A stretch of DNA of 59,495 bases from a virus: IMG/VR virus record IMGVR_UViG_3300002514_000031, positions 1-59,495 of that record; one strand, written 5' to 3'. The position numbers and the translations under genes were made by a program. Of the stretch, positions 1 to 59,495 are shown piece by piece. Positions within the stretch are counted from its first letter, which is position 1; the number at the start of each line of letters is the position of its first letter. A model generated the notes under the pieces. The model did no database searches. It saw only the letters and a program-made list of their open reading frames with translations, and was not told where the DNA came from.

Positions 1-657
1 GGATCTGTTTTGAACTGGTCTCGGGAGGCAGGAGCGGAGATTCATTTCATTGATAGGATCGAAGGTTTCAATGATGCCACCGTTGCGCAGGTGAGTCGAT
101 TGTTTGCGTGGCACTTGATATATTATGGGGAGCCATTAGATGAGCGAGTGTATCTGTTGACGAGTGATATGGATCTCTGGCCTTTGACGGGAGTTCCTTT
201 TCATCGAGAAACTCCCTATGACCATGTCCATTTGTATTATGGAAATGTGTACGCTCACGAACCTGACCCGAAGTATCCCATTGGGTACATCGGAGCGAAG
301 GTGAGAACATGGCGGCAGATCCTTTCTATGGCTTTGGAAGAGGCGTTGAAAGGCGTTCGAGATGAGGCTGATGGAATGAAGGTTTGGTGCTATGATGAAT
401 CATTCTTCGGCAAGCGGATTCACGAATGGGAAGGAGAAAAAGAAATCATTGCGAGACGGGGAGCACCGCCAGTTGACCGCATAGATCGGAGTTGTTGGCG
501 AGAAATTCAAGCAGGAGATATAGATGCTCATCTGCTCAGGCCAGGTTATTCAGAAGCCAATTGGCCTCGGTTACGGGAGTTGTTGAGCAAAATCATACCG
601 CACCGAATGGCTTGGTGTGATGAGTATTATGAAACTTTTATGAAGGAGAATTTCTGA
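1..657 (+). CDS. Glycosyltransferase-like protein, 5' end cut by window edge
   Basis: The frame is open from base 1. The first possible internal start is a TTG at 10, but the gene most likely begins outside the window. The visible 215 residues contain LLTSDMDLWPL (around residue 50), which resembles the DxD metal/nucleotide-sugar motif of GT-A glycosyltransferases, preceded by a helix like those seen in phage GT-A-like proteins. The usual first Rossmann strand is missing, consistent with truncation. It would modify a glycan, DNA or a virion protein; the acceptor cannot be told. It lies upstream of the head genes. The family assignment rests on the DxD region only. Confidence 0.5.
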   Translation, partial: GSVLNWSREAGAEIHFIDRIEGFNDATVAQVSRLFAWHLIYYGEPLDERVYLLTSDMDLWPLTGVPFHRETPYDHVHLYYGNVYAHEPDPKYPIGYIGAKVRTWRQILSMALEEALKGVRDEADGMKVWCYDESFFGKRIHEWEGEKEIIARRGAPPVDRIDRSCWREIQAGDIDAHLLRPGYSEANWPRLRELLSKIIPHRMAWCDEYYETFMKENF

Positions 658-722
658 TGGATCCATACGCAACGATAGTTTCGATGACCGAGGATCTTTC
701 TGAATTGGAGAATCTAGTTTGA
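657..722 (+). CDS. Mini-ORF of 21 residues
   Basis: A strong AAGGAG lies 8 bases before the ATG. The ATG overlaps the TGA of the preceding gene (TGATG), and the TGA at 720-722 overlaps the TTG start of the next gene. This tight coupling suggests it is translated. The peptide is acidic and has no recognisable function. It could also be only a translational coupling device for the next gene. Confidence 0.45.
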   Translation: MDPYATIVSMTEDLSELENLV

Positions 723-901
723 GCAGTGGCAATCCTATCGAGAAACTCAAAGAGCAGAAATGGTTGACGGAGCATCTTGAAAAGAAGATGAAGGAAGATT
801 TCTACGGAGAAATTCACGTGACCTTTCACGCAGGTCGAGTCATGCACGTAACTGATCACGAAAAACATCTGCCTCCAACTCGAAAAAACGCCCAAAAATA
901 A
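719..901 (+). CDS. Small hypothetical protein (60 aa)
   Basis: TTG start with GGAG 8 bases upstream, overlapping the stop of the mini-ORF before it. The protein is charged, with a helical N-terminal half and a His-rich tail. I recognise no family. It ends just before a promoter/terminator region that precedes the head genes. Confidence 0.55.
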   Translation: MSSGNPIEKLKEQKWLTEHLEKKMKEDFYGEIHVTFHAGRVMHVTDHEKHLPPTRKNAQK

Positions 902-928
902 AATCAAAAAATTTTTGCTTTTTTCTTT

Positions 929-956
929 TTGAGAAACGCTTTTGATCTTTTATGAT
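929..956 (+). promoter_or_regulatory. Putative sigma70-type promoter upstream of head operon
   Basis: TTGAGA at 929-934 and TATGAT at 951-956 are separated by 16 bases. The bases after the -10 (AAAAGGTAGAAAG) resemble those after the recurrent TATAATAAGAC motif elsewhere in the window. The predicted start is near 963, only about 70 bases before a terminator hairpin. Confidence 0.5.
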
Positions 957-996
957 AAAAGGTAGAAAGTGAATATCAAAAGCATAGAAGCATCCG

Positions 997-1035
997 AGCA
1001 CGGAGCCTCCTACAAAAGGTTCCGTGCTTTTTTTT
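997..1035 (+). terminator. Intrinsic terminator or attenuator before the protease gene
   Basis: AGCACGGAGCC (997-1007) pairs with GGTTCCGTGCT (1018-1028) with one G-U pair, followed by eight T. It lies between the 929-956 promoter and the ribosome site of the protease gene, so head-gene expression would need readthrough, or the unit makes a roughly 70-nt RNA. Confidence 0.8.
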
Positions 1036-1051
1036 GTGGCTGGAGAAACTT

Positions 1052-2458
1052 ATGAAAAACATATTCAATACCGTGACTGCCAATCTTTCAGGAAAAGTGC
1101 GTCATGCTCGTTTGGAGGATCGAGACTATTTGGTTGCGCCGATGGTGATGATTGTTGAAGGCGTTTTGAACGGATCCGATGGCCCACTGATGTATCCCGA
1201 AGATGAGCTGAGGAAATTTCCTGGCGTTTGGGATCACAAACCCATCGTGGTGTATCATCCCGAGATAGATGGCCAGCCTGTTACAGCGTGTCGGCCAGAG
1301 ATCCTCGACAACCGCAAGGTTGGTATGATCATGAACACTCGCTTCGAGGAGAACAAACTCAAAGCGGAGGCGTGGTTGGAAAAGGATCGCATTGGAAAGG
1401 TCGATGACCGAATCACCGATGCGATCCAAAACAACGCCATGATGGAATTGTCTACAGGGTTATATGCTGACGTGGATCCAACAGCGGGATCCTTCAATGA
1501 CGAACCATATGACGCTGTTCTCCGAAACTACAAACCAGACCACCTCGCATTGCTCCCCGATAAAGTTGGAGCGTGTTCGATTGCTGACGGCGGGGGATTT
1601 CTTCGCAACCAAGTCTCTCATCAGGCTCTTCGGGATGATCTCCAATCGCTCATAACCAAGAACAGAAACCCGAACGGAAAAGATCAGCTCAATTATATCT
1701 GGGTGATGGATACGTTTGATGATGGCTTCTTTATTTTCGAGGAAAACAATTTGCTTTATCAGATGGGATACAAGGTCAACGGAGATGTTGTATCATTAGA
1801 AGGTTCACCGCAAAGAGTGGTACGCCGATATGAGTACGTGGTAGTGAACGGTAACAAGAAAATACAGAACCTCATTTATGAGAAGGAGTATGAAATGGAT
1901 ATTGAGAAAATCGTTCAGGAATTGATTGACAATGGAAAGTGGACTGAAGAGGATCGTGAATTCCTCCTGAGTCAAAATGAAGAAGGTCTCAAGCACCTAC
2001 AGGAAAGAAAACCTGTGGAGAATGAGGAAGAGGATCCGCCAGCTGAAGAGGATCCCCCAGCAGAAGATCCTCCTGCCGAAGAAGGTGGAGAGGAAGAAGC
2101 CCCCACGGGCAACGTGGAGCAACCCGCTCCAATTACGGCAGAGAAGTTCATCAGCAACGCTCCGCCAGAAATCAAAGAAGTCCTCGAGCAAGGACAGAAA
2201 CAGCTCCAAGGTGTTCGCAATGCTTTGATTGAAAAGATCCGAGCGAACAAGAAGAACACATTCACCGAAGATCAATTGAAATCCAAATCCATCGAGGACT
2301 TGGAAGCGATTGCGAAGCTGGCGGTGAATAGCGAAGAGGAACTGCCCAAGGCAGATTTCTCAGGACAGGCTCCTGTCACGAAGAACGAAGAAGATGAGCA
2401 TGTGGAAGAACCGCTTGTGGCGGTGACCATGAACTTCGACAAGAGCAAAGACAAATAA
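1052..2458 (+). CDS. Prohead protease with C-terminal scaffold (DUF2213-like)
   Basis: A 468-residue protein. The ATG at 1052 follows TGGAG by 6 bases; an in-frame TTG at 1034 sits inside the terminator and is unlikely. The N-terminal half matches the DUF2213 capsid-protease pattern: a KPIVVYHP segment with His at about residue 69 and an MELSTG segment with Ser at about 134. A Pro/Glu-rich acidic linker and a helical, charged C-terminal region follow, typical of a scaffolding domain. It should process the capsid precursor inside the prohead. Its place directly before decoration and capsid genes supports this. An internal start at 1895 is listed separately. Confidence 0.85.
   Translation: MKNIFNTVTANLSGKVRHARLEDRDYLVAPMVMIVEGVLNGSDGPLMYPEDELRKFPGVWDHKPIVVYHPEIDGQPVTACRPEILDNRKVGMIMNTRFEENKLKAEAWLEKDRIGKVDDRITDAIQNNAMMELSTGLYADVDPTAGSFNDEPYDAVLRNYKPDHLALLPDKVGACSIADGGGFLRNQVSHQALRDDLQSLITKNRNPNGKDQLNYIWVMDTFDDGFFIFEENNLLYQMGYKVNGDVVSLEGSPQRVVRRYEYVVVNGNKKIQNLIYEKEYEMDIEKIVQELIDNGKWTEEDREFLLSQNEEGLKHLQERKPVENEEEDPPAEEDPPAEDPPAEEGGEEEAPTGNVEQPAPITAEKFISNAPPEIKEVLEQGQKQLQGVRNALIEKIRANKKNTFTEDQLKSKSIEDLEAIAKLAVNSEEELPKADFSGQAPVTKNEEDEHVEEPLVAVTMNFDKSKDK
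1895..2458 (+). CDS. Nested scaffolding protein (internal in-frame start)
   Basis: Inside the protease gene, AAGGAG at 1883-1888 lies 6 bases before an in-frame ATG at 1895. This predicts a separate 187-residue acidic, helical protein equal to the C-terminal part of the protease. The arrangement is that of lambda C/Nu3, where the scaffold is made from an internal start of the protease gene. The start is seen in sequence; the scaffold role is inferred. Confidence 0.6.
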   Translation: MDIEKIVQELIDNGKWTEEDREFLLSQNEEGLKHLQERKPVENEEEDPPAEEDPPAEDPPAEEGGEEEAPTGNVEQPAPITAEKFISNAPPEIKEVLEQGQKQLQGVRNALIEKIRANKKNTFTEDQLKSKSIEDLEAIAKLAVNSEEELPKADFSGQAPVTKNEEDEHVEEPLVAVTMNFDKSKDK

Positions 2459-2518
2459 CGGGGATGTCCTCGTTGGTGCTTGATTATTATCAAATGATAA
2501 AATGAAAGGAATGATAAA

Positions 2519-2947
2519 ATGCCAAACACGATTCAATTAGACGGTGATTACAAAAAAGAAGAAGCACTTGCCAATGCTGCTCTGAGTCCTGGCCATTTGG
2601 TCGAGCTGATGAGTACAGGAAAGATCCGAAAGCACTCGCAAGAAGGCGGTCATTCACAACTCGGTGTAGCGGTGGAAGATGCTCTGCAAGGTCAGATCAC
2701 CACTCACGCTTATGAAGCTGCAGAGCTGGTGACCTATCACATTCAGATGCGTGGAACTCGGTTCCAAGGCATCGTGAAGTCAGGTGAAACAATCGTCAAG
2801 GGTCAAGCCTTGTACTCAGCTGGAGATGGAACACTCATCAGCTTTAGCACTTTGACCTCGGGTAACAATGCCAATCAAGTCATTGCGTATGCGGAAGAGG
2901 CCGTGACTGCGGCAACCGATACGCTGACCGATGTACGAGCTGCATAG
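2519..2947 (+). CDS. Capsid decoration/stabilisation protein (DUF2190-like)
   Basis: A 142-residue protein with GAAAGGA before the ATG. It is Gly/Thr/Val-rich and beta-rich, with a central stretch on ETIVKGQALYSAGDGTLI and an Ala-rich end, in keeping with small capsid-decoration proteins lying between protease/scaffold and major capsid genes. It probably trimerises on the capsid surface. The assignment depends on position and composition more than on motifs. Confidence 0.6.
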   Translation: MPNTIQLDGDYKKEEALANAALSPGHLVELMSTGKIRKHSQEGGHSQLGVAVEDALQGQITTHAYEAAELVTYHIQMRGTRFQGIVKSGETIVKGQALYSAGDGTLISFSTLTSGNNANQVIAYAEEAVTAATDTLTDVRAA

Positions 2948-2998
2948 ACCAGTTGTCTATGTGTTTTCATAAGAACCAGAAAAAGAAAGGAATACAAA

Positions 2999-4048
2999 AT
3001 GGACTTTTTCATGAATGGATCAGCGGTTGGTCAGGTAGCTCAAACGCTTCTCTCCAACGATTTCGACACAGATGTACTGCGTCCGTACATCGGTGATGAT
3101 GGACAAACCTACATCACAAGAAACGAAGGTGGCGAACCCAAAGCTGTTCGTGTGGCAAACGCCACCGCAACGCTTCGGAAAGATGACTGGAAGATTTTGG
3201 ATGAGGCGATTGTCCGTGTGGCACAGCCTCGTCTCAAGTTTGTCGGTGATCTCCGCTCCCGAGGACTGACTTACAGTATCCCGAATGGGATGGGCAAGAC
3301 GGTTCTGGAAACCGAGACCATGAGCGACATTGATGATGCGATCATCTCGATGGACGGTCTCAGGCAGTCTCAGGGTGATCGTCCAGTGTTCGAGCTGACG
3401 AACTTGCCCCTGCCGATTATCCATAAGGATTTCCACTACTCCTCAAGGCAGATCGCTGCGAGCAGGAATGGCGGAAGTCCGTTGGATACAACCACGGCAG
3501 AATTGGCGGCACGAAAAGTCGCTGAGCAAGTTGAGAAACTCGCTCTGGGACGTTCCAGCACGTATGCGTATGGTGGCGGAACGATCTATGGCCTGTCGAA
3601 CTACACCAACAACCTCACCAAGACACTCACCACTCCCGTGGCTGCGTCAGACGTGGGAACCACGTTGTTGGCCGAAGTTCTGGCGATGCGTGAACAGGCT
3701 CGAGCTGTTTACCATTATGGGCCATGGATGATCTATCACGCTCCGAACTGGGATCAGTATTTGGATGATGATTTCAAAGCCAACTCAGACATCACCGTGC
3801 GTGAACGTCTGGGAAAAATTCCCGACATCCTCGGTGTCCAGACAGTTGACTATCTCCAGAACTACGATCTGGCGTTAGTTCAGATGACCTCGGACGTTGT
3901 CCGTGAAGTCATTGGAATGGAAATGACTACGGTTCAGTGGGAGTCCAGCGGTGGACTTCAGCAGAACTTCAAGGTCATGACCATCATGGTTCCGCAGTTC
4001 CGAGCTGACCAAAATAGCAATACGGGAATTGTCTACGGATCCATCTAG
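2999..4048 (+). CDS. Major capsid protein, encapsulin-like HK97 fold
   Basis: A 349-residue protein with AAAGGA before the ATG. The segment ELTNLPLPIIHKDFHYSSRQ, the E-loop-like region before it, and the helical KVAEQVEKLALG segment resemble HK97-fold capsid proteins of the encapsulin/linocin type. The pattern DDWKILDEAIVRVAQPRLKFV near the N-terminus is shared by phage members of this group. It should assemble the icosahedral shell. It follows the protease and decoration genes and is followed by a strong terminator hairpin, fitting a highly expressed structural gene. Confidence 0.85.
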   Translation: MDFFMNGSAVGQVAQTLLSNDFDTDVLRPYIGDDGQTYITRNEGGEPKAVRVANATATLRKDDWKILDEAIVRVAQPRLKFVGDLRSRGLTYSIPNGMGKTVLETETMSDIDDAIISMDGLRQSQGDRPVFELTNLPLPIIHKDFHYSSRQIAASRNGGSPLDTTTAELAARKVAEQVEKLALGRSSTYAYGGGTIYGLSNYTNNLTKTLTTPVAASDVGTTLLAEVLAMREQARAVYHYGPWMIYHAPNWDQYLDDDFKANSDITVRERLGKIPDILGVQTVDYLQNYDLALVQMTSDVVREVIGMEMTTVQWESSGGLQQNFKVMTIMVPQFRADQNSNTGIVYGSI

Positions 4049-4089
4049 GTTTCGTGGATCATCTTTGTTAGGATGTTGGTGTATCGCCA

Positions 4090-4125
4090 CAAGACGGACT
4101 GGCATTGGCCAGCCAGTCCGTCTTG
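4090..4125 (+). terminator. Long hairpin after the capsid gene
   Basis: CAAGACGGACTGGC (4090-4103) pairs perfectly over 14 bp with 4112-4125 across an 8-base loop, followed by GATTTTAC. The U-tract is weak, so it may act as partial terminator or as a 3' end stabiliser separating the abundant capsid message from downstream genes. Confidence 0.7.
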
Positions 4126-4157
4126 GATTTTACAAACGGCCAATGGAGACTATAATC

Positions 4158-4601
4158 ATGACCGATGAAAAAAAGATACGTTACTTTGTATTCAAGGATC
4201 CCAAGAACGGTTCTCACGTAGAGGACGACAAAGTGTACAGGCCTGGTGACAGGGTTCCCAGTACAAAAGATCTTGCCTCTTCCTTCCCGTTCAAGTTTGA
4301 AGAAGCATCTTCAAAAGAAGCCACTGGGCCACTCACTCATTTGAACTCCAAAGAGGAAGAGAAAGCGGAAGAACCTGTGCCCGAGGTCGTTGAAGAAGTG
4401 GAACCCGTAGTGAATCGGTTGGGCGTGGATATCACCAGCCGATACAAAGAAGCATCGGACGCGCATGTGCTTGTTTTGAAAGTCGGCAAGGCCGCAAAAA
4501 CAAGATACATCGTTGTGGGTGAAGATAGTCCTGATGTGCCTTTGACGGATAAATCGATGAAGAAAACAGAGCTGGAAACTTTTCTGGCAACACTCGGATA
4601 A
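4158..4601 (+). CDS. Hypothetical acidic protein after capsid
   Basis: The chosen start is the ATG at 4158, with GGAGAC 7 bases upstream; an earlier in-frame ATG at 4143 and an extension back into the capsid gene lack a ribosome site. The 147 residues contain a basic N-terminal part, a Glu-rich middle and a C-terminal domain with TRYIVVGEDSPDVPLTDKS. The position is that of head-completion accessory genes. I recognise no family. Confidence 0.7.
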   Translation: MTDEKKIRYFVFKDPKNGSHVEDDKVYRPGDRVPSTKDLASSFPFKFEEASSKEATGPLTHLNSKEEEKAEEPVPEVVEEVEPVVNRLGVDITSRYKEASDAHVLVLKVGKAAKTRYIVVGEDSPDVPLTDKSMKKTELETFLATLG

Positions 4602-4605
4602 TCAT

Positions 4606-5271
4606 ATGCAATGGAATCCAGAACAATGGTGGAAGGGAGAAGATATCATCTTGATCGGTGGTGGCAGTTCCCTTCGTGGATTCGATTGGGAAAGGCTCCG
4701 AGACCATCGGGTCATTGGGATCAATGACGCTTATCAGTTAGGAGAAGAGATTTGCGATGCTGTAGTGTTCGGAGATTTGAAGTGGTACACAGCACGTCAG
4801 CAATATCTCCAGCATTTCAAGAATCCCGTGTTTTCCAATCAGCCTTCTCTGCACGTAGGATCCCCAATTTGGCTGCGTACTATGCGGAGAGAGAAGAACG
4901 GACTCAGCCATGGCGGTTTGTACTGGGGCAACAACACGGGTTGCGTAGCGGTCAACCTCGCACTCCTTCTCGGAGCACGGCGGGTTATGTTATTGGGTTT
5001 TGACATGAAAGTCGGATCTGACAAGAAACTCAACTGGCATCCTTCGGAGGCTCGAGTCACCGAGCAAACTTTCATGAGGTTTGAAAAAGGATTCCGAATC
5101 ATCGCAAAAGAACTGAATGAGAAATTCCCTGACCGAGAAATTATCAACCTTGGTCCAGACTCCGATTTGGATCTGTTTCCTTTTCGGGATTTGGACACTT
5201 ACTTAGGAGACGCAAATGAAACGCATAACAATACTATTGGTGCTGGCGCTTGTAGCGTTGGCGGGATGTAG
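4606..5271 (+). CDS. DUF115/MAF-like Rossmann protein
   Basis: A 221-residue protein beginning with a Rossmann-type segment, DIILIGGGSSLRGFDW, followed by VIGINDAY, VFGDLKW and an internal RRVMLLGFDMK strand. This pattern matches DUF115/motility-accessory-factor and sialyltransferase-like proteins that bind nucleotide sugars or similar ligands. In a phage it may decorate a surface structure, alone or with the glycosyltransferase-like gene at the left edge. Its end overlaps the next gene by 56 bases in another frame. The substrate is unknown. Confidence 0.6.
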   Translation: MQWNPEQWWKGEDIILIGGGSSLRGFDWERLRDHRVIGINDAYQLGEEICDAVVFGDLKWYTARQQYLQHFKNPVFSNQPSLHVGSPIWLRTMRREKNGLSHGGLYWGNNTGCVAVNLALLLGARRVMLLGFDMKVGSDKKLNWHPSEARVTEQTFMRFEKGFRIIAKELNEKFPDREIINLGPDSDLDLFPFRDLDTYLGDANETHNNTIGAGACSVGGM

Positions 5272-5650
5272 CGGCATTCAAGCCACTCCGAAGATGGAAG
5301 CTCAGATCGCAACCAACGCAGCGGAAGCAACCGCACGCCTCGCTACTGAGCAGACGAAGGAGTCAGCCACCGCAGGCATTGCTACCAACGCAAAAGTGTT
5401 CGCCAATTATTATGACAATGCTACAGTGAATGTTTTTGCGTATTGGTTTGACGCTCGGAAACAGATTTGGTGCAACGCAACTTACTATACGTTGATCAAA
5501 AAGACGAAGGTGGCGAGTGAAACCATTGACAAGAATACTAAGGCCGATGATAAGTATGATGAGCCAACCATCAAAGCTCTCTATATTGAAGAAAACAAAT
5601 GGTTGCAGCAAGTCAATGACGGCCTAAAAGGAACTGACATCCAAAGGTAG
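5216..5650 (+). CDS. Small lipoprotein
   Basis: AGGAGACGCAA precedes the ATG. The 144 residues start with a classical lipoprotein signal (KRITILLVLALVALAGC; lipobox LAGC, Cys 18), then an Ala/Thr-rich helix and a Lys-rich C-terminal part. It should be lipid-anchored in the host envelope. Candidate roles are outer spanin, superinfection exclusion or lysis control. It overlaps the DUF115-like gene, and membrane-protein genes follow. Confidence 0.7.
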   Translation: MKRITILLVLALVALAGCSGIQATPKMEAQIATNAAEATARLATEQTKESATAGIATNAKVFANYYDNATVNVFAYWFDARKQIWCNATYYTLIKKTKVASETIDKNTKADDKYDEPTIKALYIEENKWLQQVNDGLKGTDIQR

Positions 5651-5689
5651 TATTTTGCCCGAGGAAGTCGCACTGATAAGGAGACACTT

Positions 5690-6019
5690 ATGAGTTTGAC
5701 AATGGAAGAATTGAAGGCCAGAGGTTTGGGACTCTCGGAAGAGTTCATCGACACTTATGGTCCAGCCGTCATCGCAATGTCTTCGCAAGAGGCGTTGAAC
5801 CTGATTGAGCTTTTGGCGAATGGAAAAGAACTGGAAGCATGGGCGTTGGTTCTGGAAAAGAAATCTGGTGATGACGCTTTGGCTGAGTTCGTAACGATTA
5901 CTGCCGCATGGAATGCTGAGAATCAAAAGAATGCGTCATCACTGGCTCTCCAAAAGGAAGCGATTACGGCGTTGTTAAAAGGATGCCTGATAATATCGCT
6001 TGCATTGGTGGGTCTTTAA
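5690..6019 (+). CDS. Hypothetical protein with C-terminal membrane segment
   Basis: AAGGAGACACTT precedes the ATG. The 109 residues are mostly helical and end in a hydrophobic tail (LLKGCLIISLALVGL), so it is probably tail-anchored. It lies between a lipoprotein and a two-helix membrane protein, a context that suggests a lysis or membrane function. I recognise no family. Confidence 0.65.
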   Translation: MSLTMEELKARGLGLSEEFIDTYGPAVIAMSSQEALNLIELLANGKELEAWALVLEKKSGDDALAEFVTITAAWNAENQKNASSLALQKEAITALLKGCLIISLALVGL

Positions 6020-6059
6020 CTTTTACGCTGCTTGGAAGATAGTAGTAAGGATGTGGATC

Positions 6060-6278
6060 ATGGATAAAGCACAGACGATAAAATGGTTGTCAGCTTCGGT
6101 TATCCGAGGCGTGGCGTGGGCATTGGCAGCGTGGTTCGGTATGTCTGCAACCGCATCCAATGAAACTTCCACGATGATCACCGATAGCGTTATTGGTTTG
6201 GTGCTGGCAGGAGTTTCGATTTATACCAGCATCAAAGGAAGAAAGAAACTCTTGTCAACACCTCCGCCAAAAGGATAA
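6060..6278 (+). CDS. Two-helix membrane protein, holin-like
   Basis: The ATG at 6060 (AGTAAGG about 10 bases upstream) is preferred over ATG 6051 and over an extension overlapping the previous gene. The 72 residues form two hydrophobic segments (about 7-31 and 40-59) and a basic C-terminal end (KGRKKLL), the size and shape of class II holins. Whether it forms lysis pores cannot be decided because no endolysin is recognised in the window. Confidence 0.5.
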   Translation: MDKAQTIKWLSASVIRGVAWALAAWFGMSATASNETSTMITDSVIGLVLAGVSIYTSIKGRKKLLSTPPPKG

Positions 6279-6284
6279 TGAAAA

Positions 6285-6698
6285 ATGGCAAGAACTACAT
6301 ATTCAGCCGTAGCGTTGATCATTGAGGTTGACGCAAACATCAGCACGGATCTCGCACCGTTTATCGAAGTGGCAAACGCTCTGGTGACAGACGTATGCAA
6401 TACAACAGATTATACTGCAGCAAAGCTGGAGTTGATAGAACGATGGTTGAGTGCTCACTTTTATGCGATGCGGGATCCTCTGGCTGAAAACGAGAAGGCA
6501 GGAGAAGTCGGTCAGAAGTTTTTCGGAAAGGTTGATTTGGGCTTGCAGCATACTCGGTACGGTCAGATGGTTTTGATTTTGGACACTGACGGAGATTTGG
6601 CTGCGTTGAATAACAGAGCAACGAAAGGCAGAGCCAAGGTCACTCTTTCTGCCAGTTGGCTGGGAACGGAAGATTGGGACGAAAACAATAACACATGA
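6285..6698 (+). CDS. Head-tail connector (adaptor) protein
   Basis: A 137-residue protein with the pattern ELIERWLSAHFYAMRDPLAENE followed by a conserved HTRYGQMVLILDTDG segment. This is typical of gp6-like/DUF4054-like head-completion adaptors that dock on the portal. It is the first gene of a compact neck block in which each start overlaps or abuts the previous stop (4-base overlap with the next gene). Confidence 0.7.
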   Translation: MARTTYSAVALIIEVDANISTDLAPFIEVANALVTDVCNTTDYTAAKLELIERWLSAHFYAMRDPLAENEKAGEVGQKFFGKVDLGLQHTRYGQMVLILDTDGDLAALNNRATKGRAKVTLSASWLGTEDWDENNNT

Positions 6699-7042
6699 GC
6701 ATCATCACTAAAATGTTGAAGCAGGACGCTGTCTATTGGGGAGCAGCGGTCAATGACGGAGACGGCGGTCAAACCTTCCCCACGGGAGTTGCTATCACTT
6801 GTCGATGGACGAATGTGGATGGTGATGTTCCTGATTCTCGGGATCTCTCTGAGATGTCTTCGCATAAGATCTATGTCAGTCAGGACGTTGCCATTGGTGG
6901 TTATCTGTACTTGGGAGATATTGCTGACGTGGATGACGGGGCTGATAGTCCTCTCACTACGGCGGGAGCGATTATGATCAAAGGTTTCCGCAAGATGCCC
7001 AACTTCAAGGCCACCGAATTTCTACGGGGGGTCAGTGTGTGA
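6695..7042 (+). CDS. Head closure (stopper) protein
   Basis: A 115-residue beta-rich protein in the position of the head stopper, between adaptor and gp10-like neck protein. The segment CRWTNVDGDVPDSRDLSEM followed by YVSQDVAIGGYLYLG fits the small barrel of phage stoppers. ATGA overlap with the preceding gene. Confidence 0.55.
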   Translation: MSIITKMLKQDAVYWGAAVNDGDGGQTFPTGVAITCRWTNVDGDVPDSRDLSEMSSHKIYVSQDVAIGGYLYLGDIADVDDGADSPLTTAGAIMIKGFRKMPNFKATEFLRGVSV

Positions 7043-7419
7043 TGGCAAAAACAACAGTCAAAATCAAAGGACTCAACGAGGTTCGAGCGAACCTGCGAAA
7101 AGTCACTATGCATATACACGGCAACGCTCGTGCCGCGATGGTAGAGACCGTGGCAACAATTCAACGTGAGTCGATGAGAAGAACTCCCGTGGATACGGGA
7201 AATTTGATGGGCGGTCATCGCACGAAAGTCGGTGGGCACGGGAAGAAGGTTTGGGGCATCATCTACGTGTTGGCCAATTATGCGTTGTTTGTTCATGAGG
7301 CTCCTCCGAGCACTGTCTTCAAATCCAAATGGCCTCGTGGCCGCAAGTATTTAGAGCGCGCCATCACTGACAATTTGACGATGATCAAAGCAAACATTTT
7401 GAAGTGGGTGAAAGTATAA
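7042..7419 (+). CDS. HK97 gp10-like neck/tail-completion protein
   Basis: Starts at ATG 7042 within TGATG; an in-frame GTG three bases earlier is less likely. The 125 residues carry the hallmark TPVDTGNLMGGH segment of the HK97-gp10 family followed by a C-terminal YLERAITDN helix. Members act at the head-tail junction during tail joining. Neighbours on both sides are neck genes. Confidence 0.8.
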   Translation: MAKTTVKIKGLNEVRANLRKVTMHIHGNARAAMVETVATIQRESMRRTPVDTGNLMGGHRTKVGGHGKKVWGIIYVLANYALFVHEAPPSTVFKSKWPRGRKYLERAITDNLTMIKANILKWVKV

Positions 7420-7928
7420 TGGTAAGCAATTGGAATGATACAACTTGGCCTGTGGACTACGCTGCTCCAGTGGAAGCGGATAAGCTGGTATGGTATCCTG
7501 TATGCCGTATCGTCCGAGCGTATCTCATCGAACAGACGGTTGGAGTTGCTTATGATTCAGGCACTGACTGGTCGATCTGTACGGCGGAGCAATTGGATCT
7601 TCCTGAAAATCTGATAACCATTTATGATGAGGCCAGCAACATTCGTTCTCGTTCGTTGGCCAGCGGGAATCAAAATGATCCCGTGATTTCGATCCACGTG
7701 CGATCTATTTTACAAGACGTGGGCGTGTACAAAGCAAAACGCATCCAACACGTTCTCGATAAGATAAGCGGATGGTCATGGGCGGGAGTCGGTGACGGTA
7801 CGTTTGATCAAGCAATAGTAGTGAATTCATCGGAGCGTCAACGGGGAGTGTTTCCCTTGGGTCGTGATGAAAACAATTTATGGGCATTCAATATGGAATA
7901 CTCATTGGTGATTAGAAATATAACATAA
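7419..7928 (+). CDS. Tail terminator-like protein
   Basis: The ATG at 7419 overlaps the previous TAA. A 169-residue alpha/beta protein directly before the tail tube gene, where tail terminators lie. The segment DPVISIHVRSILQDVGVYKAKR and a final beta pair ending YSLVIRNIT agree with the terminator fold, in which a ring caps the tail tube. Called by position and length; no diagnostic motif seen. Confidence 0.55.
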   Translation: MVSNWNDTTWPVDYAAPVEADKLVWYPVCRIVRAYLIEQTVGVAYDSGTDWSICTAEQLDLPENLITIYDEASNIRSRSLASGNQNDPVISIHVRSILQDVGVYKAKRIQHVLDKISGWSWAGVGDGTFDQAIVVNSSERQRGVFPLGRDENNLWAFNMEYSLVIRNIT

Positions 7929-7941
7929 GAAGGAGTCACAA

Positions 7942-8385
7942 ATGAAAGCTGACACACTGAAAGACGGAAAAGGAACCACGATCACTTTTGCGGATCACGC
8001 GAATTTATTTTTGCGGATTGATCCCACAAGTATCACACCTCCAGGCATGGAAGGCGGTGATCCAATTGACACGACATCGCTGTCCAACACTTCGTATCGG
8101 ACGAAGTACCCGCAGTCATTGATGGAAATGACCAATGGTAGTTTCACGGCTGCCTACGATCCTGATGCGATGGAAGATGCGTATGCCGCTATCAATGACA
8201 ACAACCTTATCACTTTCACCTTCCCTGACGGGATGGCGGTTGCGGTTTGGGGTTATCTCAAAACCTTCACGCCTGGCGAAGTGGTAGTGGGTGAACAACC
8301 TACGGCGGAGTGTGAGATTGTTATCACACTTGAGAATGCATCGAGCGTTGAAACAGCCCCAGATTGGGAAGCTGGCTCGGCGTAA
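7942..8385 (+). CDS. Major tail tube protein
   Basis: GAAGGAG precedes the ATG. The 147 residues are beta-rich, with GDPIDTTSLSNTSYRTKYPQ near the N-terminal third and a C-terminal EIVITLENAS strand, like siphophage tail tube proteins. It lies immediately before the tail assembly chaperones and the tape measure, the canonical order. Confidence 0.75.
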   Translation: MKADTLKDGKGTTITFADHANLFLRIDPTSITPPGMEGGDPIDTTSLSNTSYRTKYPQSLMEMTNGSFTAAYDPDAMEDAYAAINDNNLITFTFPDGMAVAVWGYLKTFTPGEVVVGEQPTAECEIVITLENASSVETAPDWEAGSA

Positions 8386-8421
8386 TTTATTTTTGATAAT
8401 TGAAAAGAGAAGGAGACCATC

Positions 8422-8820
8422 ATGAGAGAGTTTTCAAGTGCAGCAAAAACAGAAGAGATCCGAGTTGACGATCAGTTGTACGTGATCCATGAATTGACTC
8501 AGGCTTCTCGTGACATATATCTCAAAGAACTTTCTTCCACTTTGAAAGTGCGTATGATAAGCACGGGTGAGAAGGACGCTCAAGGGAAAGATGTGATGCG
8601 AAGAGAAGTTGACATGTTGGATTTGACGGGCAGTCAGGTTACGCTTTTGGCAGCGACAATGAAAATTGTTGATGACGAAGGAGAGCAAAAAAAGATTGAG
8701 AAGTCAACTCTCAAGAATTGGCCAGCAGGAATGGTTGAGAAAATCGCAGCTGTGTCCTCGAAGCTGAATGGATTGGAAGTGGCTGAGGCTCTTCTGGAAG
8801 CAGACGCTGAAAAAAACTGA
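8422..8820 (+). CDS. Tail assembly chaperone (gpG-like)
   Basis: AGAAGGAGACC precedes the ATG. The 132-residue protein lies between the tube and tape measure genes. Its last codons GAA AAA AAC TGA carry an in-phase A AAA AAC heptamer (8811-8817), so a fraction of ribosomes should shift -1 into the next frame and make a gpGT-type fusion. These chaperones coat the tape measure during tail assembly and are absent from the virion. Confidence 0.8.
   Translation: MREFSSAAKTEEIRVDDQLYVIHELTQASRDIYLKELSSTLKVRMISTGEKDAQGKDVMRREVDMLDLTGSQVTLLAATMKIVDDEGEQKKIEKSTLKNWPAGMVEKIAAVSSKLNGLEVAEALLEADAEKN
8811..8817 (+). promoter_or_regulatory. Programmed -1 frameshift slippery site
   Basis: The canonical X XXY YYZ heptamer A AAA AAC sits in the correct phase one codon before the TGA of the chaperone gene. 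After a -1 slip, reading continues CTG AAT GAG from 8817 into the 8835-9158 frame without a stop. A purine-rich AGGGGGGAGG lies just downstream. Confidence 0.85.
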
Positions 8821-9158
8821 ATGAGGGGGGAGGTTTGTTGTGGTGTAAAATTGCCCAAGCAACGGGCATGTCGATAGAAGCAGCGCAGCAAACGCTCTCC
8901 CTTTCAGAAGTCCGTTTGTGGGAAGCGTTTTTCAAAACGGAGTATCAGCGGTTGGAACGGTCTGATTGGTACATGGCTCAGATAGCTATGAAGATTCATC
9001 AGACCATAGCAGAGAAAGGTCGAAGGTTCAAGGTGAAAGATTTCTTGCTGACATTTTATAATCCTGATGCGTCTTTTGCGGGTGAGAAAGAGGATCAAGG
9101 CAAGATGATGCATTGGGTTCGGTCTTTGATCGCTGCTGGAAAGAAGAAAACAAAATGA
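8817..9158 (+). CDS. Tail assembly chaperone extension (gpT-like, via frameshift)
   Basis: The open frame joins the chaperone gene by the -1 slip and gives a fusion of about 245 residues. The extension ends with FYNPDASFAGEKEDQ and a basic tail. Independent initiation at TTG 8838 behind AGGGGGGAGG is possible but is not the usual mode. It would link the chaperone complex to the tape measure protein. Confidence 0.75.
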   Translation: MNEGGGLLWCKIAQATGMSIEAAQQTLSLSEVRLWEAFFKTEYQRLERSDWYMAQIAMKIHQTIAEKGRRFKVKDFLLTFYNPDASFAGEKEDQGKMMHWVRSLIAAGKKKTK

Positions 9159-11722
9159 TTCCCAAATCACTTGGCAATATGTCGGCAATGATCTCGCTCG
9201 ATACAGCTGGTGTCGATACGGGGGCAGCTCTCACTATGCGGAAGTTGCAAACCATGCAATCAACGCTTCGCAGCAAAGGTCTTTTGACTCTGGGTATCGG
9301 TCTGGCCTTTGCTGCACCGTTGGCGATTGCGTCCAAATCATTTGCTTCTTTCGAGCAGCAGATGGCCAACGTCTCCACTATGGTTGACGATACGGAAAAG
9401 CATATGGGGAGGCTGACGCAGGGTGTAACGGCGATGTCAATGGAGTTCGGTCAGGGAACCGAAACTATATCAAAAGGTTTGTATGATATTCTGTCGGCCA
9501 CTATTCCAGCGGAGAAGGCGTTGGGCGTTCTTTCTGTATCTGCTCGAGCAGCGATTGCAGGCGTGACCGATACAGGCGTTGCGGCTGATGCGATTACTAC
9601 ATTGTTGAGTTCCTACGGCCTCGGAGCTGAACATGCGGCCAGCATGTCGGATCTTCTCTTTGGGATCGTCAAACGAGGCAAGACCACTTTCGCAGAATTG
9701 GCTCCCACCATAGGGTTGGTTGCGTCATCAGCAGCATCAGCAGGGGTTTCCGTAGAGGAGTTGGGTGCCTCGATTGCTACGTTGACCCGTAACGGTGTGC
9801 GCACGGCCAATGCGGTAACGGCCACCAATGCTATTATTATGGGGTTTATGAAACCAACGAAGCAAGCAGCAGCATACGCCAAAGACAAACTCGGATTTTC
9901 TCTGGGCGTGGCAACGCTCAAGGCGGAAGGATTGGAGAAGGTTTTCAAGCGGATAGCGCATTTGCCTCCTGACGCTATTGCGAAGCTGTTTCCAAACATT
10001 CGAGCGTTGCGGGGTCTCCTTCCTGCGTTGAAGAGCATGAAGGGTTTCTCGAAGGATATTGGATTGCTCACGGCACGAGCGGGGATGACGGATGCTGCTT
10101 ACAAGAAGATGTCCAAAACTCTTTCCTTCGCTATGGCTCGTGTCAAGCAGTCGATGATGGCGGTGCTGGTGACGGTGGGATCGGCGTTGGCTCCTGCGTT
10201 GATGTCGATAGGAAGAGCGTTGGCGGTAGCAGCGAAGCACGTGCGGGGATTCGTAGAAAGAAACAAAACGCTCATCAAAGTTCTGGCGGTGGTTGCCGTG
10301 AGTCTCATTTCTATCGGAACGGCGATGTTGCTGGCTTCGGGAGTTCTGATGCTGGTGACGAAGGCGGTGGGAGGTTTGGTATTCATCGGGAAGGCGTTGT
10401 TTGGGGTTTTGACTTTGATCACGGCTCATCCGATTATTGCTTTTGTTCTTTTGCTCGGTGCTGCTTTCGTATACATCGCAGGAACAGGCGACACGTTCAT
10501 GGAGAAACTCAAAAGCATCGGAAACGTCATCATGACTTTTTTGACTCCTGCGATCTCTTGGTTGAAAACGGCGTTCACGGTAGCGTGGGCAGCGATTCAA
10601 ACGGCGTTCAAAGCAGCAGTTGCTTTTCTCATTCCCGTCTTTGAAGCCATCCGCACGAAGATCCGAGAGATTGTTGTGGCGGTGGTTTCGTTTTTGACTC
10701 CCGTATTTATCACGTTGGGTGAAGTCTTTTCGCAGGTGGCGGATACGTTGATTGCTTATTGGCAGATGATAGGTGATATCATCGGGATCGTTGTGGCGGC
10801 AGTCAGCGAGGTAGTCACTGCCATGGTGGACACCTTAGTGGAAGCCTTCACAACGTACCTGATGCCTGTGCTTGTTAAGGTGGGAGAGTTCTTCACGTGG
10901 CTCGGAGGCTTGATTCAGACGGCCTTCGGGGCTGCGGTAGAATGGGTCAAAGGAGCGTTGATGGATTTGGAGTTTGCCTTTTTGAATTGGAGGCTGGTCA
11001 GTGCGTGGATCCTCAACGGGTTCGTGTTGTTTGCGGTTTCGAGTTTTTGGAAAATCATTCATCAGATCAAAAACATTCCCACGTATTTGAAATGGGTTGC
11101 GGACAACTGGAGAGATATTTTTCAGACGATGTGGAACGCCATCAAAACCTTCTCCATGAACGTGGGAAAGAATTTGGCTGGCTTGTGGAAAGCCATTTGG
11201 GGTTTCATGAAGGGAGAAGGTTGGAATTTCAAATGGACGGGATTGATGGATGGTTTTGAAAACACAATCAAAGAGTTTCCGAAGATCGCCGAACGAGTCA
11301 TTGGGCCAGTTGAGCAGAGTCTTGTGGATAAGCAGAAAAAGATCAACGCAGAGTTGATTGCCGCTCGGGCAGCGTATGACAAATTGAAGGCGGAGAAGGA
11401 CGCTGGGCGGGGTGTTCCCGAAGATACTGGCCCAGAAGCAGAAGAAACACCGAAGGTTCCCGAAGCAATCAAGCTGGATACTTCGGACGCATCCCCAGAC
11501 ATCGCTGCGGCGGTGGCGGAAGGAGTTCAAGCGAAATCCTCGTTGGCTGGAATGGTCGAGAAAGGATCCGCCGCAGCCTTTGCCGCAGTGGTCAAGAGCG
11601 ACAGTGTCGCCAAGACCACCGCACGCAATACTTCTACAATGGTGAAGTATCAAAAGAAAGCTGTTCAGTTGTTACAAGAAGCAACTACAAAACCAAAGGT
11701 CGTTGATCTTGGTTTATCATAG
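9155..11722 (+). CDS. Tape measure protein
   Basis: The ATG at 9155 overlaps the previous stop (ATGA); an earlier in-frame TTG at 9113 has no ribosome site. The 855 residues match the phage tape-measure core: an N-terminal region with SFEQQMANVSTMVDDTEKHM, a repeated Ala/Gly helical domain, and several long hydrophobic segments between about 370 and 560 (VLAVVAVSLISIGTAMLLAS and similar). At roughly 0.15 nm per residue the length would suit a tail of about 130 nm. It determines tail length and is ejected with the DNA. Confidence 0.9.
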   Translation: MIPKSLGNMSAMISLDTAGVDTGAALTMRKLQTMQSTLRSKGLLTLGIGLAFAAPLAIASKSFASFEQQMANVSTMVDDTEKHMGRLTQGVTAMSMEFGQGTETISKGLYDILSATIPAEKALGVLSVSARAAIAGVTDTGVAADAITTLLSSYGLGAEHAASMSDLLFGIVKRGKTTFAELAPTIGLVASSAASAGVSVEELGASIATLTRNGVRTANAVTATNAIIMGFMKPTKQAAAYAKDKLGFSLGVATLKAEGLEKVFKRIAHLPPDAIAKLFPNIRALRGLLPALKSMKGFSKDIGLLTARAGMTDAAYKKMSKTLSFAMARVKQSMMAVLVTVGSALAPALMSIGRALAVAAKHVRGFVERNKTLIKVLAVVAVSLISIGTAMLLASGVLMLVTKAVGGLVFIGKALFGVLTLITAHPIIAFVLLLGAAFVYIAGTGDTFMEKLKSIGNVIMTFLTPAISWLKTAFTVAWAAIQTAFKAAVAFLIPVFEAIRTKIREIVVAVVSFLTPVFITLGEVFSQVADTLIAYWQMIGDIIGIVVAAVSEVVTAMVDTLVEAFTTYLMPVLVKVGEFFTWLGGLIQTAFGAAVEWVKGALMDLEFAFLNWRLVSAWILNGFVLFAVSSFWKIIHQIKNIPTYLKWVADNWRDIFQTMWNAIKTFSMNVGKNLAGLWKAIWGFMKGEGWNFKWTGLMDGFENTIKEFPKIAERVIGPVEQSLVDKQKKINAELIAARAAYDKLKAEKDAGRGVPEDTGPEAEETPKVPEAIKLDTSDASPDIAAAVAEGVQAKSSLAGMVEKGSAAAFAAVVKSDSVAKTTARNTSTMVKYQKKAVQLLQEATTKPKVVDLGLS

Positions 11723-11731
11723 GAAAAGCAT

Positions 11732-12742
11732 ATGGCATTTACACTGAAATATATTGATGTGAAAATGGGCAAGAGCAGCCCGCATGGTCAAGATCGCACG
11801 TACAAATTAGAGTATCAAGTGACCTCCGATGCAGCGACAACTTTAGGCGCGGCTGCGGATTATCTGGTGAGCAATCTTCCGTCCACGCTGACTTCCTACG
11901 GCGATGCAAATGCGAAGCTGGAAGATTTCTCCTGTAACGCTTTAGAAGAAGGATCCGTGTTGTTGAAGTTCGGCGGCACCGCCAACTATGAAAAGAAAAG
12001 ATCCTCTCAATCAAATGAAGATGAAAATTCTTCAGATGAAGTCCAGATCCGTTTCGGGCAAAACTCATATGAGAAAGTCAAATACTCTTCTTTTGACGCA
12101 AACAAAAAGAAAGTCGCTGTTTTGAATTCTGCTGGTGCTCGGTTTGGAGAACCTTTGTTGCAGGTTGAAAAACGATTACAAATCACGGTGTCCAAAACCT
12201 ACAACAAGTCCGTTATCAATCCAGCGAGTTTTCAACGGTATTTCGATTCAGTCAATCTCAATGCAATCCGCATCGCAGACATTCCCATTATCCAAAGGGG
12301 TGGGCATATGAAATCCATTTCACCAGTAGCACAACGAATCACTGGCGATGACTATGACTGGCGAATCACTTATGAGATTGAAGTCAGAGGAAACGGCGAG
12401 ACGTATGACCGAGAGGTTCTGGATCAGGGTTTCTACTTTTTGGAAGAAGTCAACGGATATGAAAACGCCGCAGCGATCAAAGCCAATCCCAATGGGTTTG
12501 TTTTGAGACTCAAAAAGGATGGAGGTTCAACTGGTGTTTCTTATTATCGAAAAGTACATGCCAAGGTCTTGAATGAGGATGGCGAAGAAGAAACCTCGAA
12601 GGAACCCGTGTTGTTGGATGGTAAGGGCGGGTTGTTGTTCGACACAACGCCAGGAAATGAAAAGTACATCGTGTATAGGTCTCATCCCGAAAAGAATTGG
12701 AGCGTGTTGGATCTTCCCAAAACCGTAGCGGAGGGATTGTGA
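11732..12742 (+). CDS. Distal tail/baseplate protein
   Basis: A 336-residue protein directly after the tape measure, where distal tail and baseplate-hub genes lie. It is beta-rich, with a polar Ser/Glu/Asp linker around residues 90-108. I cannot match it to a Dit or Tal family by eye, so the structural role is inferred from position. Confidence 0.55.
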   Translation: MAFTLKYIDVKMGKSSPHGQDRTYKLEYQVTSDAATTLGAAADYLVSNLPSTLTSYGDANAKLEDFSCNALEEGSVLLKFGGTANYEKKRSSQSNEDENSSDEVQIRFGQNSYEKVKYSSFDANKKKVAVLNSAGARFGEPLLQVEKRLQITVSKTYNKSVINPASFQRYFDSVNLNAIRIADIPIIQRGGHMKSISPVAQRITGDDYDWRITYEIEVRGNGETYDREVLDQGFYFLEEVNGYENAAAIKANPNGFVLRLKKDGGSTGVSYYRKVHAKVLNEDGEEETSKEPVLLDGKGGLLFDTTPGNEKYIVYRSHPEKNWSVLDLPKTVAEGL

Positions 12743-13635
12743 TGCCTAAGAATGAAGGCGTATTGATTCGCAAAGACAATGCCGCAGCTCTTGGCGAAGT
12801 TGCCCGCGAGTTTGGCGGCATCCCCAAGTCCGAAGTTGGCGAACGAGTTGAACGGGGAAACGCTCCGAGGAAACCAGATCACAATCTCATCAGCGTGTAT
12901 AATAATTCGGCAGTGGTGTTGGTGCCTTCTAACATTGTTCAAATTTACAAAACAGGAAGCGTTCAAGATCGTTCGCCTATCATGACGAGGGAGTTGGGTA
13001 ATGTGGCTTGGCACGCTTCTACTCCTAATGGAGTGAATGAGGGAACCTATGCGGTGATGCTTACTCAAGCAACTATCGAAGGGATTGGAAAGGCTTTGGT
13101 TGCGGGCGTTGTGAAAGTTCGGTTAGATGATACGAATGAAGGGCTGTTCGCCAATCCTCAATACAATAATCTTACCAGCATGGCTACTGAGCCCGTTGGA
13201 ATGTTCAAAGTATTGTATGTGGATACGGCGGGAGATTCTGATACATGGGGTTTCATTCAATTGGCAGTTCCTATGGATGAAGAATTTGACGCTGAAATCA
13301 CGGGCAATACTTCTTTGGGGGGTAACCAATGGACATATTCATTCAAGCAGATAGAGAAGTTGACCGCTGATTATGGAAATTGGACAGATGTTTCTGGAGG
13401 TTGGATCGGCGCAGCAGCTCTCAATCGAATAGAGGATATCAACGCAGCCACAGGCGTGCAGGGTAATGGAGTTGATGCGGCCAATCTGGATCCAGCTGGT
13501 ACGGGTTCGGATACGTTCTTCATAAAAGAATGTCCAACGGGCACACCAGTAAGGATGAAGCGGATCCGTTTTGCTGACGGCACTTCTGAGTTTTGGTTCT
13601 CTTATAGTAATGGGGTTGATGGAGGGTGTAGCTGA
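12742..13635 (+). CDS. Tail structural protein, unknown family
   Basis: The ATG at 12742 overlaps the preceding TGA by one base. The 297 residues begin MPKNEGVLIRKDNAAALGEV and contain a long beta-rich region and a GTSEFWFSYSNGVDGG end. It is part of a tail-tip operon with the propeller, Cys-rich and FN3-like genes that follow, all overlapping. The function is unknown. Confidence 0.55.
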   Translation: MPKNEGVLIRKDNAAALGEVAREFGGIPKSEVGERVERGNAPRKPDHNLISVYNNSAVVLVPSNIVQIYKTGSVQDRSPIMTRELGNVAWHASTPNGVNEGTYAVMLTQATIEGIGKALVAGVVKVRLDDTNEGLFANPQYNNLTSMATEPVGMFKVLYVDTAGDSDTWGFIQLAVPMDEEFDAEITGNTSLGGNQWTYSFKQIEKLTADYGNWTDVSGGWIGAAALNRIEDINAATGVQGNGVDAANLDPAGTGSDTFFIKECPTGTPVRMKRIRFADGTSEFWFSYSNGVDGGCS

Positions 13636-14672
13636 TGACTGGTAATAATCTCAGAGCTGGATGTTGTTGTAACGATACGATGTACGTGATCCACGATCCA
13701 GATGTTGGTGATGGCTCCACGCAAAAGTTTGAGATTGATGGCGGAGGTTCAGCCATTCCTCAATGGGGTTATAACACAGGTGATAATGGTAGAAGGATAC
13801 GGGTTGGGAATGATGGCCATGTCTATGTTGTGGGTGGTTATGGTGACCCAGCAGGAGCAATCGTTTGGAAGTTGACTTTGGAAGGGGCGTTGGTTTGGTC
13901 GGATGGTCTTTCAGTCGGGTGTCTTTTTGGTTATGGTGTTTGGGTTGATGCGAATGATAATGTTTATGTTATTGGTTCTCGACCAAACACGGCGGGATAT
14001 AATGTTTATGATAATGTCGGGAAGTATAACTCGGCTGGAGTTTTGCAATGGGGATTCAATACAAAACCTTATGCTAACAGAGTGGATGTTTATGATATTG
14101 CAGTAGACTCCAATGGGAATGTTTATTTGACCTTCCCCAAAACAAAATACCCAACAGCGGGGGGTTCCGATTATGATTGGATGAAACTGGACTCAGATGG
14201 AAACTTGATTGATGGCGGTGTGTTGGGTGCGGGTTCCAGTTACTCCACCAGAGCAATAACAGTTGACTCCAACGACAATGTTTATGCAACCGTGTACGAT
14301 AAGATTCAAAAGTTGGGGGGTTGGTCTTACACGGCACAAGACTATTTATTGGATATAACGACCGATGATGATGGAAATGTTTATGCTTGCGGAGGCCAAG
14401 CGGGAATGATGAAAGACCAACTTTACAAACTCACTTCCGCTGGCGCGTTGGTTTGGAGTGAGGTTGTCAAGAGTCATCATTATAATGTCCTTGAAGGCCT
14501 TTCAATTCAAAATTCCAAAGGGCTTGTTTATGTCGCAGCCAAACAAGGAGTATGGAATGCTGGAGGGGGAGTTTGGAGAGTGAACTCAGCGGATGGAAGT
14601 ACATATGACCATCCTCTTTCTGCGAGCATAGAAGATTACTTGCGAGTTGCGGTGGGCCCGACATCATGGTGA
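13635..14672 (+). CDS. Beta-propeller tail protein
   Basis: A 345-residue protein built of repeated blades with the core pattern VDSNGNVYxTxxxT and G-x-L-x-W: for example DANDNVYVIG, DSNGNVYLTF, DSNDNVYATV and DDDGNVYACG, about 50-60 residues apart. This is the SBBP/PQQ-like propeller pattern. An N-terminal CCC cluster precedes the blades. In a tail-tip operon it may bind a host surface sugar or polymer; that role is inference. Confidence 0.7.
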   Translation: MTGNNLRAGCCCNDTMYVIHDPDVGDGSTQKFEIDGGGSAIPQWGYNTGDNGRRIRVGNDGHVYVVGGYGDPAGAIVWKLTLEGALVWSDGLSVGCLFGYGVWVDANDNVYVIGSRPNTAGYNVYDNVGKYNSAGVLQWGFNTKPYANRVDVYDIAVDSNGNVYLTFPKTKYPTAGGSDYDWMKLDSDGNLIDGGVLGAGSSYSTRAITVDSNDNVYATVYDKIQKLGGWSYTAQDYLLDITTDDDGNVYACGGQAGMMKDQLYKLTSAGALVWSEVVKSHHYNVLEGLSIQNSKGLVYVAAKQGVWNAGGGVWRVNSADGSTYDHPLSASIEDYLRVAVGPTSW

Positions 14673-14992
14673 GACATTATCATATAGAAGATAGGCATGC
14701 GATTTGTTTGAGTTGTGATCACTCAAGCGAGAATGCGAGATATTGTGACTTGTGGAAAGAGGGTTGTTTTGAAAAAGAACGCACGAAGTTTGAAACAAAA
14801 TGCCCGTTGGGCAAATGGAAAGAAGTGGATGCGAGTTCGGAGTGTAAGTTTCGATCCTGTAGAGGGTGTCACGGACAACCTGAATGCGGTAGTGGTGTAG
14901 GTGGCGATTGTGATTTTGGAATAGGCTCTTTTTATAGATGCGAAGTATGGCGAGATGCTTATGGAGTTGAAAAACTGAATGCTGATAACTGA
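14666..14992 (+). CDS. Cysteine-rich zinc-ribbon-like protein
   Basis: The start at ATG 14666 overlaps the preceding gene by 7 bases. The 108 residues contain twelve cysteines, in pairs such as CLSC, CPLG, CKFRSC and CRGC, consistent with one or more structural zinc sites. It sits between a propeller gene and an FN3-like gene in the tail-tip operon and overlaps both, so it is probably a tail component. No family recognised. Confidence 0.6.
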   Translation: MVRHYHIEDRHAICLSCDHSSENARYCDLWKEGCFEKERTKFETKCPLGKWKEVDASSECKFRSCRGCHGQPECGSGVGGDCDFGIGSFYRCEVWRDAYGVEKLNADN

Positions 14993-15551
14993 TTATACAT
15001 TAGAATGGACTGCTTTGAATGAGGCTACAATTACGTGGGCAGGCGGAGCTACCGATGTGTACTGGACTATTTATGTCAATGGGAAAGTGCTGGATCAGTT
15101 TGAAGATTCAGGTTCAATCTCAAAAACAATTTCGCTTCGGGAAGATGATAATCATACAATCGCCATTGTAAAATCTTCAACGATCCCGCTAGAGGCTATG
15201 CCGTCACCCGAAGCAGCAGTGCTTCTCCGCCCAACGGTGCGATGGGTACGGGTTCCTGCGGCTTCTTCCTATGTATTGTATTTTGTTGATGCAAATGATA
15301 GCAACTATGAATACATCTTGGACACGATATTTGCTGACGAGGATTCGCCAGACGTATATGAATGGCGGTTCCCGAGTGACTTGGAATTTGCAGGAGAAGA
15401 TGTGGTGCGTGTGAAGGTTGTTGCTGAAGGTAGTTTCGGAACCGCAGCAGCTCCTTCGATTGTTTCAGGATTTGTGGGTGGGCATCCCGCTCACGCTTAC
15501 AGCATTACTTCGGGAGACGGCAGCGTGTTGACCATTGATCGGGAAAGGTGA
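14979..15551 (+). CDS. Fibronectin-III-like tail protein
   Basis: A 190-residue protein with two beta-sandwich-like segments: an N-terminal TLEWTALNEATITWAGG domain and a second with VRWVRVPAASSYVLYFVDA, both typical of FN3-type folds in tail tips. It overlaps the Cys-rich gene by 14 bases. Probably an accessory adhesion or spacer protein of the tail tip. Confidence 0.6.
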   Translation: MLITDYTLEWTALNEATITWAGGATDVYWTIYVNGKVLDQFEDSGSISKTISLREDDNHTIAIVKSSTIPLEAMPSPEAAVLLRPTVRWVRVPAASSYVLYFVDANDSNYEYILDTIFADEDSPDVYEWRFPSDLEFAGEDVVRVKVVAEGSFGTAAAPSIVSGFVGGHPAHAYSITSGDGSVLTIDRER

Positions 15552-15556
15552 TTGTT

Positions 15557-15904
15557 ATGGCTGGTATTGAACGAGAAGAATTTGTTGAACAGAACGGCAA
15601 GTGCCAATTGAAATTTCAAAAATTGGAGAGTGAAATGAACACACTGAAAGAAGCAACAGCACATACGAGCGGACAAGTCGATCAGATTCATGGGATAGTT
15701 TGCGGTGATGGGAATGGGAAGCCAGGGATTCGTGAGCAGTTCCGAAATCAAGAACGCGCACGGGAACGGACAGAAGATCGTCTTCAACTCGTTGAAGAAC
15801 ACATAGCAAATTACAGTTGGAAATTATGGCAGAAGTTCGCAGCGGTCTTGGTGGTAGGCTGCGCGGTGGCTAGTGTGATTATCCAATTGGTGAGAATTTT
15901 ATAA
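15557..15904 (+). CDS. Coiled-coil membrane protein, XhlA-like
   Basis: GGAAAGG precedes the ATG at 15557 (an in-frame GTG at 15548 overlaps it). The 115 residues form a polar coiled coil with EREEFVEQNGKCQLKFQKLE and a single C-terminal membrane span (about 93-114). This resembles XhlA/hemolysin-type small proteins that accompany holins. A role in lysis is possible but not shown. Confidence 0.55.
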   Translation: MAGIEREEFVEQNGKCQLKFQKLESEMNTLKEATAHTSGQVDQIHGIVCGDGNGKPGIREQFRNQERARERTEDRLQLVEEHIANYSWKLWQKFAAVLVVGCAVASVIIQLVRIL

Positions 15905-15905
15905 A

Positions 15906-17399
15906 ATGATACCGAATGAACTACAATTGTATTATTCTTCCTCTGAGGTGGCCTCGGATGGTGGATCTTTGCCCCAAAAGACGGTGACAGATGATGCCGC
16001 CAATCGGTATACTATTGATTGGTCAGACGCCAGCGGTATTGATTGGAGTTATGCGGTTGGATGGTTCGATAATGATACAACCACGGTGGCTCTCCGAGGC
16101 GTGCTGTTTTCGGTGTGGAGTGCTACGGGATCCGCTATCACGTTGGCAACGCAACTTCCCACCGAACCGCAAACGGGAGACACCTTCAGATTGGCTCAGG
16201 GTCTCAGCTTCCAATCATCAATGAAGATACCTATCAATGCAGTGAACGCTTCCGCTCCTGAATTGGCTACGGTAGAGTTGGTTTTCCTTTCGGGCGTTAC
16301 AATAAAGCAATGCCGATCCGATGCGGATCTGTACGTGCGCTACGATGCTGATGATGAAACAATCACGATCTCATTGGATAATGAGACTTGGAATTGTTCT
16401 TCAGCGTTGGATGTCTCTTCGGCAGTCACAGATGGATACGTTCAAACAACTACAGGAGAATGGTTGAGCATTGACGTAGATGACACGGCACTGCCCGCCA
16501 CTTCAACAACTCAGCGGATCCTTGTTTCAGAAATTCATAATGCGATCTTGCCTGTGGTGTGGGTTGAAAGTGAAAGTTTCGATCTGGTGCTTCATCATTT
16601 TGCCGTGATGGAAAATGAAAGCAGCGGAACCGAGGACATCACAGCCTTCGCAAACGAGATCGCATCCACTACGCTTGCCGCTCAATATAATGATGGTGAT
16701 GAATATATTGATCTCACGGACGGTGAAGGATTTCCTGGCAGAGACTTTTGGCTTCATCTGGATGAGTCCATAGATGACATTCGATACGTGACTCAGCGAG
16801 CAGGGAACAGATGCTATTTGGCGGATACGAGTGATTGGATGATTGTTCCTTTCAATCAGGGCACAACAGAACCTCCCACAGGACAAAGAGTGGAAGATTT
16901 AACAACACAAACAGCGGGGATGCTTAGAGCCGTTTATGTTACAAGTGGTTCATGGGCGTTGAATGATGCAGCGGGTTTCTTGTGGGTCTCTGACTATGAA
17001 GGTGCTTCTCCTTGGAACACGGGGGAGTTCGTTGAGGAGTCACCGCAGCCTGGAGATGTATACTGCGAGACTGATGGGACTCCTTATTTTGGCATCAGAG
17101 AAAAGGCACGCCAACCCATCTGGTATTCGGGAGACACTGTTCAGAACTATCCTGATTTTGATTTGGCTTTGATCGCTCCTGAAAGTTCTTCGGAGTACAC
17201 TTCCATTGAGCATCCGCAAGACACAATTCCAACTTCTTTTTCGCCGTGGTTTGAAGGAGCGGTATACTGGGAAAAAGAAATTGATGATTCATCTTTCTCC
17301 AGCGAACAGATTGCCTTGGTCTTTCGCAGGATCCTATTGGAAGGTATTCAAGGCAATCTACAAATAGAACAAAATCTCTTTTTCGATTGGGAGACATAA
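15906..17399 (+). CDS. Large tail/baseplate or fibre protein
   Basis: A 497-residue protein rich in Thr, Ser, Asp and Trp with many predicted beta strands, following the XhlA-like gene by one base. The length, composition and position fit a baseplate or tail-fibre protein. I see no enzymatic motif. The next gene starts one base after its stop. Confidence 0.55.
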   Translation: MIPNELQLYYSSSEVASDGGSLPQKTVTDDAANRYTIDWSDASGIDWSYAVGWFDNDTTTVALRGVLFSVWSATGSAITLATQLPTEPQTGDTFRLAQGLSFQSSMKIPINAVNASAPELATVELVFLSGVTIKQCRSDADLYVRYDADDETITISLDNETWNCSSALDVSSAVTDGYVQTTTGEWLSIDVDDTALPATSTTQRILVSEIHNAILPVVWVESESFDLVLHHFAVMENESSGTEDITAFANEIASTTLAAQYNDGDEYIDLTDGEGFPGRDFWLHLDESIDDIRYVTQRAGNRCYLADTSDWMIVPFNQGTTEPPTGQRVEDLTTQTAGMLRAVYVTSGSWALNDAAGFLWVSDYEGASPWNTGEFVEESPQPGDVYCETDGTPYFGIREKARQPIWYSGDTVQNYPDFDLALIAPESSSEYTSIEHPQDTIPTSFSPWFEGAVYWEKEIDDSSFSSEQIALVFRRILLEGIQGNLQIEQNLFFDWET

Positions 17400-17400
17400 A

Positions 17401-18117
17401 ATGAAATTTGATGAAAAAACAGCACAGATGATTTTAACGGCAGATGAGAGTTCTGATACAACTTGCTTCCCGTTATTTGTCACTGCTGCAACAGGGGGAG
17501 TAGCACCAAAGACTGGCTCAAACCTAACCTTCAATTCTGCTACTGGTGTCTTAGGTGCGGAAAGCCTTACTCTGGAGAATTCATCTGGAACTGATGCCAG
17601 TATCACTATGGATGGCACGGGTGCTTATACAGGAGTATTCAGGTGGGAATCCGATAACAACCGATTTGTTTTTCAAAACATTTTCAAATTGACTTCGGGA
17701 AAACAGATTCATTTCGGATTCACCACCAATAACATCAGCGGTTCAGCGGATGGTGTTCTGGATATCAATGCGACCAATCGAATACAAACAACGGGCGGGT
17801 TGATAAATACGCCTGATGCGATAACAGCAACAGATGCGGGGGTTGCAGCATCATTGACTACATTGAATACCGAAGTAACAACCAATGGTGATAGCGACCT
17901 TGATAATGTCACGCTGGCCAACGGTACTTCGGGGCAAATTAAGCATATTTATTGCGTAGTGGAGGGCAACGCAGCGGACACTTGGAAAATAACACCCGCT
18001 ACAATGTGTGGTGGAACTCAGATTACTTTTTCGGGTGTCGGCGAAGGTTGCACGATGGTTTATGCTGATAATGAGGGCTGGGTTGTAGTAGCTAATAATG
18101 GTGGCACAATTTCATAA
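17401..18117 (+). CDS. Tail fibre-like protein
   Basis: A 238-residue, Gly/Thr/Asn-rich beta protein. The middle (FQNIFKLTSGKQIHFGF, TTGGLINTPDAITATDAGVA) has the repetitive, low-charge character of fibre shafts, and the end has a compact domain around CTMVYADNEGWVVVANNGG, seen at the tips of many phage fibres. Probably receptor-binding or fibre shaft. Confidence 0.6.
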   Translation: MKFDEKTAQMILTADESSDTTCFPLFVTAATGGVAPKTGSNLTFNSATGVLGAESLTLENSSGTDASITMDGTGAYTGVFRWESDNNRFVFQNIFKLTSGKQIHFGFTTNNISGSADGVLDINATNRIQTTGGLINTPDAITATDAGVAASLTTLNTEVTTNGDSDLDNVTLANGTSGQIKHIYCVVEGNAADTWKITPATMCGGTQITFSGVGEGCTMVYADNEGWVVVANNGGTIS

Positions 18118-18132
18118 GGAAAGGAAATAAAA

Positions 18133-18348
18133 ATGCCAGAGCTTAAATTTACGATCAAGAACGCATCGTGGGTAACGCGGATTCAAAATGCTTATAAGCA
18201 AGCATTCCCGAAGCCTGATGGTGTAACGGATGTCCAGTGGACAAAGCGAATGATTGCCCAACAGGTCAGGCAGTTTGTTCACCAACAAGAATGGGAAGCT
18301 GCTGAGAATGCGATCAGCGTGGATGTGCCCGATGATGTTATGTTATAG
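18133..18348 (+). CDS. Small hypothetical tail-operon protein (71 aa)
   Basis: AAGGAAAGGAAATAAAA precedes the ATG. Helical with a QWTKRMIAQQVRQFVHQQEWE segment. This type of small protein commonly follows fibre genes in phages; I do not know its function. Confidence 0.6.
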   Translation: MPELKFTIKNASWVTRIQNAYKQAFPKPDGVTDVQWTKRMIAQQVRQFVHQQEWEAAENAISVDVPDDVML

Positions 18349-18377
18349 TATAGGAATGATTCATTGAGGAGACCAAA

Positions 18378-18623
18378 ATGAACGAATTACAAATGATGGT
18401 GGTGGTGCCGAACGGACAGCAGGCTCAGTTACTTATGGCCTTGTGTAAGGCTGCATTGTCTTCGGGAGATTTGAACATGGCTGATCTTGCAGTCACGGTG
18501 TCTAAATCTATCCACGTGAACGATGACGTGATAGGATTGGTGTTCCCAGTTCCAACTCCCGAGGAGCCAGAGGATGTACCCGTAGACAACAGAGAACCGC
18601 CTGTGTTTGAGGAAGAAGGATAA
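18378..18623 (+). CDS. Small hypothetical tail-operon protein (81 aa)
   Basis: GAGGAGACCAAA precedes the ATG. Amphipathic N-terminal half (LMALCKAALSSGDL) and an acidic Pro-rich tail. No family recognised. Confidence 0.55.
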   Translation: MNELQMMVVVPNGQQAQLLMALCKAALSSGDLNMADLAVTVSKSIHVNDDVIGLVFPVPTPEEPEDVPVDNREPPVFEEEG

Positions 18624-18627
18624 CAAT

Positions 18628-19224
18628 ATGGCAAATGAGATTCAATACCGACATACGACGACTGGAGCGGATACGATTTATGCTGTGGTACGAAAAGCAG
18701 TGACGAATCAGTATTGGGATACCACAGGTTCACCTGCTTTTGAGACACTTGTTCCAGCGAGTTGGACAGATTATGACATTGCTATGTCGGAGACTCCTGC
18801 TAGTGGCTACACTTACACAGGAGCTTTTCCAGCAGGCATAACAGCAGGTAGATACAATGTAGACATCTATCTTCGAGCAGGCGGTTCTCCAGCTATCACT
18901 GACACGCTTCTTGCTACGGGTGTTATGGATTGGGACGGAGCCGCTGAAATTCTTCCGTCCACAATAGATGCTACGGCAGATGCGATCTTAGTAGACACCA
19001 ACGAGCTTCAAGCCCAATTTGATGATGTGGATTCGACTGGAACCGAAGTCATTACAGCTGCTAAGGCCATGGAAATTTGCTTAGCAATTCTTGGAGGCAA
19101 CGCCACCTTCAACACCAACACTCGAGTCTGGACGATCTATGGCCGTGATGGTTCTACTTCCCTGTGGACGGTGACAGAATCCAATACTGTAAATGGAACC
19201 CGAACTGCTAGCACGAAAGTGTAG
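18628..19224 (+). CDS. Putative tail/fibre protein
   Basis: The ATG at 18628 is preferred because GAAGAAGGA lies 7 bases upstream; the in-frame extension to 18607 overlaps the previous gene. The 198 residues have an N-terminal beta domain (ADTIYAVVRKAVTNQYWDT, GYTYTGAFPAGITAGRYNV) and a Thr-rich end. The pattern resembles fibre-associated proteins of uncultured phages. Structural role inferred. Confidence 0.55.
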   Translation: MANEIQYRHTTTGADTIYAVVRKAVTNQYWDTTGSPAFETLVPASWTDYDIAMSETPASGYTYTGAFPAGITAGRYNVDIYLRAGGSPAITDTLLATGVMDWDGAAEILPSTIDATADAILVDTNELQAQFDDVDSTGTEVITAAKAMEICLAILGGNATFNTNTRVWTIYGRDGSTSLWTVTESNTVNGTRTASTKV

Positions 19225-19231
19225 GTGAAAC

Positions 19232-19924
19232 ATGTGGCCTTCTTATCACTGGCCGTCATATCATTGGCCTGAAAGACATTGGCCATTAGTTCCTAATCAC
19301 GTGGAACAGGTAGCCAGATCCCTGCGCACACGCAGACTCCTCGATGAGAGGTGGCACGTGGTGCTAGTTGATGCGACTGGCGTGCGAAGGGGATTGGGCT
19401 GGATGGACGTGCCTACCACCGCCGCAGGAACCATTACCGTGCCTGCGTGGATTCCTGACGGACTGTATGATGTAGAGATCGAAACCTATGGAATGGCATG
19501 GAGCGGTTTGATTCAGAAAAACATCGGATCTATTTTGATTGACAGTGGCGCTTCCGAACGAGCGGAGGAAGGATTGCCGCTGCTTAGCAATTTGAGATAC
19601 GATTGGAATGAAGGTTACATTCGCTTGCGTTGGGATGGTGAGGTTGCTCCTGAGGATTCTGGATTGGTCTCCACTGGAATCTGGCTGGATAATGGAGTTC
19701 CGAATTTCGGGACGGATCCCACCTACACCATCCCACTTTTTTCCAATTTCACCACTCATCAATATATCCTGTTTGAAAATCAAACCTATACGCACGCAGG
19801 GGTCGCAGCCATTCGGGATTCGGATACAGGCGATGGGGCTTGGATCCTCCTGCCGACATTAGCAGAGGATGATGCTGGTGCGGTGACGGTAGTGAATCCG
19901 TCAACGGTGATCGTGGAAGGTTGA
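19232..19924 (+). CDS. Tail protein with WPSYH repeats
   Basis: AGGTGAAAC precedes the ATG. The first 19 residues repeat a W-P-x-x-H unit four times (WPSYH, WPSYH, WPERH, WPLVP), a variant of the aromatic YWPxxYWP repeat found at the start of some phage tail proteins. A beta-rich domain follows. It is the last rightward gene and its stop abuts the stop of the convergent SbcC gene with no spacing. Confidence 0.6.
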   Translation: MWPSYHWPSYHWPERHWPLVPNHVEQVARSLRTRRLLDERWHVVLVDATGVRRGLGWMDVPTTAAGTITVPAWIPDGLYDVEIETYGMAWSGLIQKNIGSILIDSGASERAEEGLPLLSNLRYDWNEGYIRLRWDGEVAPEDSGLVSTGIWLDNGVPNFGTDPTYTIPLFSNFTTHQYILFENQTYTHAGVAAIRDSDTGDGAWILLPTLAEDDAGAVTVVNPSTVIVEG

Positions 19925-20506
19925 TTATAATCCGATCACTTCCCCAGTTTCCAGCTCTTCGATGTTGGTGACCATAATGAATTGAACGCCCATTTCTTTT
20001 GACAAGGCTTCCATCATCTCCTTCACCTTTCCTCGGTAGTGAGCGGAAGGAGATTTGAAAGGTTCATCCATCACCAGCACTCTTCGGCACAAAGGACGTT
20101 TGAGCATCATACAGGTCAGACGAAGGGCAAGAGCAGCCACATCCACGCATCCACCTCCCGAGGCCGTCAGCGGATCCACTTGCTTTCCGTCACGCTCAAA
20201 AACCAGTTGAGCTTCGGTGCGTCCTCGCTTCCGTTCAAATAGGATCCTGAACTCATACGGTTCCTCAAACACCGAGGACAAACATCTGCTCACCACACCA
20301 GCGATTCGGGCGTGAACTTTCTGTTGGATGCTTTGAGATATGTTTTGAACTATTTCACGAGCCTCTTCCAGCGTTTCCTTTTCGTGGAGCACGTGATCTC
20401 GAGCGTCACGAGCGTCAGCCACGAGTTTTCGAGAGGCTTCATATTCAGCGGAGAGCTGAGTGACTTTATCATTCCACTGGGATAGCTGACTGGGGATCTC
20501 AGGCAT
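19925..20506 (-). CDS. SbcC/gp46-like ATPase, C-terminal half
   Basis: GGAGGAG lies before the ATG at 20506. The 193 residues hold only the second half of a Rad50-type ATPase: an N-terminal coiled coil, ABC signature SGGG (about 116-119), Walker B VLVMDEP (143-149) and the following MVTNIEEL loop. Walker A is on a separate protein encoded at 21652-22656. Together with SbcD it should form a DNA-end-processing nuclease for recombination-dependent replication. It overlaps the coiled-coil gene by 8 bases. Confidence 0.85.
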   Translation of the reverse strand: MPEIPSQLSQWNDKVTQLSAEYEASRKLVADARDARDHVLHEKETLEEAREIVQNISQSIQQKVHARIAGVVSRCLSSVFEEPYEFRILFERKRGRTEAQLVFERDGKQVDPLTASGGGCVDVAALALRLTCMMLKRPLCRRVLVMDEPFKSPSAHYRGKVKEMMEALSKEMGVQFIMVTNIEELETGEVIGL

Positions 20507-20750
20507 GTAAGATCTCCTCCCATTCGTTCTCGAAAGTCTCCAAAGCGTCATTGAATTCTTTTTGGGCTTGTGCGGTTTCCTTTTCCATCTGGCGTAGTTT
20601 GGTCTTGGCTTCTTTCAAAGTCGCACATCCCGTAGTTTCTTTCAGTTGCTTGAGAAGGAGATCCAGCTGGCCTTTGGCTTGGTCTTTGTTTCGGGTGAGA
20701 TCTTCTATTTGTTGCTTGAGTTCTTCGTATCTTTCGACTGCGGTTGTCAT
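20499..20750 (-). CDS. Small coiled-coil protein within the SbcCD operon
   Basis: Starts by ATGA overlap with SbcD. The 83 residues are almost entirely heptad-like (EELKQQIEDLTRNKDQ) with one internal TGCATL turn. Its place between SbcD and the C-terminal ATPase half suggests that it supplies part of the coiled-coil arm missing from the split ATPase. This is inference; no homologue recognised. Confidence 0.65.
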   Translation of the reverse strand: MTTAVERYEELKQQIEDLTRNKDQAKGQLDLLLKQLKETTGCATLKEAKTKLRQMEKETAQAQKEFNDALETFENEWEEILHA

Positions 20751-21664
20751 TTGGTTTTCTCCATCGCTTCGTATAGTTTTGCTTGTGTTTCTTTGCTGGG
20801 TTTCTTTTTGTCGATGTAACGCTGAACAGCTGCTCGGAAGTCCAGCGGATTTCTCACGAGTCCATCAAGAGCTTCCATGAACTCTGTCACGTCCAGTTCG
20901 GAAGTTTTAGGCTCCTCCACTCCTCGTTCCAGAACGTCTTTGGATGTATCGAGGAGATGTGTATGAATAGATCCGTTGTCCATTATCAATCCCACTTGCG
21001 GAGTGTAGTCAGCTTCGTCCGTTTTTCTTCGCATCAGGGTTCCGCAATTGAATACGGTTGTTGTCTTTTTGTCTTCTCGCAAAGTGTATTGAAATCCTTT
21101 ATGATTATCACCGAAGATGACAACGTCAAATTGCTTCAACCATTTTCGTTTGTTGGTGAGTCGCTGTTCTTTCGGTGCGTTGGGATAGCTGTGCCCTTGA
21201 ATCCAGCAATACTCGTGAACGAGCGCAATGTTGATTTTCTCGGAGCGCATGTTTTTTATTTTTTGTACTGGAACGCCCCACGGAAATCCGTACACATCCA
21301 TCTTTGCATAACAGGTTCTTTGAAGTGGCATTAAGTCTCTGATGGTTTGTGCTAAGAACAAAGATGCGTATGCACTTTTGTAAATGGAAGTGTAGTTGTG
21401 CTGAGGAAGATCATGTTGGCCTGGCACCGCCACCACTCTGGGCAGATGGGCCATTGCCCAATTGATAAGTTCTGGCGGCGAGTTCCACCGATCCAATACA
21501 TCACCAGCACAGATGATAGGTGCCTCGTGTTTGCGGGCGAGTTCACGAAGTTCATCCAGCGGTCGTTGCATCGCTTTCAACCAGTTGGGTTCTTTCGCAC
21601 GGCATCGAGGAGGGTTGAGTTGTAGATGAATATCTGCGCAGGCAATTGCTATCACTTTCCGCAT
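20747..21664 (-). CDS. SbcD/Mre11-like (gp47) nuclease
   Basis: The ATG at 21664 follows AAAGG by 8 bases. The 305 residues show the calcineurin-like phosphoesterase motifs in order: CADIHL (D11, H13), GDVLD (54-58), GQHD (82-85), later ALVHEY and GDNHK. These are the two-metal nuclease residues of SbcD/Mre11/gp47. It works with the split SbcC ATPase on DNA ends. Its start overlaps the zinc-hook codons of the upstream gene by 13 bases. Confidence 0.9.
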   Translation of the reverse strand: MRKVIAIACADIHLQLNPPRCRAKEPNWLKAMQRPLDELRELARKHEAPIICAGDVLDRWNSPPELINWAMAHLPRVVAVPGQHDLPQHNYTSIYKSAYASLFLAQTIRDLMPLQRTCYAKMDVYGFPWGVPVQKIKNMRSEKINIALVHEYCWIQGHSYPNAPKEQRLTNKRKWLKQFDVVIFGDNHKGFQYTLREDKKTTTVFNCGTLMRRKTDEADYTPQVGLIMDNGSIHTHLLDTSKDVLERGVEEPKTSELDVTEFMEALDGLVRNPLDFRAAVQRYIDKKKPSKETQAKLYEAMEKTK

Positions 21665-22656
21665 AGTGGACACCTTTTGAATTTGGTTTTCATTTTCTCT
21701 TTTTCTTCTTTTAGCAGATCCGTGTTCAGATCATAATCGGTTCGCACACGTTGAGTACGGGCGATTATGATCTGAAGATCCTTCTTTTGTTTTTCTCGTC
21801 TGTTCCAGCGGGAGAACCGAACGGTGAGAGCTTTGACGGGCGGGATCTTCACCGCTGCTTTCTTCTCCGCTTCTTCCACGGATCCGATGAGATCCCGAAG
21901 AGCGGAAACCTTCCGCTCCAATCCAGCAGCTTTCCGTCCTGCCGTAACGCAGATGCCCGCTCCTCGCACCACTTTTGCCGCTGTTTTGTACCTCTCGGTG
22001 ATAGCTTCTACCTCTGACACCTGTTTTTGGCTTAGATCAAGGATTTGGCGGTGTTTCTGGTGTATAGCGGAGAGCTTGCGGACATTGTCCAGATCCTTCT
22101 TCAATCTGGGGATGTGGCGAAGGTTCTTGCGATTACTTCGGGCGGCAATCAACGCCTCCTCTCGATCATCAACCAACACCTGCGTCTTGCGGATCTCGGA
22201 AGCCAGATTGCTCATCGTAGAATCCATCAGCTCCAAGTCCACGATCTTGTTCAGACTTCGGCTGACTTCTCCCGCCGATAAGCTGAACCAAAAAGGAGAA
22301 TCAAATTGGCCTTGGAAATTCAGATCACTTATTGATAAGAAGTTGGCGATGGGTTGGGGTACATCTCTGCCGAAGGCTTTGTACAGCTGGTCTCCCATTC
22401 GGTAGGTGTTGGTGTTCCCTTCCCACCGCCTTTCAATTTCCACACCATCCACGGTCAGCGTGACGGATACTTTTTTGCTGTTCCAGTTCAGGAACTCGTT
22501 TCCAGCAGGTCGATTCAGGCACACCCATTCAATCGCACGGCGGATAGCGGATTTGCCCGCATCGCTTTTGCCTACGATGGTGGTGATGTTTTCGGTGAAA
22601 TCCAAATACAATCGTTTGTGTGCTTGGAATCCTTCGATGTCTATGATTTCAATCAT
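21652..22656 (-). CDS. SbcC/gp46-like ATPase, N-terminal half ending at a zinc hook
   Basis: A 334-residue protein with Walker A GKSDAGKS (29-36), a Q-loop-like region around FQGQFDSPFWFSLSAGE, a long coiled coil, and at its very end the CxxC hook CPLCGK followed directly by the stop. In Rad50/SbcC this hook lies at the middle of a single chain, so here the protein stops at the natural hinge. It should dimerise through zinc and pair with the separate C-terminal half. ATGA overlap with the gene before it. Confidence 0.88.
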   Translation of the reverse strand: MIEIIDIEGFQAHKRLYLDFTENITTIVGKSDAGKSAIRRAIEWVCLNRPAGNEFLNWNSKKVSVTLTVDGVEIERRWEGNTNTYRMGDQLYKAFGRDVPQPIANFLSISDLNFQGQFDSPFWFSLSAGEVSRSLNKIVDLELMDSTMSNLASEIRKTQVLVDDREEALIAARSNRKNLRHIPRLKKDLDNVRKLSAIHQKHRQILDLSQKQVSEVEAITERYKTAAKVVRGAGICVTAGRKAAGLERKVSALRDLIGSVEEAEKKAAVKIPPVKALTVRFSRWNRREKQKKDLQIIIARTQRVRTDYDLNTDLLKEEKEKMKTKFKRCPLCGK

Positions 22657-22868
22657 GAAAAAAGACTTTCTTGGAACATCGGTTTCACCACGAGAAATTT
22701 TGGTGAGTGGTGGTTCTTCGGTTTGTACTTCGGGTTGGGTGTATATGAATGATTGGTTCCCAATCGTTTGATTGCTTTTTGTGCGTACACAGCTTTGGTA
22801 TATTTGGCAATGATCTCATAGGGGATCCCGTTCACGATTACTTTTTCAACTTTCTTCTTCTTGGTCAT
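22653..22868 (-). CDS. Small basic hypothetical protein (71 aa)
   Basis: AGGAGGAAGTA precedes the ATG. Basic, Lys/Tyr-rich (KKKKVEKVIVNGIPYEII). Overlaps both neighbours (23 and 4 bases) and is translated between the nuclease and the SbcC half. No family recognised. Confidence 0.65.
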   Translation of the reverse strand: MTKKKKVEKVIVNGIPYEIIAKYTKAVYAQKAIKRLGTNHSYTPNPKYKPKNHHSPKFLVVKPMFQESLFS

Positions 22869-23439
22869 TACTTCCTCCTGATAATTCCCTGATCACTCTG
22901 GCCACGTCTTTCGGTGTTACCATTAGAAAAAAGTCTGTTAGTTGTATTTGTAGGATCCGTCCGTGGATGGCTTTTGTTTTTATAATGAGAGAGGGTTCGT
23001 TCATTCTCATTTTATTGTTCAATCCTTGAGCCATTCTAAAAGGAAGGAGGATGGTGCTTTCTCTTTGATCCCTTTGGTGAATGACCATCCAGCTTATGGC
23101 AAGTGCTTCATCTCGGGATCGTATGGCTTGTTTCATAAAAGAGACCAATTCGGGTTCTTTCATTCGTTCTTTTTTGTCCACGATGTTACTGGCGAGTGCG
23201 GCTGGATAACCTCGCTTGAGTTCGATGGCAAAGAGATCTATCAGCGGTTGTCCAATCGGATCCGTGGCTTGAACATCTCCGTGATTTCCAAAGGTGCGTT
23301 TGTTCTTTTTACTGCGCACGGTGGCTCTGGCTCCGCTTCCCGCCGTTCTCCAAAACACGTCATCCCTTTGACCGTGTGTCCACCACAAACTTAGTTCCTT
23401 GCAAATTTTTCTCTCATATGGGGTTCCTTTGTTCGCCAT
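22846..23439 (-). CDS. PDDEXK-type nuclease / Holliday-junction-resolvase-like
   Basis: The ATG at 23439 with AGGAG upstream is preferred over the TTG at 23466. The 197 residues contain YERKICKELSLWW near the N-terminus, then HGDVQATDPIGQPL and FAIELKRGY: an acidic residue followed by E-x-K, as in PDDEXK nucleases and archaeal-type resolvases. It leads the SbcCD operon, so a role in resolving recombination intermediates is plausible. Confidence 0.6.
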   Translation of the reverse strand: MANKGTPYERKICKELSLWWTHGQRDDVFWRTAGSGARATVRSKKNKRTFGNHGDVQATDPIGQPLIDLFAIELKRGYPAALASNIVDKKERMKEPELVSFMKQAIRSRDEALAISWMVIHQRDQRESTILLPFRMAQGLNNKMRMNEPSLIIKTKAIHGRILQIQLTDFFLMVTPKDVARVIRELSGGSNDQEEES

Positions 23440-23440
23440 G

Positions 23441-24319
23441 CTAGCATACTCCTGTGTACGGGCCAATTTTCAATAGTGTAACCATTCCGAGGTTGCGCAC
23501 GCCTTCCCGCCATTGTCTTTCGTTGGGAAGGGATTTGTGCGGATTGGGCTCAGGCGTTTCATGCCAAGGGAGCGTGACCAATTTCAAATTGCGTTTGTGA
23601 ATTGCTTTGCTTCCTCGGGAGTTGATGGCGATGGCTTTTTTGCTTTCGGGTTTCAATTTGTTTCGTAGAAATTGAATGGCTGTTTTTTCTCCAATCCCTT
23701 GAACGCCTCGGACGTTGTCGCTGATACATCCAGCGTATGCTTTGACGTCAGCCCATCGAGAAGGAAGGATCTTGTAGTCATTTACGAAAGAATGATATGT
23801 GGTTTCCTTTCGGGTTCGAGGATCGTACATAGAAACCTTCTCGGTCAGGCACTGAAACATATCGTGATCAGCAGTTACAATCACGCAAGAATCTTTTGGG
23901 TGTTTCTCGGAAATCTCCAACGCAGCCTTCGCAATCCAATCATCACTTTCGATCCGAGGACTCATCAACACATTCCCATATCCCATCGAAGGCAGAATGT
24001 GTACCCGAAGATCTCGTGTGCTCTTTCTGAATCGGCGTGCTTCCTTCTTCGCCACACCCAACTCTTCTTCTGAAAGGTTCTTCGGAGTTTCTTGGCGTTG
24101 GGCTTTGTACGGCGTGTAATGATCTCTTCGGATACTCACGCCCATGTCCCAGCAGAACACGGGGTACAAAGCGTCAAATTGTTTTTGGATTGAGAGAACC
24201 TCGCTCAAAAAACCATACGCAATTTCGGTAGGTTGTCCGTTGTGCGAAAGTTCATCCATAGTATATCGTGCCCTGTGACAAAGATAATTACAATCAATCA
24301 ACAACCAAGTATCACCCAT
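23441..24319 (-). CDS. 5'-3' exonuclease (FEN/RNase H-like)
   Basis: AAAGGAAATTTGTC precedes the ATG. The 292 residues match the FEN family: LLIDCNYL at the N-terminus, the ESDDWIAKAA acidic pair, VIVTADHDMFQ, and the helix-hairpin-helix VRGVQGIGEKTA. It should remove RNA primers and flaps, as Pol I's small domain or T4 RNase H does. The phage polymerase lacks this domain, so the gene completes the set. Confidence 0.88.
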   Translation of the reverse strand: MGDTWLLIDCNYLCHRARYTMDELSHNGQPTEIAYGFLSEVLSIQKQFDALYPVFCWDMGVSIRRDHYTPYKAQRQETPKNLSEEELGVAKKEARRFRKSTRDLRVHILPSMGYGNVLMSPRIESDDWIAKAALEISEKHPKDSCVIVTADHDMFQCLTEKVSMYDPRTRKETTYHSFVNDYKILPSRWADVKAYAGCISDNVRGVQGIGEKTAIQFLRNKLKPESKKAIAINSRGSKAIHKRNLKLVTLPWHETPEPNPHKSLPNERQWREGVRNLGMVTLLKIGPYTGVC

Positions 24320-24346
24320 GACAAATTTCCTTTCATCCTTGATTGG

Positions 24347-25444
24347 TTATGTGTAACGTGGTTTCCTTTTCACTTCGCATTTCTCTTCGATCTCGTCCCA
24401 GACTTCCTGAACAATCATCCGCAGATCTTTTTCCAGCTCGTTCTTTTCGATGTACTGAATGAATCTTTCTACGGTTCCCGTGAAGTCAAATTCCTTGGGT
24501 TGGAAAAATGCTCCGCTTCTCCAATGACCTTCTGCGATGAGATAGTTCACGCAGCCTCCTACGTCATCGAAGCCAAATGAATAATAGATCGGTATGGTCA
24601 CCTTGCGGTCTTTTCCTTTGATTCTGTTTTTCTTTGTTTGGATAATAGAATCCACGCCAATGATTCGGGGTTTTCCTTTGACGTGTCGTTTGAGTTTCTT
24701 TCCGCAGGAACTCCAGATGGCCAACGTGGCATAGAAAGTGAGAGCGTGTCCACCAGAGCGGGTCTTTTTAGCGAATCCAAAATCAAAGTTGTCTCGGGTT
24801 TGACTGATAACGATGAGAATGGATCCTGACTTTCGGATCCTACTGAGCAACCTGCGGATCCCAGCGGAGTTCTTTTTTGCTTTCCCGTCTCCGAAAGAAC
24901 CTGTGGTGGTCTTTCCTTTGCGGTGAGCTTCTTTTTGATCCTCGAATTTGTCTTGTTCAGCATCGCTGCTCAGGGAGTCCATTGAGTCGAGAATGTATAT
25001 GAAGGGTTGTCCAGCTTTGATCGCATCGTCAATGTTGTAGTAAAATTCCTCAATGGTCGTGCTGCATCCGTTGTTGAGGTCATAAGGATCCTTGCTAGTT
25101 TTTTTGTTCGGTGGTTCGATGCGTTCGGCAACTTTGGATCCAAAGAATTTCGAGATGTCCATCAGTGCCCCGTCCTCACTGTTGTCGTAGATGAATCGGT
25201 AGTCATCGAAGTTCTTATTGTTCGCAGCTTCAGCGAGGCACGTCAGAGAGAGGAAGGTTTTGCCGCTGCTGGAGTCTCCTACAAGGTGGTAGTATTTGCC
25301 CTTCATGAATCCTCGGTTGATATGGTCTGAGATAGCGAGGTTCAAAAGAGTCGATCCCGTGGATACAAAATCCTGAACGGAAGGTTTGCGTGCTTTCTTC
25401 TTTTTTTTTCTGAGCTGCTTTTTTAGTTGTTCTGTTTTTGCCAT
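24347..25444 (-). CDS. RecA/UvsX-like recombinase
   Basis: The start at ATG 25444 (CAGG 8 bases upstream) avoids the hairpin lying before it. The 365 residues have a Lys-rich N-terminus, Walker A GDSSSGKT (56-63), Walker B FIYILDSMDSL, and a loop with ILIVISQTRDN. This is the RecA core of UvsX-like phage recombinases. It should promote strand exchange with the SSB and UvsY-like proteins encoded next to it. Confidence 0.85.
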   Translation of the reverse strand: MAKTEQLKKQLRKKKKKARKPSVQDFVSTGSTLLNLAISDHINRGFMKGKYYHLVGDSSSGKTFLSLTCLAEAANNKNFDDYRFIYDNSEDGALMDISKFFGSKVAERIEPPNKKTSKDPYDLNNGCSTTIEEFYYNIDDAIKAGQPFIYILDSMDSLSSDAEQDKFEDQKEAHRKGKTTTGSFGDGKAKKNSAGIRRLLSRIRKSGSILIVISQTRDNFDFGFAKKTRSGGHALTFYATLAIWSSCGKKLKRHVKGKPRIIGVDSIIQTKKNRIKGKDRKVTIPIYYSFGFDDVGGCVNYLIAEGHWRSGAFFQPKEFDFTGTVERFIQYIEKNELEKDLRMIVQEVWDEIEEKCEVKRKPRYT

Positions 25445-25459
25445 GTTCGTACCTGTCAT

Positions 25460-25492
25460 GGGGTGGAGTCGAAACCGTTCCAACTCCACCCC
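25460..25492 (-). other. Intergenic 10-bp hairpin before the recombinase gene
   Basis: GGGGTGGAGT (25460-25469) pairs perfectly with ACTCCACCCC (25483-25492) across 13 bases. There is no U-tract on the leftward strand, so it may be an RNA-processing or stability element between the SSB and recombinase genes rather than a terminator. Confidence 0.65.
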
Positions 25493-25512
25493 ACACTACT
25501 TTAACAAAAGGA

Positions 25513-26769
25513 TCATCCATTAGCTTCTTCGTCACACTCGTTCCAAACATCGCACTTGTCGCACTCGTCCAGAGTCTCCAGATCTTTTCCGAAGGTTCCG
25601 CCGTGAGGGCATTTACCTTTTTTGCTTTTGCCCTTTTTGGATTTGTCCTTCGATGATTTCGCTGAACTCTTGGACGCTGAGGACTTTTTTGCTTTTTTGA
25701 TCAGCGTGAGATCCTCTGGAGCAAAAGACAACTCATCGCCGTCATCGAACGTGATGGTGACATCGTCTCCGTCAACGTCTTTTACAACGCCTTCATAGTC
25801 ATCACCTTCAATTTCGGCACTGACCCGATCTCCCTTTTCAATTTCAACATCGTCATCCCCAACTTCGGGTTCGGGTTCTCCTTCAGGTTCTTCATCTTCC
25901 TCGGGTTCGGGTTCTCCTTCGGGTTCTTCATCTTCCTCGGGTTCGGGATCTGGATCATCATCAGGCTCATTGTCTTCGTCAGGATCTCCCGCTGCCGCAC
26001 GGTCTGCGTCATCCTCATCTTCATCAGGATCTTCGTTAAGATCCTCGTTCTGATGGAAGATGGCTTCCAGTTCGTCATAGGTTTTCTCAATGAGAAGATC
26101 GTCCAAGCACACAGTCTCATCGAGGATGTCAGCGTCAAAATCTTCCTTGCGAGGTTTGAAGTTGACACTGGAAACTTTGTAACTGGTTCTCCCGCCGAAT
26201 TTGTTTTCAGCGATAACGAGCTTCAGCACCAGCCCACCTTCCAACTCGCAGAACTCGTCCAAGCTCTCGTCATCGTCTTGGTTGTTGATCTCATCGTTGA
26301 GTTTCTCTCCGAAGAAGAAGTTGCTGATGTCCCACAGCATTACTTTTTCGGGTTCCTTCATATCCACCACGTGGAACAACTGACGATAGGAAGGCTTCAA
26401 TGATTTGACCATCTCGTCCTGCGGATCTTTTTGCTTCTTCATCCAATCGCAAATCGGGCAGGGTTTCTTGAAGGTTCGGTTCAAGCAGCAGTAACTGTCT
26501 TGGTTGGCTCCTATGTTACGGTGGATCCAATAGGATCTCTCATAGTGGAGCGTGCCTTCATCGGCGTTGGGGTTTCCTTCTCCCGTCCAATACGGGATAA
26601 TGCTGACACGTTTGACTCCCATCTTGTCGAGTTTGAAGAAGTCCATTTCATTGGCTGGCTTCTTCACGGAGGTTCGTTCAAAACCTCCTGACTGTTGATT
26701 GGCTGCCGCTTTCTTGGCGTTCTTCGCAGCCATTCCTTTTTTATACTTTTTGTTTTTCTTCTTCGACAT
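25513..26769 (-). CDS. gp32-like single-stranded DNA-binding protein with acidic repeats
   Basis: AAAGGAGCACCCG precedes the ATG. The 418 residues begin with a Lys-rich tail; an OB-like core with a zinc-type cluster (C94, C95, C104, C107, in FKKPCPICDWMKK) recalls T4 gp32. Then come an acidic linker of repeated EPEPEEDEEPEG units, a small Tudor/KOW-like barrel (DRVSAEIEGDDYEGVVKDVD), a Ser/Lys-rich stretch and a C-terminal Cys motif CPHGGTFG...CDKCDVWNEC. It should coat ssDNA and recruit replication partners through the acidic part. Confidence 0.8.
   Translation of the reverse strand: MSKKKNKKYKKGMAAKNAKKAAANQQSGGFERTSVKKPANEMDFFKLDKMGVKRVSIIPYWTGEGNPNADEGTLHYERSYWIHRNIGANQDSYCCLNRTFKKPCPICDWMKKQKDPQDEMVKSLKPSYRQLFHVVDMKEPEKVMLWDISNFFFGEKLNDEINNQDDDESLDEFCELEGGLVLKLVIAENKFGGRTSYKVSSVNFKPRKEDFDADILDETVCLDDLLIEKTYDELEAIFHQNEDLNEDPDEDEDDADRAAAGDPDEDNEPDDDPDPEPEEDEEPEGEPEPEEDEEPEGEPEPEVGDDDVEIEKGDRVSAEIEGDDYEGVVKDVDGDDVTITFDDGDELSFAPEDLTLIKKAKKSSASKSSAKSSKDKSKKGKSKKGKCPHGGTFGKDLETLDECDKCDVWNECDEEANG
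25866..25945 (-). repeat. 36-bp in-frame tandem repeat coding for acidic linker
   Basis: Two copies of a 36-base unit (offset 36) plus a partial third encode EPEPEEDEEPEG-type repeats in the SSB gene. Copies differ at single bases. Confidence 0.7.
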
Positions 26770-26914
26770 CGGGTGCTCCTTTTCTATTGAGTGTTTGATG
26801 TTTGCCGTTATAATAGGCTGCTGTGATCACTTTGATCGTTGTGTATAAAATCGTGCATGGGATAATCAATATGAGAATGATTACCCGCTTGATTGTTTCT
26901 GTTAAAAATTTCAT
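26741..26914 (-). CDS. Small membrane protein (57 aa)
   Basis: The ATG at 26914 overlaps the stop of the UvsY-like gene (ATGA) and the end overlaps the SSB start by 29 bases, so it fills the apparent gap exactly. A single membrane segment (VIILILIIPCTILYTTI, about 11-27) is followed by a charged tail. No function known. Confidence 0.6.
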   Translation of the reverse strand: MKFLTETIKRVIILILIIPCTILYTTIKVITAAYYNGKHQTLNRKGAPDVEEEKQKV

Positions 26915-27390
26915 GATTGGTTTTTCAATTTGTCGGCGGATTTCTGACTGATGCGGTTCGTGGGCTTGGCGAAGTATCCTTGTCCGTGAAGTGCGATCAA
27001 TCCTTCCAACGCTCTCTTCCGATGCTCGAGGGCATTCATGAAAGCCTGAAGCACGTCAATGTCGTGGAGTGCTTGGAGTTCCAGATCTCGATATTGTTCC
27101 ACATTGTCATCCATCGCAACCGCTTCGGCAACTGCTCCCACGGTTGGTTTTTCTTTCAGGCCATGCTCTTCAGGATCCTTTCGGATCTTCTTGGCGGTTT
27201 CGGCCTGACAGACTTCCAACTCACTTTTGAATCGGCGTGCTTTGTCTTTCGCTTCCGCCAGTTCCAACGCTCGGGTGATAACGAGTCTGGGTTGTTCCAA
27301 GCAATGCTTTTCAAGCAATAACAAATCCAGATCGAATATGTCAATGTCCAAGTCTTTCTTTTTTGCTTTTTTCTTTTTCACTGTCTTCAT
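26911..27390 (-). CDS. UvsY-like recombination mediator
   Basis: GAAGGAGAAAG precedes the ATG, just behind a TCTATAATAAGG promoter motif. The 159 residues are helical: an acidic N-terminus (DLDIDIFDLDLL), a charged coil with FKSELEVCQAETAKKIRKD, and an ALEHRKRALEGLIALHGQGYF end. The layout resembles UvsY, which loads UvsX on SSB-coated DNA, and the gene lies beside SSB and recombinase genes. Assigned by pattern and context. Confidence 0.5.
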   Translation of the reverse strand: MKTVKKKKAKKKDLDIDIFDLDLLLLEKHCLEQPRLVITRALELAEAKDKARRFKSELEVCQAETAKKIRKDPEEHGLKEKPTVGAVAEAVAMDDNVEQYRDLELQALHDIDVLQAFMNALEHRKRALEGLIALHGQGYFAKPTNRISQKSADKLKNQS

Positions 27391-27407
27391 TTTCTTTCTC
27401 CTTCTAC

Positions 27408-27418
27408 CTTATTATAGA
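27408..27418 (-). promoter_or_regulatory. TCTATAATAAGG promoter motif
   Basis: -10 TATAAT at 27416-27411 on the leftward strand, with TTGAAA 14 bases upstream (27436-27431) and AAGGTAGAAGG downstream, before the UvsY-like gene. One of seven copies in the window. Confidence 0.6.
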
Positions 27419-27432
27419 TCACAAATCATTTT

Positions 27433-28362
27433 TCAATCCATTTTATCATGAACAACTTCCCAACACGATGCCGTGAGCCCAGCTTTCTTGCTGTCATAGA
27501 AGTTCTGTTGAAAAGCGTAGATGATCCGCCATGCTTTTTCGGCTAGTTTTCCTCCTCCGAGCAGCACAGAGTTTGCATATCCCAAAACCAACCATCGAAC
27601 GCTCTCAGGATCGTCATCCAGTTCCTTGAGAATGCCCGAGATTTTCTGCCAGCTGGGATTTGGAGAAATCAAAGCACGAGCCAGTTCAATCGCTTGTGCT
27701 TTCATGTCGATATTCTGAATGGCGTTGAGCATTTCTTCGTCATCTTCAATTCCCATTATAGCATTCAAGCTCACCAAAGCAGAACGGGCGGAACCTTCGG
27801 ACACCTCCACCAACCGATCCGCACACTCTTCAGTAATGATGATTTGTTCTTTTCGGCAGACGTAGTTGATCAGGCGTTTCATATCCGTATTCTTCAACAG
27901 CTTCACTACGATCTTCGTTGAGCGGGTGTGTATTGTTTTCTTGAGCTTCTGGGGATCGGTAGTGCTCAAAAAGAAATAGGCATGAGATGGCGTGTCCTCT
28001 AACATTTTCAAAAAGGCATCCTGAGCCTCTCCCGTCATGCGATGGCATTCGTCTATATGCCAGATGCGGCAGGATCCCGAGATGGGAGACAGACTCAGAT
28101 GCTTTTGAATGAAACGCACCATATCAATCCCACGCAAAATACTGCAATTGATTTCTTTGAAATCCTGATCGCCGCAGTCCATTTCTTTTTTCAGGATCCT
28201 CGCCAGCGTAGTTTTGCCGCAACCACTTGGCCCAGAGAAGAGGAGCGTGTGAGGCACTCGCTTGTTCTTGATCATCTCGTTCAATACTTTGACGGGTTCG
28301 GGTTGTCCCCAAACTCTTTTGAGGTCAGTGGGTCGATGCTTTTTGTACAATTCAGTTTTCAA
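27433..28362 (-). CDS. Clamp loader subunit (DnaX/gp44-like AAA+)
   Basis: The TTG at 28362 has AAGGAG 7 bases upstream and gives KTELYKKHRP, the classic DnaX/RFC start, so it is preferred over ATGs further up inside the polymerase gene. The 309 residues have Walker A GPSGCGKT (44-51), WHIDECHRM (Walker B), a sensor STTDP and a TRSTKI arginine finger. It should load the sliding clamp encoded nearby. Overlaps the polymerase end by 11 bases. Confidence 0.88.
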   Translation of the reverse strand: MKTELYKKHRPTDLKRVWGQPEPVKVLNEMIKNKRVPHTLLFSGPSGCGKTTLARILKKEMDCGDQDFKEINCSILRGIDMVRFIQKHLSLSPISGSCRIWHIDECHRMTGEAQDAFLKMLEDTPSHAYFFLSTTDPQKLKKTIHTRSTKIVVKLLKNTDMKRLINYVCRKEQIIITEECADRLVEVSEGSARSALVSLNAIMGIEDDEEMLNAIQNIDMKAQAIELARALISPNPSWQKISGILKELDDDPESVRWLVLGYANSVLLGGGKLAEKAWRIIYAFQQNFYDSKKAGLTASCWEVVHDKMD

Positions 28363-29743
28363 TTTTGATCTCCTTTTTGTCATTCCAACTTTGGCCTTCA
28401 TATGCAATCTCTGCGTCTATTCGTAGAGGCACCGAAATCCATTTCCATTTTCGTGCGAGATCTCGGGTCATTATTTTCTTTGCGGCAGCGAGATAATCCT
28501 GAACTTCATCGACAGGAACGTCAGCCACGATGCTATCATGGATCTGTCCTACAATCTTTGCTCCGCTTCGGTTTCTCTCGATCCATTTTTGTAACCTCGT
28601 CAGGCTCCAAAGCAAACAATGAAAAGCGGATCCCTGAATTGGGGCGTTGATCGCTTCGTTCCTTTTGAAAACTCCGTTCTCAATGAAGCCAGTCAGCGTC
28701 TGCCACCCGCCGTTCTTTTGATATTCACTCCACCACTTCTCTTTCCATTCCGCATATACTTTGAAACGACTGCCCCAGAAATTTGCTTCAACTTCTTGGA
28801 TATGTTTTTCAAATGTTCGTGCCTTCGGTTTCTGCTTAGGATCGCAGGCACCCAATCGAGTGATGCCTTGTTCTTTGAGATGGTCGGTGACCAGCGTTCC
28901 GTTCTTCATGCTCAACTTCCCGCTCACGATATGATCCCAGAGATTGCGTGCGCAGTTGATATAGTAGTCTCCATAGAATTGCGGGAAGATGAATTTGTTT
29001 TTGCCTCCGTATCGTAACTGCTTGGTCACTTGATCGGTGTCCATCATATAGCATTCCGCTGCCATGTCTCGGTGCATGTCCAATGAAAGATCTTCTACAT
29101 AGGCCGTCAACCGAGGATCGTGATGATAGCAACAGGAGATCCCCACTTCAATTCCGCTGTAGTCAAGTTCAACCAGAGCGTGGCCAACCCGAGGAATGAA
29201 CGCTTGCCGAATCAGATCGGCAATCCATTCTAACCTGATTGGGATGTTTTGGAAATTAGGTCTTTCACTGCTTCCACGGAAGGTGGAAACGAGATGAAGA
29301 GAGAAGATTGGGTGAAGAAATCCGTCAACAGTTTCCTTTTGGATTCCGTAGAGGTAGGTGGAGAGTGCTTTTTGTAATTTGGAGATCTTGAGAAACCGTT
29401 TGACATAAGGGATTGACAAGCTGGAGAGACTTTCCTCATCAGTTCGAGGCCGTCCAGTAGGTGTTCGATTGACGCACGCGTGCCCCATGCGATTGAAGAG
29501 AACCTCTCCAAGTTGCTCACGGCTGTTGAAGTTGGCACTCCTCCCAAATGTAGTTTTCCAAACTTGAGTGACTTCATCTTCTTCAAGAGAGCGGTACAAG
29601 TTGGCGATGCGTCTTTTTGTTTTCCCAATAGCTCCTTCGAGATAATCCGTATCAATTCTGATTCCATTGGATTCGATCCTGCTGAGGGTTTGGAGTCCTT
29701 CGTGAAGTAGTTTGTACGCTTCGGGGGTGGTGGCTCTACTCAT
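28352..29743 (-). CDS. DNA polymerase, family A, polymerase domain only
   Basis: A 463-residue family A polymerase module: RGSSERPNFQNIP (156-168), motif A ELDYSGIEVGI (D194), motif B around KNKFIFPQFYGDY (248-260) and motif C GQIHDS (H402, D403). The proofreading domain is absent and is encoded by the gene before it as a fusion with a uracil-DNA glycosylase; the two overlap by 8 bases. It should be the replicative polymerase with the phage clamp and loader. Confidence 0.92.
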   Translation of the reverse strand: MSRATTPEAYKLLHEGLQTLSRIESNGIRIDTDYLEGAIGKTKRRIANLYRSLEEDEVTQVWKTTFGRSANFNSREQLGEVLFNRMGHACVNRTPTGRPRTDEESLSSLSIPYVKRFLKISKLQKALSTYLYGIQKETVDGFLHPIFSLHLVSTFRGSSERPNFQNIPIRLEWIADLIRQAFIPRVGHALVELDYSGIEVGISCCYHHDPRLTAYVEDLSLDMHRDMAAECYMMDTDQVTKQLRYGGKNKFIFPQFYGDYYINCARNLWDHIVSGKLSMKNGTLVTDHLKEQGITRLGACDPKQKPKARTFEKHIQEVEANFWGSRFKVYAEWKEKWWSEYQKNGGWQTLTGFIENGVFKRNEAINAPIQGSAFHCLLWSLTRLQKWIERNRSGAKIVGQIHDSIVADVPVDEVQDYLAAAKKIMTRDLARKWKWISVPLRIDAEIAYEGQSWNDKKEIKIEN

Positions 29744-30965
29744 GACATTTTCCCGTTTGGAGTTTGGAGATCCGTTCCATTTGTATTTGCGCCAGTTTGT
29801 ATTCTAGCAACGCATCCATTCCATTATACAAAAGCAGATCCGTCAAGTTGATCTGATTTATTTTGTTGAACTTGCTTTCGGCGGAGTCTTTGAGATAAGG
29901 TTGAATGTGATCGTCATAAGGAGGCTGTCCCAGTTGGACGTAGGATTGAAACTTGAGTCCAGTGACTCCCGCCTGATTGTTCAGTACATGAGCGGCAAGC
30001 ATCGTGTCCCATTTCCAATTCTTGACTTCCACTCCGAGGATCTTCTGTGTCCACCGATCCTCGAACTTCAAGTTGGCTGCAATCTTTCCGCAATCACTTT
30101 GTAGAAGTTCTTGGGTTGCTTCAATCACTTCTCCCATCCACGGGAAGGCAATTGTTTTGGTTCCTCCCGTACAAACTGCGCATGAATATATTCTGGCTCC
30201 TTTGTATTCGGGCTTCAAGCAGTTCGTCTCATAATCAAAAGCAATATCATCCCCCAGTAGGATCCATTGACGAAGAAGGCGTGCAGCTTCTTCGGGATCG
30301 TGAATGATGCGTATTTCTTTTTGGAGGTCAGGGATCTTTTCCCACGGTTTGGAATGTCTCTTTTTGATAGCGGATCTCAAGTGCTTCCGAAACCAGAGTG
30401 CCAATCCTCGGTTGCGTTCTTCTTCGAGAAGCTGCCACGGGTGATAAGTAGGAACGATCCATGCGTTGGGATTTTGCGAAGGAACAATGAACCCAGCCCA
30501 CTTGGTAGTTGGGCCAGGCGATTCCTTCCAAGTGTGTCCGATGAGACTTTGGATGGCGGTGTTTCCGAGAAGAACGACAACGGTGGGTTTCTTTTCTTCG
30601 ATGACTTGGAACAGGTTGCCACGACAACATAGGATCTCTGCACCGTTCGGCGTTCGTCCTTTCGGTGGACGACATCGCACTGCGTGAGTTCGCCAACAGT
30701 CCTTGTCCAGATGAACGCCCAAAGAGGTGAGTGTTTTTCGTAGGAGCAATCCTGCCTCTCCGCCGAACGAGTCGTGGTTGGCATCTTCTTTTTGATCAGG
30801 AGCTTCACCCACGATCAATATGCTTTTGTCTCCTTCACCTACCATCGGCATTTTAGGACAGGCGCATGAACGAGACAACCCGCATTTCCCGCAGAGAGGA
30901 ACTTTGCTCAATGGTCGGTCATTCGTTTGTAGTAGTTCGGACGTTGTCCAGAATCCCTTACTCAT
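29736..30965 (-). CDS. Uracil-DNA glycosylase (family 4) fused to 3'-5' exonuclease
   Basis: The start at ATG 30965 overlaps the clamp stop by 8 bases. In 409 residues, the N-terminal half is a family 4/5 UDG with iron-sulfur cysteines (C25, C28, and the pair in VRCRPPKGRTPNGAEILCC), the GEAPDQKED motif (53-61) and PTYHP. The C-terminal half is a DnaQ/Pol I exonuclease: FDYETN, ANLKFEDRW and LLYNGMDALLEY. It should proofread and excise uracil beside the separate polymerase. Confidence 0.85.
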   Translation of the reverse strand: MSKGFWTTSELLQTNDRPLSKVPLCGKCGLSRSCACPKMPMVGEGDKSILIVGEAPDQKEDANHDSFGGEAGLLLRKTLTSLGVHLDKDCWRTHAVRCRPPKGRTPNGAEILCCRGNLFQVIEEKKPTVVVLLGNTAIQSLIGHTWKESPGPTTKWAGFIVPSQNPNAWIVPTYHPWQLLEEERNRGLALWFRKHLRSAIKKRHSKPWEKIPDLQKEIRIIHDPEEAARLLRQWILLGDDIAFDYETNCLKPEYKGARIYSCAVCTGGTKTIAFPWMGEVIEATQELLQSDCGKIAANLKFEDRWTQKILGVEVKNWKWDTMLAAHVLNNQAGVTGLKFQSYVQLGQPPYDDHIQPYLKDSAESKFNKINQINLTDLLLYNGMDALLEYKLAQIQMERISKLQTGKCHE

Positions 30966-31977
30966 CCTCAATGACTCCCAGATACGTCACGAACACATAA
31001 CTGCCGTTGTCCACTTTCAACGCCTTCTCGGATACTTCGCACTTGTTGAATCGGTTCGTGATGTCGGAAAGGAGTTTGGGAGAGATCATGAATTCCAACG
31101 CTCGTCCTTTGTAGGAGGTGGGGCGGGTTTCGGTGTAGCTGCCGTTTGGGCCATCACCCGTGATTCGGATCCGCTTGGGTCTCATGTCCACTTTGACTTC
31201 GTTGTGTTCTTCTTCTCTGCTGAAAACCTCGGCACGCTCCGCCATCTCAGTAAGTGCTTTGGGAAGTTTGACGGGATCTCCTGACACATCCAACACTTTG
31301 TCCATCGGCGGGAAATCTTCGGCATATTGCCGACAGCTGAGGGTGAGTCCTTTTTTATTTCGGAAGTGAATCCAACTCTCCGTTATTGCCCACTCATACA
31401 TTACAGCTCTGCCAACTTCTTTCATTGCTTCGTGACGAACCAAAATTGACTTGTCCAATCCCGTGTCCATAGCGTATCGAGTGATTTGGAAGTTGTCGCA
31501 CGCTTCGATCCATTTGGGAGCGACATGAACGCACGTCAATGAGAAGTGACTCTCATCGGTACTGGCTGACTGACGAACGAGATCCACCGCTTGACTGAAT
31601 CCTTCGGGAATGTCCAACCATTCATCCTTCTTCTTCGGTACGTCCACCACGTCAATACCCAAGAGGATTTCGCTTTCCATTCTGATGCGCACTTCCTTCC
31701 GCTTCCCTTTGATGATGAGTGATCCTTCTTCCGTATCCAGCATCAATTTCTCATCGCTGATTTTATGAAGGACATCAATGAGTGGACGGGCTTGTACAGC
31801 TCCTTCGATGTCACCCACGTCACATTTGTAAGAGCATGCAACCTCGTCATTGTACGTGAACACCCGTTTGTTTTTGAAAACCACGCAGCTGCTTTGCTCT
31901 ACAATATCACGGGCGTTCAATCCTGGTGCCACGTTCTCCAATTGCGCCAACAGTTCTTCTCTGTCCACTTGATTCAT
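30958..31977 (-). CDS. Sliding clamp (DnaN-like)
   Basis: The ATG at 31977 with AAAGGA upstream is chosen; the frame runs open further up without a ribosome site. The 339 residues show the repeated clamp-domain pattern of DnaN-like proteins (ARPLIDVLHKISDEKLMLDT; VAPKWIEACDNFQITRYAM; a final YVFVTYLGVI). It lies between acyltransferase-like and UDG-exonuclease genes in the replisome operon and should tether the polymerase. Confidence 0.7.
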   Translation of the reverse strand: MNQVDREELLAQLENVAPGLNARDIVEQSSCVVFKNKRVFTYNDEVACSYKCDVGDIEGAVQARPLIDVLHKISDEKLMLDTEEGSLIIKGKRKEVRIRMESEILLGIDVVDVPKKKDEWLDIPEGFSQAVDLVRQSASTDESHFSLTCVHVAPKWIEACDNFQITRYAMDTGLDKSILVRHEAMKEVGRAVMYEWAITESWIHFRNKKGLTLSCRQYAEDFPPMDKVLDVSGDPVKLPKALTEMAERAEVFSREEEHNEVKVDMRPKRIRITGDGPNGSYTETRPTSYKGRALEFMISPKLLSDITNRFNKCEVSEKALKVDNGSYVFVTYLGVIEDE

Positions 31978-31990
31978 TTTCGATGTCCTT

Positions 31991-32758
31991 TCATCTGTTT
32001 GTGTATATGGTAGCAACCCGTGCTGGGTTGAGTCTCTTCTTGTAAGTTTCCAATCCACGCTGTCCCAGATCTCCTCCGTCATTGACGAGCGGAGGATGAT
32101 CTTTGAACCACTGGGCGTTTCGATAAAAGCACAAACGCAAAAACGCTTGCGCACACGGTTCTCCGTTGTCGATACAAAATCGGAAGTTGGTGAACCTCCA
32201 ATTGTAATCAGCCACGTTCATTCCGATGAGATTGTCATCGCCATCGAGCAAAATCCAGCGGTGGTTTCCGTTGAGAACGTAGTCCACCAAGATGTCTGGA
32301 TCATAGATAGAGTCTTTGCGATCCGCCCACGCCATCAATAGCGTTTCGATCTTCTCATCCAGAGTGGATCCGAGCACGCTCATGGGAACATATTGAAGGT
32401 CAGAATGAGCACGCAAAAAGGTGTTCGTGTTTTTTCGGAAGTTTGCCCAGCGTTGACCGCTCAAGTCGCAAAGAAATTCTTCATGGCGGTAGATGTACTG
32501 ACGATCCAACGCCTCTCCTTCGGACGCATCCAAGAAGCTGCTCCACCATTTGGCTCCTGTATGAATCAAAACATTCTCTTCCTCGAACAGCGGAGGAAAG
32601 AACCAACCGCCATCGTCATCGGTGTAACCGCTCAAGTGTCCCAGACGTGTCCAGACCAATCCTTTGCGCTCAATGTATTCATCGCTGACCCAAAAGTTCG
32701 GTTCAATCTTCTTCTGTCTCAGGTGGAGCCAATAGGTTGAATCCTTTTTTCTTTCCAT
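31991..32758 (-). CDS. DUF2156/FmhB-like acyltransferase
   Basis: The start at ATG 32758 (AAAGG 8 bases before) is preferred over a GTG at 32824, because another gene occupies the overlap. The 255 residues match the GNAT-type fold of DUF2156/phosphatidylglycerol lysyltransferase C-domains: RKNTNTFLR, YVLNGNHRWILLDGDDNLIG and the telling C-terminal VNDGGDLGQRGLETYKKRLNP. Relatives transfer aminoacyl or acyl groups. In this cluster it may acylate a modified nucleobase or a peptide. Substrate unknown. Confidence 0.6.
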   Translation of the reverse strand: MERKKDSTYWLHLRQKKIEPNFWVSDEYIERKGLVWTRLGHLSGYTDDDGGWFFPPLFEEENVLIHTGAKWWSSFLDASEGEALDRQYIYRHEEFLCDLSGQRWANFRKNTNTFLRAHSDLQYVPMSVLGSTLDEKIETLLMAWADRKDSIYDPDILVDYVLNGNHRWILLDGDDNLIGMNVADYNWRFTNFRFCIDNGEPCAQAFLRLCFYRNAQWFKDHPPLVNDGGDLGQRGLETYKKRLNPARVATIYTNR

Positions 32759-32861
32759 CACTTTTGCCTTTGCTTCCTTTGCTTGTTCCGAAGCGTTTGT
32801 TTTTGATTTTGCTAATGAGGGCACGGCTCACGCCTCCGCTCTTTCTACTTTTTCCGCCCAT
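32703..32861 (-). CDS. Small basic protein (52 aa)
   Basis: An ATG four bases after the preceding stop, with AAAGGA about 11 bases upstream. The 52 residues are Ser/Lys/Gly-rich and basic with an acidic end (APPETEED). It overlaps the acyltransferase start by 56 bases in another frame. Probably nucleic-acid-binding by charge; no family known. Confidence 0.5.
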   Translation of the reverse strand: MGGKSRKSGGVSRALISKIKNKRFGTSKGSKGKSDGKKKGFNLLAPPETEED

Positions 32862-32864
32862 GTG

Positions 32865-33614
32865 TCATTCATCCTTTCCCAGCTCGTCATATACGCATAA
32901 ACCAATCACGCATTCCATCGGGAAGCGTTTGTCTGTGCTTTCGATCCATGCGATGTTCTTATCAAAACTCCATTCCAGATTATCCGCAAAAGCGTACAAC
33001 GCAGCGAAGTCCTGCGTGCGGATCCCGATGGGCTCGAACTCATCCAACTCTTGCGATGCTACGGCGTTCAATCCCACGCTCTCTTTTTTCGTGATGGTGA
33101 TGATTGAACCTGAATAAATATCTCGCTGGACAATACGCAATTTGCCTTTGCGTGCGGAGAACTCGATGTGGCTCAGGTTCTCGTCCAGTAGTTTGAACAG
33201 ATCGGATCCCAAGATCACGCTGTTGCCTTCGGGCTTCTCGAATTTTTCAAAAAGACTCCGCACATTGTCAGGCGTTCTTTCGGGAGTCTTACAAGATTTG
33301 GTCTTGGTGTATTTGTCGGTGCGGGTAATGAATTTGATGCGGCCACCTTCCTCGAGAAACTCCTTGGATTCATAGTCATCCGCTCGGAAGGAGACGGGAG
33401 AAGCAAAGGTTGAATCCTGCTTCCTCAAAGGGAAATGAATCAGCACCGTAGAGTCCTGATTGAGAATGAAAATCTTTTTGTTCAAGCAATAGATCGTATT
33501 GCGCAACCTCCCGTTCTGCGTCAATGCGGCAGCGTGTGAAAAGATGTCTTCCACGGTCTGATTGATTTTGGTGTTTCTTTTTTTCTTCGCTGCCTTCTTT
33601 TTCTTTTTGGCCAT
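32865..33614 (-). CDS. Hypothetical protein with Lys-rich N-terminus (249 aa)
   Basis: AAAAGGATTATAAC precedes the ATG, one base after the radical SAM stop. A basic tail (KKKKKAAKKKR) is followed by a beta-rich body, with VILGSDLFKLLDENLSHIEFSA and ALYAFADNLEWSFDKNIAWIES. The alternation of helices and strands vaguely recalls a clamp-like fold, but I cannot support that. It lies in the putative modification cluster. Confidence 0.6.
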   Translation of the reverse strand: MAKKKKKAAKKKRNTKINQTVEDIFSHAAALTQNGRLRNTIYCLNKKIFILNQDSTVLIHFPLRKQDSTFASPVSFRADDYESKEFLEEGGRIKFITRTDKYTKTKSCKTPERTPDNVRSLFEKFEKPEGNSVILGSDLFKLLDENLSHIEFSARKGKLRIVQRDIYSGSIITITKKESVGLNAVASQELDEFEPIGIRTQDFAALYAFADNLEWSFDKNIAWIESTDKRFPMECVIGLCVYDELGKDE

Positions 33615-33615
33615 G

Positions 33616-35031
33616 TTATAATCCTTTTATGATGTCTTCAAGTATCCGCTCTCTGAAATCGGTGTCTTTGTATTTCCAAACCAATGAACCTTCATCGGTT
33701 CCCGCCACGTGCATTCCTCTTGACCAGCTGTGGGAGTAGGCACTTTGGTTCCCTTCAGTATTCCAAAGTGCCTTCACATCCCTGTACAACGCTGCACTCA
33801 AAAAGCCTCCGTGTTTGTTGACGTAGTTGACGAAGTTTTTCCATGATGTCGGTTTGCCTTTTCGTTTTTGAATATAACGAGCTGCAGTGACAGTGCATCC
33901 ATAATTGAATCCGCCTCGGAACCAATCACCAACCTCGCAACATACCATCTGATTATTGTCGGGAGCATTTCCCATATCGAACGTGGAACAAGAGAAACCT
34001 CGCTCACGAAACATCTGCATGAACTTTCCCAATAGCAAACTTCCCGCTGCTTGCGAGTCGCACCCGAGGAGAAACAATCTGTCCCAATCGTATCCCATGT
34101 TATGAAAACTTTGCCTGATGCCAGGATTCTTTGCGGTGTATGAATAGGTGTCGAAGGTTATATGACGACAACCGATTTCCCAAACATCTTTCATGTATTG
34201 TTCCACGTCCTCTTTTTTGTCGTTCAGAAAAACCAAGAACGGTTCAATGCGAGGCACCACACGCACGCCAGCTTTCACGAGTTTCTCCATTGCACGCAAT
34301 CGTCTGCGATACGAAGGTGCGCCAGGTTCCAGTTCTTTCAGGAACTCATTGTCAGAAGAAATCAAAGTCATATGAACAGCTGCTCGTCCTGCGTTACGTG
34401 CGAGTGCCTCCACATAATCGTCTCGACCAACCAAAGCACTTTTGGTGTTTATCATTACAGGATAAGAAATGTCAGCGAGATACTCCAGAAGTTCCAAGCT
34501 GATTCCTTTTTCTTTTTCATCATCGAGAAAGTCCTCAAAGCGGATCCCGAACCTCATTGGAATTTCCAAGCCTATGGCTTTGGCTACGGCGGCACCCGAA
34601 GCGAAGGAGTGAGGATCCTTTCCACGGTTCTTCATAAGCACATCCAGTTCCTTTTTATACATGGTGGCATTACAATGACGGAACCCCATTGTTTTGGAAT
34701 TGTCGAAGAAGGCCGTGTACAAACTCGCTCGAAAGGCATTGGCGTAGCAATACTTGCAACCGAACGGGCAGAGCAATCCATCCCACGTATCAATATTCAG
34801 AGGCATCGGACACGCCTGAGCACGGCACGATACTTCTACGAAACTGTTCAGCTCTTCGAGGTTCAGGAGACGTTCCTGAGGGATCCATTTACTCTCGGTG
34901 AGTTTGAATTCTTGGTATTGAGTTTTGCGTCCTTTCTCTTTGACGGGTTGGATCTTTCCTTTCTCGTCAACGAGTTTGCGAGTGCGTGGGATCACGTTCG
35001 CAACTATGGATCTCAGTTCATAATAATCCAT
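33616..35031 (-). CDS. Radical SAM enzyme, spore-photolyase-like (A)
   Basis: The ATG at 35031 has GGAAGG 7 bases upstream. The 471 residues carry the radical SAM CxxxCxxC motif at C88, C92, C95 (CPFGCKYCYAN). It is followed by IPMRFGIRFEDFL, a pattern like SPL-type enzymes that act on DNA thymine, and by SYRRRLRAMEKLVKAGVRVVPRIEPF, the second SPL-like block. A C-terminal region of extra Cys and Trp is unusual. It may rearrange a carbon skeleton on a nucleobase or another substrate. Confidence 0.8.
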   Translation of the reverse strand: MDYYELRSIVANVIPRTRKLVDEKGKIQPVKEKGRKTQYQEFKLTESKWIPQERLLNLEELNSFVEVSCRAQACPMPLNIDTWDGLLCPFGCKYCYANAFRASLYTAFFDNSKTMGFRHCNATMYKKELDVLMKNRGKDPHSFASGAAVAKAIGLEIPMRFGIRFEDFLDDEKEKGISLELLEYLADISYPVMINTKSALVGRDDYVEALARNAGRAAVHMTLISSDNEFLKELEPGAPSYRRRLRAMEKLVKAGVRVVPRIEPFLVFLNDKKEDVEQYMKDVWEIGCRHITFDTYSYTAKNPGIRQSFHNMGYDWDRLFLLGCDSQAAGSLLLGKFMQMFRERGFSCSTFDMGNAPDNNQMVCCEVGDWFRGGFNYGCTVTAARYIQKRKGKPTSWKNFVNYVNKHGGFLSAALYRDVKALWNTEGNQSAYSHSWSRGMHVAGTDEGSLVWKYKDTDFRERILEDIIKGL

Positions 35032-35033
35032 GG

Positions 35034-35537
35034 TCACCCTTCCATCATCTTTTTTACTTCGGGCAATTCTTTGTTATTGTTCAGAACAGCTTTTGTGAAA
35101 GGCTTGACGTGATCTTTCAATTGGTATCCCGTTCGGTGACAGTCTTTCATAAGGGTGTCCAATTTGGATGCGGTCTTTTCATAGAAGTTTGGATCACCTT
35201 TTCCGAGTTTTGGAACGAGGCCAAAACCTTTTTTTGATTTCTTCCCCTCTTTCTGTTCGGCAATCATATCCAGCAGGATCATCCCAGCTGCGTAGTTGCT
35301 TTTTGCCGCCAGTAGTGTGTGGGCAACAGTTGAGTCCTTGTCATCTTCTCGTTTTATCACGCAGTGGTTTTTGTTTTTGTAGATGTGTCCGAACTTTGTT
35401 CTGTCTTCCACGTTTGAAAAGACATGCGTGTTCTTCCTATTGACTTTCAGATCGCCAAAAGGCAAAAAGCCATCCACGCCTTCAAACACAAGGGATTCCA
35501 CACGTGTCGCTTTCATACTATATTTTGATCCTGACAT
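35034..35537 (-). CDS. Hypothetical protein (167 aa)
   Basis: AGAAGGAGAAATAAAA precedes the ATG, directly downstream of a TATAATAAGAC promoter motif. Lys-rich throughout, with VFEGVDGFLPFGDLKVNRK and a helical C-terminal half. It overlaps nothing and is followed three bases later by radical SAM A. Function unknown; co-transcription with the cluster is likely. Confidence 0.6.
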   Translation of the reverse strand: MSGSKYSMKATRVESLVFEGVDGFLPFGDLKVNRKNTHVFSNVEDRTKFGHIYKNKNHCVIKREDDKDSTVAHTLLAAKSNYAAGMILLDMIAEQKEGKKSKKGFGLVPKLGKGDPNFYEKTASKLDTLMKDCHRTGYQLKDHVKPFTKAVLNNNKELPEVKKMMEG

Positions 35538-35553
35538 TTTTATTTCTCCTTCT

Positions 35554-35566
35554 GTCTTATTATAGA
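35554..35566 (-). promoter_or_regulatory. TCTATAATAAGAC promoter motif
   Basis: -10 TATAAT (35564-35559 leftward) with TTGTTTCGATATC upstream and AAGACAGAAGGAG downstream. It gives a very short 5' UTR before the 35537 start. The upstream TGTTTCGATAT matches, reversed, an 11-base string in the early leftward promoter. Confidence 0.6.
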
Positions 35567-35591
35567 TTGATGATATCGAAACAATCTGACT

Positions 35592-36503
35592 TTATGGAAT
35601 AAGGTGCTCAAAACCTTCCGAACCTATCGCATCAAATGTTCCGTCCAGTATTTTCCTGATGTTCTCTTCTATGACATCACGTTTGTTTTTCGTAATGGAT
35701 GTCGCATGCCATCTTTTTTCTTTCCAACCCACGAAGGGTTCTGTTTTCGGTAGTTCTTTTATTTTGTACGTGTTGTCAAATAGTTGTCTGATGTTTCCGT
35801 TGTCTAATGCGCATAGCAAATAATCTCGGCACCAGTGGATCGCATTCAAAACTTCTTCTGGATTCACTGAGGCGGAGAAATGACGAAACTCTATTGTGTC
35901 TGTTTGTAGAAGTTGGCGGAGACTGATTGCCGCCCGAGGTTGAGCGTGCCATAGTGGGCTCCCTTTTTTGCTTTGCGGAACTTCTAACTCAAAGAACCTT
36001 TTGATTGATTTGGCTTGTAGTTGTTTTTGTACTCGGTTTATTGGAATGGAAGTCCAGTGACTCATTCTCATCCACCGCTGACGTTTCACCGCTTCTTTGT
36101 GTTCTCGGGCAGATGGGAAATCGAAGCGAGTGGGAATGGGCAACGGATCCACATGATGATAAATGTCGGTGTTTTCCGATATGAATTTTTGGATCTTTTT
36201 CAGAACGTCCAAGTTGTCTTTCAATCCTGGCATGCGAATGTGAACATGCAAACCCGCTCGATGAGTCGCCACCGCTCTCGGGTGCTTCTTCAAAAACTTT
36301 TGAAGGAGTTTGATTTGTTCCTCGGGTGTTTCCGTTGCGGGTGTATTGATTTCTCCTCCAAATGGATAGCTCTTCAGGGAAGGATCCGTTGCGATCCCGT
36401 TACTGTTACAAGCGTTTGGTTCTGGATCTCTTCCGAAACCTTCCCAACCTTTCCGAGTATCCCAATCACCGAACTCGTGCTCACAACCGTATGTCCATTT
36501 CAT
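35592..36503 (-). CDS. Amidoligase-family protein (GS-like fold)
   Basis: The ATG at 36503 with AAGGAG 8 bases upstream (ATGA overlap with the PLP gene) is preferred over ATG 36509. The 303 residues show the amidoligase signature order: YGCEHEFGDWD near the start, GGEINTP, RAGLHVHIRMP and IEFRHFSASVNPEEV. Families of this type form COOH-NH2 bonds, e.g. amides on small molecules or peptides. Here it may conjugate an amine or amino acid. Substrate not visible. Confidence 0.65.
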   Translation of the reverse strand: MKWTYGCEHEFGDWDTRKGWEGFGRDPEPNACNSNGIATDPSLKSYPFGGEINTPATETPEEQIKLLQKFLKKHPRAVATHRAGLHVHIRMPGLKDNLDVLKKIQKFISENTDIYHHVDPLPIPTRFDFPSAREHKEAVKRQRWMRMSHWTSIPINRVQKQLQAKSIKRFFELEVPQSKKGSPLWHAQPRAAISLRQLLQTDTIEFRHFSASVNPEEVLNAIHWCRDYLLCALDNGNIRQLFDNTYKIKELPKTEPFVGWKEKRWHATSITKNKRDVIEENIRKILDGTFDAIGSEGFEHLIP

Positions 36504-37360
36504 ATCCATTCTCCTTCATGGCCTATATTCCAAAACAAAATCGGTTCTTCAATTGGTCGGTGCGTTCTCATAAGCCACTGCCACGCCTTGCGGTCATAGA
36601 AAGCATGACACGGAAAAGGGCAAGGCTCCTCGGATCGTTCGGTGTACTCCCATCCCAAGTCAACCAATTTCAAATTCTTTCTTTTAATTCCAGTGATCCC
36701 GCCTTCCACCTTTTTGGCTTTGAAAAGGATCTTCTTTTTTTTCTGAATGACGTTTCCTGTCCGACACATAATGCCGAACGCCTTGCAGCCTTCGGGAAGT
36801 TTCCTCAACAGTCCAGCAAAGATTGTTCCCGATCCTACGCAACACACCACCGTCCGAAGAGTGATCTTTTTCAGAGTCCTTTGAAACTCTCTAGCGGTTT
36901 CGTGAATCGTCTGTTCCAAAGGCAATCCCAAGTCCAGCATCTCCGCTTCTTTTCCAAACTCGTTCCGCAATCTTTTTCTACAGATATGATAATTCACTCT
37001 TGCCATTCCCGCTTCCACTTTGCGGATCGTGGCGTTGCACTTCTTCCAGTGCTTCCGATGGATCTTCAGAACCTCATGCGGTTCTTTGTATTGAGGATCG
37101 TATATGACGGCCTGTAAGCCAAGTTGTTGGCACGCCCATGCAACTCCCCATCCAGCCATGCTGATGCTCGTCTCGGTGTATCCTACCACGCGCAATCCCT
37201 TTTCCTTCCGCTCGGATAAGTAAGTATACACGCCTCTCATTTTGCTGAATGGCGGGGATCCTTCTGGCCCGCAGAGATCTTCCCGCTTGACGTGGATGGT
37301 TCTGCCTCCTGCTTCGTAGGTTTCAATGGGGGTGTTTTTTCTCATCGTCAGTTTCGTCAT
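36500..37360 (-). CDS. Fold-type-II PLP-dependent enzyme
   Basis: GGGAGTGTT precedes the ATG. The 286 residues match the tryptophan-synthase-beta/ACC-deaminase fold: VKREDLCG, then SPPFSKMRGV with the likely PLP lysine K40, SISMAGWGVAWACQQLG (phosphate/substrate loop) and VGSGTIFAGLL (the Gly-rich PLP loop). It overlaps radical SAM B and the amidoligase by 4 bases each, so the three are made together. Reaction unknown; beta-elimination or replacement on an amino-acid-like substrate is typical. Confidence 0.75.
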   Translation of the reverse strand: MTKLTMRKNTPIETYEAGGRTIHVKREDLCGPEGSPPFSKMRGVYTYLSERKEKGLRVVGYTETSISMAGWGVAWACQQLGLQAVIYDPQYKEPHEVLKIHRKHWKKCNATIRKVEAGMARVNYHICRKRLRNEFGKEAEMLDLGLPLEQTIHETAREFQRTLKKITLRTVVCCVGSGTIFAGLLRKLPEGCKAFGIMCRTGNVIQKKKKILFKAKKVEGGITGIKRKNLKLVDLGWEYTERSEEPCPFPCHAFYDRKAWQWLMRTHRPIEEPILFWNIGHEGEWI

Positions 37361-38421
37361 AACACTCCCGCATCTTTCATAGTATAGAAGTCACCCTTTT
37401 TTCCCGTCAGTATTTTCAAGCCTTCTTCTTTGTTTCCAATCCCTTCCCATGTGGTGTTCTCGATGTGTTCTTTGTCGTGTCCTGCTTGTAGCATACTTTT
37501 CCAATAGTGAGTATTGAAGAGGGACGGGTTGGGCACGTTGATTCCGCAGCAGGTGTTCGCTTGTTCTTTCCAATCGGATCCCGTGTTCACAAAATCAGGA
37601 CACCCCAAACGGATCCCCACGTCATCGGCAATCTCGCATAATTTCTTTTGGATCTTCCGCCAAGGCCGATCCTGATTCATCGTCCAGATCTTCTCGATGT
37701 CCAATCCAATTGAATGGAACCGTTTGGCTACGTGGTCATTGAGATGAAGATTATATGTATTGTAGCTCTCCACGCCGATGTCTTTCAACCTGAGCAGGAG
37801 ATCTCGGAACTGTTCGGTGGTATGCAATCCTGGAATGAAGGGTTCACCGTTGACTCCCACAGCATATCCTGTTCGCACCCAGCGTCTCATTATGCGGAAC
37901 CGCTTGTCAATGGGCGTGGTTCTTTTTCGTTCCAGCGTTTCCCAATCCCATTCGGCGCCAGGAGAAATCACGGGCATCACCGTGAGTAGTTTTTTGTCTC
38001 GAGCTTCTTGAAGAAGAGGTTCGCACAAAACCAAGTTCCCGAGGAAGTGGGTTTGAATTACGAACGTCCAATTCAAATCTATCAAGTGCTGAAGGATCCG
38101 CATGGATACTTTGTGTTTGATTTCGGCGGGTTGGAAAGGATCCGTTTTGTTGCCGAAGCGTATTGTTTTTTTGAGGCGGAGTGCGTTTGCCAAACTGGTT
38201 TTGGGATTCTTGTTTTTCAATCCCGCTTCCAGCTTTCGGCGGATCTGTTCGGGATCCGCTGGCCGAAGATCTTGCCCCCACGTCCGATTCAACTTGCGCA
38301 AATAGCAATGGTGGCAATCCGCTTCGCAGTTCCAATAACTGTCAATAGAAAAAGGCAGTGGACAATAGAGGCAATCACCTCTAATGCCCACTGCCGATTT
38401 GTATGTTTTGGTGTCTGCCAT
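37357..38421 (-). CDS. Radical SAM enzyme, spore-photolyase-like (B)
   Basis: The ATG at 38421 follows the stop of the Lys/Ala-rich gene by one base; no clear ribosome site, so translational coupling is likely. The 354 residues have C32, C36, C39 (CEADCHHCY), then RFGNKTDPFQPAEIKHKVSMRIL, a close match to the SPL GxxTDPYQPxE block, and VNGEPFIPGLH. Extra cysteines near the C-terminus (TCCGIN) could bind a second cluster. Operonic with the PLP and amidoligase genes. Confidence 0.8.
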   Translation of the reverse strand: MADTKTYKSAVGIRGDCLYCPLPFSIDSYWNCEADCHHCYLRKLNRTWGQDLRPADPEQIRRKLEAGLKNKNPKTSLANALRLKKTIRFGNKTDPFQPAEIKHKVSMRILQHLIDLNWTFVIQTHFLGNLVLCEPLLQEARDKKLLTVMPVISPGAEWDWETLERKRTTPIDKRFRIMRRWVRTGYAVGVNGEPFIPGLHTTEQFRDLLLRLKDIGVESYNTYNLHLNDHVAKRFHSIGLDIEKIWTMNQDRPWRKIQKKLCEIADDVGIRLGCPDFVNTGSDWKEQANTCCGINVPNPSLFNTHYWKSMLQAGHDKEHIENTTWEGIGNKEEGLKILTGKKGDFYTMKDAGVL

Positions 38422-38422
38422 A

Positions 38423-39046
38423 CTACAGAGCAACAACTTTCCCGACAACACGAGCGTTGTCACCATCGACTTCAATGAGGCCGAGGATTTGGCATTCCAA
38501 CATTACGCGTTTTGTATGCCAGACAGCTTCTTTGTCGTTTCCACGGCCTCCGTGCGCCATGTACTCTTCGTTGGTCTTTTCTGCGATCTCGTTGACCGTG
38601 AATTTCTTTTTCTTCAGGTTGGCAATCGCTTCAATGATCAACTTCTGACGTGTTGGTTTCTTCTTCGCAACTTTCTTCGCAGTTTTCTTCGGTTCGGGTT
38701 CCTTTTTCTTTGCTGCTTTTTTCGCTGCCTTCTTCGCAACTTTCTTCGCAACTTTCTTCGCAGTTTTCTTCGGTTCGGGTTCCTTTTTCTTTGCTGCTTT
38801 TTTCGCTGCCTTCTTCTTCACGGGTTTCTTATCTTCTACGATCTCCAAGGCATTGCCTTCGCTGATCGTGATCTCGATGTCCTCCAGATTGGTGCGCTGT
38901 TCTTCATTCAGCTTTTCGAGGTCAGTGTCCTCGCTCTTGGCGAGAACTTTACATTTGTTGGCCAGCTGGGTGTCACTCCATTTGTAGGCCGTTCCATATC
39001 CTAATGCCGTGAAAATTTCAACAACTTCTTTTTTAGTGATAATCAT
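38423..39046 (-). CDS. Lys/Ala/Pro-rich histone-H1-like DNA-binding protein
   Basis: AAGGAGACCAAAA precedes the ATG at 39046. In 207 residues: an N-terminal helical domain (TKKEVVEIFTALGYG), a central tract of KKAAKKAAKKKEPEPKKTAKKV repeats like eukaryotic H1 or bacterial H1-like tails, and a C-terminal winged-helix-like domain (RQKLIIEAIANLKKKKFTVNEIAEKT). It should bind DNA non-specifically through the tract. It precedes the radical SAM/PLP genes in the same transcript. Confidence 0.7.
   Translation of the reverse strand: MIITKKEVVEIFTALGYGTAYKWSDTQLANKCKVLAKSEDTDLEKLNEEQRTNLEDIEITISEGNALEIVEDKKPVKKKAAKKAAKKKEPEPKKTAKKVAKKVAKKAAKKAAKKKEPEPKKTAKKVAKKKPTRQKLIIEAIANLKKKKFTVNEIAEKTNEEYMAHGGRGNDKEAVWHTKRVMLECQILGLIEVDGDNARVVGKVVAL
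38664..38818 (-). repeat. 81-bp tandem duplication in the Lys/Ala tract
   Basis: The block AGTTTTCTTCGGTTCGGG recurs with an offset of 81 bases (38681 and 38762 for the AGTTTTCTTC string), a 27-codon in-frame repeat with near-identical copies, indicating recent duplication or slippage. Confidence 0.75.
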
Positions 39047-39094
39047 TTTTGGTCTCCTTGTGTTAGTGTTTTTGATTGTCACGTTTTTGCTTCC

Positions 39095-39108
39095 GTCTTA
39101 TTATAGAT
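39095..39108 (-). promoter_or_regulatory. TCTATAATAAGAC promoter motif
   Basis: -10 TATAAT (39105-39100 leftward) followed by AAGACGGAAG, about 50 bases before the ATG of the histone-like gene; it would drive the radical SAM B/PLP/amidoligase operon. Confidence 0.6.
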
Positions 39109-39146
39109 CAAAAGACTCTCTATCAACCAAACGCTTTATGCTTTTT

Positions 39147-39380
39147 TCAAAAGTTTTTTCGATCTTCCGCCATTTGGAAGATCTCGTTGCAAACTCCTTT
39201 CCATTTACTATTGTTGAAGGCAATGGCTCGGATCTGTTTTGGGGATCTTCCGTTGGACAGATGATCCTCCACGAAATCTTCGAGCGTCCTTTTTTGAACT
39301 TCCTCGGGCGGGGTTTTTCCAATCGCACTTTCGTGTTTTCTTTTCGTTGCGGCTTTTTTGATTTTCAGATCTACTTTCAT
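39147..39380 (-). CDS. Small hypothetical protein (77 aa)
   Basis: GAAAGGAAAATCAAA precedes the ATG. The basic N-terminus (KVDLKIKKAATKRKH) is followed by PEEVQKRTLEDFVEDHLSNGRSPKQI, suggestive of a small helical DNA-associated protein. It directly follows the helicase gene. No family recognised. Confidence 0.6.
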   Translation of the reverse strand: MKVDLKIKKAATKRKHESAIGKTPPEEVQKRTLEDFVEDHLSNGRSPKQIRAIAFNNSKWKGVCNEIFQMAEDRKNF

Positions 39381-39393
39381 TTTGATTTTCCTT

Positions 39394-40788
39394 TCACCAA
39401 CAAGATTTCACGCACATGTTCGCCAGTGACAGGCAGGTCGCTACATGTACGCATCGGGTTTCCACGAACTCATCTTCACGCAACACAACCCAGTTGAGGC
39501 GCATGAGTCCCATTTCTTTTTCTTCCATCGTCTGACAAAGTCCGATCATCCCTGTCACGTGATCGTTCTTCATTCGTGCTTCGCTGAAATTGCTTCGATC
39601 CAAGATGTATGATTTGTAGGCAGCGGCATCCGATTGAGTTGCCGTCAGTACCAAACAATGATACTGCTGACTCAATCCTCGGAGCCTCCGCCATGTGTCT
39701 CCGATCTGATCACGCCGATCCCATCCGCCTTTCTCGCTTTCCAACAGGTCAGCGTAGTCAATCACGATCACGTCAGGCACCCATCCATCTCTACTCCAAC
39801 CCAGAAGGACATCTTTGATTTCTTGAATGGTGAGGTCAGAAGGATGCGCACTCACTCGGAGATAGCTGGTGGTGCTTTTGATTCTTTTTTTCTGGAGACG
39901 TTCGGAGGCTTCTACCACCTGTTGGGTAGTGAGTGGCGTTTTGAATTCACGCAATTCATGTTCCACTTCTGCTGCTGACTCTTCGGGATCTCTGATCAGG
40001 CTGGTTGGGTATTTCACGGTGCGGGCTTTTCGAGGCCACTGGGCAATGCGGGTAGCGAATCGGCGAGTGATCTGCTTGAGGCTCATATCACCTGCCTCAA
40101 AGAAGGCCACACGCCTTCTTTGAAGTGCCGCACGAAAGGCAACATCCAACAACCAGAATGTTTTGCCTCGTTTGCTTGGGCCAAGGAAGGAGATGAACCC
40201 GTCACGGCATAGATCCGTTCCAAAGAACTCTCCGAGTGCGCCAGGATATTTCACCAACGTCTCTTCCGTTTGATTGTCCAAGGAGTTGGCGATGGCTTGT
40301 TCATCTTGAAAGACATCAATCCATTCGTTCTCTCCCAGCTTCACGCTGCTCCATTCGTTGACTCGTTGTTCGGCCTCGGACGCACTGCCCGTGTCGAGAT
40401 CTCCTTGGATCTGTTCGGCAAGTTTTTCCAATCGCACTTTCGTGAAATAGGATCCTGCGATGTCAATCAGATATTCTTCGTTGAGTTCCCGTTCTGCTTC
40501 TTCATAATCATCGCTCAAGTTTGCCAAGAAGGATCCGATCAATTCACCTGCGGCATTTTCGAGATTGCGTGACATCCAGCTCTCGAACAGAGATTGGATT
40601 TGTCCTTGCGGTGCTTCATCGTATTTTTGAAGGTAGTCCACGCACCACGATCCGATAAGGTTACACCACGAGGATCGAAACATGTTACCATCCCAACGGT
40701 TGGCGATGCGTCCGCAGACGGTAGTGCTCACGATCATTCCCGTGAGCAATTGCTTTTCCTGATTGGCCTCAATCTTTTGAATTTTCAT
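39394..40788 (-). CDS. DnaB-like replicative helicase (RecA-fold)
   Basis: The ATG at 40788 has GGAGAAGATAT upstream. The 464 residues have an N-terminal helical domain and a RecA-type ATPase: Walker A GPSKRGKT (203-210), FFEAGDMSLKQITRR (the helicase H1a-like arginine region), VIVIDYADLL (Walker B) and LTATQSD. It should unwind the fork; it follows the primase and a putative loader. Confidence 0.85.
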   Translation of the reverse strand: MKIQKIEANQEKQLLTGMIVSTTVCGRIANRWDGNMFRSSWCNLIGSWCVDYLQKYDEAPQGQIQSLFESWMSRNLENAAGELIGSFLANLSDDYEEAERELNEEYLIDIAGSYFTKVRLEKLAEQIQGDLDTGSASEAEQRVNEWSSVKLGENEWIDVFQDEQAIANSLDNQTEETLVKYPGALGEFFGTDLCRDGFISFLGPSKRGKTFWLLDVAFRAALQRRRVAFFEAGDMSLKQITRRFATRIAQWPRKARTVKYPTSLIRDPEESAAEVEHELREFKTPLTTQQVVEASERLQKKRIKSTTSYLRVSAHPSDLTIQEIKDVLLGWSRDGWVPDVIVIDYADLLESEKGGWDRRDQIGDTWRRLRGLSQQYHCLVLTATQSDAAAYKSYILDRSNFSEARMKNDHVTGMIGLCQTMEEKEMGLMRLNWVVLREDEFVETRCVHVATCLSLANMCVKSCW

Positions 40789-41506
40789 ATATCTTCTCCG
40801 CCAGCTGATTGTACAAAGAACCGTTGCCACACCATTCACAACTCCACTTGTGTCCGATTATCCGCCAGTGTGAATGTTTTTCATTCCATGCGTGGCCTAT
40901 CAAATCCCCGTTCCAGTTGTCTCGAGAAACCACGTTGCGATGAACCCATCGCATCCATTGAAGGATCTGGAAGTCAGATGGAGGCAACTTGCTTATCAGA
41001 TACGCTCGGAACCGTTCCAGATGAGGCGGAAGGTCAATCAGGGAGTGGATCCGTTTGATCCACGCCTCATAGCTATCGAGAGACACCTGAATCGTTGCGA
41101 GGATGTGTCCTCTCGAAGAAACAGGCCATTCAAGGGCAGATAGCTGCCTGAGGATCCCTTGTGGCTTACATTTGGGATTCTCCACGTGTAAGAAGTCCTC
41201 GGGATTCTCTCTTTGATAGGCTTGACGGATCCGTGCGAACTTCTCCCGAAATCCTCCCGCCGAATATACATGAGGGATATATTTGTCAGTGATGTTATCG
41301 CAATACCATTTCAGGATCTTTTGAAGATCCTCTTCCTCCACGCCATCTTCGGAGCGCATCAATCTGAACTCCCGCTCCCATCGAGCCAGAGAAATTCCTT
41401 TGGAAATTTTGCCTGCTTGTTTGAGGGAGGAGAAAAGGGTCATGGCATCTTCTCGGGATTGGCTGAACTCTTCTATTGTTTCTGGTTGTATGAATCCTCG
41501 GTTCAT
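40769..41506 (-). CDS. Replication-associated protein, helicase-loader-like
   Basis: The ATG at 41506 overlaps the primase stop (ATGA) with AAAGG upstream. The 245 residues contain LQKILKWYCDNITDKYIPHVYS and GGFREKFARIRQAYQREN, a pattern recalling the C-terminal part of phage replication-initiator or helicase-loader proteins, and a terminal CEWCG zinc pair. It lies between primase and helicase genes, where loaders often sit. Called by context. Confidence 0.5.
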   Translation of the reverse strand: MNRGFIQPETIEEFSQSREDAMTLFSSLKQAGKISKGISLARWEREFRLMRSEDGVEEEDLQKILKWYCDNITDKYIPHVYSAGGFREKFARIRQAYQRENPEDFLHVENPKCKPQGILRQLSALEWPVSSRGHILATIQVSLDSYEAWIKRIHSLIDLPPHLERFRAYLISKLPPSDFQILQWMRWVHRNVVSRDNWNGDLIGHAWNEKHSHWRIIGHKWSCEWCGNGSLYNQLAEKIYENSKD

Positions 41507-42369
41507 TTGAATACGGCCTTTCTGATTTTCTGAATTTCTTTCGGCGATGCTGATCCTGGATCTTCCGCATCTATTTGAATGTTGATTGTCTGACCCGAGA
41601 AGAGACTCAAGCACCTGCATAATTCCATCGCCTCTTTTTGAGCGGGTACAGAATTATCAAAGCACACCGCTCGGACGGGATATTGACTCATCAGTTTGAT
41701 TTGCGAAGGAGTCACGTTCAATCCGAGGGTGGCCACCGCTCCTCTTCCGATCCGCCAAGCGTCAGTCGCACCTTCTACGATAATGACGGCGTGTGCGGCC
41801 AAGTCAGCTCCGTAGAGGAGATGCTTGTGGTTGATGATTTCTTCTTCGGGTGCGGCTGAGATGTAGCGTGGTTTGTTCTTCTCTCCAATCGCTCGGGTTG
41901 TCCACGACACAAATTCAAAATTCTGATAGATCGGAATGAACAAACGCCAAGCCAGCTTCGGAGCAATTCCAATTCCTTTCACTTGCCACACTTCTTCGAT
42001 TTCTTGCGCATCAAATCCTCGTTCTTCCAGATACGTTCGGTGAGCATCCCGCATCAGGCGGATTGGAGCAGGGAATTTCAACGTGCCTCGTTTGTTGATG
42101 GTCTTTGCTATGCGTTTGGGGATCTCTCGAAGGGATTCCAGTGCCTTCGCATAAGGCATTCCCGAGACTACGTGAAGAACATAGGGCAAGTTTTTTCTTC
42201 CGCACTGCCAGCAGTTACATCCCAAGGAGGTTTCATTGATTCCAAGATGAAACTTGCCGCTTCCTCTTCCGCAGTCAGGGCAGTCGATCTGGATCCATCC
42301 TTCTCGGGAGTGCTTGCCTTCAGCTTGGTACGGGATCGAAAGTTTGGTCAGGAGATCGGTGATGTTCAT
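41503..42369 (-). CDS. DNA primase (CHC2 zinc finger plus TOPRIM)
   Basis: A 288-residue primase. The N-terminal zinc ribbon has CPDCGRG (C30, C33) and CNCWQCG (51-57). The TOPRIM part shows VIIVEGATDAWRIG followed by ATLGLNVTPSQIKLM and CFDNSVPAQ, in place of the usual FDxDxAG. It makes RNA primers for lagging-strand synthesis. The 4-base overlap with the loader-like gene and nearby helicase support a primosome operon. Confidence 0.85.
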   Translation of the reverse strand: MNITDLLTKLSIPYQAEGKHSREGWIQIDCPDCGRGSGKFHLGINETSLGCNCWQCGRKNLPYVLHVVSGMPYAKALESLREIPKRIAKTINKRGTLKFPAPIRLMRDAHRTYLEERGFDAQEIEEVWQVKGIGIAPKLAWRLFIPIYQNFEFVSWTTRAIGEKNKPRYISAAPEEEIINHKHLLYGADLAAHAVIIVEGATDAWRIGRGAVATLGLNVTPSQIKLMSQYPVRAVCFDNSVPAQKEAMELCRCLSLFSGQTINIQIDAEDPGSASPKEIQKIRKAVFK

Positions 42370-42370
42370 T

Positions 42371-43723
42371 TCATTTCTCCTCTAATGAATGGATCAGAGC
42401 ATCATACAAATTGAAATCGTTCTTGACGTTCTTCCCGTCCATCGTGTCAGCAATTACGTTTTGTTTTTTCTGAATCAACTCGCATAGCATTTCTTCTATC
42501 GTTCCTTTGGCTACGATGTAGGTGATCTGGGCAGCGTTCTTTTGTCCGATACGGTGGATGCGATCTTCGGCCTGAGTATGGTTCGCTGGAACCCAATCGA
42601 GTTCCGCAAACAGCACGTTACTCGATGCGGTGAGGGTGATACCCGTTCCTGCGGCAATGACGTTACCAAAAAACAAACGGATCTTTTTTTGGTGCTGGAA
42701 GGAGTTGACTGCTTTCTGTTTGTTGAGCGGTGAGGTACTTCCATCCAACACCACCGAGTTCCTCGGATACAAGTCATGAAGTCCACGCACAACTTTCTTA
42801 TGAACGCCGAACACCACCAGCTTTTCATCCGTCTCTTCTAAGAAGCTGTCAATCCATTTTTTGACGGCCTCCATTTTCAAGTCCATCGCTTTCCTTTTCA
42901 AGTATCCCATTTTGTTCAACACCAGAGCCTTCTTCACTCGGTGAACTTTGGAGGGTTTGTTTTCGTGTAGCCAGCGGAGGAAGTTGTCACGCACTTTTTT
43001 GTACTCGGTCAACTTCACCGATATGGGAACCACGGTGCGGATCTTGTCAGGGAGTTCTTTCAGAACGTCCTTTTTGCGTCTGCGTATCAACATGTGTCGA
43101 TTGAGTCTGGTGTGAAGTTCTTCGAGGTGTTCCGCTCCTTTGTATATCCACTTGCCGTTCTTGAGTTCGGGTTTGCAATAACGGGCAGCGTAGGCAAGGA
43201 AGTCATTGAATACTTCGGGATACAGCAGGTGAATCATCGGCCAAAGTTCGGCAGGACAATTCAACATTGGCGTTCCCGAGATCGCAATGATATGTTTGAA
43301 TCGAGTTGCTAATGCTAGCAGCATCTGCGTTCGTTGAGCGGATCGGTTCTTTGCGTAATGACACTCATCAATGATGAGGGTTTTGAACCCGCCCGTCCGC
43401 AGCTTCTTTCCCCACGCATTCAGGATCTTGTAATTGATAATCGTGATGGGGAGATCAATTTTGATATTTTCTTTTTTGGCGGTCATCCCGTTCAACACTC
43501 GACTGAGCATGCCCGCTTTGGTGGAGGCTTCTTTTTCCCATACCCATTTCAAATGAGCAGGGCACACCACCAAAGCAGGCAAGGCAATCTCGGGATTCTC
43601 TTTCACCCACCATAACGCTTGAAGGGTTTTCCCGAGTCCCATTTCATCGGCCAGCAACGCTCGTCCTTTGAAGTGGGAAATCCATCGCACTCCTTTCTTT
43701 TGATATTTGAAAAGGATGCTCAT
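42371..43723 (-). CDS. SNF2-family DNA helicase/translocase
   Basis: A 450-residue two-domain helicase: DEMGLGKT (26-33), IIDECHYAKNRSAQ (DECH box), ISGTPM, then the second RecA fold with FGVHKKVV, the AAGTGITLTASS loop and DRIHRIGQ. This is the SNF2/SMARCAL1 pattern without added domains. It may remodel forks or transcription complexes. Overlaps the sigma-like gene by 4 bases. Confidence 0.9.
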   Translation of the reverse strand: MSILFKYQKKGVRWISHFKGRALLADEMGLGKTLQALWWVKENPEIALPALVVCPAHLKWVWEKEASTKAGMLSRVLNGMTAKKENIKIDLPITIINYKILNAWGKKLRTGGFKTLIIDECHYAKNRSAQRTQMLLALATRFKHIIAISGTPMLNCPAELWPMIHLLYPEVFNDFLAYAARYCKPELKNGKWIYKGAEHLEELHTRLNRHMLIRRRKKDVLKELPDKIRTVVPISVKLTEYKKVRDNFLRWLHENKPSKVHRVKKALVLNKMGYLKRKAMDLKMEAVKKWIDSFLEETDEKLVVFGVHKKVVRGLHDLYPRNSVVLDGSTSPLNKQKAVNSFQHQKKIRLFFGNVIAAGTGITLTASSNVLFAELDWVPANHTQAEDRIHRIGQKNAAQITYIVAKGTIEEMLCELIQKKQNVIADTMDGKNVKNDFNLYDALIHSLEEK

Positions 43724-44259
43724 TGAAGCACTTCCCGTATTTCATCAACAACAGCTCGGAAGCGATGCGCATTCCATCCTTCTTTTTTGATCGTCTCTTC
43801 TCGCACGGAAGATCTGATGTTTGCAAAAGATCCTCCTTTGCTATCTATGATTGTTTGGATTTCATTTGGCGTATTCAAAACCAAATCCAAAACCGTTTGA
43901 GTGTCTTCACTCACGGCATCATAGACATGCGTCCAAAACTCTCTCGGTTCTTCTGATGCTATTGGATCCAGTTCTCCTCCTCGTTGGAATCGGTTACAAT
44001 ACCGTGCCGCTCTCCGCCACGCATCAAACAAATGCGTTCGAACGTAACTGACCAGAAGAGTAGTGAAGGCGTTTCCATAAGAAGGGTCAAAGGCTTTGTA
44101 TGCTTTTACAAAAGCCAAACACGCTTCCGAGTATAGTTCATCCAGAGATAGAAGGGAGCCGTGTCGCTCGATGAATCGGTGACACATGTCGTGTAGAAGT
44201 TGTTTGACATCTCGGTACGTTTGGTCAAAAGCATCCGTGGTAATGGTTGTACATATCAT
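43720..44259 (-). CDS. Sigma-70 region-2-like factor
   Basis: AGGAGACGATT precedes the ATG. The 179 residues contain a sigma region 2-like run: LDELYSEACLAFVKAYKAFD, then FTTLLVSYVRTHLFDAWRR (the core-binding and -10 helix), and a weak C-terminal helix-turn-helix (GGSFANIRSSVREE). It could redirect host RNA polymerase to middle or late phage promoters, perhaps the TATAATAAGAC type, though it sits behind one itself. Confidence 0.7.
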   Translation of the reverse strand: MICTTITTDAFDQTYRDVKQLLHDMCHRFIERHGSLLSLDELYSEACLAFVKAYKAFDPSYGNAFTTLLVSYVRTHLFDAWRRAARYCNRFQRGGELDPIASEEPREFWTHVYDAVSEDTQTVLDLVLNTPNEIQTIIDSKGGSFANIRSSVREETIKKEGWNAHRFRAVVDEIREVLQ

Positions 44260-44275
44260 AATCGTCTCCTGTCTT

Positions 44276-44288
44276 TCTTATTATAGAT
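44276..44288 (-). promoter_or_regulatory. TCTATAATAAGAA promoter motif before sigma gene
   Basis: -10 TATAAT at 44285-44280 leftward, followed by AAGAAAGACAGGAGAC and the ATG 20 bases on. It lies between the XRE regulator and the sigma-like gene. Confidence 0.6.
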
Positions 44289-44301
44289 TTGAATTTGTTG
44301 T

Positions 44302-44535
44302 TTATGAAGGTGGGTGCAAAACTGCGGGCGGAAACAATATGGCTTTTTCAGTCACACCCAGAACTCCCGCCAGAAGCTGTACATGCTTCCAGCGTGGACG
44401 GTGTTTGTTTGCTTCCAGTTCTGAAATACAGTTTTGTGAAATGCCTGTCTTCACGGACAGTTCCTGCTGGGTTAGTTTTTTGCGGGTTCTCAGCACCCGC
44501 AGATAGGTTCCTATCAGAAGTGGTTCTTTTTTCAT
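44302..44535 (-). CDS. XRE-family repressor (HTH)
   Basis: GAAGGAGACGCA precedes the ATG. The 77 residues form a Cro/C1-type helix-turn-helix: TYLRVLRTRKKLTQQELSVK, then TGISQNCISELEANKHRP (recognition helix) and LAGVLGVTEKAI. An inverted repeat just upstream (44560-44587) suggests autoregulation. It may control the early or middle promoters around it. Confidence 0.85.
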   Translation of the reverse strand: MKKEPLLIGTYLRVLRTRKKLTQQELSVKTGISQNCISELEANKHRPRWKHVQLLAGVLGVTEKAILFPPAVLHPPS

Positions 44536-44559
44536 TGCGTCTCCTTCGCATTAGGGTTT

Positions 44560-44587
44560 CGAGTATCGATCAAGTCTATGATACTCG
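44560..44587. promoter_or_regulatory. Operator-like inverted repeat upstream of XRE gene
   Basis: CGAGTATC (44560-44567) and GATACTCG (44580-44587) form an 8-bp inverted repeat with a 12-base gap, 25 bases before the repressor start. The half-site TATCGA/TCGATA also occurs in the early leftward promoter. Confidence 0.55.
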
Positions 44588-44627
44588 ATATACTTTTTCA
44601 TTCCTAATTAAAAATGTAATTGCTTTT

Positions 44628-45578
44628 TTATTGGTTCAGTATGTCCAAGATCGCTTTCACTTTTTCAGCACTCAGAGCGTCTGTAATGGCGAGTCTGTAC
44701 AAAGGGTTGTCTTTTGTCCAACGATATGCCTTGGTCATTCGTCCTACACGGTTTTCAGATTTGAATTCACCAGCATCACCTTTGTAGATCTCCAACGCTT
44801 CGTCCACTCTTCTTTTTTGACCTCGGGAGCCATGATGGTAGTCCCATGTGTCATATCCTTTTTCAAACTTCCCGTTCAGAGGAGTCTCATGAAGCAGCTC
44901 GAAGGCTCCAACACGAAAGTCTTCAGCAATAGTTTCCTGTTGTTTGGCTCGGTTCAGTTTCCCTTCCCGTCTTGCCAACCATTCCAAAATCACTTCTTTG
45001 ATTTTCTTAGCGTTGGTGGTTCCATCTTTCTTGATGATGTACTTGCGTGACGGACGATCTTCAATCAAAGCGTAACTGGCAGAAAGTTCAATGCGAAGTT
45101 CGGCTGGCCTTCTGCTCCATACGTCTCCAGGATATACCAACGTGGCCGCAATGGATACTACGTTGTTGGGGAATTTGATCATTGTTTCTTCTCCGTAGGA
45201 TGCGGTGTCTCCCAACTCGAAATCCACATCATCAAACTTCGGATCCTTTTTCATGGAGGAGTACACATGCTTGATTGCTTTCCGAACTTTGGCATTGATC
45301 TGTTCTTCGATTTGCTTTGCTTTTTCTTCTTCCTTCACAACGCTCGGCATTACAACTTCGCAAAGATCTTTGTTGCGTTCCATCATCGCTTCATGAGTTT
45401 GTTTCTGCGATTCTATATGCTCTTGGAATTTCACTTTGATGCTTTCCAAAGTTGTTTTGCTCAGGAGCATTTTTGTTTCTTCGATCTCCTTTCTCAGTTC
45501 GTGCATCTTCGTATTGTTTGTTTGGATTTGTTCTTCAACTGATTTTACGCTCGTGTAATTTCTGTCATTGTATTTCAT
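44628..45578 (-). CDS. Hypothetical protein with N-terminal coiled coil (316 aa)
   Basis: GAAAGGAAAAGAATC precedes the ATG. The coiled coil (EEQIQTNNTKMHELRKEIEE...) covers roughly the first 110 residues. An alpha/beta body follows with VSIAATLVYPGDVWSRRPAELRIEL and a helical end rich in Lys/Arg. I recognise no family. It is the last gene before the XRE/sigma region. Confidence 0.6.
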   Translation of the reverse strand: MKYNDRNYTSVKSVEEQIQTNNTKMHELRKEIEETKMLLSKTTLESIKVKFQEHIESQKQTHEAMMERNKDLCEVVMPSVVKEEEKAKQIEEQINAKVRKAIKHVYSSMKKDPKFDDVDFELGDTASYGEETMIKFPNNVVSIAATLVYPGDVWSRRPAELRIELSASYALIEDRPSRKYIIKKDGTTNAKKIKEVILEWLARREGKLNRAKQQETIAEDFRVGAFELLHETPLNGKFEKGYDTWDYHHGSRGQKRRVDEALEIYKGDAGEFKSENRVGRMTKAYRWTKDNPLYRLAITDALSAEKVKAILDILNQ

Positions 45579-45630
45579 GATTCTTTTCCTTTCATAGTAG
45601 TTTGCAATTTCATTTCCATTTCAAAGTGTT

Positions 45631-45810
45631 TCAGATTTTCTTTTCCCAATGGGCAATTTGTTTTTTCAGGCCTCGGATCTTCCGTGCTCGGAAGGATTTC
45701 ATACCAACACTCGAGTCTGGACGATCCTCACATAGCACAAACTCCTCTTCCCATTCTCTCAATTCAGTTTCCAACCGCTCGATTATCTCTTGGGGTTCAT
45801 ATATTTTCAT
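45631..45810 (-). CDS. Small coiled protein (59 aa)
   Basis: GAAAGGAAAATCAAA precedes the ATG, whose first base overlaps the previous gene's TGA. It has acidic-basic heptads (EIIERLETELREWEEE ... KKQIAHWEKK) consistent with a short coiled coil. No function known. Confidence 0.6.
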   Translation of the reverse strand: MKIYEPQEIIERLETELREWEEEFVLCEDRPDSSVGMKSFRARKIRGLKKQIAHWEKKI

Positions 45811-45941
45811 TTTGATTTTCCTTTCTTGATGTTTTCTTTTTTCATTCTTCGGGCAACTTCTTTTTCTCTTTCAATTTCTTCTCGCACATGTCGTGCTACC
45901 ATACTCGTTTGGATTTCTTTTTGCTTCTTGGTGAGTTTCAT
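45807..45941 (-). CDS. Small basic helical protein (44 aa)
   Basis: AGGAGACGAAA precedes the ATG. Highly charged single helix (KLTKKQKEIQTSMVARHV...). It ends by ATGA overlap with the next small gene, so the two are coupled. Function unknown. Confidence 0.6.
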   Translation of the reverse strand: MKLTKKQKEIQTSMVARHVREEIEREKEVARRMKKENIKKGKSK

Positions 45942-45955
45942 TTTCGTCTCCTATC

Positions 45956-45991
45956 ATATGGGCTGGACTCCCGAAGAAGCCCAGCCCATAT
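45956..45991 (-). other. Intergenic 11-bp hairpin with UUCG loop
   Basis: ATATGGGCTGG pairs perfectly with CCAGCCCATAT. On the leftward strand the inner CTTC-TTCG-GGAG adds a UUCG tetraloop. No U-tract follows. It lies between the VWA gene and the 44-residue gene: an RNA stability or processing site is more likely than a terminator. Confidence 0.65.
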
Positions 45992-45995
45992 CGTT

Positions 45996-47297
45996 TCATT
46001 TCATTTCCACTATGTCTCCAAAGGGAACCTTCGGAAGTTCGTGACGCCACGGGCAGGGAGTCGCAACCCACAGCGTTGGATAGTCAGGCTCCTCTTCAGG
46101 AAAGCGTCCATCCAAGTCCGTCAGATATATCAAACACGCTGGTTCAATATCTTCCTTCTCAATCCATTCAAACACGGGAGTGAATCGAGTTCCACCGCCA
46201 CCAATCGGTTTCGGTTCAATCGGCATATCCGCTCGGGTGAAAGTCTCGGTTCCTCGGACTTCATAATCACAATACACAACTCGCACTGTCGTGTCATAAT
46301 GTTCGAGGATGGAGGAGGCTTCCTTCGCAAACTTGCTCAGCGTCTGCGTGTCAACCGATCCGCTGGTATCAATCGCCAGCACGATCTCGGGCAACTCCTC
46401 GCTAACCAAACTCGGAAGAACCAACCCACGTCCAATGTAACGCTTGGATGGTCTGTTCCAGTTGTAGTCATTGCGTGCGGTATTCTCAACGAAGTCTCGC
46501 AACAAAACGTCCCATGAGGTTTCGGGATTCACGATCTCATCAACCATTCGTTTGAGATCTCCCTGACCCGATCCGATTTGTCGAGAGGCTTGAGAAGTGG
46601 CTACACGCCATTCATCTTTCAGCTCTTCGATTGCTTCTTTGGAGAAGTCATCGCCAACTTCGGGATCTTCTACACCACCGCATCCGCCAGGATCCATTGT
46701 ATCACCTTCTGCGGAGCCATCTTGACCTTCGGTGGCCTCGGAGCCATCTTCAGATCCTTCGTTGGTCTCGGAGCCATTCTCATCGCTCTCATCGCTCTCA
46801 TCGCTCTCGTTGTCTCGGTCATCGGAGGATCCTGCCTGACCTTCATTGTCCTCTTCGTTCTCATCGGTATCGTCTTTGTCTTCATCAGCGTCAGGTTTCG
46901 GATTGGTATTGCTCAACCTCTCATACCATTCTTCCGCACTCAACAGCTCATCCGTCATCAACGCTCCCTTCGGGAGTTTGAATCCTGCTTTGATCAGGAT
47001 CGGGTTGATGGAGTAGTCACACGCTTGATTCCACAGCTTCATATCTCGGTTCCCACGTCTCCAGAAGTGACCGTTGCTACAGTGCATAACCTCGTGAGCG
47101 TAGCATCCCATGAGTTCGGGATCAGGCTGCGCATCAACAAATGAAGGACTCCATCTGATTCTCTTCCCGTCCACCATCGCCGTTCCAGCTTTCTCATCCA
47201 GTACATTTGCGAGCTTCATCGACAACGTGCCGAAGAAGCTATGATCAAGCACCAGATGCGTCCGTGCCTTCGTGATTCTTTTCATTATGTTTTCCAT
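45996..47297 (-). CDS. DUF2201-like metallopeptidase-VWA protein
   Basis: GGAAAGGATAGTACA precedes the ATG. In 433 residues: an N-terminal zinc-type HEVMH (68-72) domain with NQACDYSIN, a long acidic Ser/Asp/Glu linker, and a C-terminal VWA-like domain with the MIDAS-type DTSGSVD. This is the layout of VWA-like metallopeptidases that partner MoxR ATPases. The MoxR gene lies two genes upstream, with a helical protein between. A protein-remodelling or chaperone role is likely; the target is unknown. Confidence 0.8.
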   Translation of the reverse strand: MENIMKRITKARTHLVLDHSFFGTLSMKLANVLDEKAGTAMVDGKRIRWSPSFVDAQPDPELMGCYAHEVMHCSNGHFWRRGNRDMKLWNQACDYSINPILIKAGFKLPKGALMTDELLSAEEWYERLSNTNPKPDADEDKDDTDENEEDNEGQAGSSDDRDNESDESDESDENGSETNEGSEDGSEATEGQDGSAEGDTMDPGGCGGVEDPEVGDDFSKEAIEELKDEWRVATSQASRQIGSGQGDLKRMVDEIVNPETSWDVLLRDFVENTARNDYNWNRPSKRYIGRGLVLPSLVSEELPEIVLAIDTSGSVDTQTLSKFAKEASSILEHYDTTVRVVYCDYEVRGTETFTRADMPIEPKPIGGGGTRFTPVFEWIEKEDIEPACLIYLTDLDGRFPEEEPDYPTLWVATPCPWRHELPKVPFGDIVEMK

Positions 47298-47344
47298 TGT
47301 ACTATCCTTTCCAGTTAGGTTTTCAATTCACGGTTCATCGCAAT

Positions 47345-47360
47345 CCTCCCCGTGGGGAGG
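47345..47360 (-). other. Intergenic GC hairpin
   Basis: CCTCCC and GGGAGG pair across a 4-base loop (CGTG; CACG on the leftward strand), after the helical protein gene and before the VWA gene. No U-tract; one of three such hairpins in this operon. Confidence 0.6.
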
Positions 47361-47375
47361 AGAGCGGCAAATCAT

Positions 47376-48269
47376 TTACTCGGAAGTGCCCATGAACGCT
47401 TTCATCTTATCCACGATGGCCGAAGCGTCTTTGGCTGTCTGCTTTCTTTCTTTCGGATTGTTTCGCAACTCTTCGGGTTTGCGTCCGCCAATCTTCTTTC
47501 GCACGTCCTTCTCCAACGCCGTCAGTTCAGCATCACCCGTGATATTCAGCACGGGCAACAGATCGCAAAGGTCAGTGAGGTTCGTGATCATTGAATCAAA
47601 GATCCTCGCTTTGGGATCACTCAGGCGTTCGGCCACGTGATTGACTACTTCAAACAATCGCTTCCAAACGTCTCCAACAGCATCGTTCACTGTCTTGTTG
47701 ACTTCATCGTCAATTGTCGCTCGGATCTTCTCAGCCTCAACCTCGCACATCTGAACTCGGAAGTCCGAAGATGTCGGCAGCGGCATGACCGTAACATCCC
47801 AACCAAAACGAGTCCGAAGATAATCAGTTGTTGGGAAGTTCTCAGGTTTGTAAAGTCCTTGCAACCTTTCTTTTGCCCGTTCCACAATAGCGGGATAGGT
47901 TTCAGTGAGGAAGGTTTCAACAGCATTATCCAAATCCACTTTCAACTCTCGCATCTTCTCGGTGTAGGTCATGAACATATCCGCAGGAAGGATACGGGCA
48001 CCGTCATTGTTCCAAGGCAGCGTCAGTTTGTCGTGCATCGCTTTGCCTCGGTTCAACGCACTGCGAATTTCTTTCGCAGCGTCCTTCGGAATGTTATGGG
48101 TGTACCATCGGCCACCGTCTCGTCTCGCACCTTTGTTTCGGGTGACTTCGGTTTGTACTTCCGTATCCACGGTACATCCATTCCAGTTATGGATCGTGAG
48201 GTTCACCAGCATCGCTCGTGAGGTAATGTCCGTTGTTCCGATTGTTTTTTTGATTTCTTGGTTTGTCAT
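47376..48269 (-). CDS. Helical protein of the MoxR-VWA module
   Basis: A 297-residue, helix-rich protein lying between the MoxR ATPase and the VWA gene, with GRWYTHNIPKDAAKEIRSALNR and a long central segment of charged helices. Proteins of about this length and position (DUF3150-like) accompany phage MoxR ATPases. The family link is context-based; it may be an adaptor for the ATPase. Confidence 0.55.
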   Translation of the reverse strand: MTNQEIKKTIGTTDITSRAMLVNLTIHNWNGCTVDTEVQTEVTRNKGARRDGGRWYTHNIPKDAAKEIRSALNRGKAMHDKLTLPWNNDGARILPADMFMTYTEKMRELKVDLDNAVETFLTETYPAIVERAKERLQGLYKPENFPTTDYLRTRFGWDVTVMPLPTSSDFRVQMCEVEAEKIRATIDDEVNKTVNDAVGDVWKRLFEVVNHVAERLSDPKARIFDSMITNLTDLCDLLPVLNITGDAELTALEKDVRKKIGGRKPEELRNNPKERKQTAKDASAIVDKMKAFMGTSE

Positions 48270-48308
48270 GATAAGTTCCTTTCAAAGTCTTTTTGGTTTT
48301 TGGTTTCG

Positions 48309-49298
48309 TTACAGGAGGATCTCTTGATGATCATTCGCCCATTGAATGAAGTCAACGTTGTTCGCAGCTTCGGGGCACTTTCGTAATGTATCACGGATAG
48401 CCAACACGCCGAACTCATCGGGCAGCCTCGTGGCGTATTGGATGATGCTACTGGCGTTGTCTTCATTCGCCATGGTAGCAATTGCCGTTGAGATAGCATA
48501 CATCGCAGCGGGTTCGGTAGGCACTACGGCATTTGTAGGATCGCTCAGCACGGCATCCATATCAGGAAGATCTTCCCACACTCGGAGGAAGCCAACAAAC
48601 TCGGTAGCGAGTCCAGTACCAGCCGCACCACCGAGTGTTTCCACATCCGTGATTCCTAATGCAACCCATTCAGCGAGGTTGGTCACGGTTCGAGGAGAAG
48701 GACGATTCACGATGTCGTTGGTTGGAGCACCAGGATCCGTCATCAGGCCAGGTCGCAGCCGAACGAAGGCAACAACCTCGGGAGCCACTCCATTTTCCAA
48801 CGCCCATGCACACCAGTCATCCACATCCACATCCAGCTGGACGATAGTTTTGAAACGTGATTTGATAGGTTCCAAAACGCCAGTGACTCCAGCTTTGTCT
48901 TCTCTTCGGTTCGTGGCAGAGATGAACACGACATGGTCGCTGATTTTCTTCCCGTTGATTTCACGTGCGAGGAGGAGTTGCATGTTGGAGGCTTGAACGC
49001 AGGCAGGTGCCTGACCGAGATCATCGATCAATACCACCGTCAACCGATCCACTTCCATCATCTTCCGCAGATCGCCATAAGGGAGAAACTCAGCCTGCCC
49101 GTCCACGATCCCAGGCAATCCCTTTTTGTCGGTAGGATCTTCAACCACGGGGTGAGTGATAATCAAATCAGCTCCTGCTTCCGCCGCAGCCTGTTTGACA
49201 ATGTCGCTCTTGCCGATACCTGGCGCACCTTTGATAAGAACGGGCTTGTTGTTTTTGATTGCCTTGACCAATAGTTTTTTCAGTTTTGTAGCTTTCAT
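48309..49298 (-). CDS. MoxR-type AAA+ ATPase
   Basis: The ATG is preceded by the repeated AGAAAGGA leader (49307-49332). The 329 residues have Walker A GAPGIGKS (24-31), VVLIDDLGQAP (Walker B), VFISATNRRED (sensor 1) and a downstream lid with PSPRTVTNLAEWV. This is the MoxR branch, which with VWA proteins remodels or activates other proteins. It is an early gene here. Confidence 0.85.
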   Translation of the reverse strand: MKATKLKKLLVKAIKNNKPVLIKGAPGIGKSDIVKQAAAEAGADLIITHPVVEDPTDKKGLPGIVDGQAEFLPYGDLRKMMEVDRLTVVLIDDLGQAPACVQASNMQLLLAREINGKKISDHVVFISATNRREDKAGVTGVLEPIKSRFKTIVQLDVDVDDWCAWALENGVAPEVVAFVRLRPGLMTDPGAPTNDIVNRPSPRTVTNLAEWVALGITDVETLGGAAGTGLATEFVGFLRVWEDLPDMDAVLSDPTNAVVPTEPAAMYAISTAIATMANEDNASSIIQYATRLPDEFGVLAIRDTLRKCPEAANNVDFIQWANDHQEILL

Positions 49299-49306
49299 GA
49301 TTCAGT

Positions 49307-49332
49307 CCTTTCTAAATAGTTTCAGTTTTCAG
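49307..49332 (-). repeat. Repeated leader block (copy 1)
   Basis: Leftward strand reads about CTGAAAACTGAAACTATTTAGAAAGGA just before the MoxR start. The same block lies at 49767, 50159, 50521 and 50756, each directly upstream of an early gene. Confidence 0.75.
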
Positions 49333-49353
49333 TTCATTTCGTTTCAGTTTCAA

Positions 49354-49758
49354 TTAGCAATATCCATATGCTCGATACACAGCATAGATCGCCAAGATCT
49401 TCCGTGCGTCTCTTTTCCGAGGTGCAGTGTCAATGATCGTTCGTCCTTCGCCATCCAGCAGAAGCATATGACCGCTGATGCGGACAACGTAACGAGTCCC
49501 AGCGGGATCGTTCTTGGATGCTTCTTTGATTTGCTTCCGTGCTCCGCCAACTGTTTTGCTTTTGATTCGTGACTTCCGTGATCGGGCACAGTATCCGTTG
49601 CGGCGGATGATATCCAATCCAACATTCTTTTTAGTTCGCTCATTCCAAGTGTGCTTGTAATCACTCGGATGAATTCCCAAAGCAGCCAGTACATTTGAAA
49701 CGCAAGCTGATTTGACATTTCCACTAGCAGTTGTTTCATGTTCTTGTAATCCAGTCAT
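49354..49758 (-). CDS. Cysteine-peptidase-like small protein
   Basis: GATAATCAAA and the AGAAAGGA leader precede the ATG. In 134 residues a Cys (C19 in KSACVSNVLAALG), a His (H97 in RISGHMLLLDGEG) and an Asp (D110 in TIIDT) are spaced as in papain-like/NlpC-like peptidases. A basic middle region is unusual. Expressed early, it could process host or phage proteins. The fold is suggested by residue spacing only. Confidence 0.45.
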   Translation of the reverse strand: MTGLQEHETTASGNVKSACVSNVLAALGIHPSDYKHTWNERTKKNVGLDIIRRNGYCARSRKSRIKSKTVGGARKQIKEASKNDPAGTRYVVRISGHMLLLDGEGRTIIDTAPRKRDARKILAIYAVYRAYGYC

Positions 49759-49766
49759 TTTGATTA

Positions 49767-49791
49767 TCCTTTCTAAGTAGTTTCAGTTTTC
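49767..49791 (-). repeat. Repeated leader block (copy 2)
   Basis: AAAACTGAAACTACTTAGAAAGGA on the leftward strand, immediately before the 49758 start. Confidence 0.75.
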
Positions 49792-49808
49792 AATTTGGTT
49801 CAGTGTAG

Positions 49809-49826
49809 GCTCCTCCGAAGAGGAGC
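49809..49826 (-). other. Intergenic hairpin with UUCG loop
   Basis: GCTCCTC and GAGGAGC form a perfect 7-bp stem; the leftward-strand loop is TTCG, an extra-stable tetraloop, like those at 45956 and in T4 mRNAs. It follows the stop of the 49841-50149 gene. Confidence 0.7.
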
Positions 49827-49840
49827 GAACAGCGAATCAA

Positions 49841-50149
49841 TTACACCCACTGTTTTTCAACGCTGAGTTGATATCCAAACTCCTCGTCATTCTGAATCAT
49901 TCGATTCATTTTGTTTTCCGCTGCTTGTCGTGTCTTCCAATAGCGAGGAAAGAAGTGGGTGTTGCCTTCGTTGTACCAAACTTTTCCTGACCAGTAGAAA
50001 GTTTTGGTTTCACGGTTGATAACTCTTTCACCTTTGATACAGTAATGTGTGTGCTCCTTTTCCCGTCTGGCTTCCGCCTTGGCTTCTCTTTTTTCTGATG
50101 CTCTTTTTTCAGCAGCGTCAATCACGTCCATTTCGTATGAGTTGTTCAT
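49841..50149 (-). CDS. Early hypothetical protein (102 aa)
   Basis: GAAAATCAAA behind an AGAAAGGA leader precedes the ATG. The charged N-terminal helix (KRASEKREAKAEARREKEH) is followed by a compact aromatic domain (ETKTFYWSGKVWYNEG). No family recognised. Early expression is inferred from the repeated leader and the promoter at 51113. Confidence 0.6.
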   Translation of the reverse strand: MNNSYEMDVIDAAEKRASEKREAKAEARREKEHTHYCIKGERVINRETKTFYWSGKVWYNEGNTHFFPRYWKTRQAAENKMNRMIQNDEEFGYQLSVEKQWV

Positions 50150-50158
50150 TTTGATTTT

Positions 50159-50182
50159 CCTTTCTAAATAGTTTCAGTTTTG
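50159..50182 (-). repeat. Repeated leader block (copy 3)
   Basis: Leftward AAAACTGAAACTATTTAGAAAGGA before the 50149 start; differs by one base from copy 2. Confidence 0.75.
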
Positions 50183-50183
50183 G

Positions 50184-50513
50184 TTATTTGACTCGTTGAA
50201 TACAAATTGCGGTTGGATCGTTGAAAATAGTGAATCCAAGTTCTTCAATTCTGTCCTCGAAATCCGCTGAAGCACCCACACTCCATTTTCTTTCACTCTC
50301 AGGAAGGATCCGAGCGTGATGAAGTTCGTGACGAAGTCCGATACCCAAACTTGTCACACTTGGGTAGTGTCCGAACTTTTCCATGGCTTGGTCGATGATG
50401 CTTTGGATGTCCTCTTTGAGTTCGGTGTCAACTCTCCTCTCAATCAATTTCTTTTCTTTTTTAGTTTCGATGTCTTTGATAGTTTCGTTTTTGATTTTTG
50501 TTAGCTGTGTCAT
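50184..50513 (-). CDS. Early hypothetical protein (109 aa)
   Basis: The AGAAAGGA leader precedes the ATG. The charged N-terminal helix (IKNETIKDIETKKEKKLIERR) is followed by a domain with SLGIGLRHELHHARILPE; the HELHH string looks like a metal site but lacks the third ligand I would expect. No family recognised. Confidence 0.6.
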   Translation of the reverse strand: MTQLTKIKNETIKDIETKKEKKLIERRVDTELKEDIQSIIDQAMEKFGHYPSVTSLGIGLRHELHHARILPESERKWSVGASADFEDRIEELGFTIFNDPTAICIQRVK

Positions 50514-50520
50514 TTTGATT

Positions 50521-50545
50521 TTCCTTTCTAAGTAGTTTCAGTTTT
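50521..50545 (-). repeat. Repeated leader block (copy 4)
   Basis: Leftward AAAACTGAAACTACTTAGAAAGGA before the 50513 start. Confidence 0.75.
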
Positions 50546-50547
50546 GG

Positions 50548-50754
50548 TTATGCTTCTTTGACTGCGTTCAATCTCTTGATGACTTTCTTCAAATCTTCAA
50601 TAACAACTTGAAGATGCTTTTTGGTTTCGTCCGAGCATCGAGAAGTTGTATCCGAAAGCCAGCTGGCCAGTTCTTTTTCTTTTTTCTCGATGAGTGATTC
50701 CAAAGTTCCGAAGTTCAATAACGATTGTTCCACTTGCGTCAGTTTCATTTTCAT
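50548..50754 (-). CDS. Early coiled-coil protein (68 aa)
   Basis: AGAAGGAGAATGAAA precedes the ATG. Helical heptads (LTQVEQSLLNFGTLESLIEKK, KHLQVVIEDLKKVIKRL) throughout. First substantial gene of the early leftward transcript. No family recognised. Confidence 0.6.
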   Translation of the reverse strand: MKMKLTQVEQSLLNFGTLESLIEKKEKELASWLSDTTSRCSDETKKHLQVVIEDLKKVIKRLNAVKEA

Positions 50755-50755
50755 T

Positions 50756-50780
50756 CTCCTTCTAAGTAGTTTCAGTTTTC
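50756..50780 (-). repeat. Repeated leader block (copy 5)
   Basis: Leftward AAAACTGAAACTACTTAGAAGGAG before the 50754 start, with AGAAGGAG in place of AGAAAGGA. Confidence 0.7.
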
Positions 50781-50925
50781 ATTTCAATTTCAAACTTGAC
50801 CGTGAGGCGTTGCTTCCTCATAAAAGTCTTTCACTCGGTCAAAGCGTTTCAGCACGCTGGAGAAGTCTGAAGAGTGTAACCTTGTTTCGCCGATCAGCTA
50901 GTGAGTTGCTATCCTCAGAGGCTCG

Positions 50926-51060
50926 CTATAAATCCGCACTTACAATTTCAAACTTCTCATGGGTCTGACCGTTTCTCATCTCAACCTTCTCTCCCGAGAG
51001 GCCTTGGCTTTCGCATGATTCGAAACCTGCTTTCGCTGCCATCCGCATTTCTCTATTCAC
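50926..51060 (-). CDS. Leader ORF of the early transcript (44 aa)
   Basis: GTG at 51060 with AAGAGG 9 bases upstream, about 23 bases from the predicted transcription start. The peptide contains MAAKAGFESCESQ and EKFEIVSADL and looks protein-like. It stops at a TAG, after which the same frame stays open for 28 further codons to a TGA at about 50842. It may be a leader peptide, a read-through gene or a gene with an amber mutation. Confidence 0.45.
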   Translation of the reverse strand: MNREMRMAAKAGFESCESQGLSGEKVEMRNGQTHEKFEIVSADL

Positions 51061-51089
51061 TTTTAATAACCTCTTAACTTCTACACTAT

Positions 51090-51118
51090 ATAGTATCGAC
51101 TGTTTCGATATTCGTCAA
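51090..51118 (-). promoter_or_regulatory. Strong early leftward promoter
   Basis: TTGACG (51118-51113) and TACTAT (51095-51090) on the leftward strand with an exact 17-base spacer; start near 51083. The spacer holds the inverted repeat TATCGA-N5-TCGATA (51094-51110), a likely operator. It should drive the small early genes and the replication block. Confidence 0.75.
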
Positions 51119-51256
51119 GCGTAAAATCCGAAAAAACATGCACTTTTTTTTTGGGCTCCTTTTTCCCTTCCTTTTTAGTGTTATTTGTTAGTGTTATGGC
51201 TCTTTTGTTTTTTGGATCCTGAAAAGTTTTTTTGAAATTTTTTGTTTTTCTTTTCG

Positions 51257-51272
51257 CATCTATAATAAGACA
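51257..51272 (+). promoter_or_regulatory. TCTATAATAAGAC promoter of structured RNA
   Basis: -10 TATAAT at 51261-51266, preceded by a T-rich tract and followed by AAGACAGGAAG, as at the other copies. No coding frame of note follows; a chain of hairpins does. Confidence 0.65.
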
Positions 51273-51610
51273 GGAAGAAAACCGCAGAAAGTCCTGCCGT
51301 CAGTTTCAGGAAAGACCGAGGTCAAAAACTGATACCAAACGCTTCACGGGTCAGTAGGTGAAGAGACGTAACGAAACGCAACGTGCCCTATTGCGTTCCA
51401 AAACATTTTTGTTTTGCACTCTGCGAACTTCGAGGAGTGGCTGGACGATCCCAGCGAAATGGTTTGACGAAGTTCCGCTTGAAAGCCTCACTCAAAATTG
51501 ATTGAAGTTTTTGAAAGTGTCCGAATTGCTCGGGCACTTTCTGCCTACTCAACGAGTAGAGAAGAAAGAACCTTCAAGAGCAATAGCGATTGAAGAAGGA
51601 GTTCTTTTTT
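51272..51610 (+). ncRNA. Novel structured non-coding RNA, about 340 nt
   Basis: Between a promoter at 51261 and a terminator at 51566-51610 I see no supported ORF but at least nine stems. They are 51300-51306/51326-51332 enclosing GACC-GA-GGTC; 51342-51347/51358-51363; 51375-51381/51391-51397; 51399-51405/51410-51416; 51417-51421/51435-51439; 51440-51444/51451-51455; 51514-51524/51530-51540; 51545-51550/51554-51559; and the terminator. The order and density suggest a folded RNA rather than a UTR. It does not match tmRNA, tRNA or RNase P signatures that I know. Function unknown: regulatory, replication-linked or host-factor-binding. Confidence 0.65.
51566..51610 (+). terminator. Intrinsic terminator of the structured RNA
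   Basis: AAGAAC and CTTCAA (51566-51577) pair with TTGAAG (51590-51595) and GTTCTT (51601-51606), with a five-base bulge, followed by a T-run. Confidence 0.75.
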
Positions 51611-51625
51611 GTTTTGGTTTTTTCA

Positions 51626-51639
51626 ATCTATAATAAGAC
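51626..51639 (+). promoter_or_regulatory. TCTATAATAAGAC promoter motif
   Basis: TATAAT at 51629-51634 followed by AAGACGGAAG, about 45 bases before the 51678 start. It drives the rightward terminase-side operon and follows the RNA terminator directly. Confidence 0.65.
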
Positions 51640-51677
51640 GGAAGCAAAAAGATTTTAACATTCAGAAGGAGACTACA

Positions 51678-52163
51678 ATGCCGAAGAAAAGCAAATTGGA
51701 AACGATGAAAAACGATCTCACGAAAATCCGTGATGCTCGCATCGACAAAATTGAACGGTGGTACGAAGAGACGTTGATTGCTCTCGATGAGATGTACGGT
51801 TCACCCGTGTTTGCGGTTCCTGTAGTGATGAACATTCATCCTACGAAAAAGAAGAAACGAAAAAGAAGAAGAGGAACCAAAGACACCCGCAAGTATCTCA
51901 GCAAAACTTCCTACGACATCATCACCGAGTATATGACGATGATCAACGAAGGAGAGCTATTCAGCGTGCTGGATATTCGGGAATGGATCCTGAAAAATTT
52001 CAAAGGGTACAACGTCACGAACGATTGTCACTTGGCGAACATTCCGAATGTTCTGAGGAAACTCAGAAAGAGAGGAGCCTTGGATTTTCAGACCGTGGGA
52101 GGTCATGAGGGAAGAGGCCTGAACGCCGAACACATTCTGACGAAAGCACCTGAAGTAAAATGA
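51678..52163 (+). CDS. Winged-helix-like DNA-binding protein
   Basis: The ATG at 51678 with AGAAGGAGACTACA is preferred; the frame runs open to 51609 inside the promoter. The 161 residues comprise a charged N-terminal coil, a KKKKRKRRRGTK basic run and a C-terminal winged-helix-like domain (FSVLDIREWILKNFKGYNVTN, NVLRKLRKRGALDFQTVGG). It may regulate or bind phage DNA near the structured RNA. No family recognised. Confidence 0.65.
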   Translation: MPKKSKLETMKNDLTKIRDARIDKIERWYEETLIALDEMYGSPVFAVPVVMNIHPTKKKKRKRRRGTKDTRKYLSKTSYDIITEYMTMINEGELFSVLDIREWILKNFKGYNVTNDCHLANIPNVLRKLRKRGALDFQTVGGHEGRGLNAEHILTKAPEVK

Positions 52164-52240
52164 TACAGCATGACGGTGAATACATCACGGTGGAGTTGAA
52201 CGTCCAAGTGACGTTTGGAGAAGAGGAGAAAGAAAAATGA
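52160..52240 (+). CDS. Coupled mini-ORF (26 aa)
   Basis: The ATG overlaps the preceding TGA and its own TGA overlaps the ATG of the next gene (ATGA at both ends). Acidic beta-like peptide. Translation is suggested by the double coupling only. Confidence 0.4.
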   Translation: MIQHDGEYITVELNVQVTFGEEEKEK

Positions 52241-52542
52241 AAAACAAAGGCATGCTCTTTCCCGAGGCAGGAACCGTAGAGAAGATGAGGTGTGATGTTT
52301 GTAATGCGTGGATGGACATAGTGAGAAACGTGCGTGGAAGTAAAAGCTGGGGAGGAGCGATGGCGGGAATCATAACCACCTTTGATCAGTTCATCTGTCC
52401 ATACATCAAAGCACCGTGGCACGTGAACCTCCTCCAGCTCCGAGAAGAGGCCGAACGAACCGTCAGCAAGAAGATCCGAGCAATCATCGAGCAGGAAATG
52501 GAAGAAATTTTGAGCAATGTTCTGAGGAAACTCAGGAGGTGA
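52237..52542 (+). CDS. Small protein with Cys pair (101 aa)
   Basis: GAGGAGAAAGAAAA precedes the ATG. A CDVC pair and a later single Cys (FICPY) suggest a metal site; the C-terminal half is helical with repeated Glu. No family recognised. Confidence 0.55.
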   Translation: MKNKGMLFPEAGTVEKMRCDVCNAWMDIVRNVRGSKSWGGAMAGIITTFDQFICPYIKAPWHVNLLQLREEAERTVSKKIRAIIEQEMEEILSNVLRKLRR

Positions 52543-52599
52543 GTATGGTGATGGCAAAAGCTGATGATGAAAAAGATTCCGACAATTGAATAATTCTTT

Positions 52600-52627
52600 T
52601 TGTTGAAGTGGACTTGGTCGATATGAT
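52600..52627 (+). promoter_or_regulatory. Putative promoter of the terminase operon
   Basis: TTGTTG (52600-52605) and TATGAT (52622-52627) with a 16-base spacer; downstream AGGAAGTAGTAAGG leads into the terminase small-subunit start at 52651. Confidence 0.45.
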
Positions 52628-52650
52628 AGGAAGTAGTAAGGAAACCGAAT

Positions 52651-53355
52651 ATGGCCAAGAAAACTCTTGTGAAGAAAGCGAAGAAGGCGGCAAGAACGAT
52701 CCCAACCGTCACCAAGTGCACGGTGAAAGAGGAACGCTTTTGCAAAGAATACATCAAACACGGTAACGGATCCAAATCCCATCGTGACGCTGGCTATGGC
52801 GGCAACAATAATCACGTCCGTGCTCATGAGCTTCTCCAAAAGACGCATATCCAAAAGAGGATAGCTGAACTCAATAAGGATCGGGAGATCCGAACTCAAG
52901 TCACCGCTGACCGAACTATTCGAGAACATGCCCGAATTGCTTTTGCCAATCACGATGAGATAGCGAAGGCAGCCAGCGATGCTTCGAGCGTGGCAGACTT
53001 TTTCAACCGTTTGAGTACAGACGATTGCGCAGCGGTGGAATCCGCTCGAATGGTTACGTTGGAAAAAAGGAAACCCGCCAAGCCAGCTCGGTATGATAAG
53101 GATGGTGAGGAGATCCGTCCAGAAGTTCCCGAAGTTCCCGAAGTCACTGAACTCCGATACGTTCTTCATGATAAACAAAAAGCTCTCGATGCCCTCGACA
53201 AAATCCAAGGACTTCTTATCATTCGTCATTCTCATTCGGACGATACGCCCAAATTGAATACGGTACGTGTAGAAGATTTGGGGTTGGGAACGGAAGCGAA
53301 GAAAGAGTTGTTGGAGAGGATCCGAGAAGCCCAGAAGGAGGAGAAGGAAGAATGA
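52651..53355 (+). CDS. Terminase small subunit
   Basis: AGTAAGGAAACCGAAT precedes the ATG. In 234 residues: a basic tail, then the terminase-small-type KEERFCKEYIKHGNGSKSHRDAGYGG helix-turn-helix, a coiled region with DREIRTQVTADRTIREH, and an acidic C-terminus (AKKELLERIREAQKEEKEE). It should recognise the packaging site and feed DNA to the large subunit, which starts 4 bases before its stop. Confidence 0.88.
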   Translation: MAKKTLVKKAKKAARTIPTVTKCTVKEERFCKEYIKHGNGSKSHRDAGYGGNNNHVRAHELLQKTHIQKRIAELNKDREIRTQVTADRTIREHARIAFANHDEIAKAASDASSVADFFNRLSTDDCAAVESARMVTLEKRKPAKPARYDKDGEEIRPEVPEVPEVTELRYVLHDKQKALDALDKIQGLLIIRHSHSDDTPKLNTVRVEDLGLGTEAKKELLERIREAQKEEKEE

Positions 53356-54833
53356 CACCCGCATTACTCGAAAAAGAGATTGCTGAAGATATTCTATTGG
53401 AAGAGCATGACGTGGTAGCGAGTATCTGCCGTGATAGCTTTTGGTTTTTCGTTCAAGAGTTCTGGGCAGAAATTATTGATGAACCTCTCATTGAGAATTG
53501 GCACATGCCCTTGTTATGCGAAGAACTTCAGAAGCTGGCGGAGCGGGTTTTCAAGCGTTTGCCTCTTCGGCAGGATCTTCTAATCAACATCGCGCCAGGC
53601 ACTAGCAAAAGCACCATCACCTCGGTTATGCTTCCTGCGTGGTGTTGGATCCGAGCACCGTGGGTTCAGATTATCTGCGGCAGTTACGGGCATGACCTCG
53701 CATTGGATCTCTCTACGAAGGGAAGAGCGATTGTGGAAAGCGAGAAATACAAAGCGTGTTTTCCCGAAGTCAAATTGAGTAGCACTCAAAACGCAAAACA
53801 ATTCTATCAGACCACCGCTGGAGGGTGGCGGTTCGCTACGTCCACGGGCGGAGCGGTTACGGGAAGGCACGGGCATTTGATAATCATAGATGATCCAGTG
53901 GATCCGCAGGGAGCGGAGAGTTTGGCAGAGAACGAAGCGGCACGCCTCTGGCTGACCGATGTTATACCAAAAAGAAAAGTAGACCAATCCAGAACCCCCA
54001 CGGTGATGATAATGCAAAGACTTCACCGAGACGATCCGAGTGCCCTTTGGCAAGACCAAATGAAAAGAGGAAGGCACGTGAAGCATATCTGCCTCCCTGC
54101 GGAAGTAAACGAGTTCATCAAACCCGTCTCTTTGGCTGCACGTTACGTGGATGGCCTTTTGGATCCCGTTCGGTTGAGTAGAATGGTATTGGAAAATCAA
54201 TGGAGAGTTTCCGAGCATTCTTATGAGGCTCAATATCTTCAGAACCCAATCCCACGGGGAGGAGGAATGTTCAAGACGGACAACATCGAGATCCTACCCA
54301 TGGACAAGTATCCTGAAGGGTTCAAGCTCGTTCGGTATTGGGACAAAGCGGGTACACGAGAAGGCGGAGCATATACGGCGGGAGTGCTTATGGGAGCAAG
54401 AGGAAAGAACCGCATGAAGGAGTTTGTGATATTAGACGTAGTGAGAGGGCAGTGGGAAGCGTATACTCGTGAAAAGATAATCCGACAAACGGCGGAAGCG
54501 GATGGAAGGCGGGTGATTGTTCGAGTAGAACAAGAACCTGGAAGTGGCGGGAAAGAATCCGCTGAGAACACGATCCGAAACCTCGCTGGCTTCCGAGTCG
54601 CAGCGGATCTCGTTGGTGCTAGCAGCGGGAACAAAGTTCAACGAGCGGATCCGCTGGCGAGTCAAGTCAATGGCGGAGCGGTGAAGATGAGAAGAGCGGA
54701 TTGGAACAGTGCGTATCTCGATGAGATGCGATCCTTCCGAGAACAAAGCAAATACAAAGACCAAATAGACGCATCCACAGGAGCTTTTTCTCTCCTCGTG
54801 GGCAGACAGAAATACATAGGAGCATTGAGATAA
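53352..54833 (+). CDS. Terminase large subunit
   Basis: GGAGAAGGAAGA precedes the ATG. The 493 residues show the packaging ATPase: Walker A-like APGTSKST (81-88), Walker B LIIIDDPVD, and a C-terminal nuclease with RYWDKAGTREGGAYTAGVLMG and later acidic residues. It pumps DNA into the prohead and cuts the concatemer. ATGA overlap with the small subunit. Confidence 0.93.
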   Translation: MTPALLEKEIAEDILLEEHDVVASICRDSFWFFVQEFWAEIIDEPLIENWHMPLLCEELQKLAERVFKRLPLRQDLLINIAPGTSKSTITSVMLPAWCWIRAPWVQIICGSYGHDLALDLSTKGRAIVESEKYKACFPEVKLSSTQNAKQFYQTTAGGWRFATSTGGAVTGRHGHLIIIDDPVDPQGAESLAENEAARLWLTDVIPKRKVDQSRTPTVMIMQRLHRDDPSALWQDQMKRGRHVKHICLPAEVNEFIKPVSLAARYVDGLLDPVRLSRMVLENQWRVSEHSYEAQYLQNPIPRGGGMFKTDNIEILPMDKYPEGFKLVRYWDKAGTREGGAYTAGVLMGARGKNRMKEFVILDVVRGQWEAYTREKIIRQTAEADGRRVIVRVEQEPGSGGKESAENTIRNLAGFRVAADLVGASSGNKVQRADPLASQVNGGAVKMRRADWNSAYLDEMRSFREQSKYKDQIDASTGAFSLLVGRQKYIGALR

Positions 54834-54834
54834 C

Positions 54835-56391
54835 ATGGCAAAGAAGAAAGCAGTGAAGAAATTGAAGAACATGGGAACTCCCGTGCCATCGATCAATCTG
54901 GCCCAGCAGAAAAAAAAGATCGGTGCGAGGATTCTCAACCATCATACTACCTCCACTATGCAACAAATCATCAACACGATGTCTACACGAAGCGAAGCGT
55001 GGAGCAAGATGCTGGATCCTCGAAGGGATCTGGATACCGAATGCGGGTACAAGGTCAACCCGTCAGCCTCCGATTACAATGACATCTACGAAAAGGAAGG
55101 TTATGCGGCTCGAGTAGTCCATATCATTCCCGAGGAGTGCTGGCAATCGGATCCCATAGTGACGGAGAACGAGGAAGCAGACGAAACCGAATTTGAGAAG
55201 GCGTGGAAAGAGATCGAAGAACAAAAAGATTTGTATTCGATTATGGCACGTGCTGATGTACTAAGCGGTCTGGGGCGGTTCGGGATCATACTGTTGGGAT
55301 TGAACGATGGCGCAAAGCTCAAGGACGAAGTTGTGCCCAGAGAAGGAATGGAGTTGCTGTACCTTCGGGTGTTCGATGAGAGCGTGGTGCAAGTCGCTAA
55401 GCTCGAAAAGGATTCTCAAAACGAGAGATATGGATTGCCTGTTTTATACACCGTTCAATTTGATGATATTACCAATACCAAATCCATCAAGAGTTCCGAA
55501 GGCATGAAGGTTCATTGGTCTCGAGTGGTTCACTTAGCAGACAACCGAAGGATGAGTGATGTGGTGGGGGTGAGTCGATTGAGAAATGTATATAACCGAT
55601 TACAGGACATCCGCAAAGTGGCGGGAGGATCGGCGGAGATGTACTGGCAAGGAGCGTTTCCTGGTTTCAACTTCGAGGTTGATCCAGCGTTGCTTGAAGC
55701 GGGTTCCGATGCTATCGACACGGACGCATTGAAGAACGAGATGTTGGACTATACCAATGGCCTTCAACGAGCGTTGAAAACGGTTGGCGTGAAAGTCCAT
55801 TCATTGGCTCCGCAGGTCGTGGATCCCACGCCGCAGATCATCGTTCAGTTGAAACTCATCGCATTGGCCAAGGGGATCCCGTTCAGGATCTTCATGGGTA
55901 CAGAAGAAGGAAAGCTGGCGGGTGGTCAGGACGCAAAAGCGTGGGCGAAGCGGATGGCCTCTCGGCAAAGAGAATATCTGACGCCGTATGTGGTACGGCC
56001 TTTCATTCAGCAATTGATAAACGTAGGTGTTTTGCCTGAGGTAGAAGATTTCAAAATTGACTGGCCTAATATGCTAGAGGTCAGCGAGAAGGAAAAGGCG
56101 GAAGTGGCGAACATAATAACAGCCGCCATGAAAGCATATGTACAAGGCGGAGTTGATCACTTGATTCCGCCTGACCAGTATCTGATAAACATTATTGGAC
56201 TGGATGCGGATCTAGTTGAAGAAATGAAAGCGGAGATTGAAGCAATCATCGAGCAGGAAGAAAAAGATCAAGCCGCACTCGAAGAGGATCTGCGAAAGCA
56301 GGGATTGAATCCTGATGGTACGCCAATTCAACCCGAAGAAGAGGAAGAAGAAAACGAGCCACCAGTTCCTCCAGTTCCTCCTCAAAAATAA
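54835..56391 (+). CDS. Portal protein (DUF1073-like)
   Basis: The ATG directly follows the terminase stop. The 518 residues match DUF1073-type portals: a basic N-terminus, CGYKVNPSASDYNDIYEKEG, AARVVHIIPEECW, and a long C-terminal helix region with RIFMGTEEGKLAGGQDAKAWA. It forms the ring through which DNA enters the head. The end is acidic and Pro-rich. The downstream MuF gene completes the canonical trio. Confidence 0.88.
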   Translation: MAKKKAVKKLKNMGTPVPSINLAQQKKKIGARILNHHTTSTMQQIINTMSTRSEAWSKMLDPRRDLDTECGYKVNPSASDYNDIYEKEGYAARVVHIIPEECWQSDPIVTENEEADETEFEKAWKEIEEQKDLYSIMARADVLSGLGRFGIILLGLNDGAKLKDEVVPREGMELLYLRVFDESVVQVAKLEKDSQNERYGLPVLYTVQFDDITNTKSIKSSEGMKVHWSRVVHLADNRRMSDVVGVSRLRNVYNRLQDIRKVAGGSAEMYWQGAFPGFNFEVDPALLEAGSDAIDTDALKNEMLDYTNGLQRALKTVGVKVHSLAPQVVDPTPQIIVQLKLIALAKGIPFRIFMGTEEGKLAGGQDAKAWAKRMASRQREYLTPYVVRPFIQQLINVGVLPEVEDFKIDWPNMLEVSEKEKAEVANIITAAMKAYVQGGVDHLIPPDQYLINIIGLDADLVEEMKAEIEAIIEQEEKDQAALEEDLRKQGLNPDGTPIQPEEEEEENEPPVPPVPPQK

Positions 56392-56417
56392 ATAGAGATC
56401 AGAAAAGGATATGAGTG

Positions 56418-56570
56418 ATGATTGAACAGCACGATCCCTACGGTGAAGATTGGTCAAGAATCTGGTTTTGGTTGATTATTATATTGGTGGGAGGAGGAGT
56501 TGTGTGTGCTTGGGTTTTGATATTTCGAGAGTTGTTTTTTATGACATGCAGTCCGATGAAAGGCGGTTGA
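56418..56570 (+). CDS. Small membrane protein (50 aa)
   Basis: AAAAGGAT lies before ATG 56411 and 56418; the frame from 56418 gives 50 residues with one membrane segment (WFWLIIILVGGGVVCAWVLIF) and a short Cys-containing tail. It fits between the portal and MuF genes without overlap. No function known. Confidence 0.5.
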   Translation: MIEQHDPYGEDWSRIWFWLIIILVGGGVVCAWVLIFRELFFMTCSPMKGG

Positions 56571-56574
56571 ATAG

Positions 56575-58875
56575 ATGCCTACCACTTTGAAAAAGGATCC
56601 TACGCAAACCACGATGCTTCGGGCACGTTTCGTTCGAGATATGAACAAGCGGTTTGCGTTGATCTCTCGAGCGGTTCGGGAATTACTTATTGACGATGAC
56701 GCGTTTGGATTGAAACCCGCTCCCACTCTCCAATTCAATATAGTTGAAAGACAGGTATGGCGTTTTCAATCGGACGCTCAAAAGGTCACCTCTTTTCGTA
56801 GGTGGTTACAAGAACAAATCAACGAGAAAGTTCTGATCTCGGATGCGGTAGGAGGGAAACCGTGGTTGGCTCCATATATCGAAAGCTCATACAAAAAAGG
56901 TCTCACCAAATCCTACCAACAAGTGTACGGAGATCTTTTGGAAACTCCCGAAGCGTTGAGGACGATGCCGAACGGGAACATTTTGGGCGTCAGCTTTCAG
57001 GGAGCGGAGCAGACGAAGCGAATAGAAGCCATTTACACCCGTGCCTGGAACGATCTAACAGGCGTTACAGCGGCAATGGGGCAAAAGCTCTCTCGGCATC
57101 TTTCTTTGGGTCTCGCACAAGGAGACAACCCCAGAGTCATAGCGAGGAGGATGACCAAAGACATAACTGGACTCACTCGGACGAGAGCACGGATGATAGC
57201 ACGCACCGAGGTTATCGCAGCTCACGCCGAAGGCCAGTTGGACGCTTATGAGGATTTGGCGATTGACGAAGTGACGATTCAGGCCGAATGGTTGACGGCG
57301 GGAGATGATCGAGTATGCGGAATGTGTCAACCGATGGAAGGAGAGATCCTGAAGTTGGAAGAAGCGAGGGGATTGATCCCGAGGCATCCCAATTGTCGAT
57401 GTGCTTGGGTTCCCGTTCCGAATAGACCGAAAACACCGCAAGCGGATCTCAACAAATCATTAGCGGAGAGCATTGACGCCGAACGGGTCAAAGGATCTCT
57501 CCTGAGCAAGAAGAAAAGAAGCTCATGGGCGGGGAAAGAATTGCTCAAAGCGAAACTCCCAACACCTGTTAAGAAGAAGGCCGTCAAGAAAGTCGCCAAG
57601 AAGAAGGCCGTGAAGAAAGTTCAACCATTCCACAAACCTCGTGGTGGAGGAGCTACACAACGGCTTCGTGATGAGATAGCCGCCAAGAAACCACCCACGA
57701 AAGCACCACCCACCCGAGAAGCGTTTGAAAAACAATTGGATGCGTTGTATGCAAGCCGTCCATGGGGAAAAGGGCAGTGGGCAGCGGAGAGGGCTAGGCT
57801 ACAAGATGAATTCAATAAAGCCGTGGCCGCAGCAACGAAGAAGCCCATAGCAACCAAAACAATAAAGTTGCAAAAGGATCTCGATGCTGCTACTGCCAAA
57901 AGACTTGCTGCTGAAAAGAAACTTGCCACTCAAACAAAGGAACTGAAAGAAACCAAAAAGAAACTTGCCGCAGTTGAAAAACGAAACAAAGAAATTGCAG
58001 AGTTGAAAAGAAAGCTCGCACAGGAGAAGGCAGTTGTTAAAAAGTTGGACAAAAAGTTGGCAGCACAAGACCGTGCCCGAGATGCTGGGAAGAAACCGAA
58101 GATTGACACCACAGTAAGAAAAGCACCTGATCCCGAACGGGTCACTTACATCAAAAAGTTCAGTCATGTCGATGATGAGACCGCTGATCTAATGGGCAGA
58201 CTTGAAGCATCCTTCCCCACCAAGAGCTCAAGAGGACATCCGACACTGGTGAGGCCGAACATCGGTGGAGGTAAGGATTCTGTAGGGATGTTCAAAGGAG
58301 GAGGAGCTGAAGTGCCGTGGAGTAAATTACACAAACAAGTAGAAGGGATCACCGATGAAATCTACCGATTGCGTGCTGGTAATAAGTACATAGGGAAGAA
58401 TGCTATTGATGAAGCACTTAGTCAAGTGCAAACACTCAATATCACCAACTCAGAATATGGTTGGCTTTTGAAAAAGGAGAATATCAATGCCGTAGGTGTG
58501 TTCGATAGTAGCAGAGGCAAACTTGTTCTAGGTTTGAACAACTCCACCAAAACAAAACCATTCAAACTAGGAGGCTTCCAATACAGCGTCGATGGGTCAA
58601 CCACTGGCATTTTCAGGCATGAGATGGGTCACGGTTTGCAGTTCTCACTTGCCGCAGAAAAGAAAGCAGAGTTTCAATCCATATGGAAAGCATATACAAA
58701 AGGCGGCAATTTGACGATTCAAGATAACATAGGAAGATACGCGTACACTAATGATATGGAACTGTTTGCGGAGAGTTTCGCTGCATACACTCATAAGGAT
58801 TATGGGCTTGGTGGAAAGCTGCTGCCGAAAAAACTTCATGATTTCTTTTTTGATTTACTTGGTTCTGATCTATAA
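56575..58875 (+). CDS. MuF-type head protein fused to a HExxH peptidase-like domain
   Basis: In 766 residues: N-terminal head-morphogenesis (Mu gpF/SPP1 gp7-type) domain ending in the MuF hallmark GDDRVCGMC and RHPNCRCAW (about 242-282); a Lys/Ala-rich then Ala/Lys/Glu coiled linker (about 320-510); and a C-terminal domain with HEMGH (682-686) and a downstream AESFAAY (E733). The last looks like a zinc-metallopeptidase site. MuF proteins enter the head and can carry C-terminal effector domains, so the tail may be delivered to the host. Confidence 0.8.
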   Translation: MPTTLKKDPTQTTMLRARFVRDMNKRFALISRAVRELLIDDDAFGLKPAPTLQFNIVERQVWRFQSDAQKVTSFRRWLQEQINEKVLISDAVGGKPWLAPYIESSYKKGLTKSYQQVYGDLLETPEALRTMPNGNILGVSFQGAEQTKRIEAIYTRAWNDLTGVTAAMGQKLSRHLSLGLAQGDNPRVIARRMTKDITGLTRTRARMIARTEVIAAHAEGQLDAYEDLAIDEVTIQAEWLTAGDDRVCGMCQPMEGEILKLEEARGLIPRHPNCRCAWVPVPNRPKTPQADLNKSLAESIDAERVKGSLLSKKKRSSWAGKELLKAKLPTPVKKKAVKKVAKKKAVKKVQPFHKPRGGGATQRLRDEIAAKKPPTKAPPTREAFEKQLDALYASRPWGKGQWAAERARLQDEFNKAVAAATKKPIATKTIKLQKDLDAATAKRLAAEKKLATQTKELKETKKKLAAVEKRNKEIAELKRKLAQEKAVVKKLDKKLAAQDRARDAGKKPKIDTTVRKAPDPERVTYIKKFSHVDDETADLMGRLEASFPTKSSRGHPTLVRPNIGGGKDSVGMFKGGGAEVPWSKLHKQVEGITDEIYRLRAGNKYIGKNAIDEALSQVQTLNITNSEYGWLLKKENINAVGVFDSSRGKLVLGLNNSTKTKPFKLGGFQYSVDGSTTGIFRHEMGHGLQFSLAAEKKAEFQSIWKAYTKGGNLTIQDNIGRYAYTNDMELFAESFAAYTHKDYGLGGKLLPKKLHDFFFDLLGSDL

Positions 58876-58880
58876 CGAGG

Positions 58881-58895
58881 ATCTATAATAAGGCA
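58881..58895 (+). promoter_or_regulatory. TCTATAATAAGG promoter motif
   Basis: TATAAT at 58884-58889 followed by AAGGCAGAAGGAG and the ATG at 58909, immediately after the MuF gene. It could start a transcript running off the right edge into the left-edge genes. Confidence 0.6.
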
Positions 58896-58908
58896 GAAGG
58901 AGACTGTT

Positions 58909-59118
58909 ATGATGAAAGAAAGTACATGTTCCAAACGGGGCTGTATTCACTATTCGGGTGTTCGGTATCTTGAAGAAGGTAATGAGCTGACTGAAGTGGT
59001 CTATTGCGAAGCGTTCCCAGATGGCATCCCGTTGAAAATTGCTTTTGGTGACAACAAACATCTGAAGCCTGTCAAAGGAGATCACGGGATTCAATTCAAC
59101 ATAGGAGACCAACTATGA
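58909..59118 (+). CDS. Small conserved-type phage protein with Cys/His (69 aa)
   Basis: AGAAGGAGACTGTT precedes the ATG. The pattern SKRGCIHYSG, VVYCEAFPDGIP and PVKGDHGIQF is the type seen in small phage proteins encoded after MuF/portal genes. The role is unknown. ATGA overlap with the next gene. Confidence 0.65.
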   Translation: MMKESTCSKRGCIHYSGVRYLEEGNELTEVVYCEAFPDGIPLKIAFGDNKHLKPVKGDHGIQFNIGDQL

Positions 59119-59360
59119 CTATTTACAGACTACCGTGGGCAGTTGTTTTTATGATTGGCGTGATTACTTCTTCGGTGGTGATCACTGCCGTAGCGGTTCG
59201 GAGCATCGACAAAAAGCTATCCGAACCCATCACCGTCAAACGATACGATCCGCCAGAAGATCCTCACGCACTGGAAAAGATCGAAGCGGAGAAAAAGGAA
59301 GCACTCAAGCCCGCACCGCTTCCTCCGTGCCCGTTGACGGATCTGGGTCATGGAAGTTGA
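59115..59360 (+). CDS. Small membrane protein (81 aa)
   Basis: TAGGAGACCAACT precedes the ATG. One N-terminal membrane span (WAVVFMIGVITSSVVITAVAV, about 8-28), then a Lys/Glu/Pro-rich soluble tail. It overlaps the preceding gene by 4 bases. No family recognised. Confidence 0.6.
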   Translation: MTIYRLPWAVVFMIGVITSSVVITAVAVRSIDKKLSEPITVKRYDPPEDPHALEKIEAEKKEALKPAPLPPCPLTDLGHGS

Positions 59361-59435
59361 GAGACGGTATGGATTGCTGCGTGGCGGATGATGGAGCTGT
59401 TCGCTGTCTCTCCTTCCTTTTTTTGGAAGGTGTGC

Positions 59436-59495
59436 ATGACTCGTCATTGTAAAATTTGCGGAAAAGAAATTGATTCTTTGCTGATCAACGGGCAG
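59436..59495 (+). CDS. Zinc-ribbon protein, 3' end cut by window edge
   Basis: GGAAGG 5-6 bases before the ATG at 59436. The visible 20 residues begin with a CKICGKEI zinc knuckle and the frame is open to the edge. If the window ends were joined, it would be in phase with the left-edge gene. Confidence 0.5.
   Translation, partial: MTRHCKICGKEIDSLLINGQ

Follow-up and report, generated by a model that had tools for sequence, protein, structure and literature searches.

The known thymidine pathways and an operon without their first genes

Does a virus whose genome has none of the genes that start the known thymidine pathways nevertheless hypermodify its DNA? The question is raised by positions 1 to 59,495 of IMG/VR record IMGVR_UViG_3300002514_000031 (the whole stretch analysed here, hereafter the window), which hold within 31,991-38,421 a set of genes for radical SAM, pyridoxal phosphate (PLP), amidoligase and acyltransferase-like proteins. 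A preliminary description had listed five open reading frames here and proposed base hypermodification by a new combination of enzymes. All five were recovered on the minus strand where it had placed them, save for alternative starts (Table 1), as were the overlaps between the radical SAM B and PLP genes (4 nt) and between the PLP and amidoligase genes (4-10 nt); the DnaB helicase, Lys-rich histone-like protein, sliding clamp and family A polymerase of the flanks were likewise all identified. Together with a gene for a protein of predicted sliding-clamp fold, the five genes form a closely spaced minus-strand operon that adjoins replication genes.

Table 1 Genes of the operon and of its flanks, in window coordinates
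Feature	Coordinates	Strand	Basis
Lys-rich histone-like protein (flank)	38423..39082	-	cluster 13
Radical SAM protein B, 354 aa from ATG 38421	37357..38421	-	NCBIfam PA0069, conserved Cys
Fold-type-II PLP enzyme, M6 gp052 homologue	36500..37360	-	PALP, phrog_7093
Amidoligase	35592..36509	-	Amidoligase_2 above cut-off
Orphan protein, 167 aa, within the operon	35034..35537	-	no match in Pfam search
Radical SAM protein A, 473 aa	33616..35037	-	Radical_SAM above cut-off
Sliding-clamp-fold protein, 249 aa	32865..33614	-	fold model and Foldseek
Aminoacyl-tRNA-transferase-fold protein (DUF2156/FemX-like)	31991..32824	-	sub-cut-off profile and fold
Replicative sliding clamp (flank), probable start ATG 31977	30958..31977	-	phrog_947, 3.7e-37
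Split replicative polymerase (flank): UDG domain and 3'-5' exonuclease, then family A polymerase	28352..30971	-	

We compared the locus with more than 100 related uncultured-phage contigs. The gene order radical SAM B, PLP enzyme, radical SAM A, clamp-fold protein, acyltransferase-fold protein, replicative clamp is repeated in dozens of contigs whose proteins share a mutual identity of only ~30-65%, and the gene set is thus not a chance association. The clamp-fold gene, lying between those for radical SAM A and the acyltransferase-fold protein, is a member of this set. The histone-like gene adjoins radical SAM B in most relatives, and the 167-aa orphan is confined, among the contigs compared, to the window and its near-copy.

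Tailoring genes are shared with M6-type cassettes

The PLP enzyme matched Pfam PALP (47.2 bits against a cut-off of 35) and phrog_7093 (4e-47), is 35.8% identical to phage M6 gp052 over 95%, and has a lysine, Lys40, that is invariant among its relatives; by sequence, it is a gp052-type enzyme. Genes of the 5-hydroxymethyl-dU (hmdU) pathway occur in 37 of the 77 contigs with this family, the window-type core in 29 and both in 2. The amidoligase matched Amidoligase_2 (PF12224) with 30.4 bits against a gathering cut-off of 22, and its subfamily occurs in other contigs together with hmdU-pathway genes in 10 of 11 cases. These ten contigs encode either the PLP enzyme and a radical SAM protein (4) or an FAD oxidoreductase (6), so that in hmdU contigs the amidoligase is always accompanied by an activity that could expose an amine; phage Simon has the same pairing of amidoligase and amine-exposing enzyme genes beside hmdU genes. 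Three further families, the c22 methyltransferase, the FemAB-like c47 protein and the FAD oxidoreductase, are common to both cassette types.

Judged by homology, then, the PLP enzyme and the amidoligase are tailoring genes of M6-type, 5-hmdU-derived thymidine hypermodification cassettes, which supports the base hypermodification by a new enzyme combination proposed in the preliminary description. The gene-neighbourhood comparison that it had recommended divides the set into an hmdU-type tailoring half and a different priming half. Trees suggest repeated movement of tailoring genes between the two cassette types, although the tree tests for repeated exchange were not significant (p-AU 0.28 and 0.10).

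Known priming genes are absent from the completed genome

The window and a near-identical contig, G001, close a circle. A dUMP hydroxymethylase (PF00303, thymidylate synthase family) was found in neither of them, whereas M6-type controls matched. The search for the other priming genes covered 29 window-type records (the window, G001 and 27 others) alongside M6-type controls: neither a 5-hmdU DNA kinase nor the helical-domain protein was detected in any of the 29, and the controls matched for both; the amino acid:DNA transferase (ADDT, PF18724) was absent from the same 29 records and matched in three controls. No priming gene was found in the window, G001 or the 5.1-kb link. Because the window and G001 close a circle, the gap in priming genes is genome-wide. 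The hydroxymethylase and kinase, already reported as missing from the window, are thus absent from the completed genome too, and the search of flanking sequence for these two genes, proposed at the same time, yielded neither in G001 or the 5.1-kb link.

Two radical SAM proteins and a clamp-fold protein form a conserved core

Radical SAM A matched Pfam Radical_SAM with 35.0 bits against a cut-off of 29.5, and radical SAM B reached 12.2 bits only. Both matched the NCBIfam PA0069 profile, A at 1e-16 (61 bits) and B at 7e-14 (51.6 bits), below its curated cut-off of 360; the pair thus appears related to the PA0069/Rv2578c group without belonging to it. The earlier designation of both as spore-photoproduct-lyase-type enzymes does not hold in the strict sense, since the NCBIfam profiles place them nearer the PA0069/Rv2578c group: photo_TT_lyase gave an E value of 0.09 for A and no match for B, and Pfam SPL was matched by neither. 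In radical SAM B, the CxxxCxxC motif, one upstream cysteine and three C-terminal cysteines are invariant in 41 of 41 relatives. Such relatives were found in 33 viral contigs; a search of phage records for homologues of B gave no match, a search of bacterial and archaeal genomes none that was confirmed, and PDB sequence searches with the radical SAM proteins no informative match. A and B lie in clades apart from the relatives of M6 gp053, within the same broad group. They are not gp053 orthologues, and their reactions therefore cannot be transferred from gp053. At least two radical SAM genes are present in all 40 testable contigs, and radical SAM A in all 48 contigs retrieved through the clamp-fold gene, none of which carries the transferase or the kinase.

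The product of the clamp-fold gene is predicted to adopt a PCNA-like sliding-clamp fold: its model (pLDDT 86.5) matched PCNA and 9-1-1 clamps in Foldseek (E 2e-9, probability 1.00, TM about 0.55-0.6). A sequence profile comparison for paralogy with the adjoining clamp was negative. The acyltransferase matched LPG_synthase_C/DUF2156 weakly (5.6e-5, below the cut-off), 10 of 20 relatives also match, and its model (pLDDT 86) matched MprF/LPG synthase, Sbb17 and FemX in Foldseek (E 1e-9 to 1e-5). This gene accompanies the core of radical SAM A, radical SAM B and clamp-fold protein nearly always. Four contigs carry it without radical SAM genes, which rules it out as an obligate core member, and in one relative a DNA-modification glycosyltransferase (TAGT) occupies the same slot.

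A proposed hmdU-independent route and its alternatives

By means of this cassette, the virus, which infects bacteria, very probably adds chemical groups to its own DNA; that DNA is the target we infer from the shared partners and the genome position. The operon is probably a phage DNA hypermodification cassette of two modules with a new, hmdU-independent priming route. The priming core would comprise the two radical SAM proteins and the clamp-fold protein, usually with the aminoacyl-tRNA-transferase-fold protein; it would act on replicated DNA and install an amino-acid-bearing side chain, for which the thymine methyl group is the likeliest site, thereby replacing the known route through dUMP hydroxymethylase, 5-hmdU DNA kinase and amino acid:DNA transferase. 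The PLP enzyme would decarboxylate this side chain on the DNA to a primary amine, as its M6 homologue presumably does, and the amidoligase would acylate the exposed amine with a carboxylic acid or an amino acid. Thymine as the base, and the order and chemistry of these steps, are our reading of the gene content. In its most specific form, put forward tentatively, a dedicated clamp-fold partner would keep the two radical SAM enzymes on DNA, where they would build a C-linked amino-acid side chain on the thymine methyl of ordinary replicated DNA without a 5-hydroxymethyl intermediate, a chemistry that would have spread in an uncultured phage lineage and would be completed by interchangeable tailoring enzymes.

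The locus might also encode a conventional hmdU-based hypermodification pathway, some parts of which have escaped recognition: 5-hmdU would come from an unrecognised or host enzyme, a non-homologous kinase would phosphorylate it, and the role of the radical SAM proteins would be limited, as in M6, to isomerisation or tailoring. In favour of this, hmdU cassettes contain the same tailoring genes, a thymidylate-synthase-family gene is present in two window-type relatives (L029 and, in divergent form, L006), and L080 and L090 carry an A-like radical SAM gene together with the transferase; a TET/JBP search matched nothing, controls included, and is hence uninformative. Against this, the kinase, helical-domain and transferase genes are jointly missing from all 29 window-type records, several of which exceed 60 kb, the thymidylate-synthase-family gene is absent from most of them, the completed genome is without any known priming family, and no contig joins hmdU genes with a clamp-fold or acyltransferase-fold gene. 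We consider this explanation unlikely.

A cassette of the same kind might instead act on cytosine, adenine or guanine, with tailoring enzymes that accept the same side chain on a base other than thymine. Amide-bearing handles exist on other bases, as in the 5-carboxymethylcytosine system (PMC12783734), and a distant amidoligase homologue adjoins 7-deazaguanine genes in Vibrio phage 2.275.O; the PLP enzyme and amidoligase relatives, however, are otherwise located in thymidine cassettes, and we judge a different base to be quite improbable. A target other than DNA, through modification of a small molecule, a peptide or RNA, or else a role of the radical SAM pair in DNA repair, appears very improbable. 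Natural products are also made by radical SAM, PLP, amide ligase and aminoacyl-tRNA transferase genes, and streptothricin-type peptide synthases are among the fold matches of the acyltransferase. Yet the surroundings of the genes revealed no recognisable precursor peptide, carrier or transporter, and the genes lie within the replication module, have DNA-modification genes as their tailoring partners elsewhere and include a clamp-fold protein in their core; for repair, a decarboxylase and an amidoligase would be superfluous.

To our knowledge, thymidine hypermodifications all start from 5-hydroxymethyl-dU, and searches by hydroxymethylase, kinase or transferase genes would therefore overlook the window-type class. 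If the hmdU-independent route is correct, widespread uncultured phages would contain unreported DNA bases, and a DNA base would be functionalised by radical chemistry after replication. A likely role is also suggested for the amidoligase family of the window.

Comparison with known systems

The M6 (5-NedU) cassette resembles that of the window in its homologous PLP enzyme, in a radical SAM protein that falls within the same broad group and in its location by replication genes, and M6-type relatives share amidoligase, methyltransferase, FemAB-like and FAD-oxidoreductase tailoring genes with window-type relatives. Unlike M6, the window lacks genes for the hydroxymethylase, the kinase, the helical-domain protein and the amino acid:DNA transferase; instead it encodes the clamp-fold and acyltransferase-fold proteins and a pair of radical SAM proteins that form clades of their own. 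In amidoligase-bearing hmdU cassettes, such as those of phage Simon (PQ683277) and IMG/VR contig 3300017963_000277 (L228), an amidoligase 42-56% identical to that of the window adjoins an amine-exposing enzyme, but these cassettes carry the complete hmdU priming set. The radical SAM pair shares its superfamily and the CxxxCxxC motif with PA0069/Rv2578c and spore-photoproduct-lyase-like proteins, and differs from them in scoring below every curated cut-off, in the extra conserved cysteines upstream and in the C-terminal region, and in the presence of two paralogues per genome.

In the CmoA/CmoX/CmoY carboxymethylcytosine system, a handle on the base is extended by an ATP-dependent amide ligase (PMC12783734). 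The scheme proposed for the window would likewise join a DNA-base handle to extension by an ATP-dependent amide ligase, although CmoY is an asparagine-synthetase homologue (PMC12783734), unlike the Amidoligase_2 protein of the window. CmoA (cluster 104), which is not part of the window's cassette, occurs in a variable stretch of three relatives (L008, L043 and L047).

Operon content and genome completeness

In the 59,495-bp virus record, the five genes of the preliminary description (two radical SAM enzymes, here rSAM A and rSAM B, a PLP enzyme, an amidoligase and an acyltransferase) were all confirmed on the minus strand; their start codons are slightly uncertain. The run opens with rSAM B, the PLP enzyme and the amidoligase; a 167-aa orphan separates these from rSAM A, which a 249-aa protein and the acyltransferase follow. 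The next genes downstream are those for the replicative clamp and a split polymerase of family A; several gene ends within the operon abut or overlap by only a few bases. A near-identical second contig, G001 (51,758 bp; 99.97-100% identity across common parts), bridges the window ends: its positions 1-182 equal window 59314-59495, 183-5323 are absent from the window, and 5324 onward corresponds to window 1 onward. The two records therefore form a closed circle of ~64.6 kb. Given that terminase, portal, head and tail genes were found in this genome, gene absences are meaningful.

The PLP enzyme and the amidoligase matched PALP and Amidoligase_2, respectively, above cut-off, and the former is a homologue of Pseudomonas phage M6 gp052 (35.8% identity, 95% of length). 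rSAM A, rSAM B and M6 gp053 all matched the NCBIfam PA0069/Rv2578c group below curated cut-offs and formed separate clades in a tree of 141 sequences. Each carries the radical SAM motif, preceded 12-14 residues upstream by a conserved cysteine, and further conserved cysteines at its C-terminal end; these extra cysteines may bind a second iron-sulphur cluster. The 249-aa protein was confidently modelled with a predicted PCNA/9-1-1 clamp fold (pLDDT 86.5), and the predicted fold of the acyltransferase was that of MprF/LPG synthases, FemX and aminoacyl-tRNA-dependent peptide synthases. Among 50,697 phage records, rSAM B and the acyltransferase had no matches and rSAM A only weak ones, and no rSAM B was confirmed in 84,980 species genomes. 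A literature search found no description of such a gene set, which the main M6-pathway papers could still mention.

Two cassette types

Scanning uncultured viral contigs with PLP and radical SAM alignments, followed by gene clustering, resolved two cassette types. The M6 type contains the amino acid:DNA transferase (Pfam name of M6 gp051), the 5-hmdU DNA kinase (gp054) and its helical domain HMUDK_hel (gp055), a TS-like gene, PLP enzyme and gp053-type radical SAM; the window type comprises rSAM B, a variable stretch, rSAM A, clamp-fold protein, acyltransferase, clamp and polymerase. Whole-record searches with kinase and transferase profiles matched 3/3 controls, and the helical-domain profile 2/3, while none of the three matched any of 29 window-type records. 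Thymidylate-synthase-family genes occurred in only two window-type records, as a full-length ThyA match (L029) and a divergent gene (L006). Some M6-type cassettes (L080, L090, also L075) have an additional rSAM A-like protein.

The core was tested without bias by a scan whose only seed was the clamp-fold gene. It recovered 48 contigs, of which all carried rSAM A, 22 carried PLP and none carried transferase or kinase; at least two radical SAM genes were present in 40/40 contigs with at least 6 kb upstream. Seeding on the acyltransferase yielded 46 contigs: 39 with rSAM A, three with the clamp-fold gene but cut short, and four with neither radical SAM nor clamp-fold genes. In one of these four, L146, a TET-associated glycosyltransferase occupies the cassette position, and the slot thus looks like a place for DNA modification.

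Shared tailoring genes

The PLP family was found in 77 contigs, with hmdU genes in 37, the window-type core in 29, both in two and neither in nine, five of the latter holding distant homologues (23-24% identity). Of 11 contigs from an amidoligase-seeded scan, not counting the window's near-copy, ten carried hmdU genes (the full set in nine), accompanied by PLP and gp053-type radical SAM in four and by an FAD oxidoreductase in six; phage Simon has the same amidoligase and FAD oxidoreductase arrangement. Glycine oxidase ThiO and MnmC are among the best-characterised relatives of this FAD oxidoreductase, which fits amine release. Because the amidoligase accompanies an amine-exposing step, these associations suggest that it acylates the exposed amine. 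In window-type relatives, the variable stretch holds FAD oxidoreductase with aldo/keto reductase, methyltransferases, CmoA and FemAB-like genes, the CmoA-methyltransferase pairs of L008 and L043 hinting at carboxymethylation of the handle. Trees suggested, without significance, that tailoring genes may have moved repeatedly between cassette types.

Proposed route

Lee et al. reportedly found that M6 attaches an amino acid to phosphorylated 5-hmdU, that a radical SAM enzyme rearranges it and that the PLP enzyme decarboxylates the product to 5-aminoethyl-dU. M6 is reported to make 5-hmdU and then phosphorylate it within DNA (SN1 report, PMC9476957; M6 restriction study, PMC6449724). Compared with this pathway, the window keeps the last (PLP) step and adds amide formation, but lacks every first-step gene, upholding the earlier-noted absence of hydroxymethylase and DNA kinase. 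In the simplest reading, the core proteins would supply the same kind of amino-acid-bearing base via another route, with thymine the likeliest modified base. Genomic association, the predicted clamp fold and the replication-module position lead us to infer DNA as the probable target.

Coordinates of operon radical SAM genes and further features in the window and other contigs
Record	Positions	Feature
Window	33616-35037	rSAM A
Window	37357-38421	rSAM B
L007	7010-7897	Intein-like insertion within CxxxCxxC motif of rSAM A relative
L008	7448-8925	CmoA homologue (Cx-SAM synthase) adjoining methyltransferase, variable stretch
L043	4710-6169	As L008
L146	4710-8885	TET-associated glycosyltransferase adjoining acyltransferase-fold gene and clamp
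L233	10001-10879	Sole amidoligase homologue in scan without known modification genes within ~10 kb
L132	7878-8990	Distant amidoligase homologue adjoining 7-deazaguanine synthesis genes, Vibrio phage 2.275.O
Window	29736-30971	Uracil-DNA-glycosylase domain fused to polymerase-type 3'-5' exonuclease domain, one ORF; separate polymerase ORF next
Window; L224	4606-5271; 1405-5980	Glycan-decoration set: sialyltransferase-like PHROG, nucleotide-sugar transferase, pyruvyl transferase, family 2 glycosyltransferase
Window	45996-47297; 48309-49298	DUF2201 metallopeptidase/VWA protein and close-by AAA ATPase, perhaps a pair
Window	43720-44259	Sigma-factor-like protein
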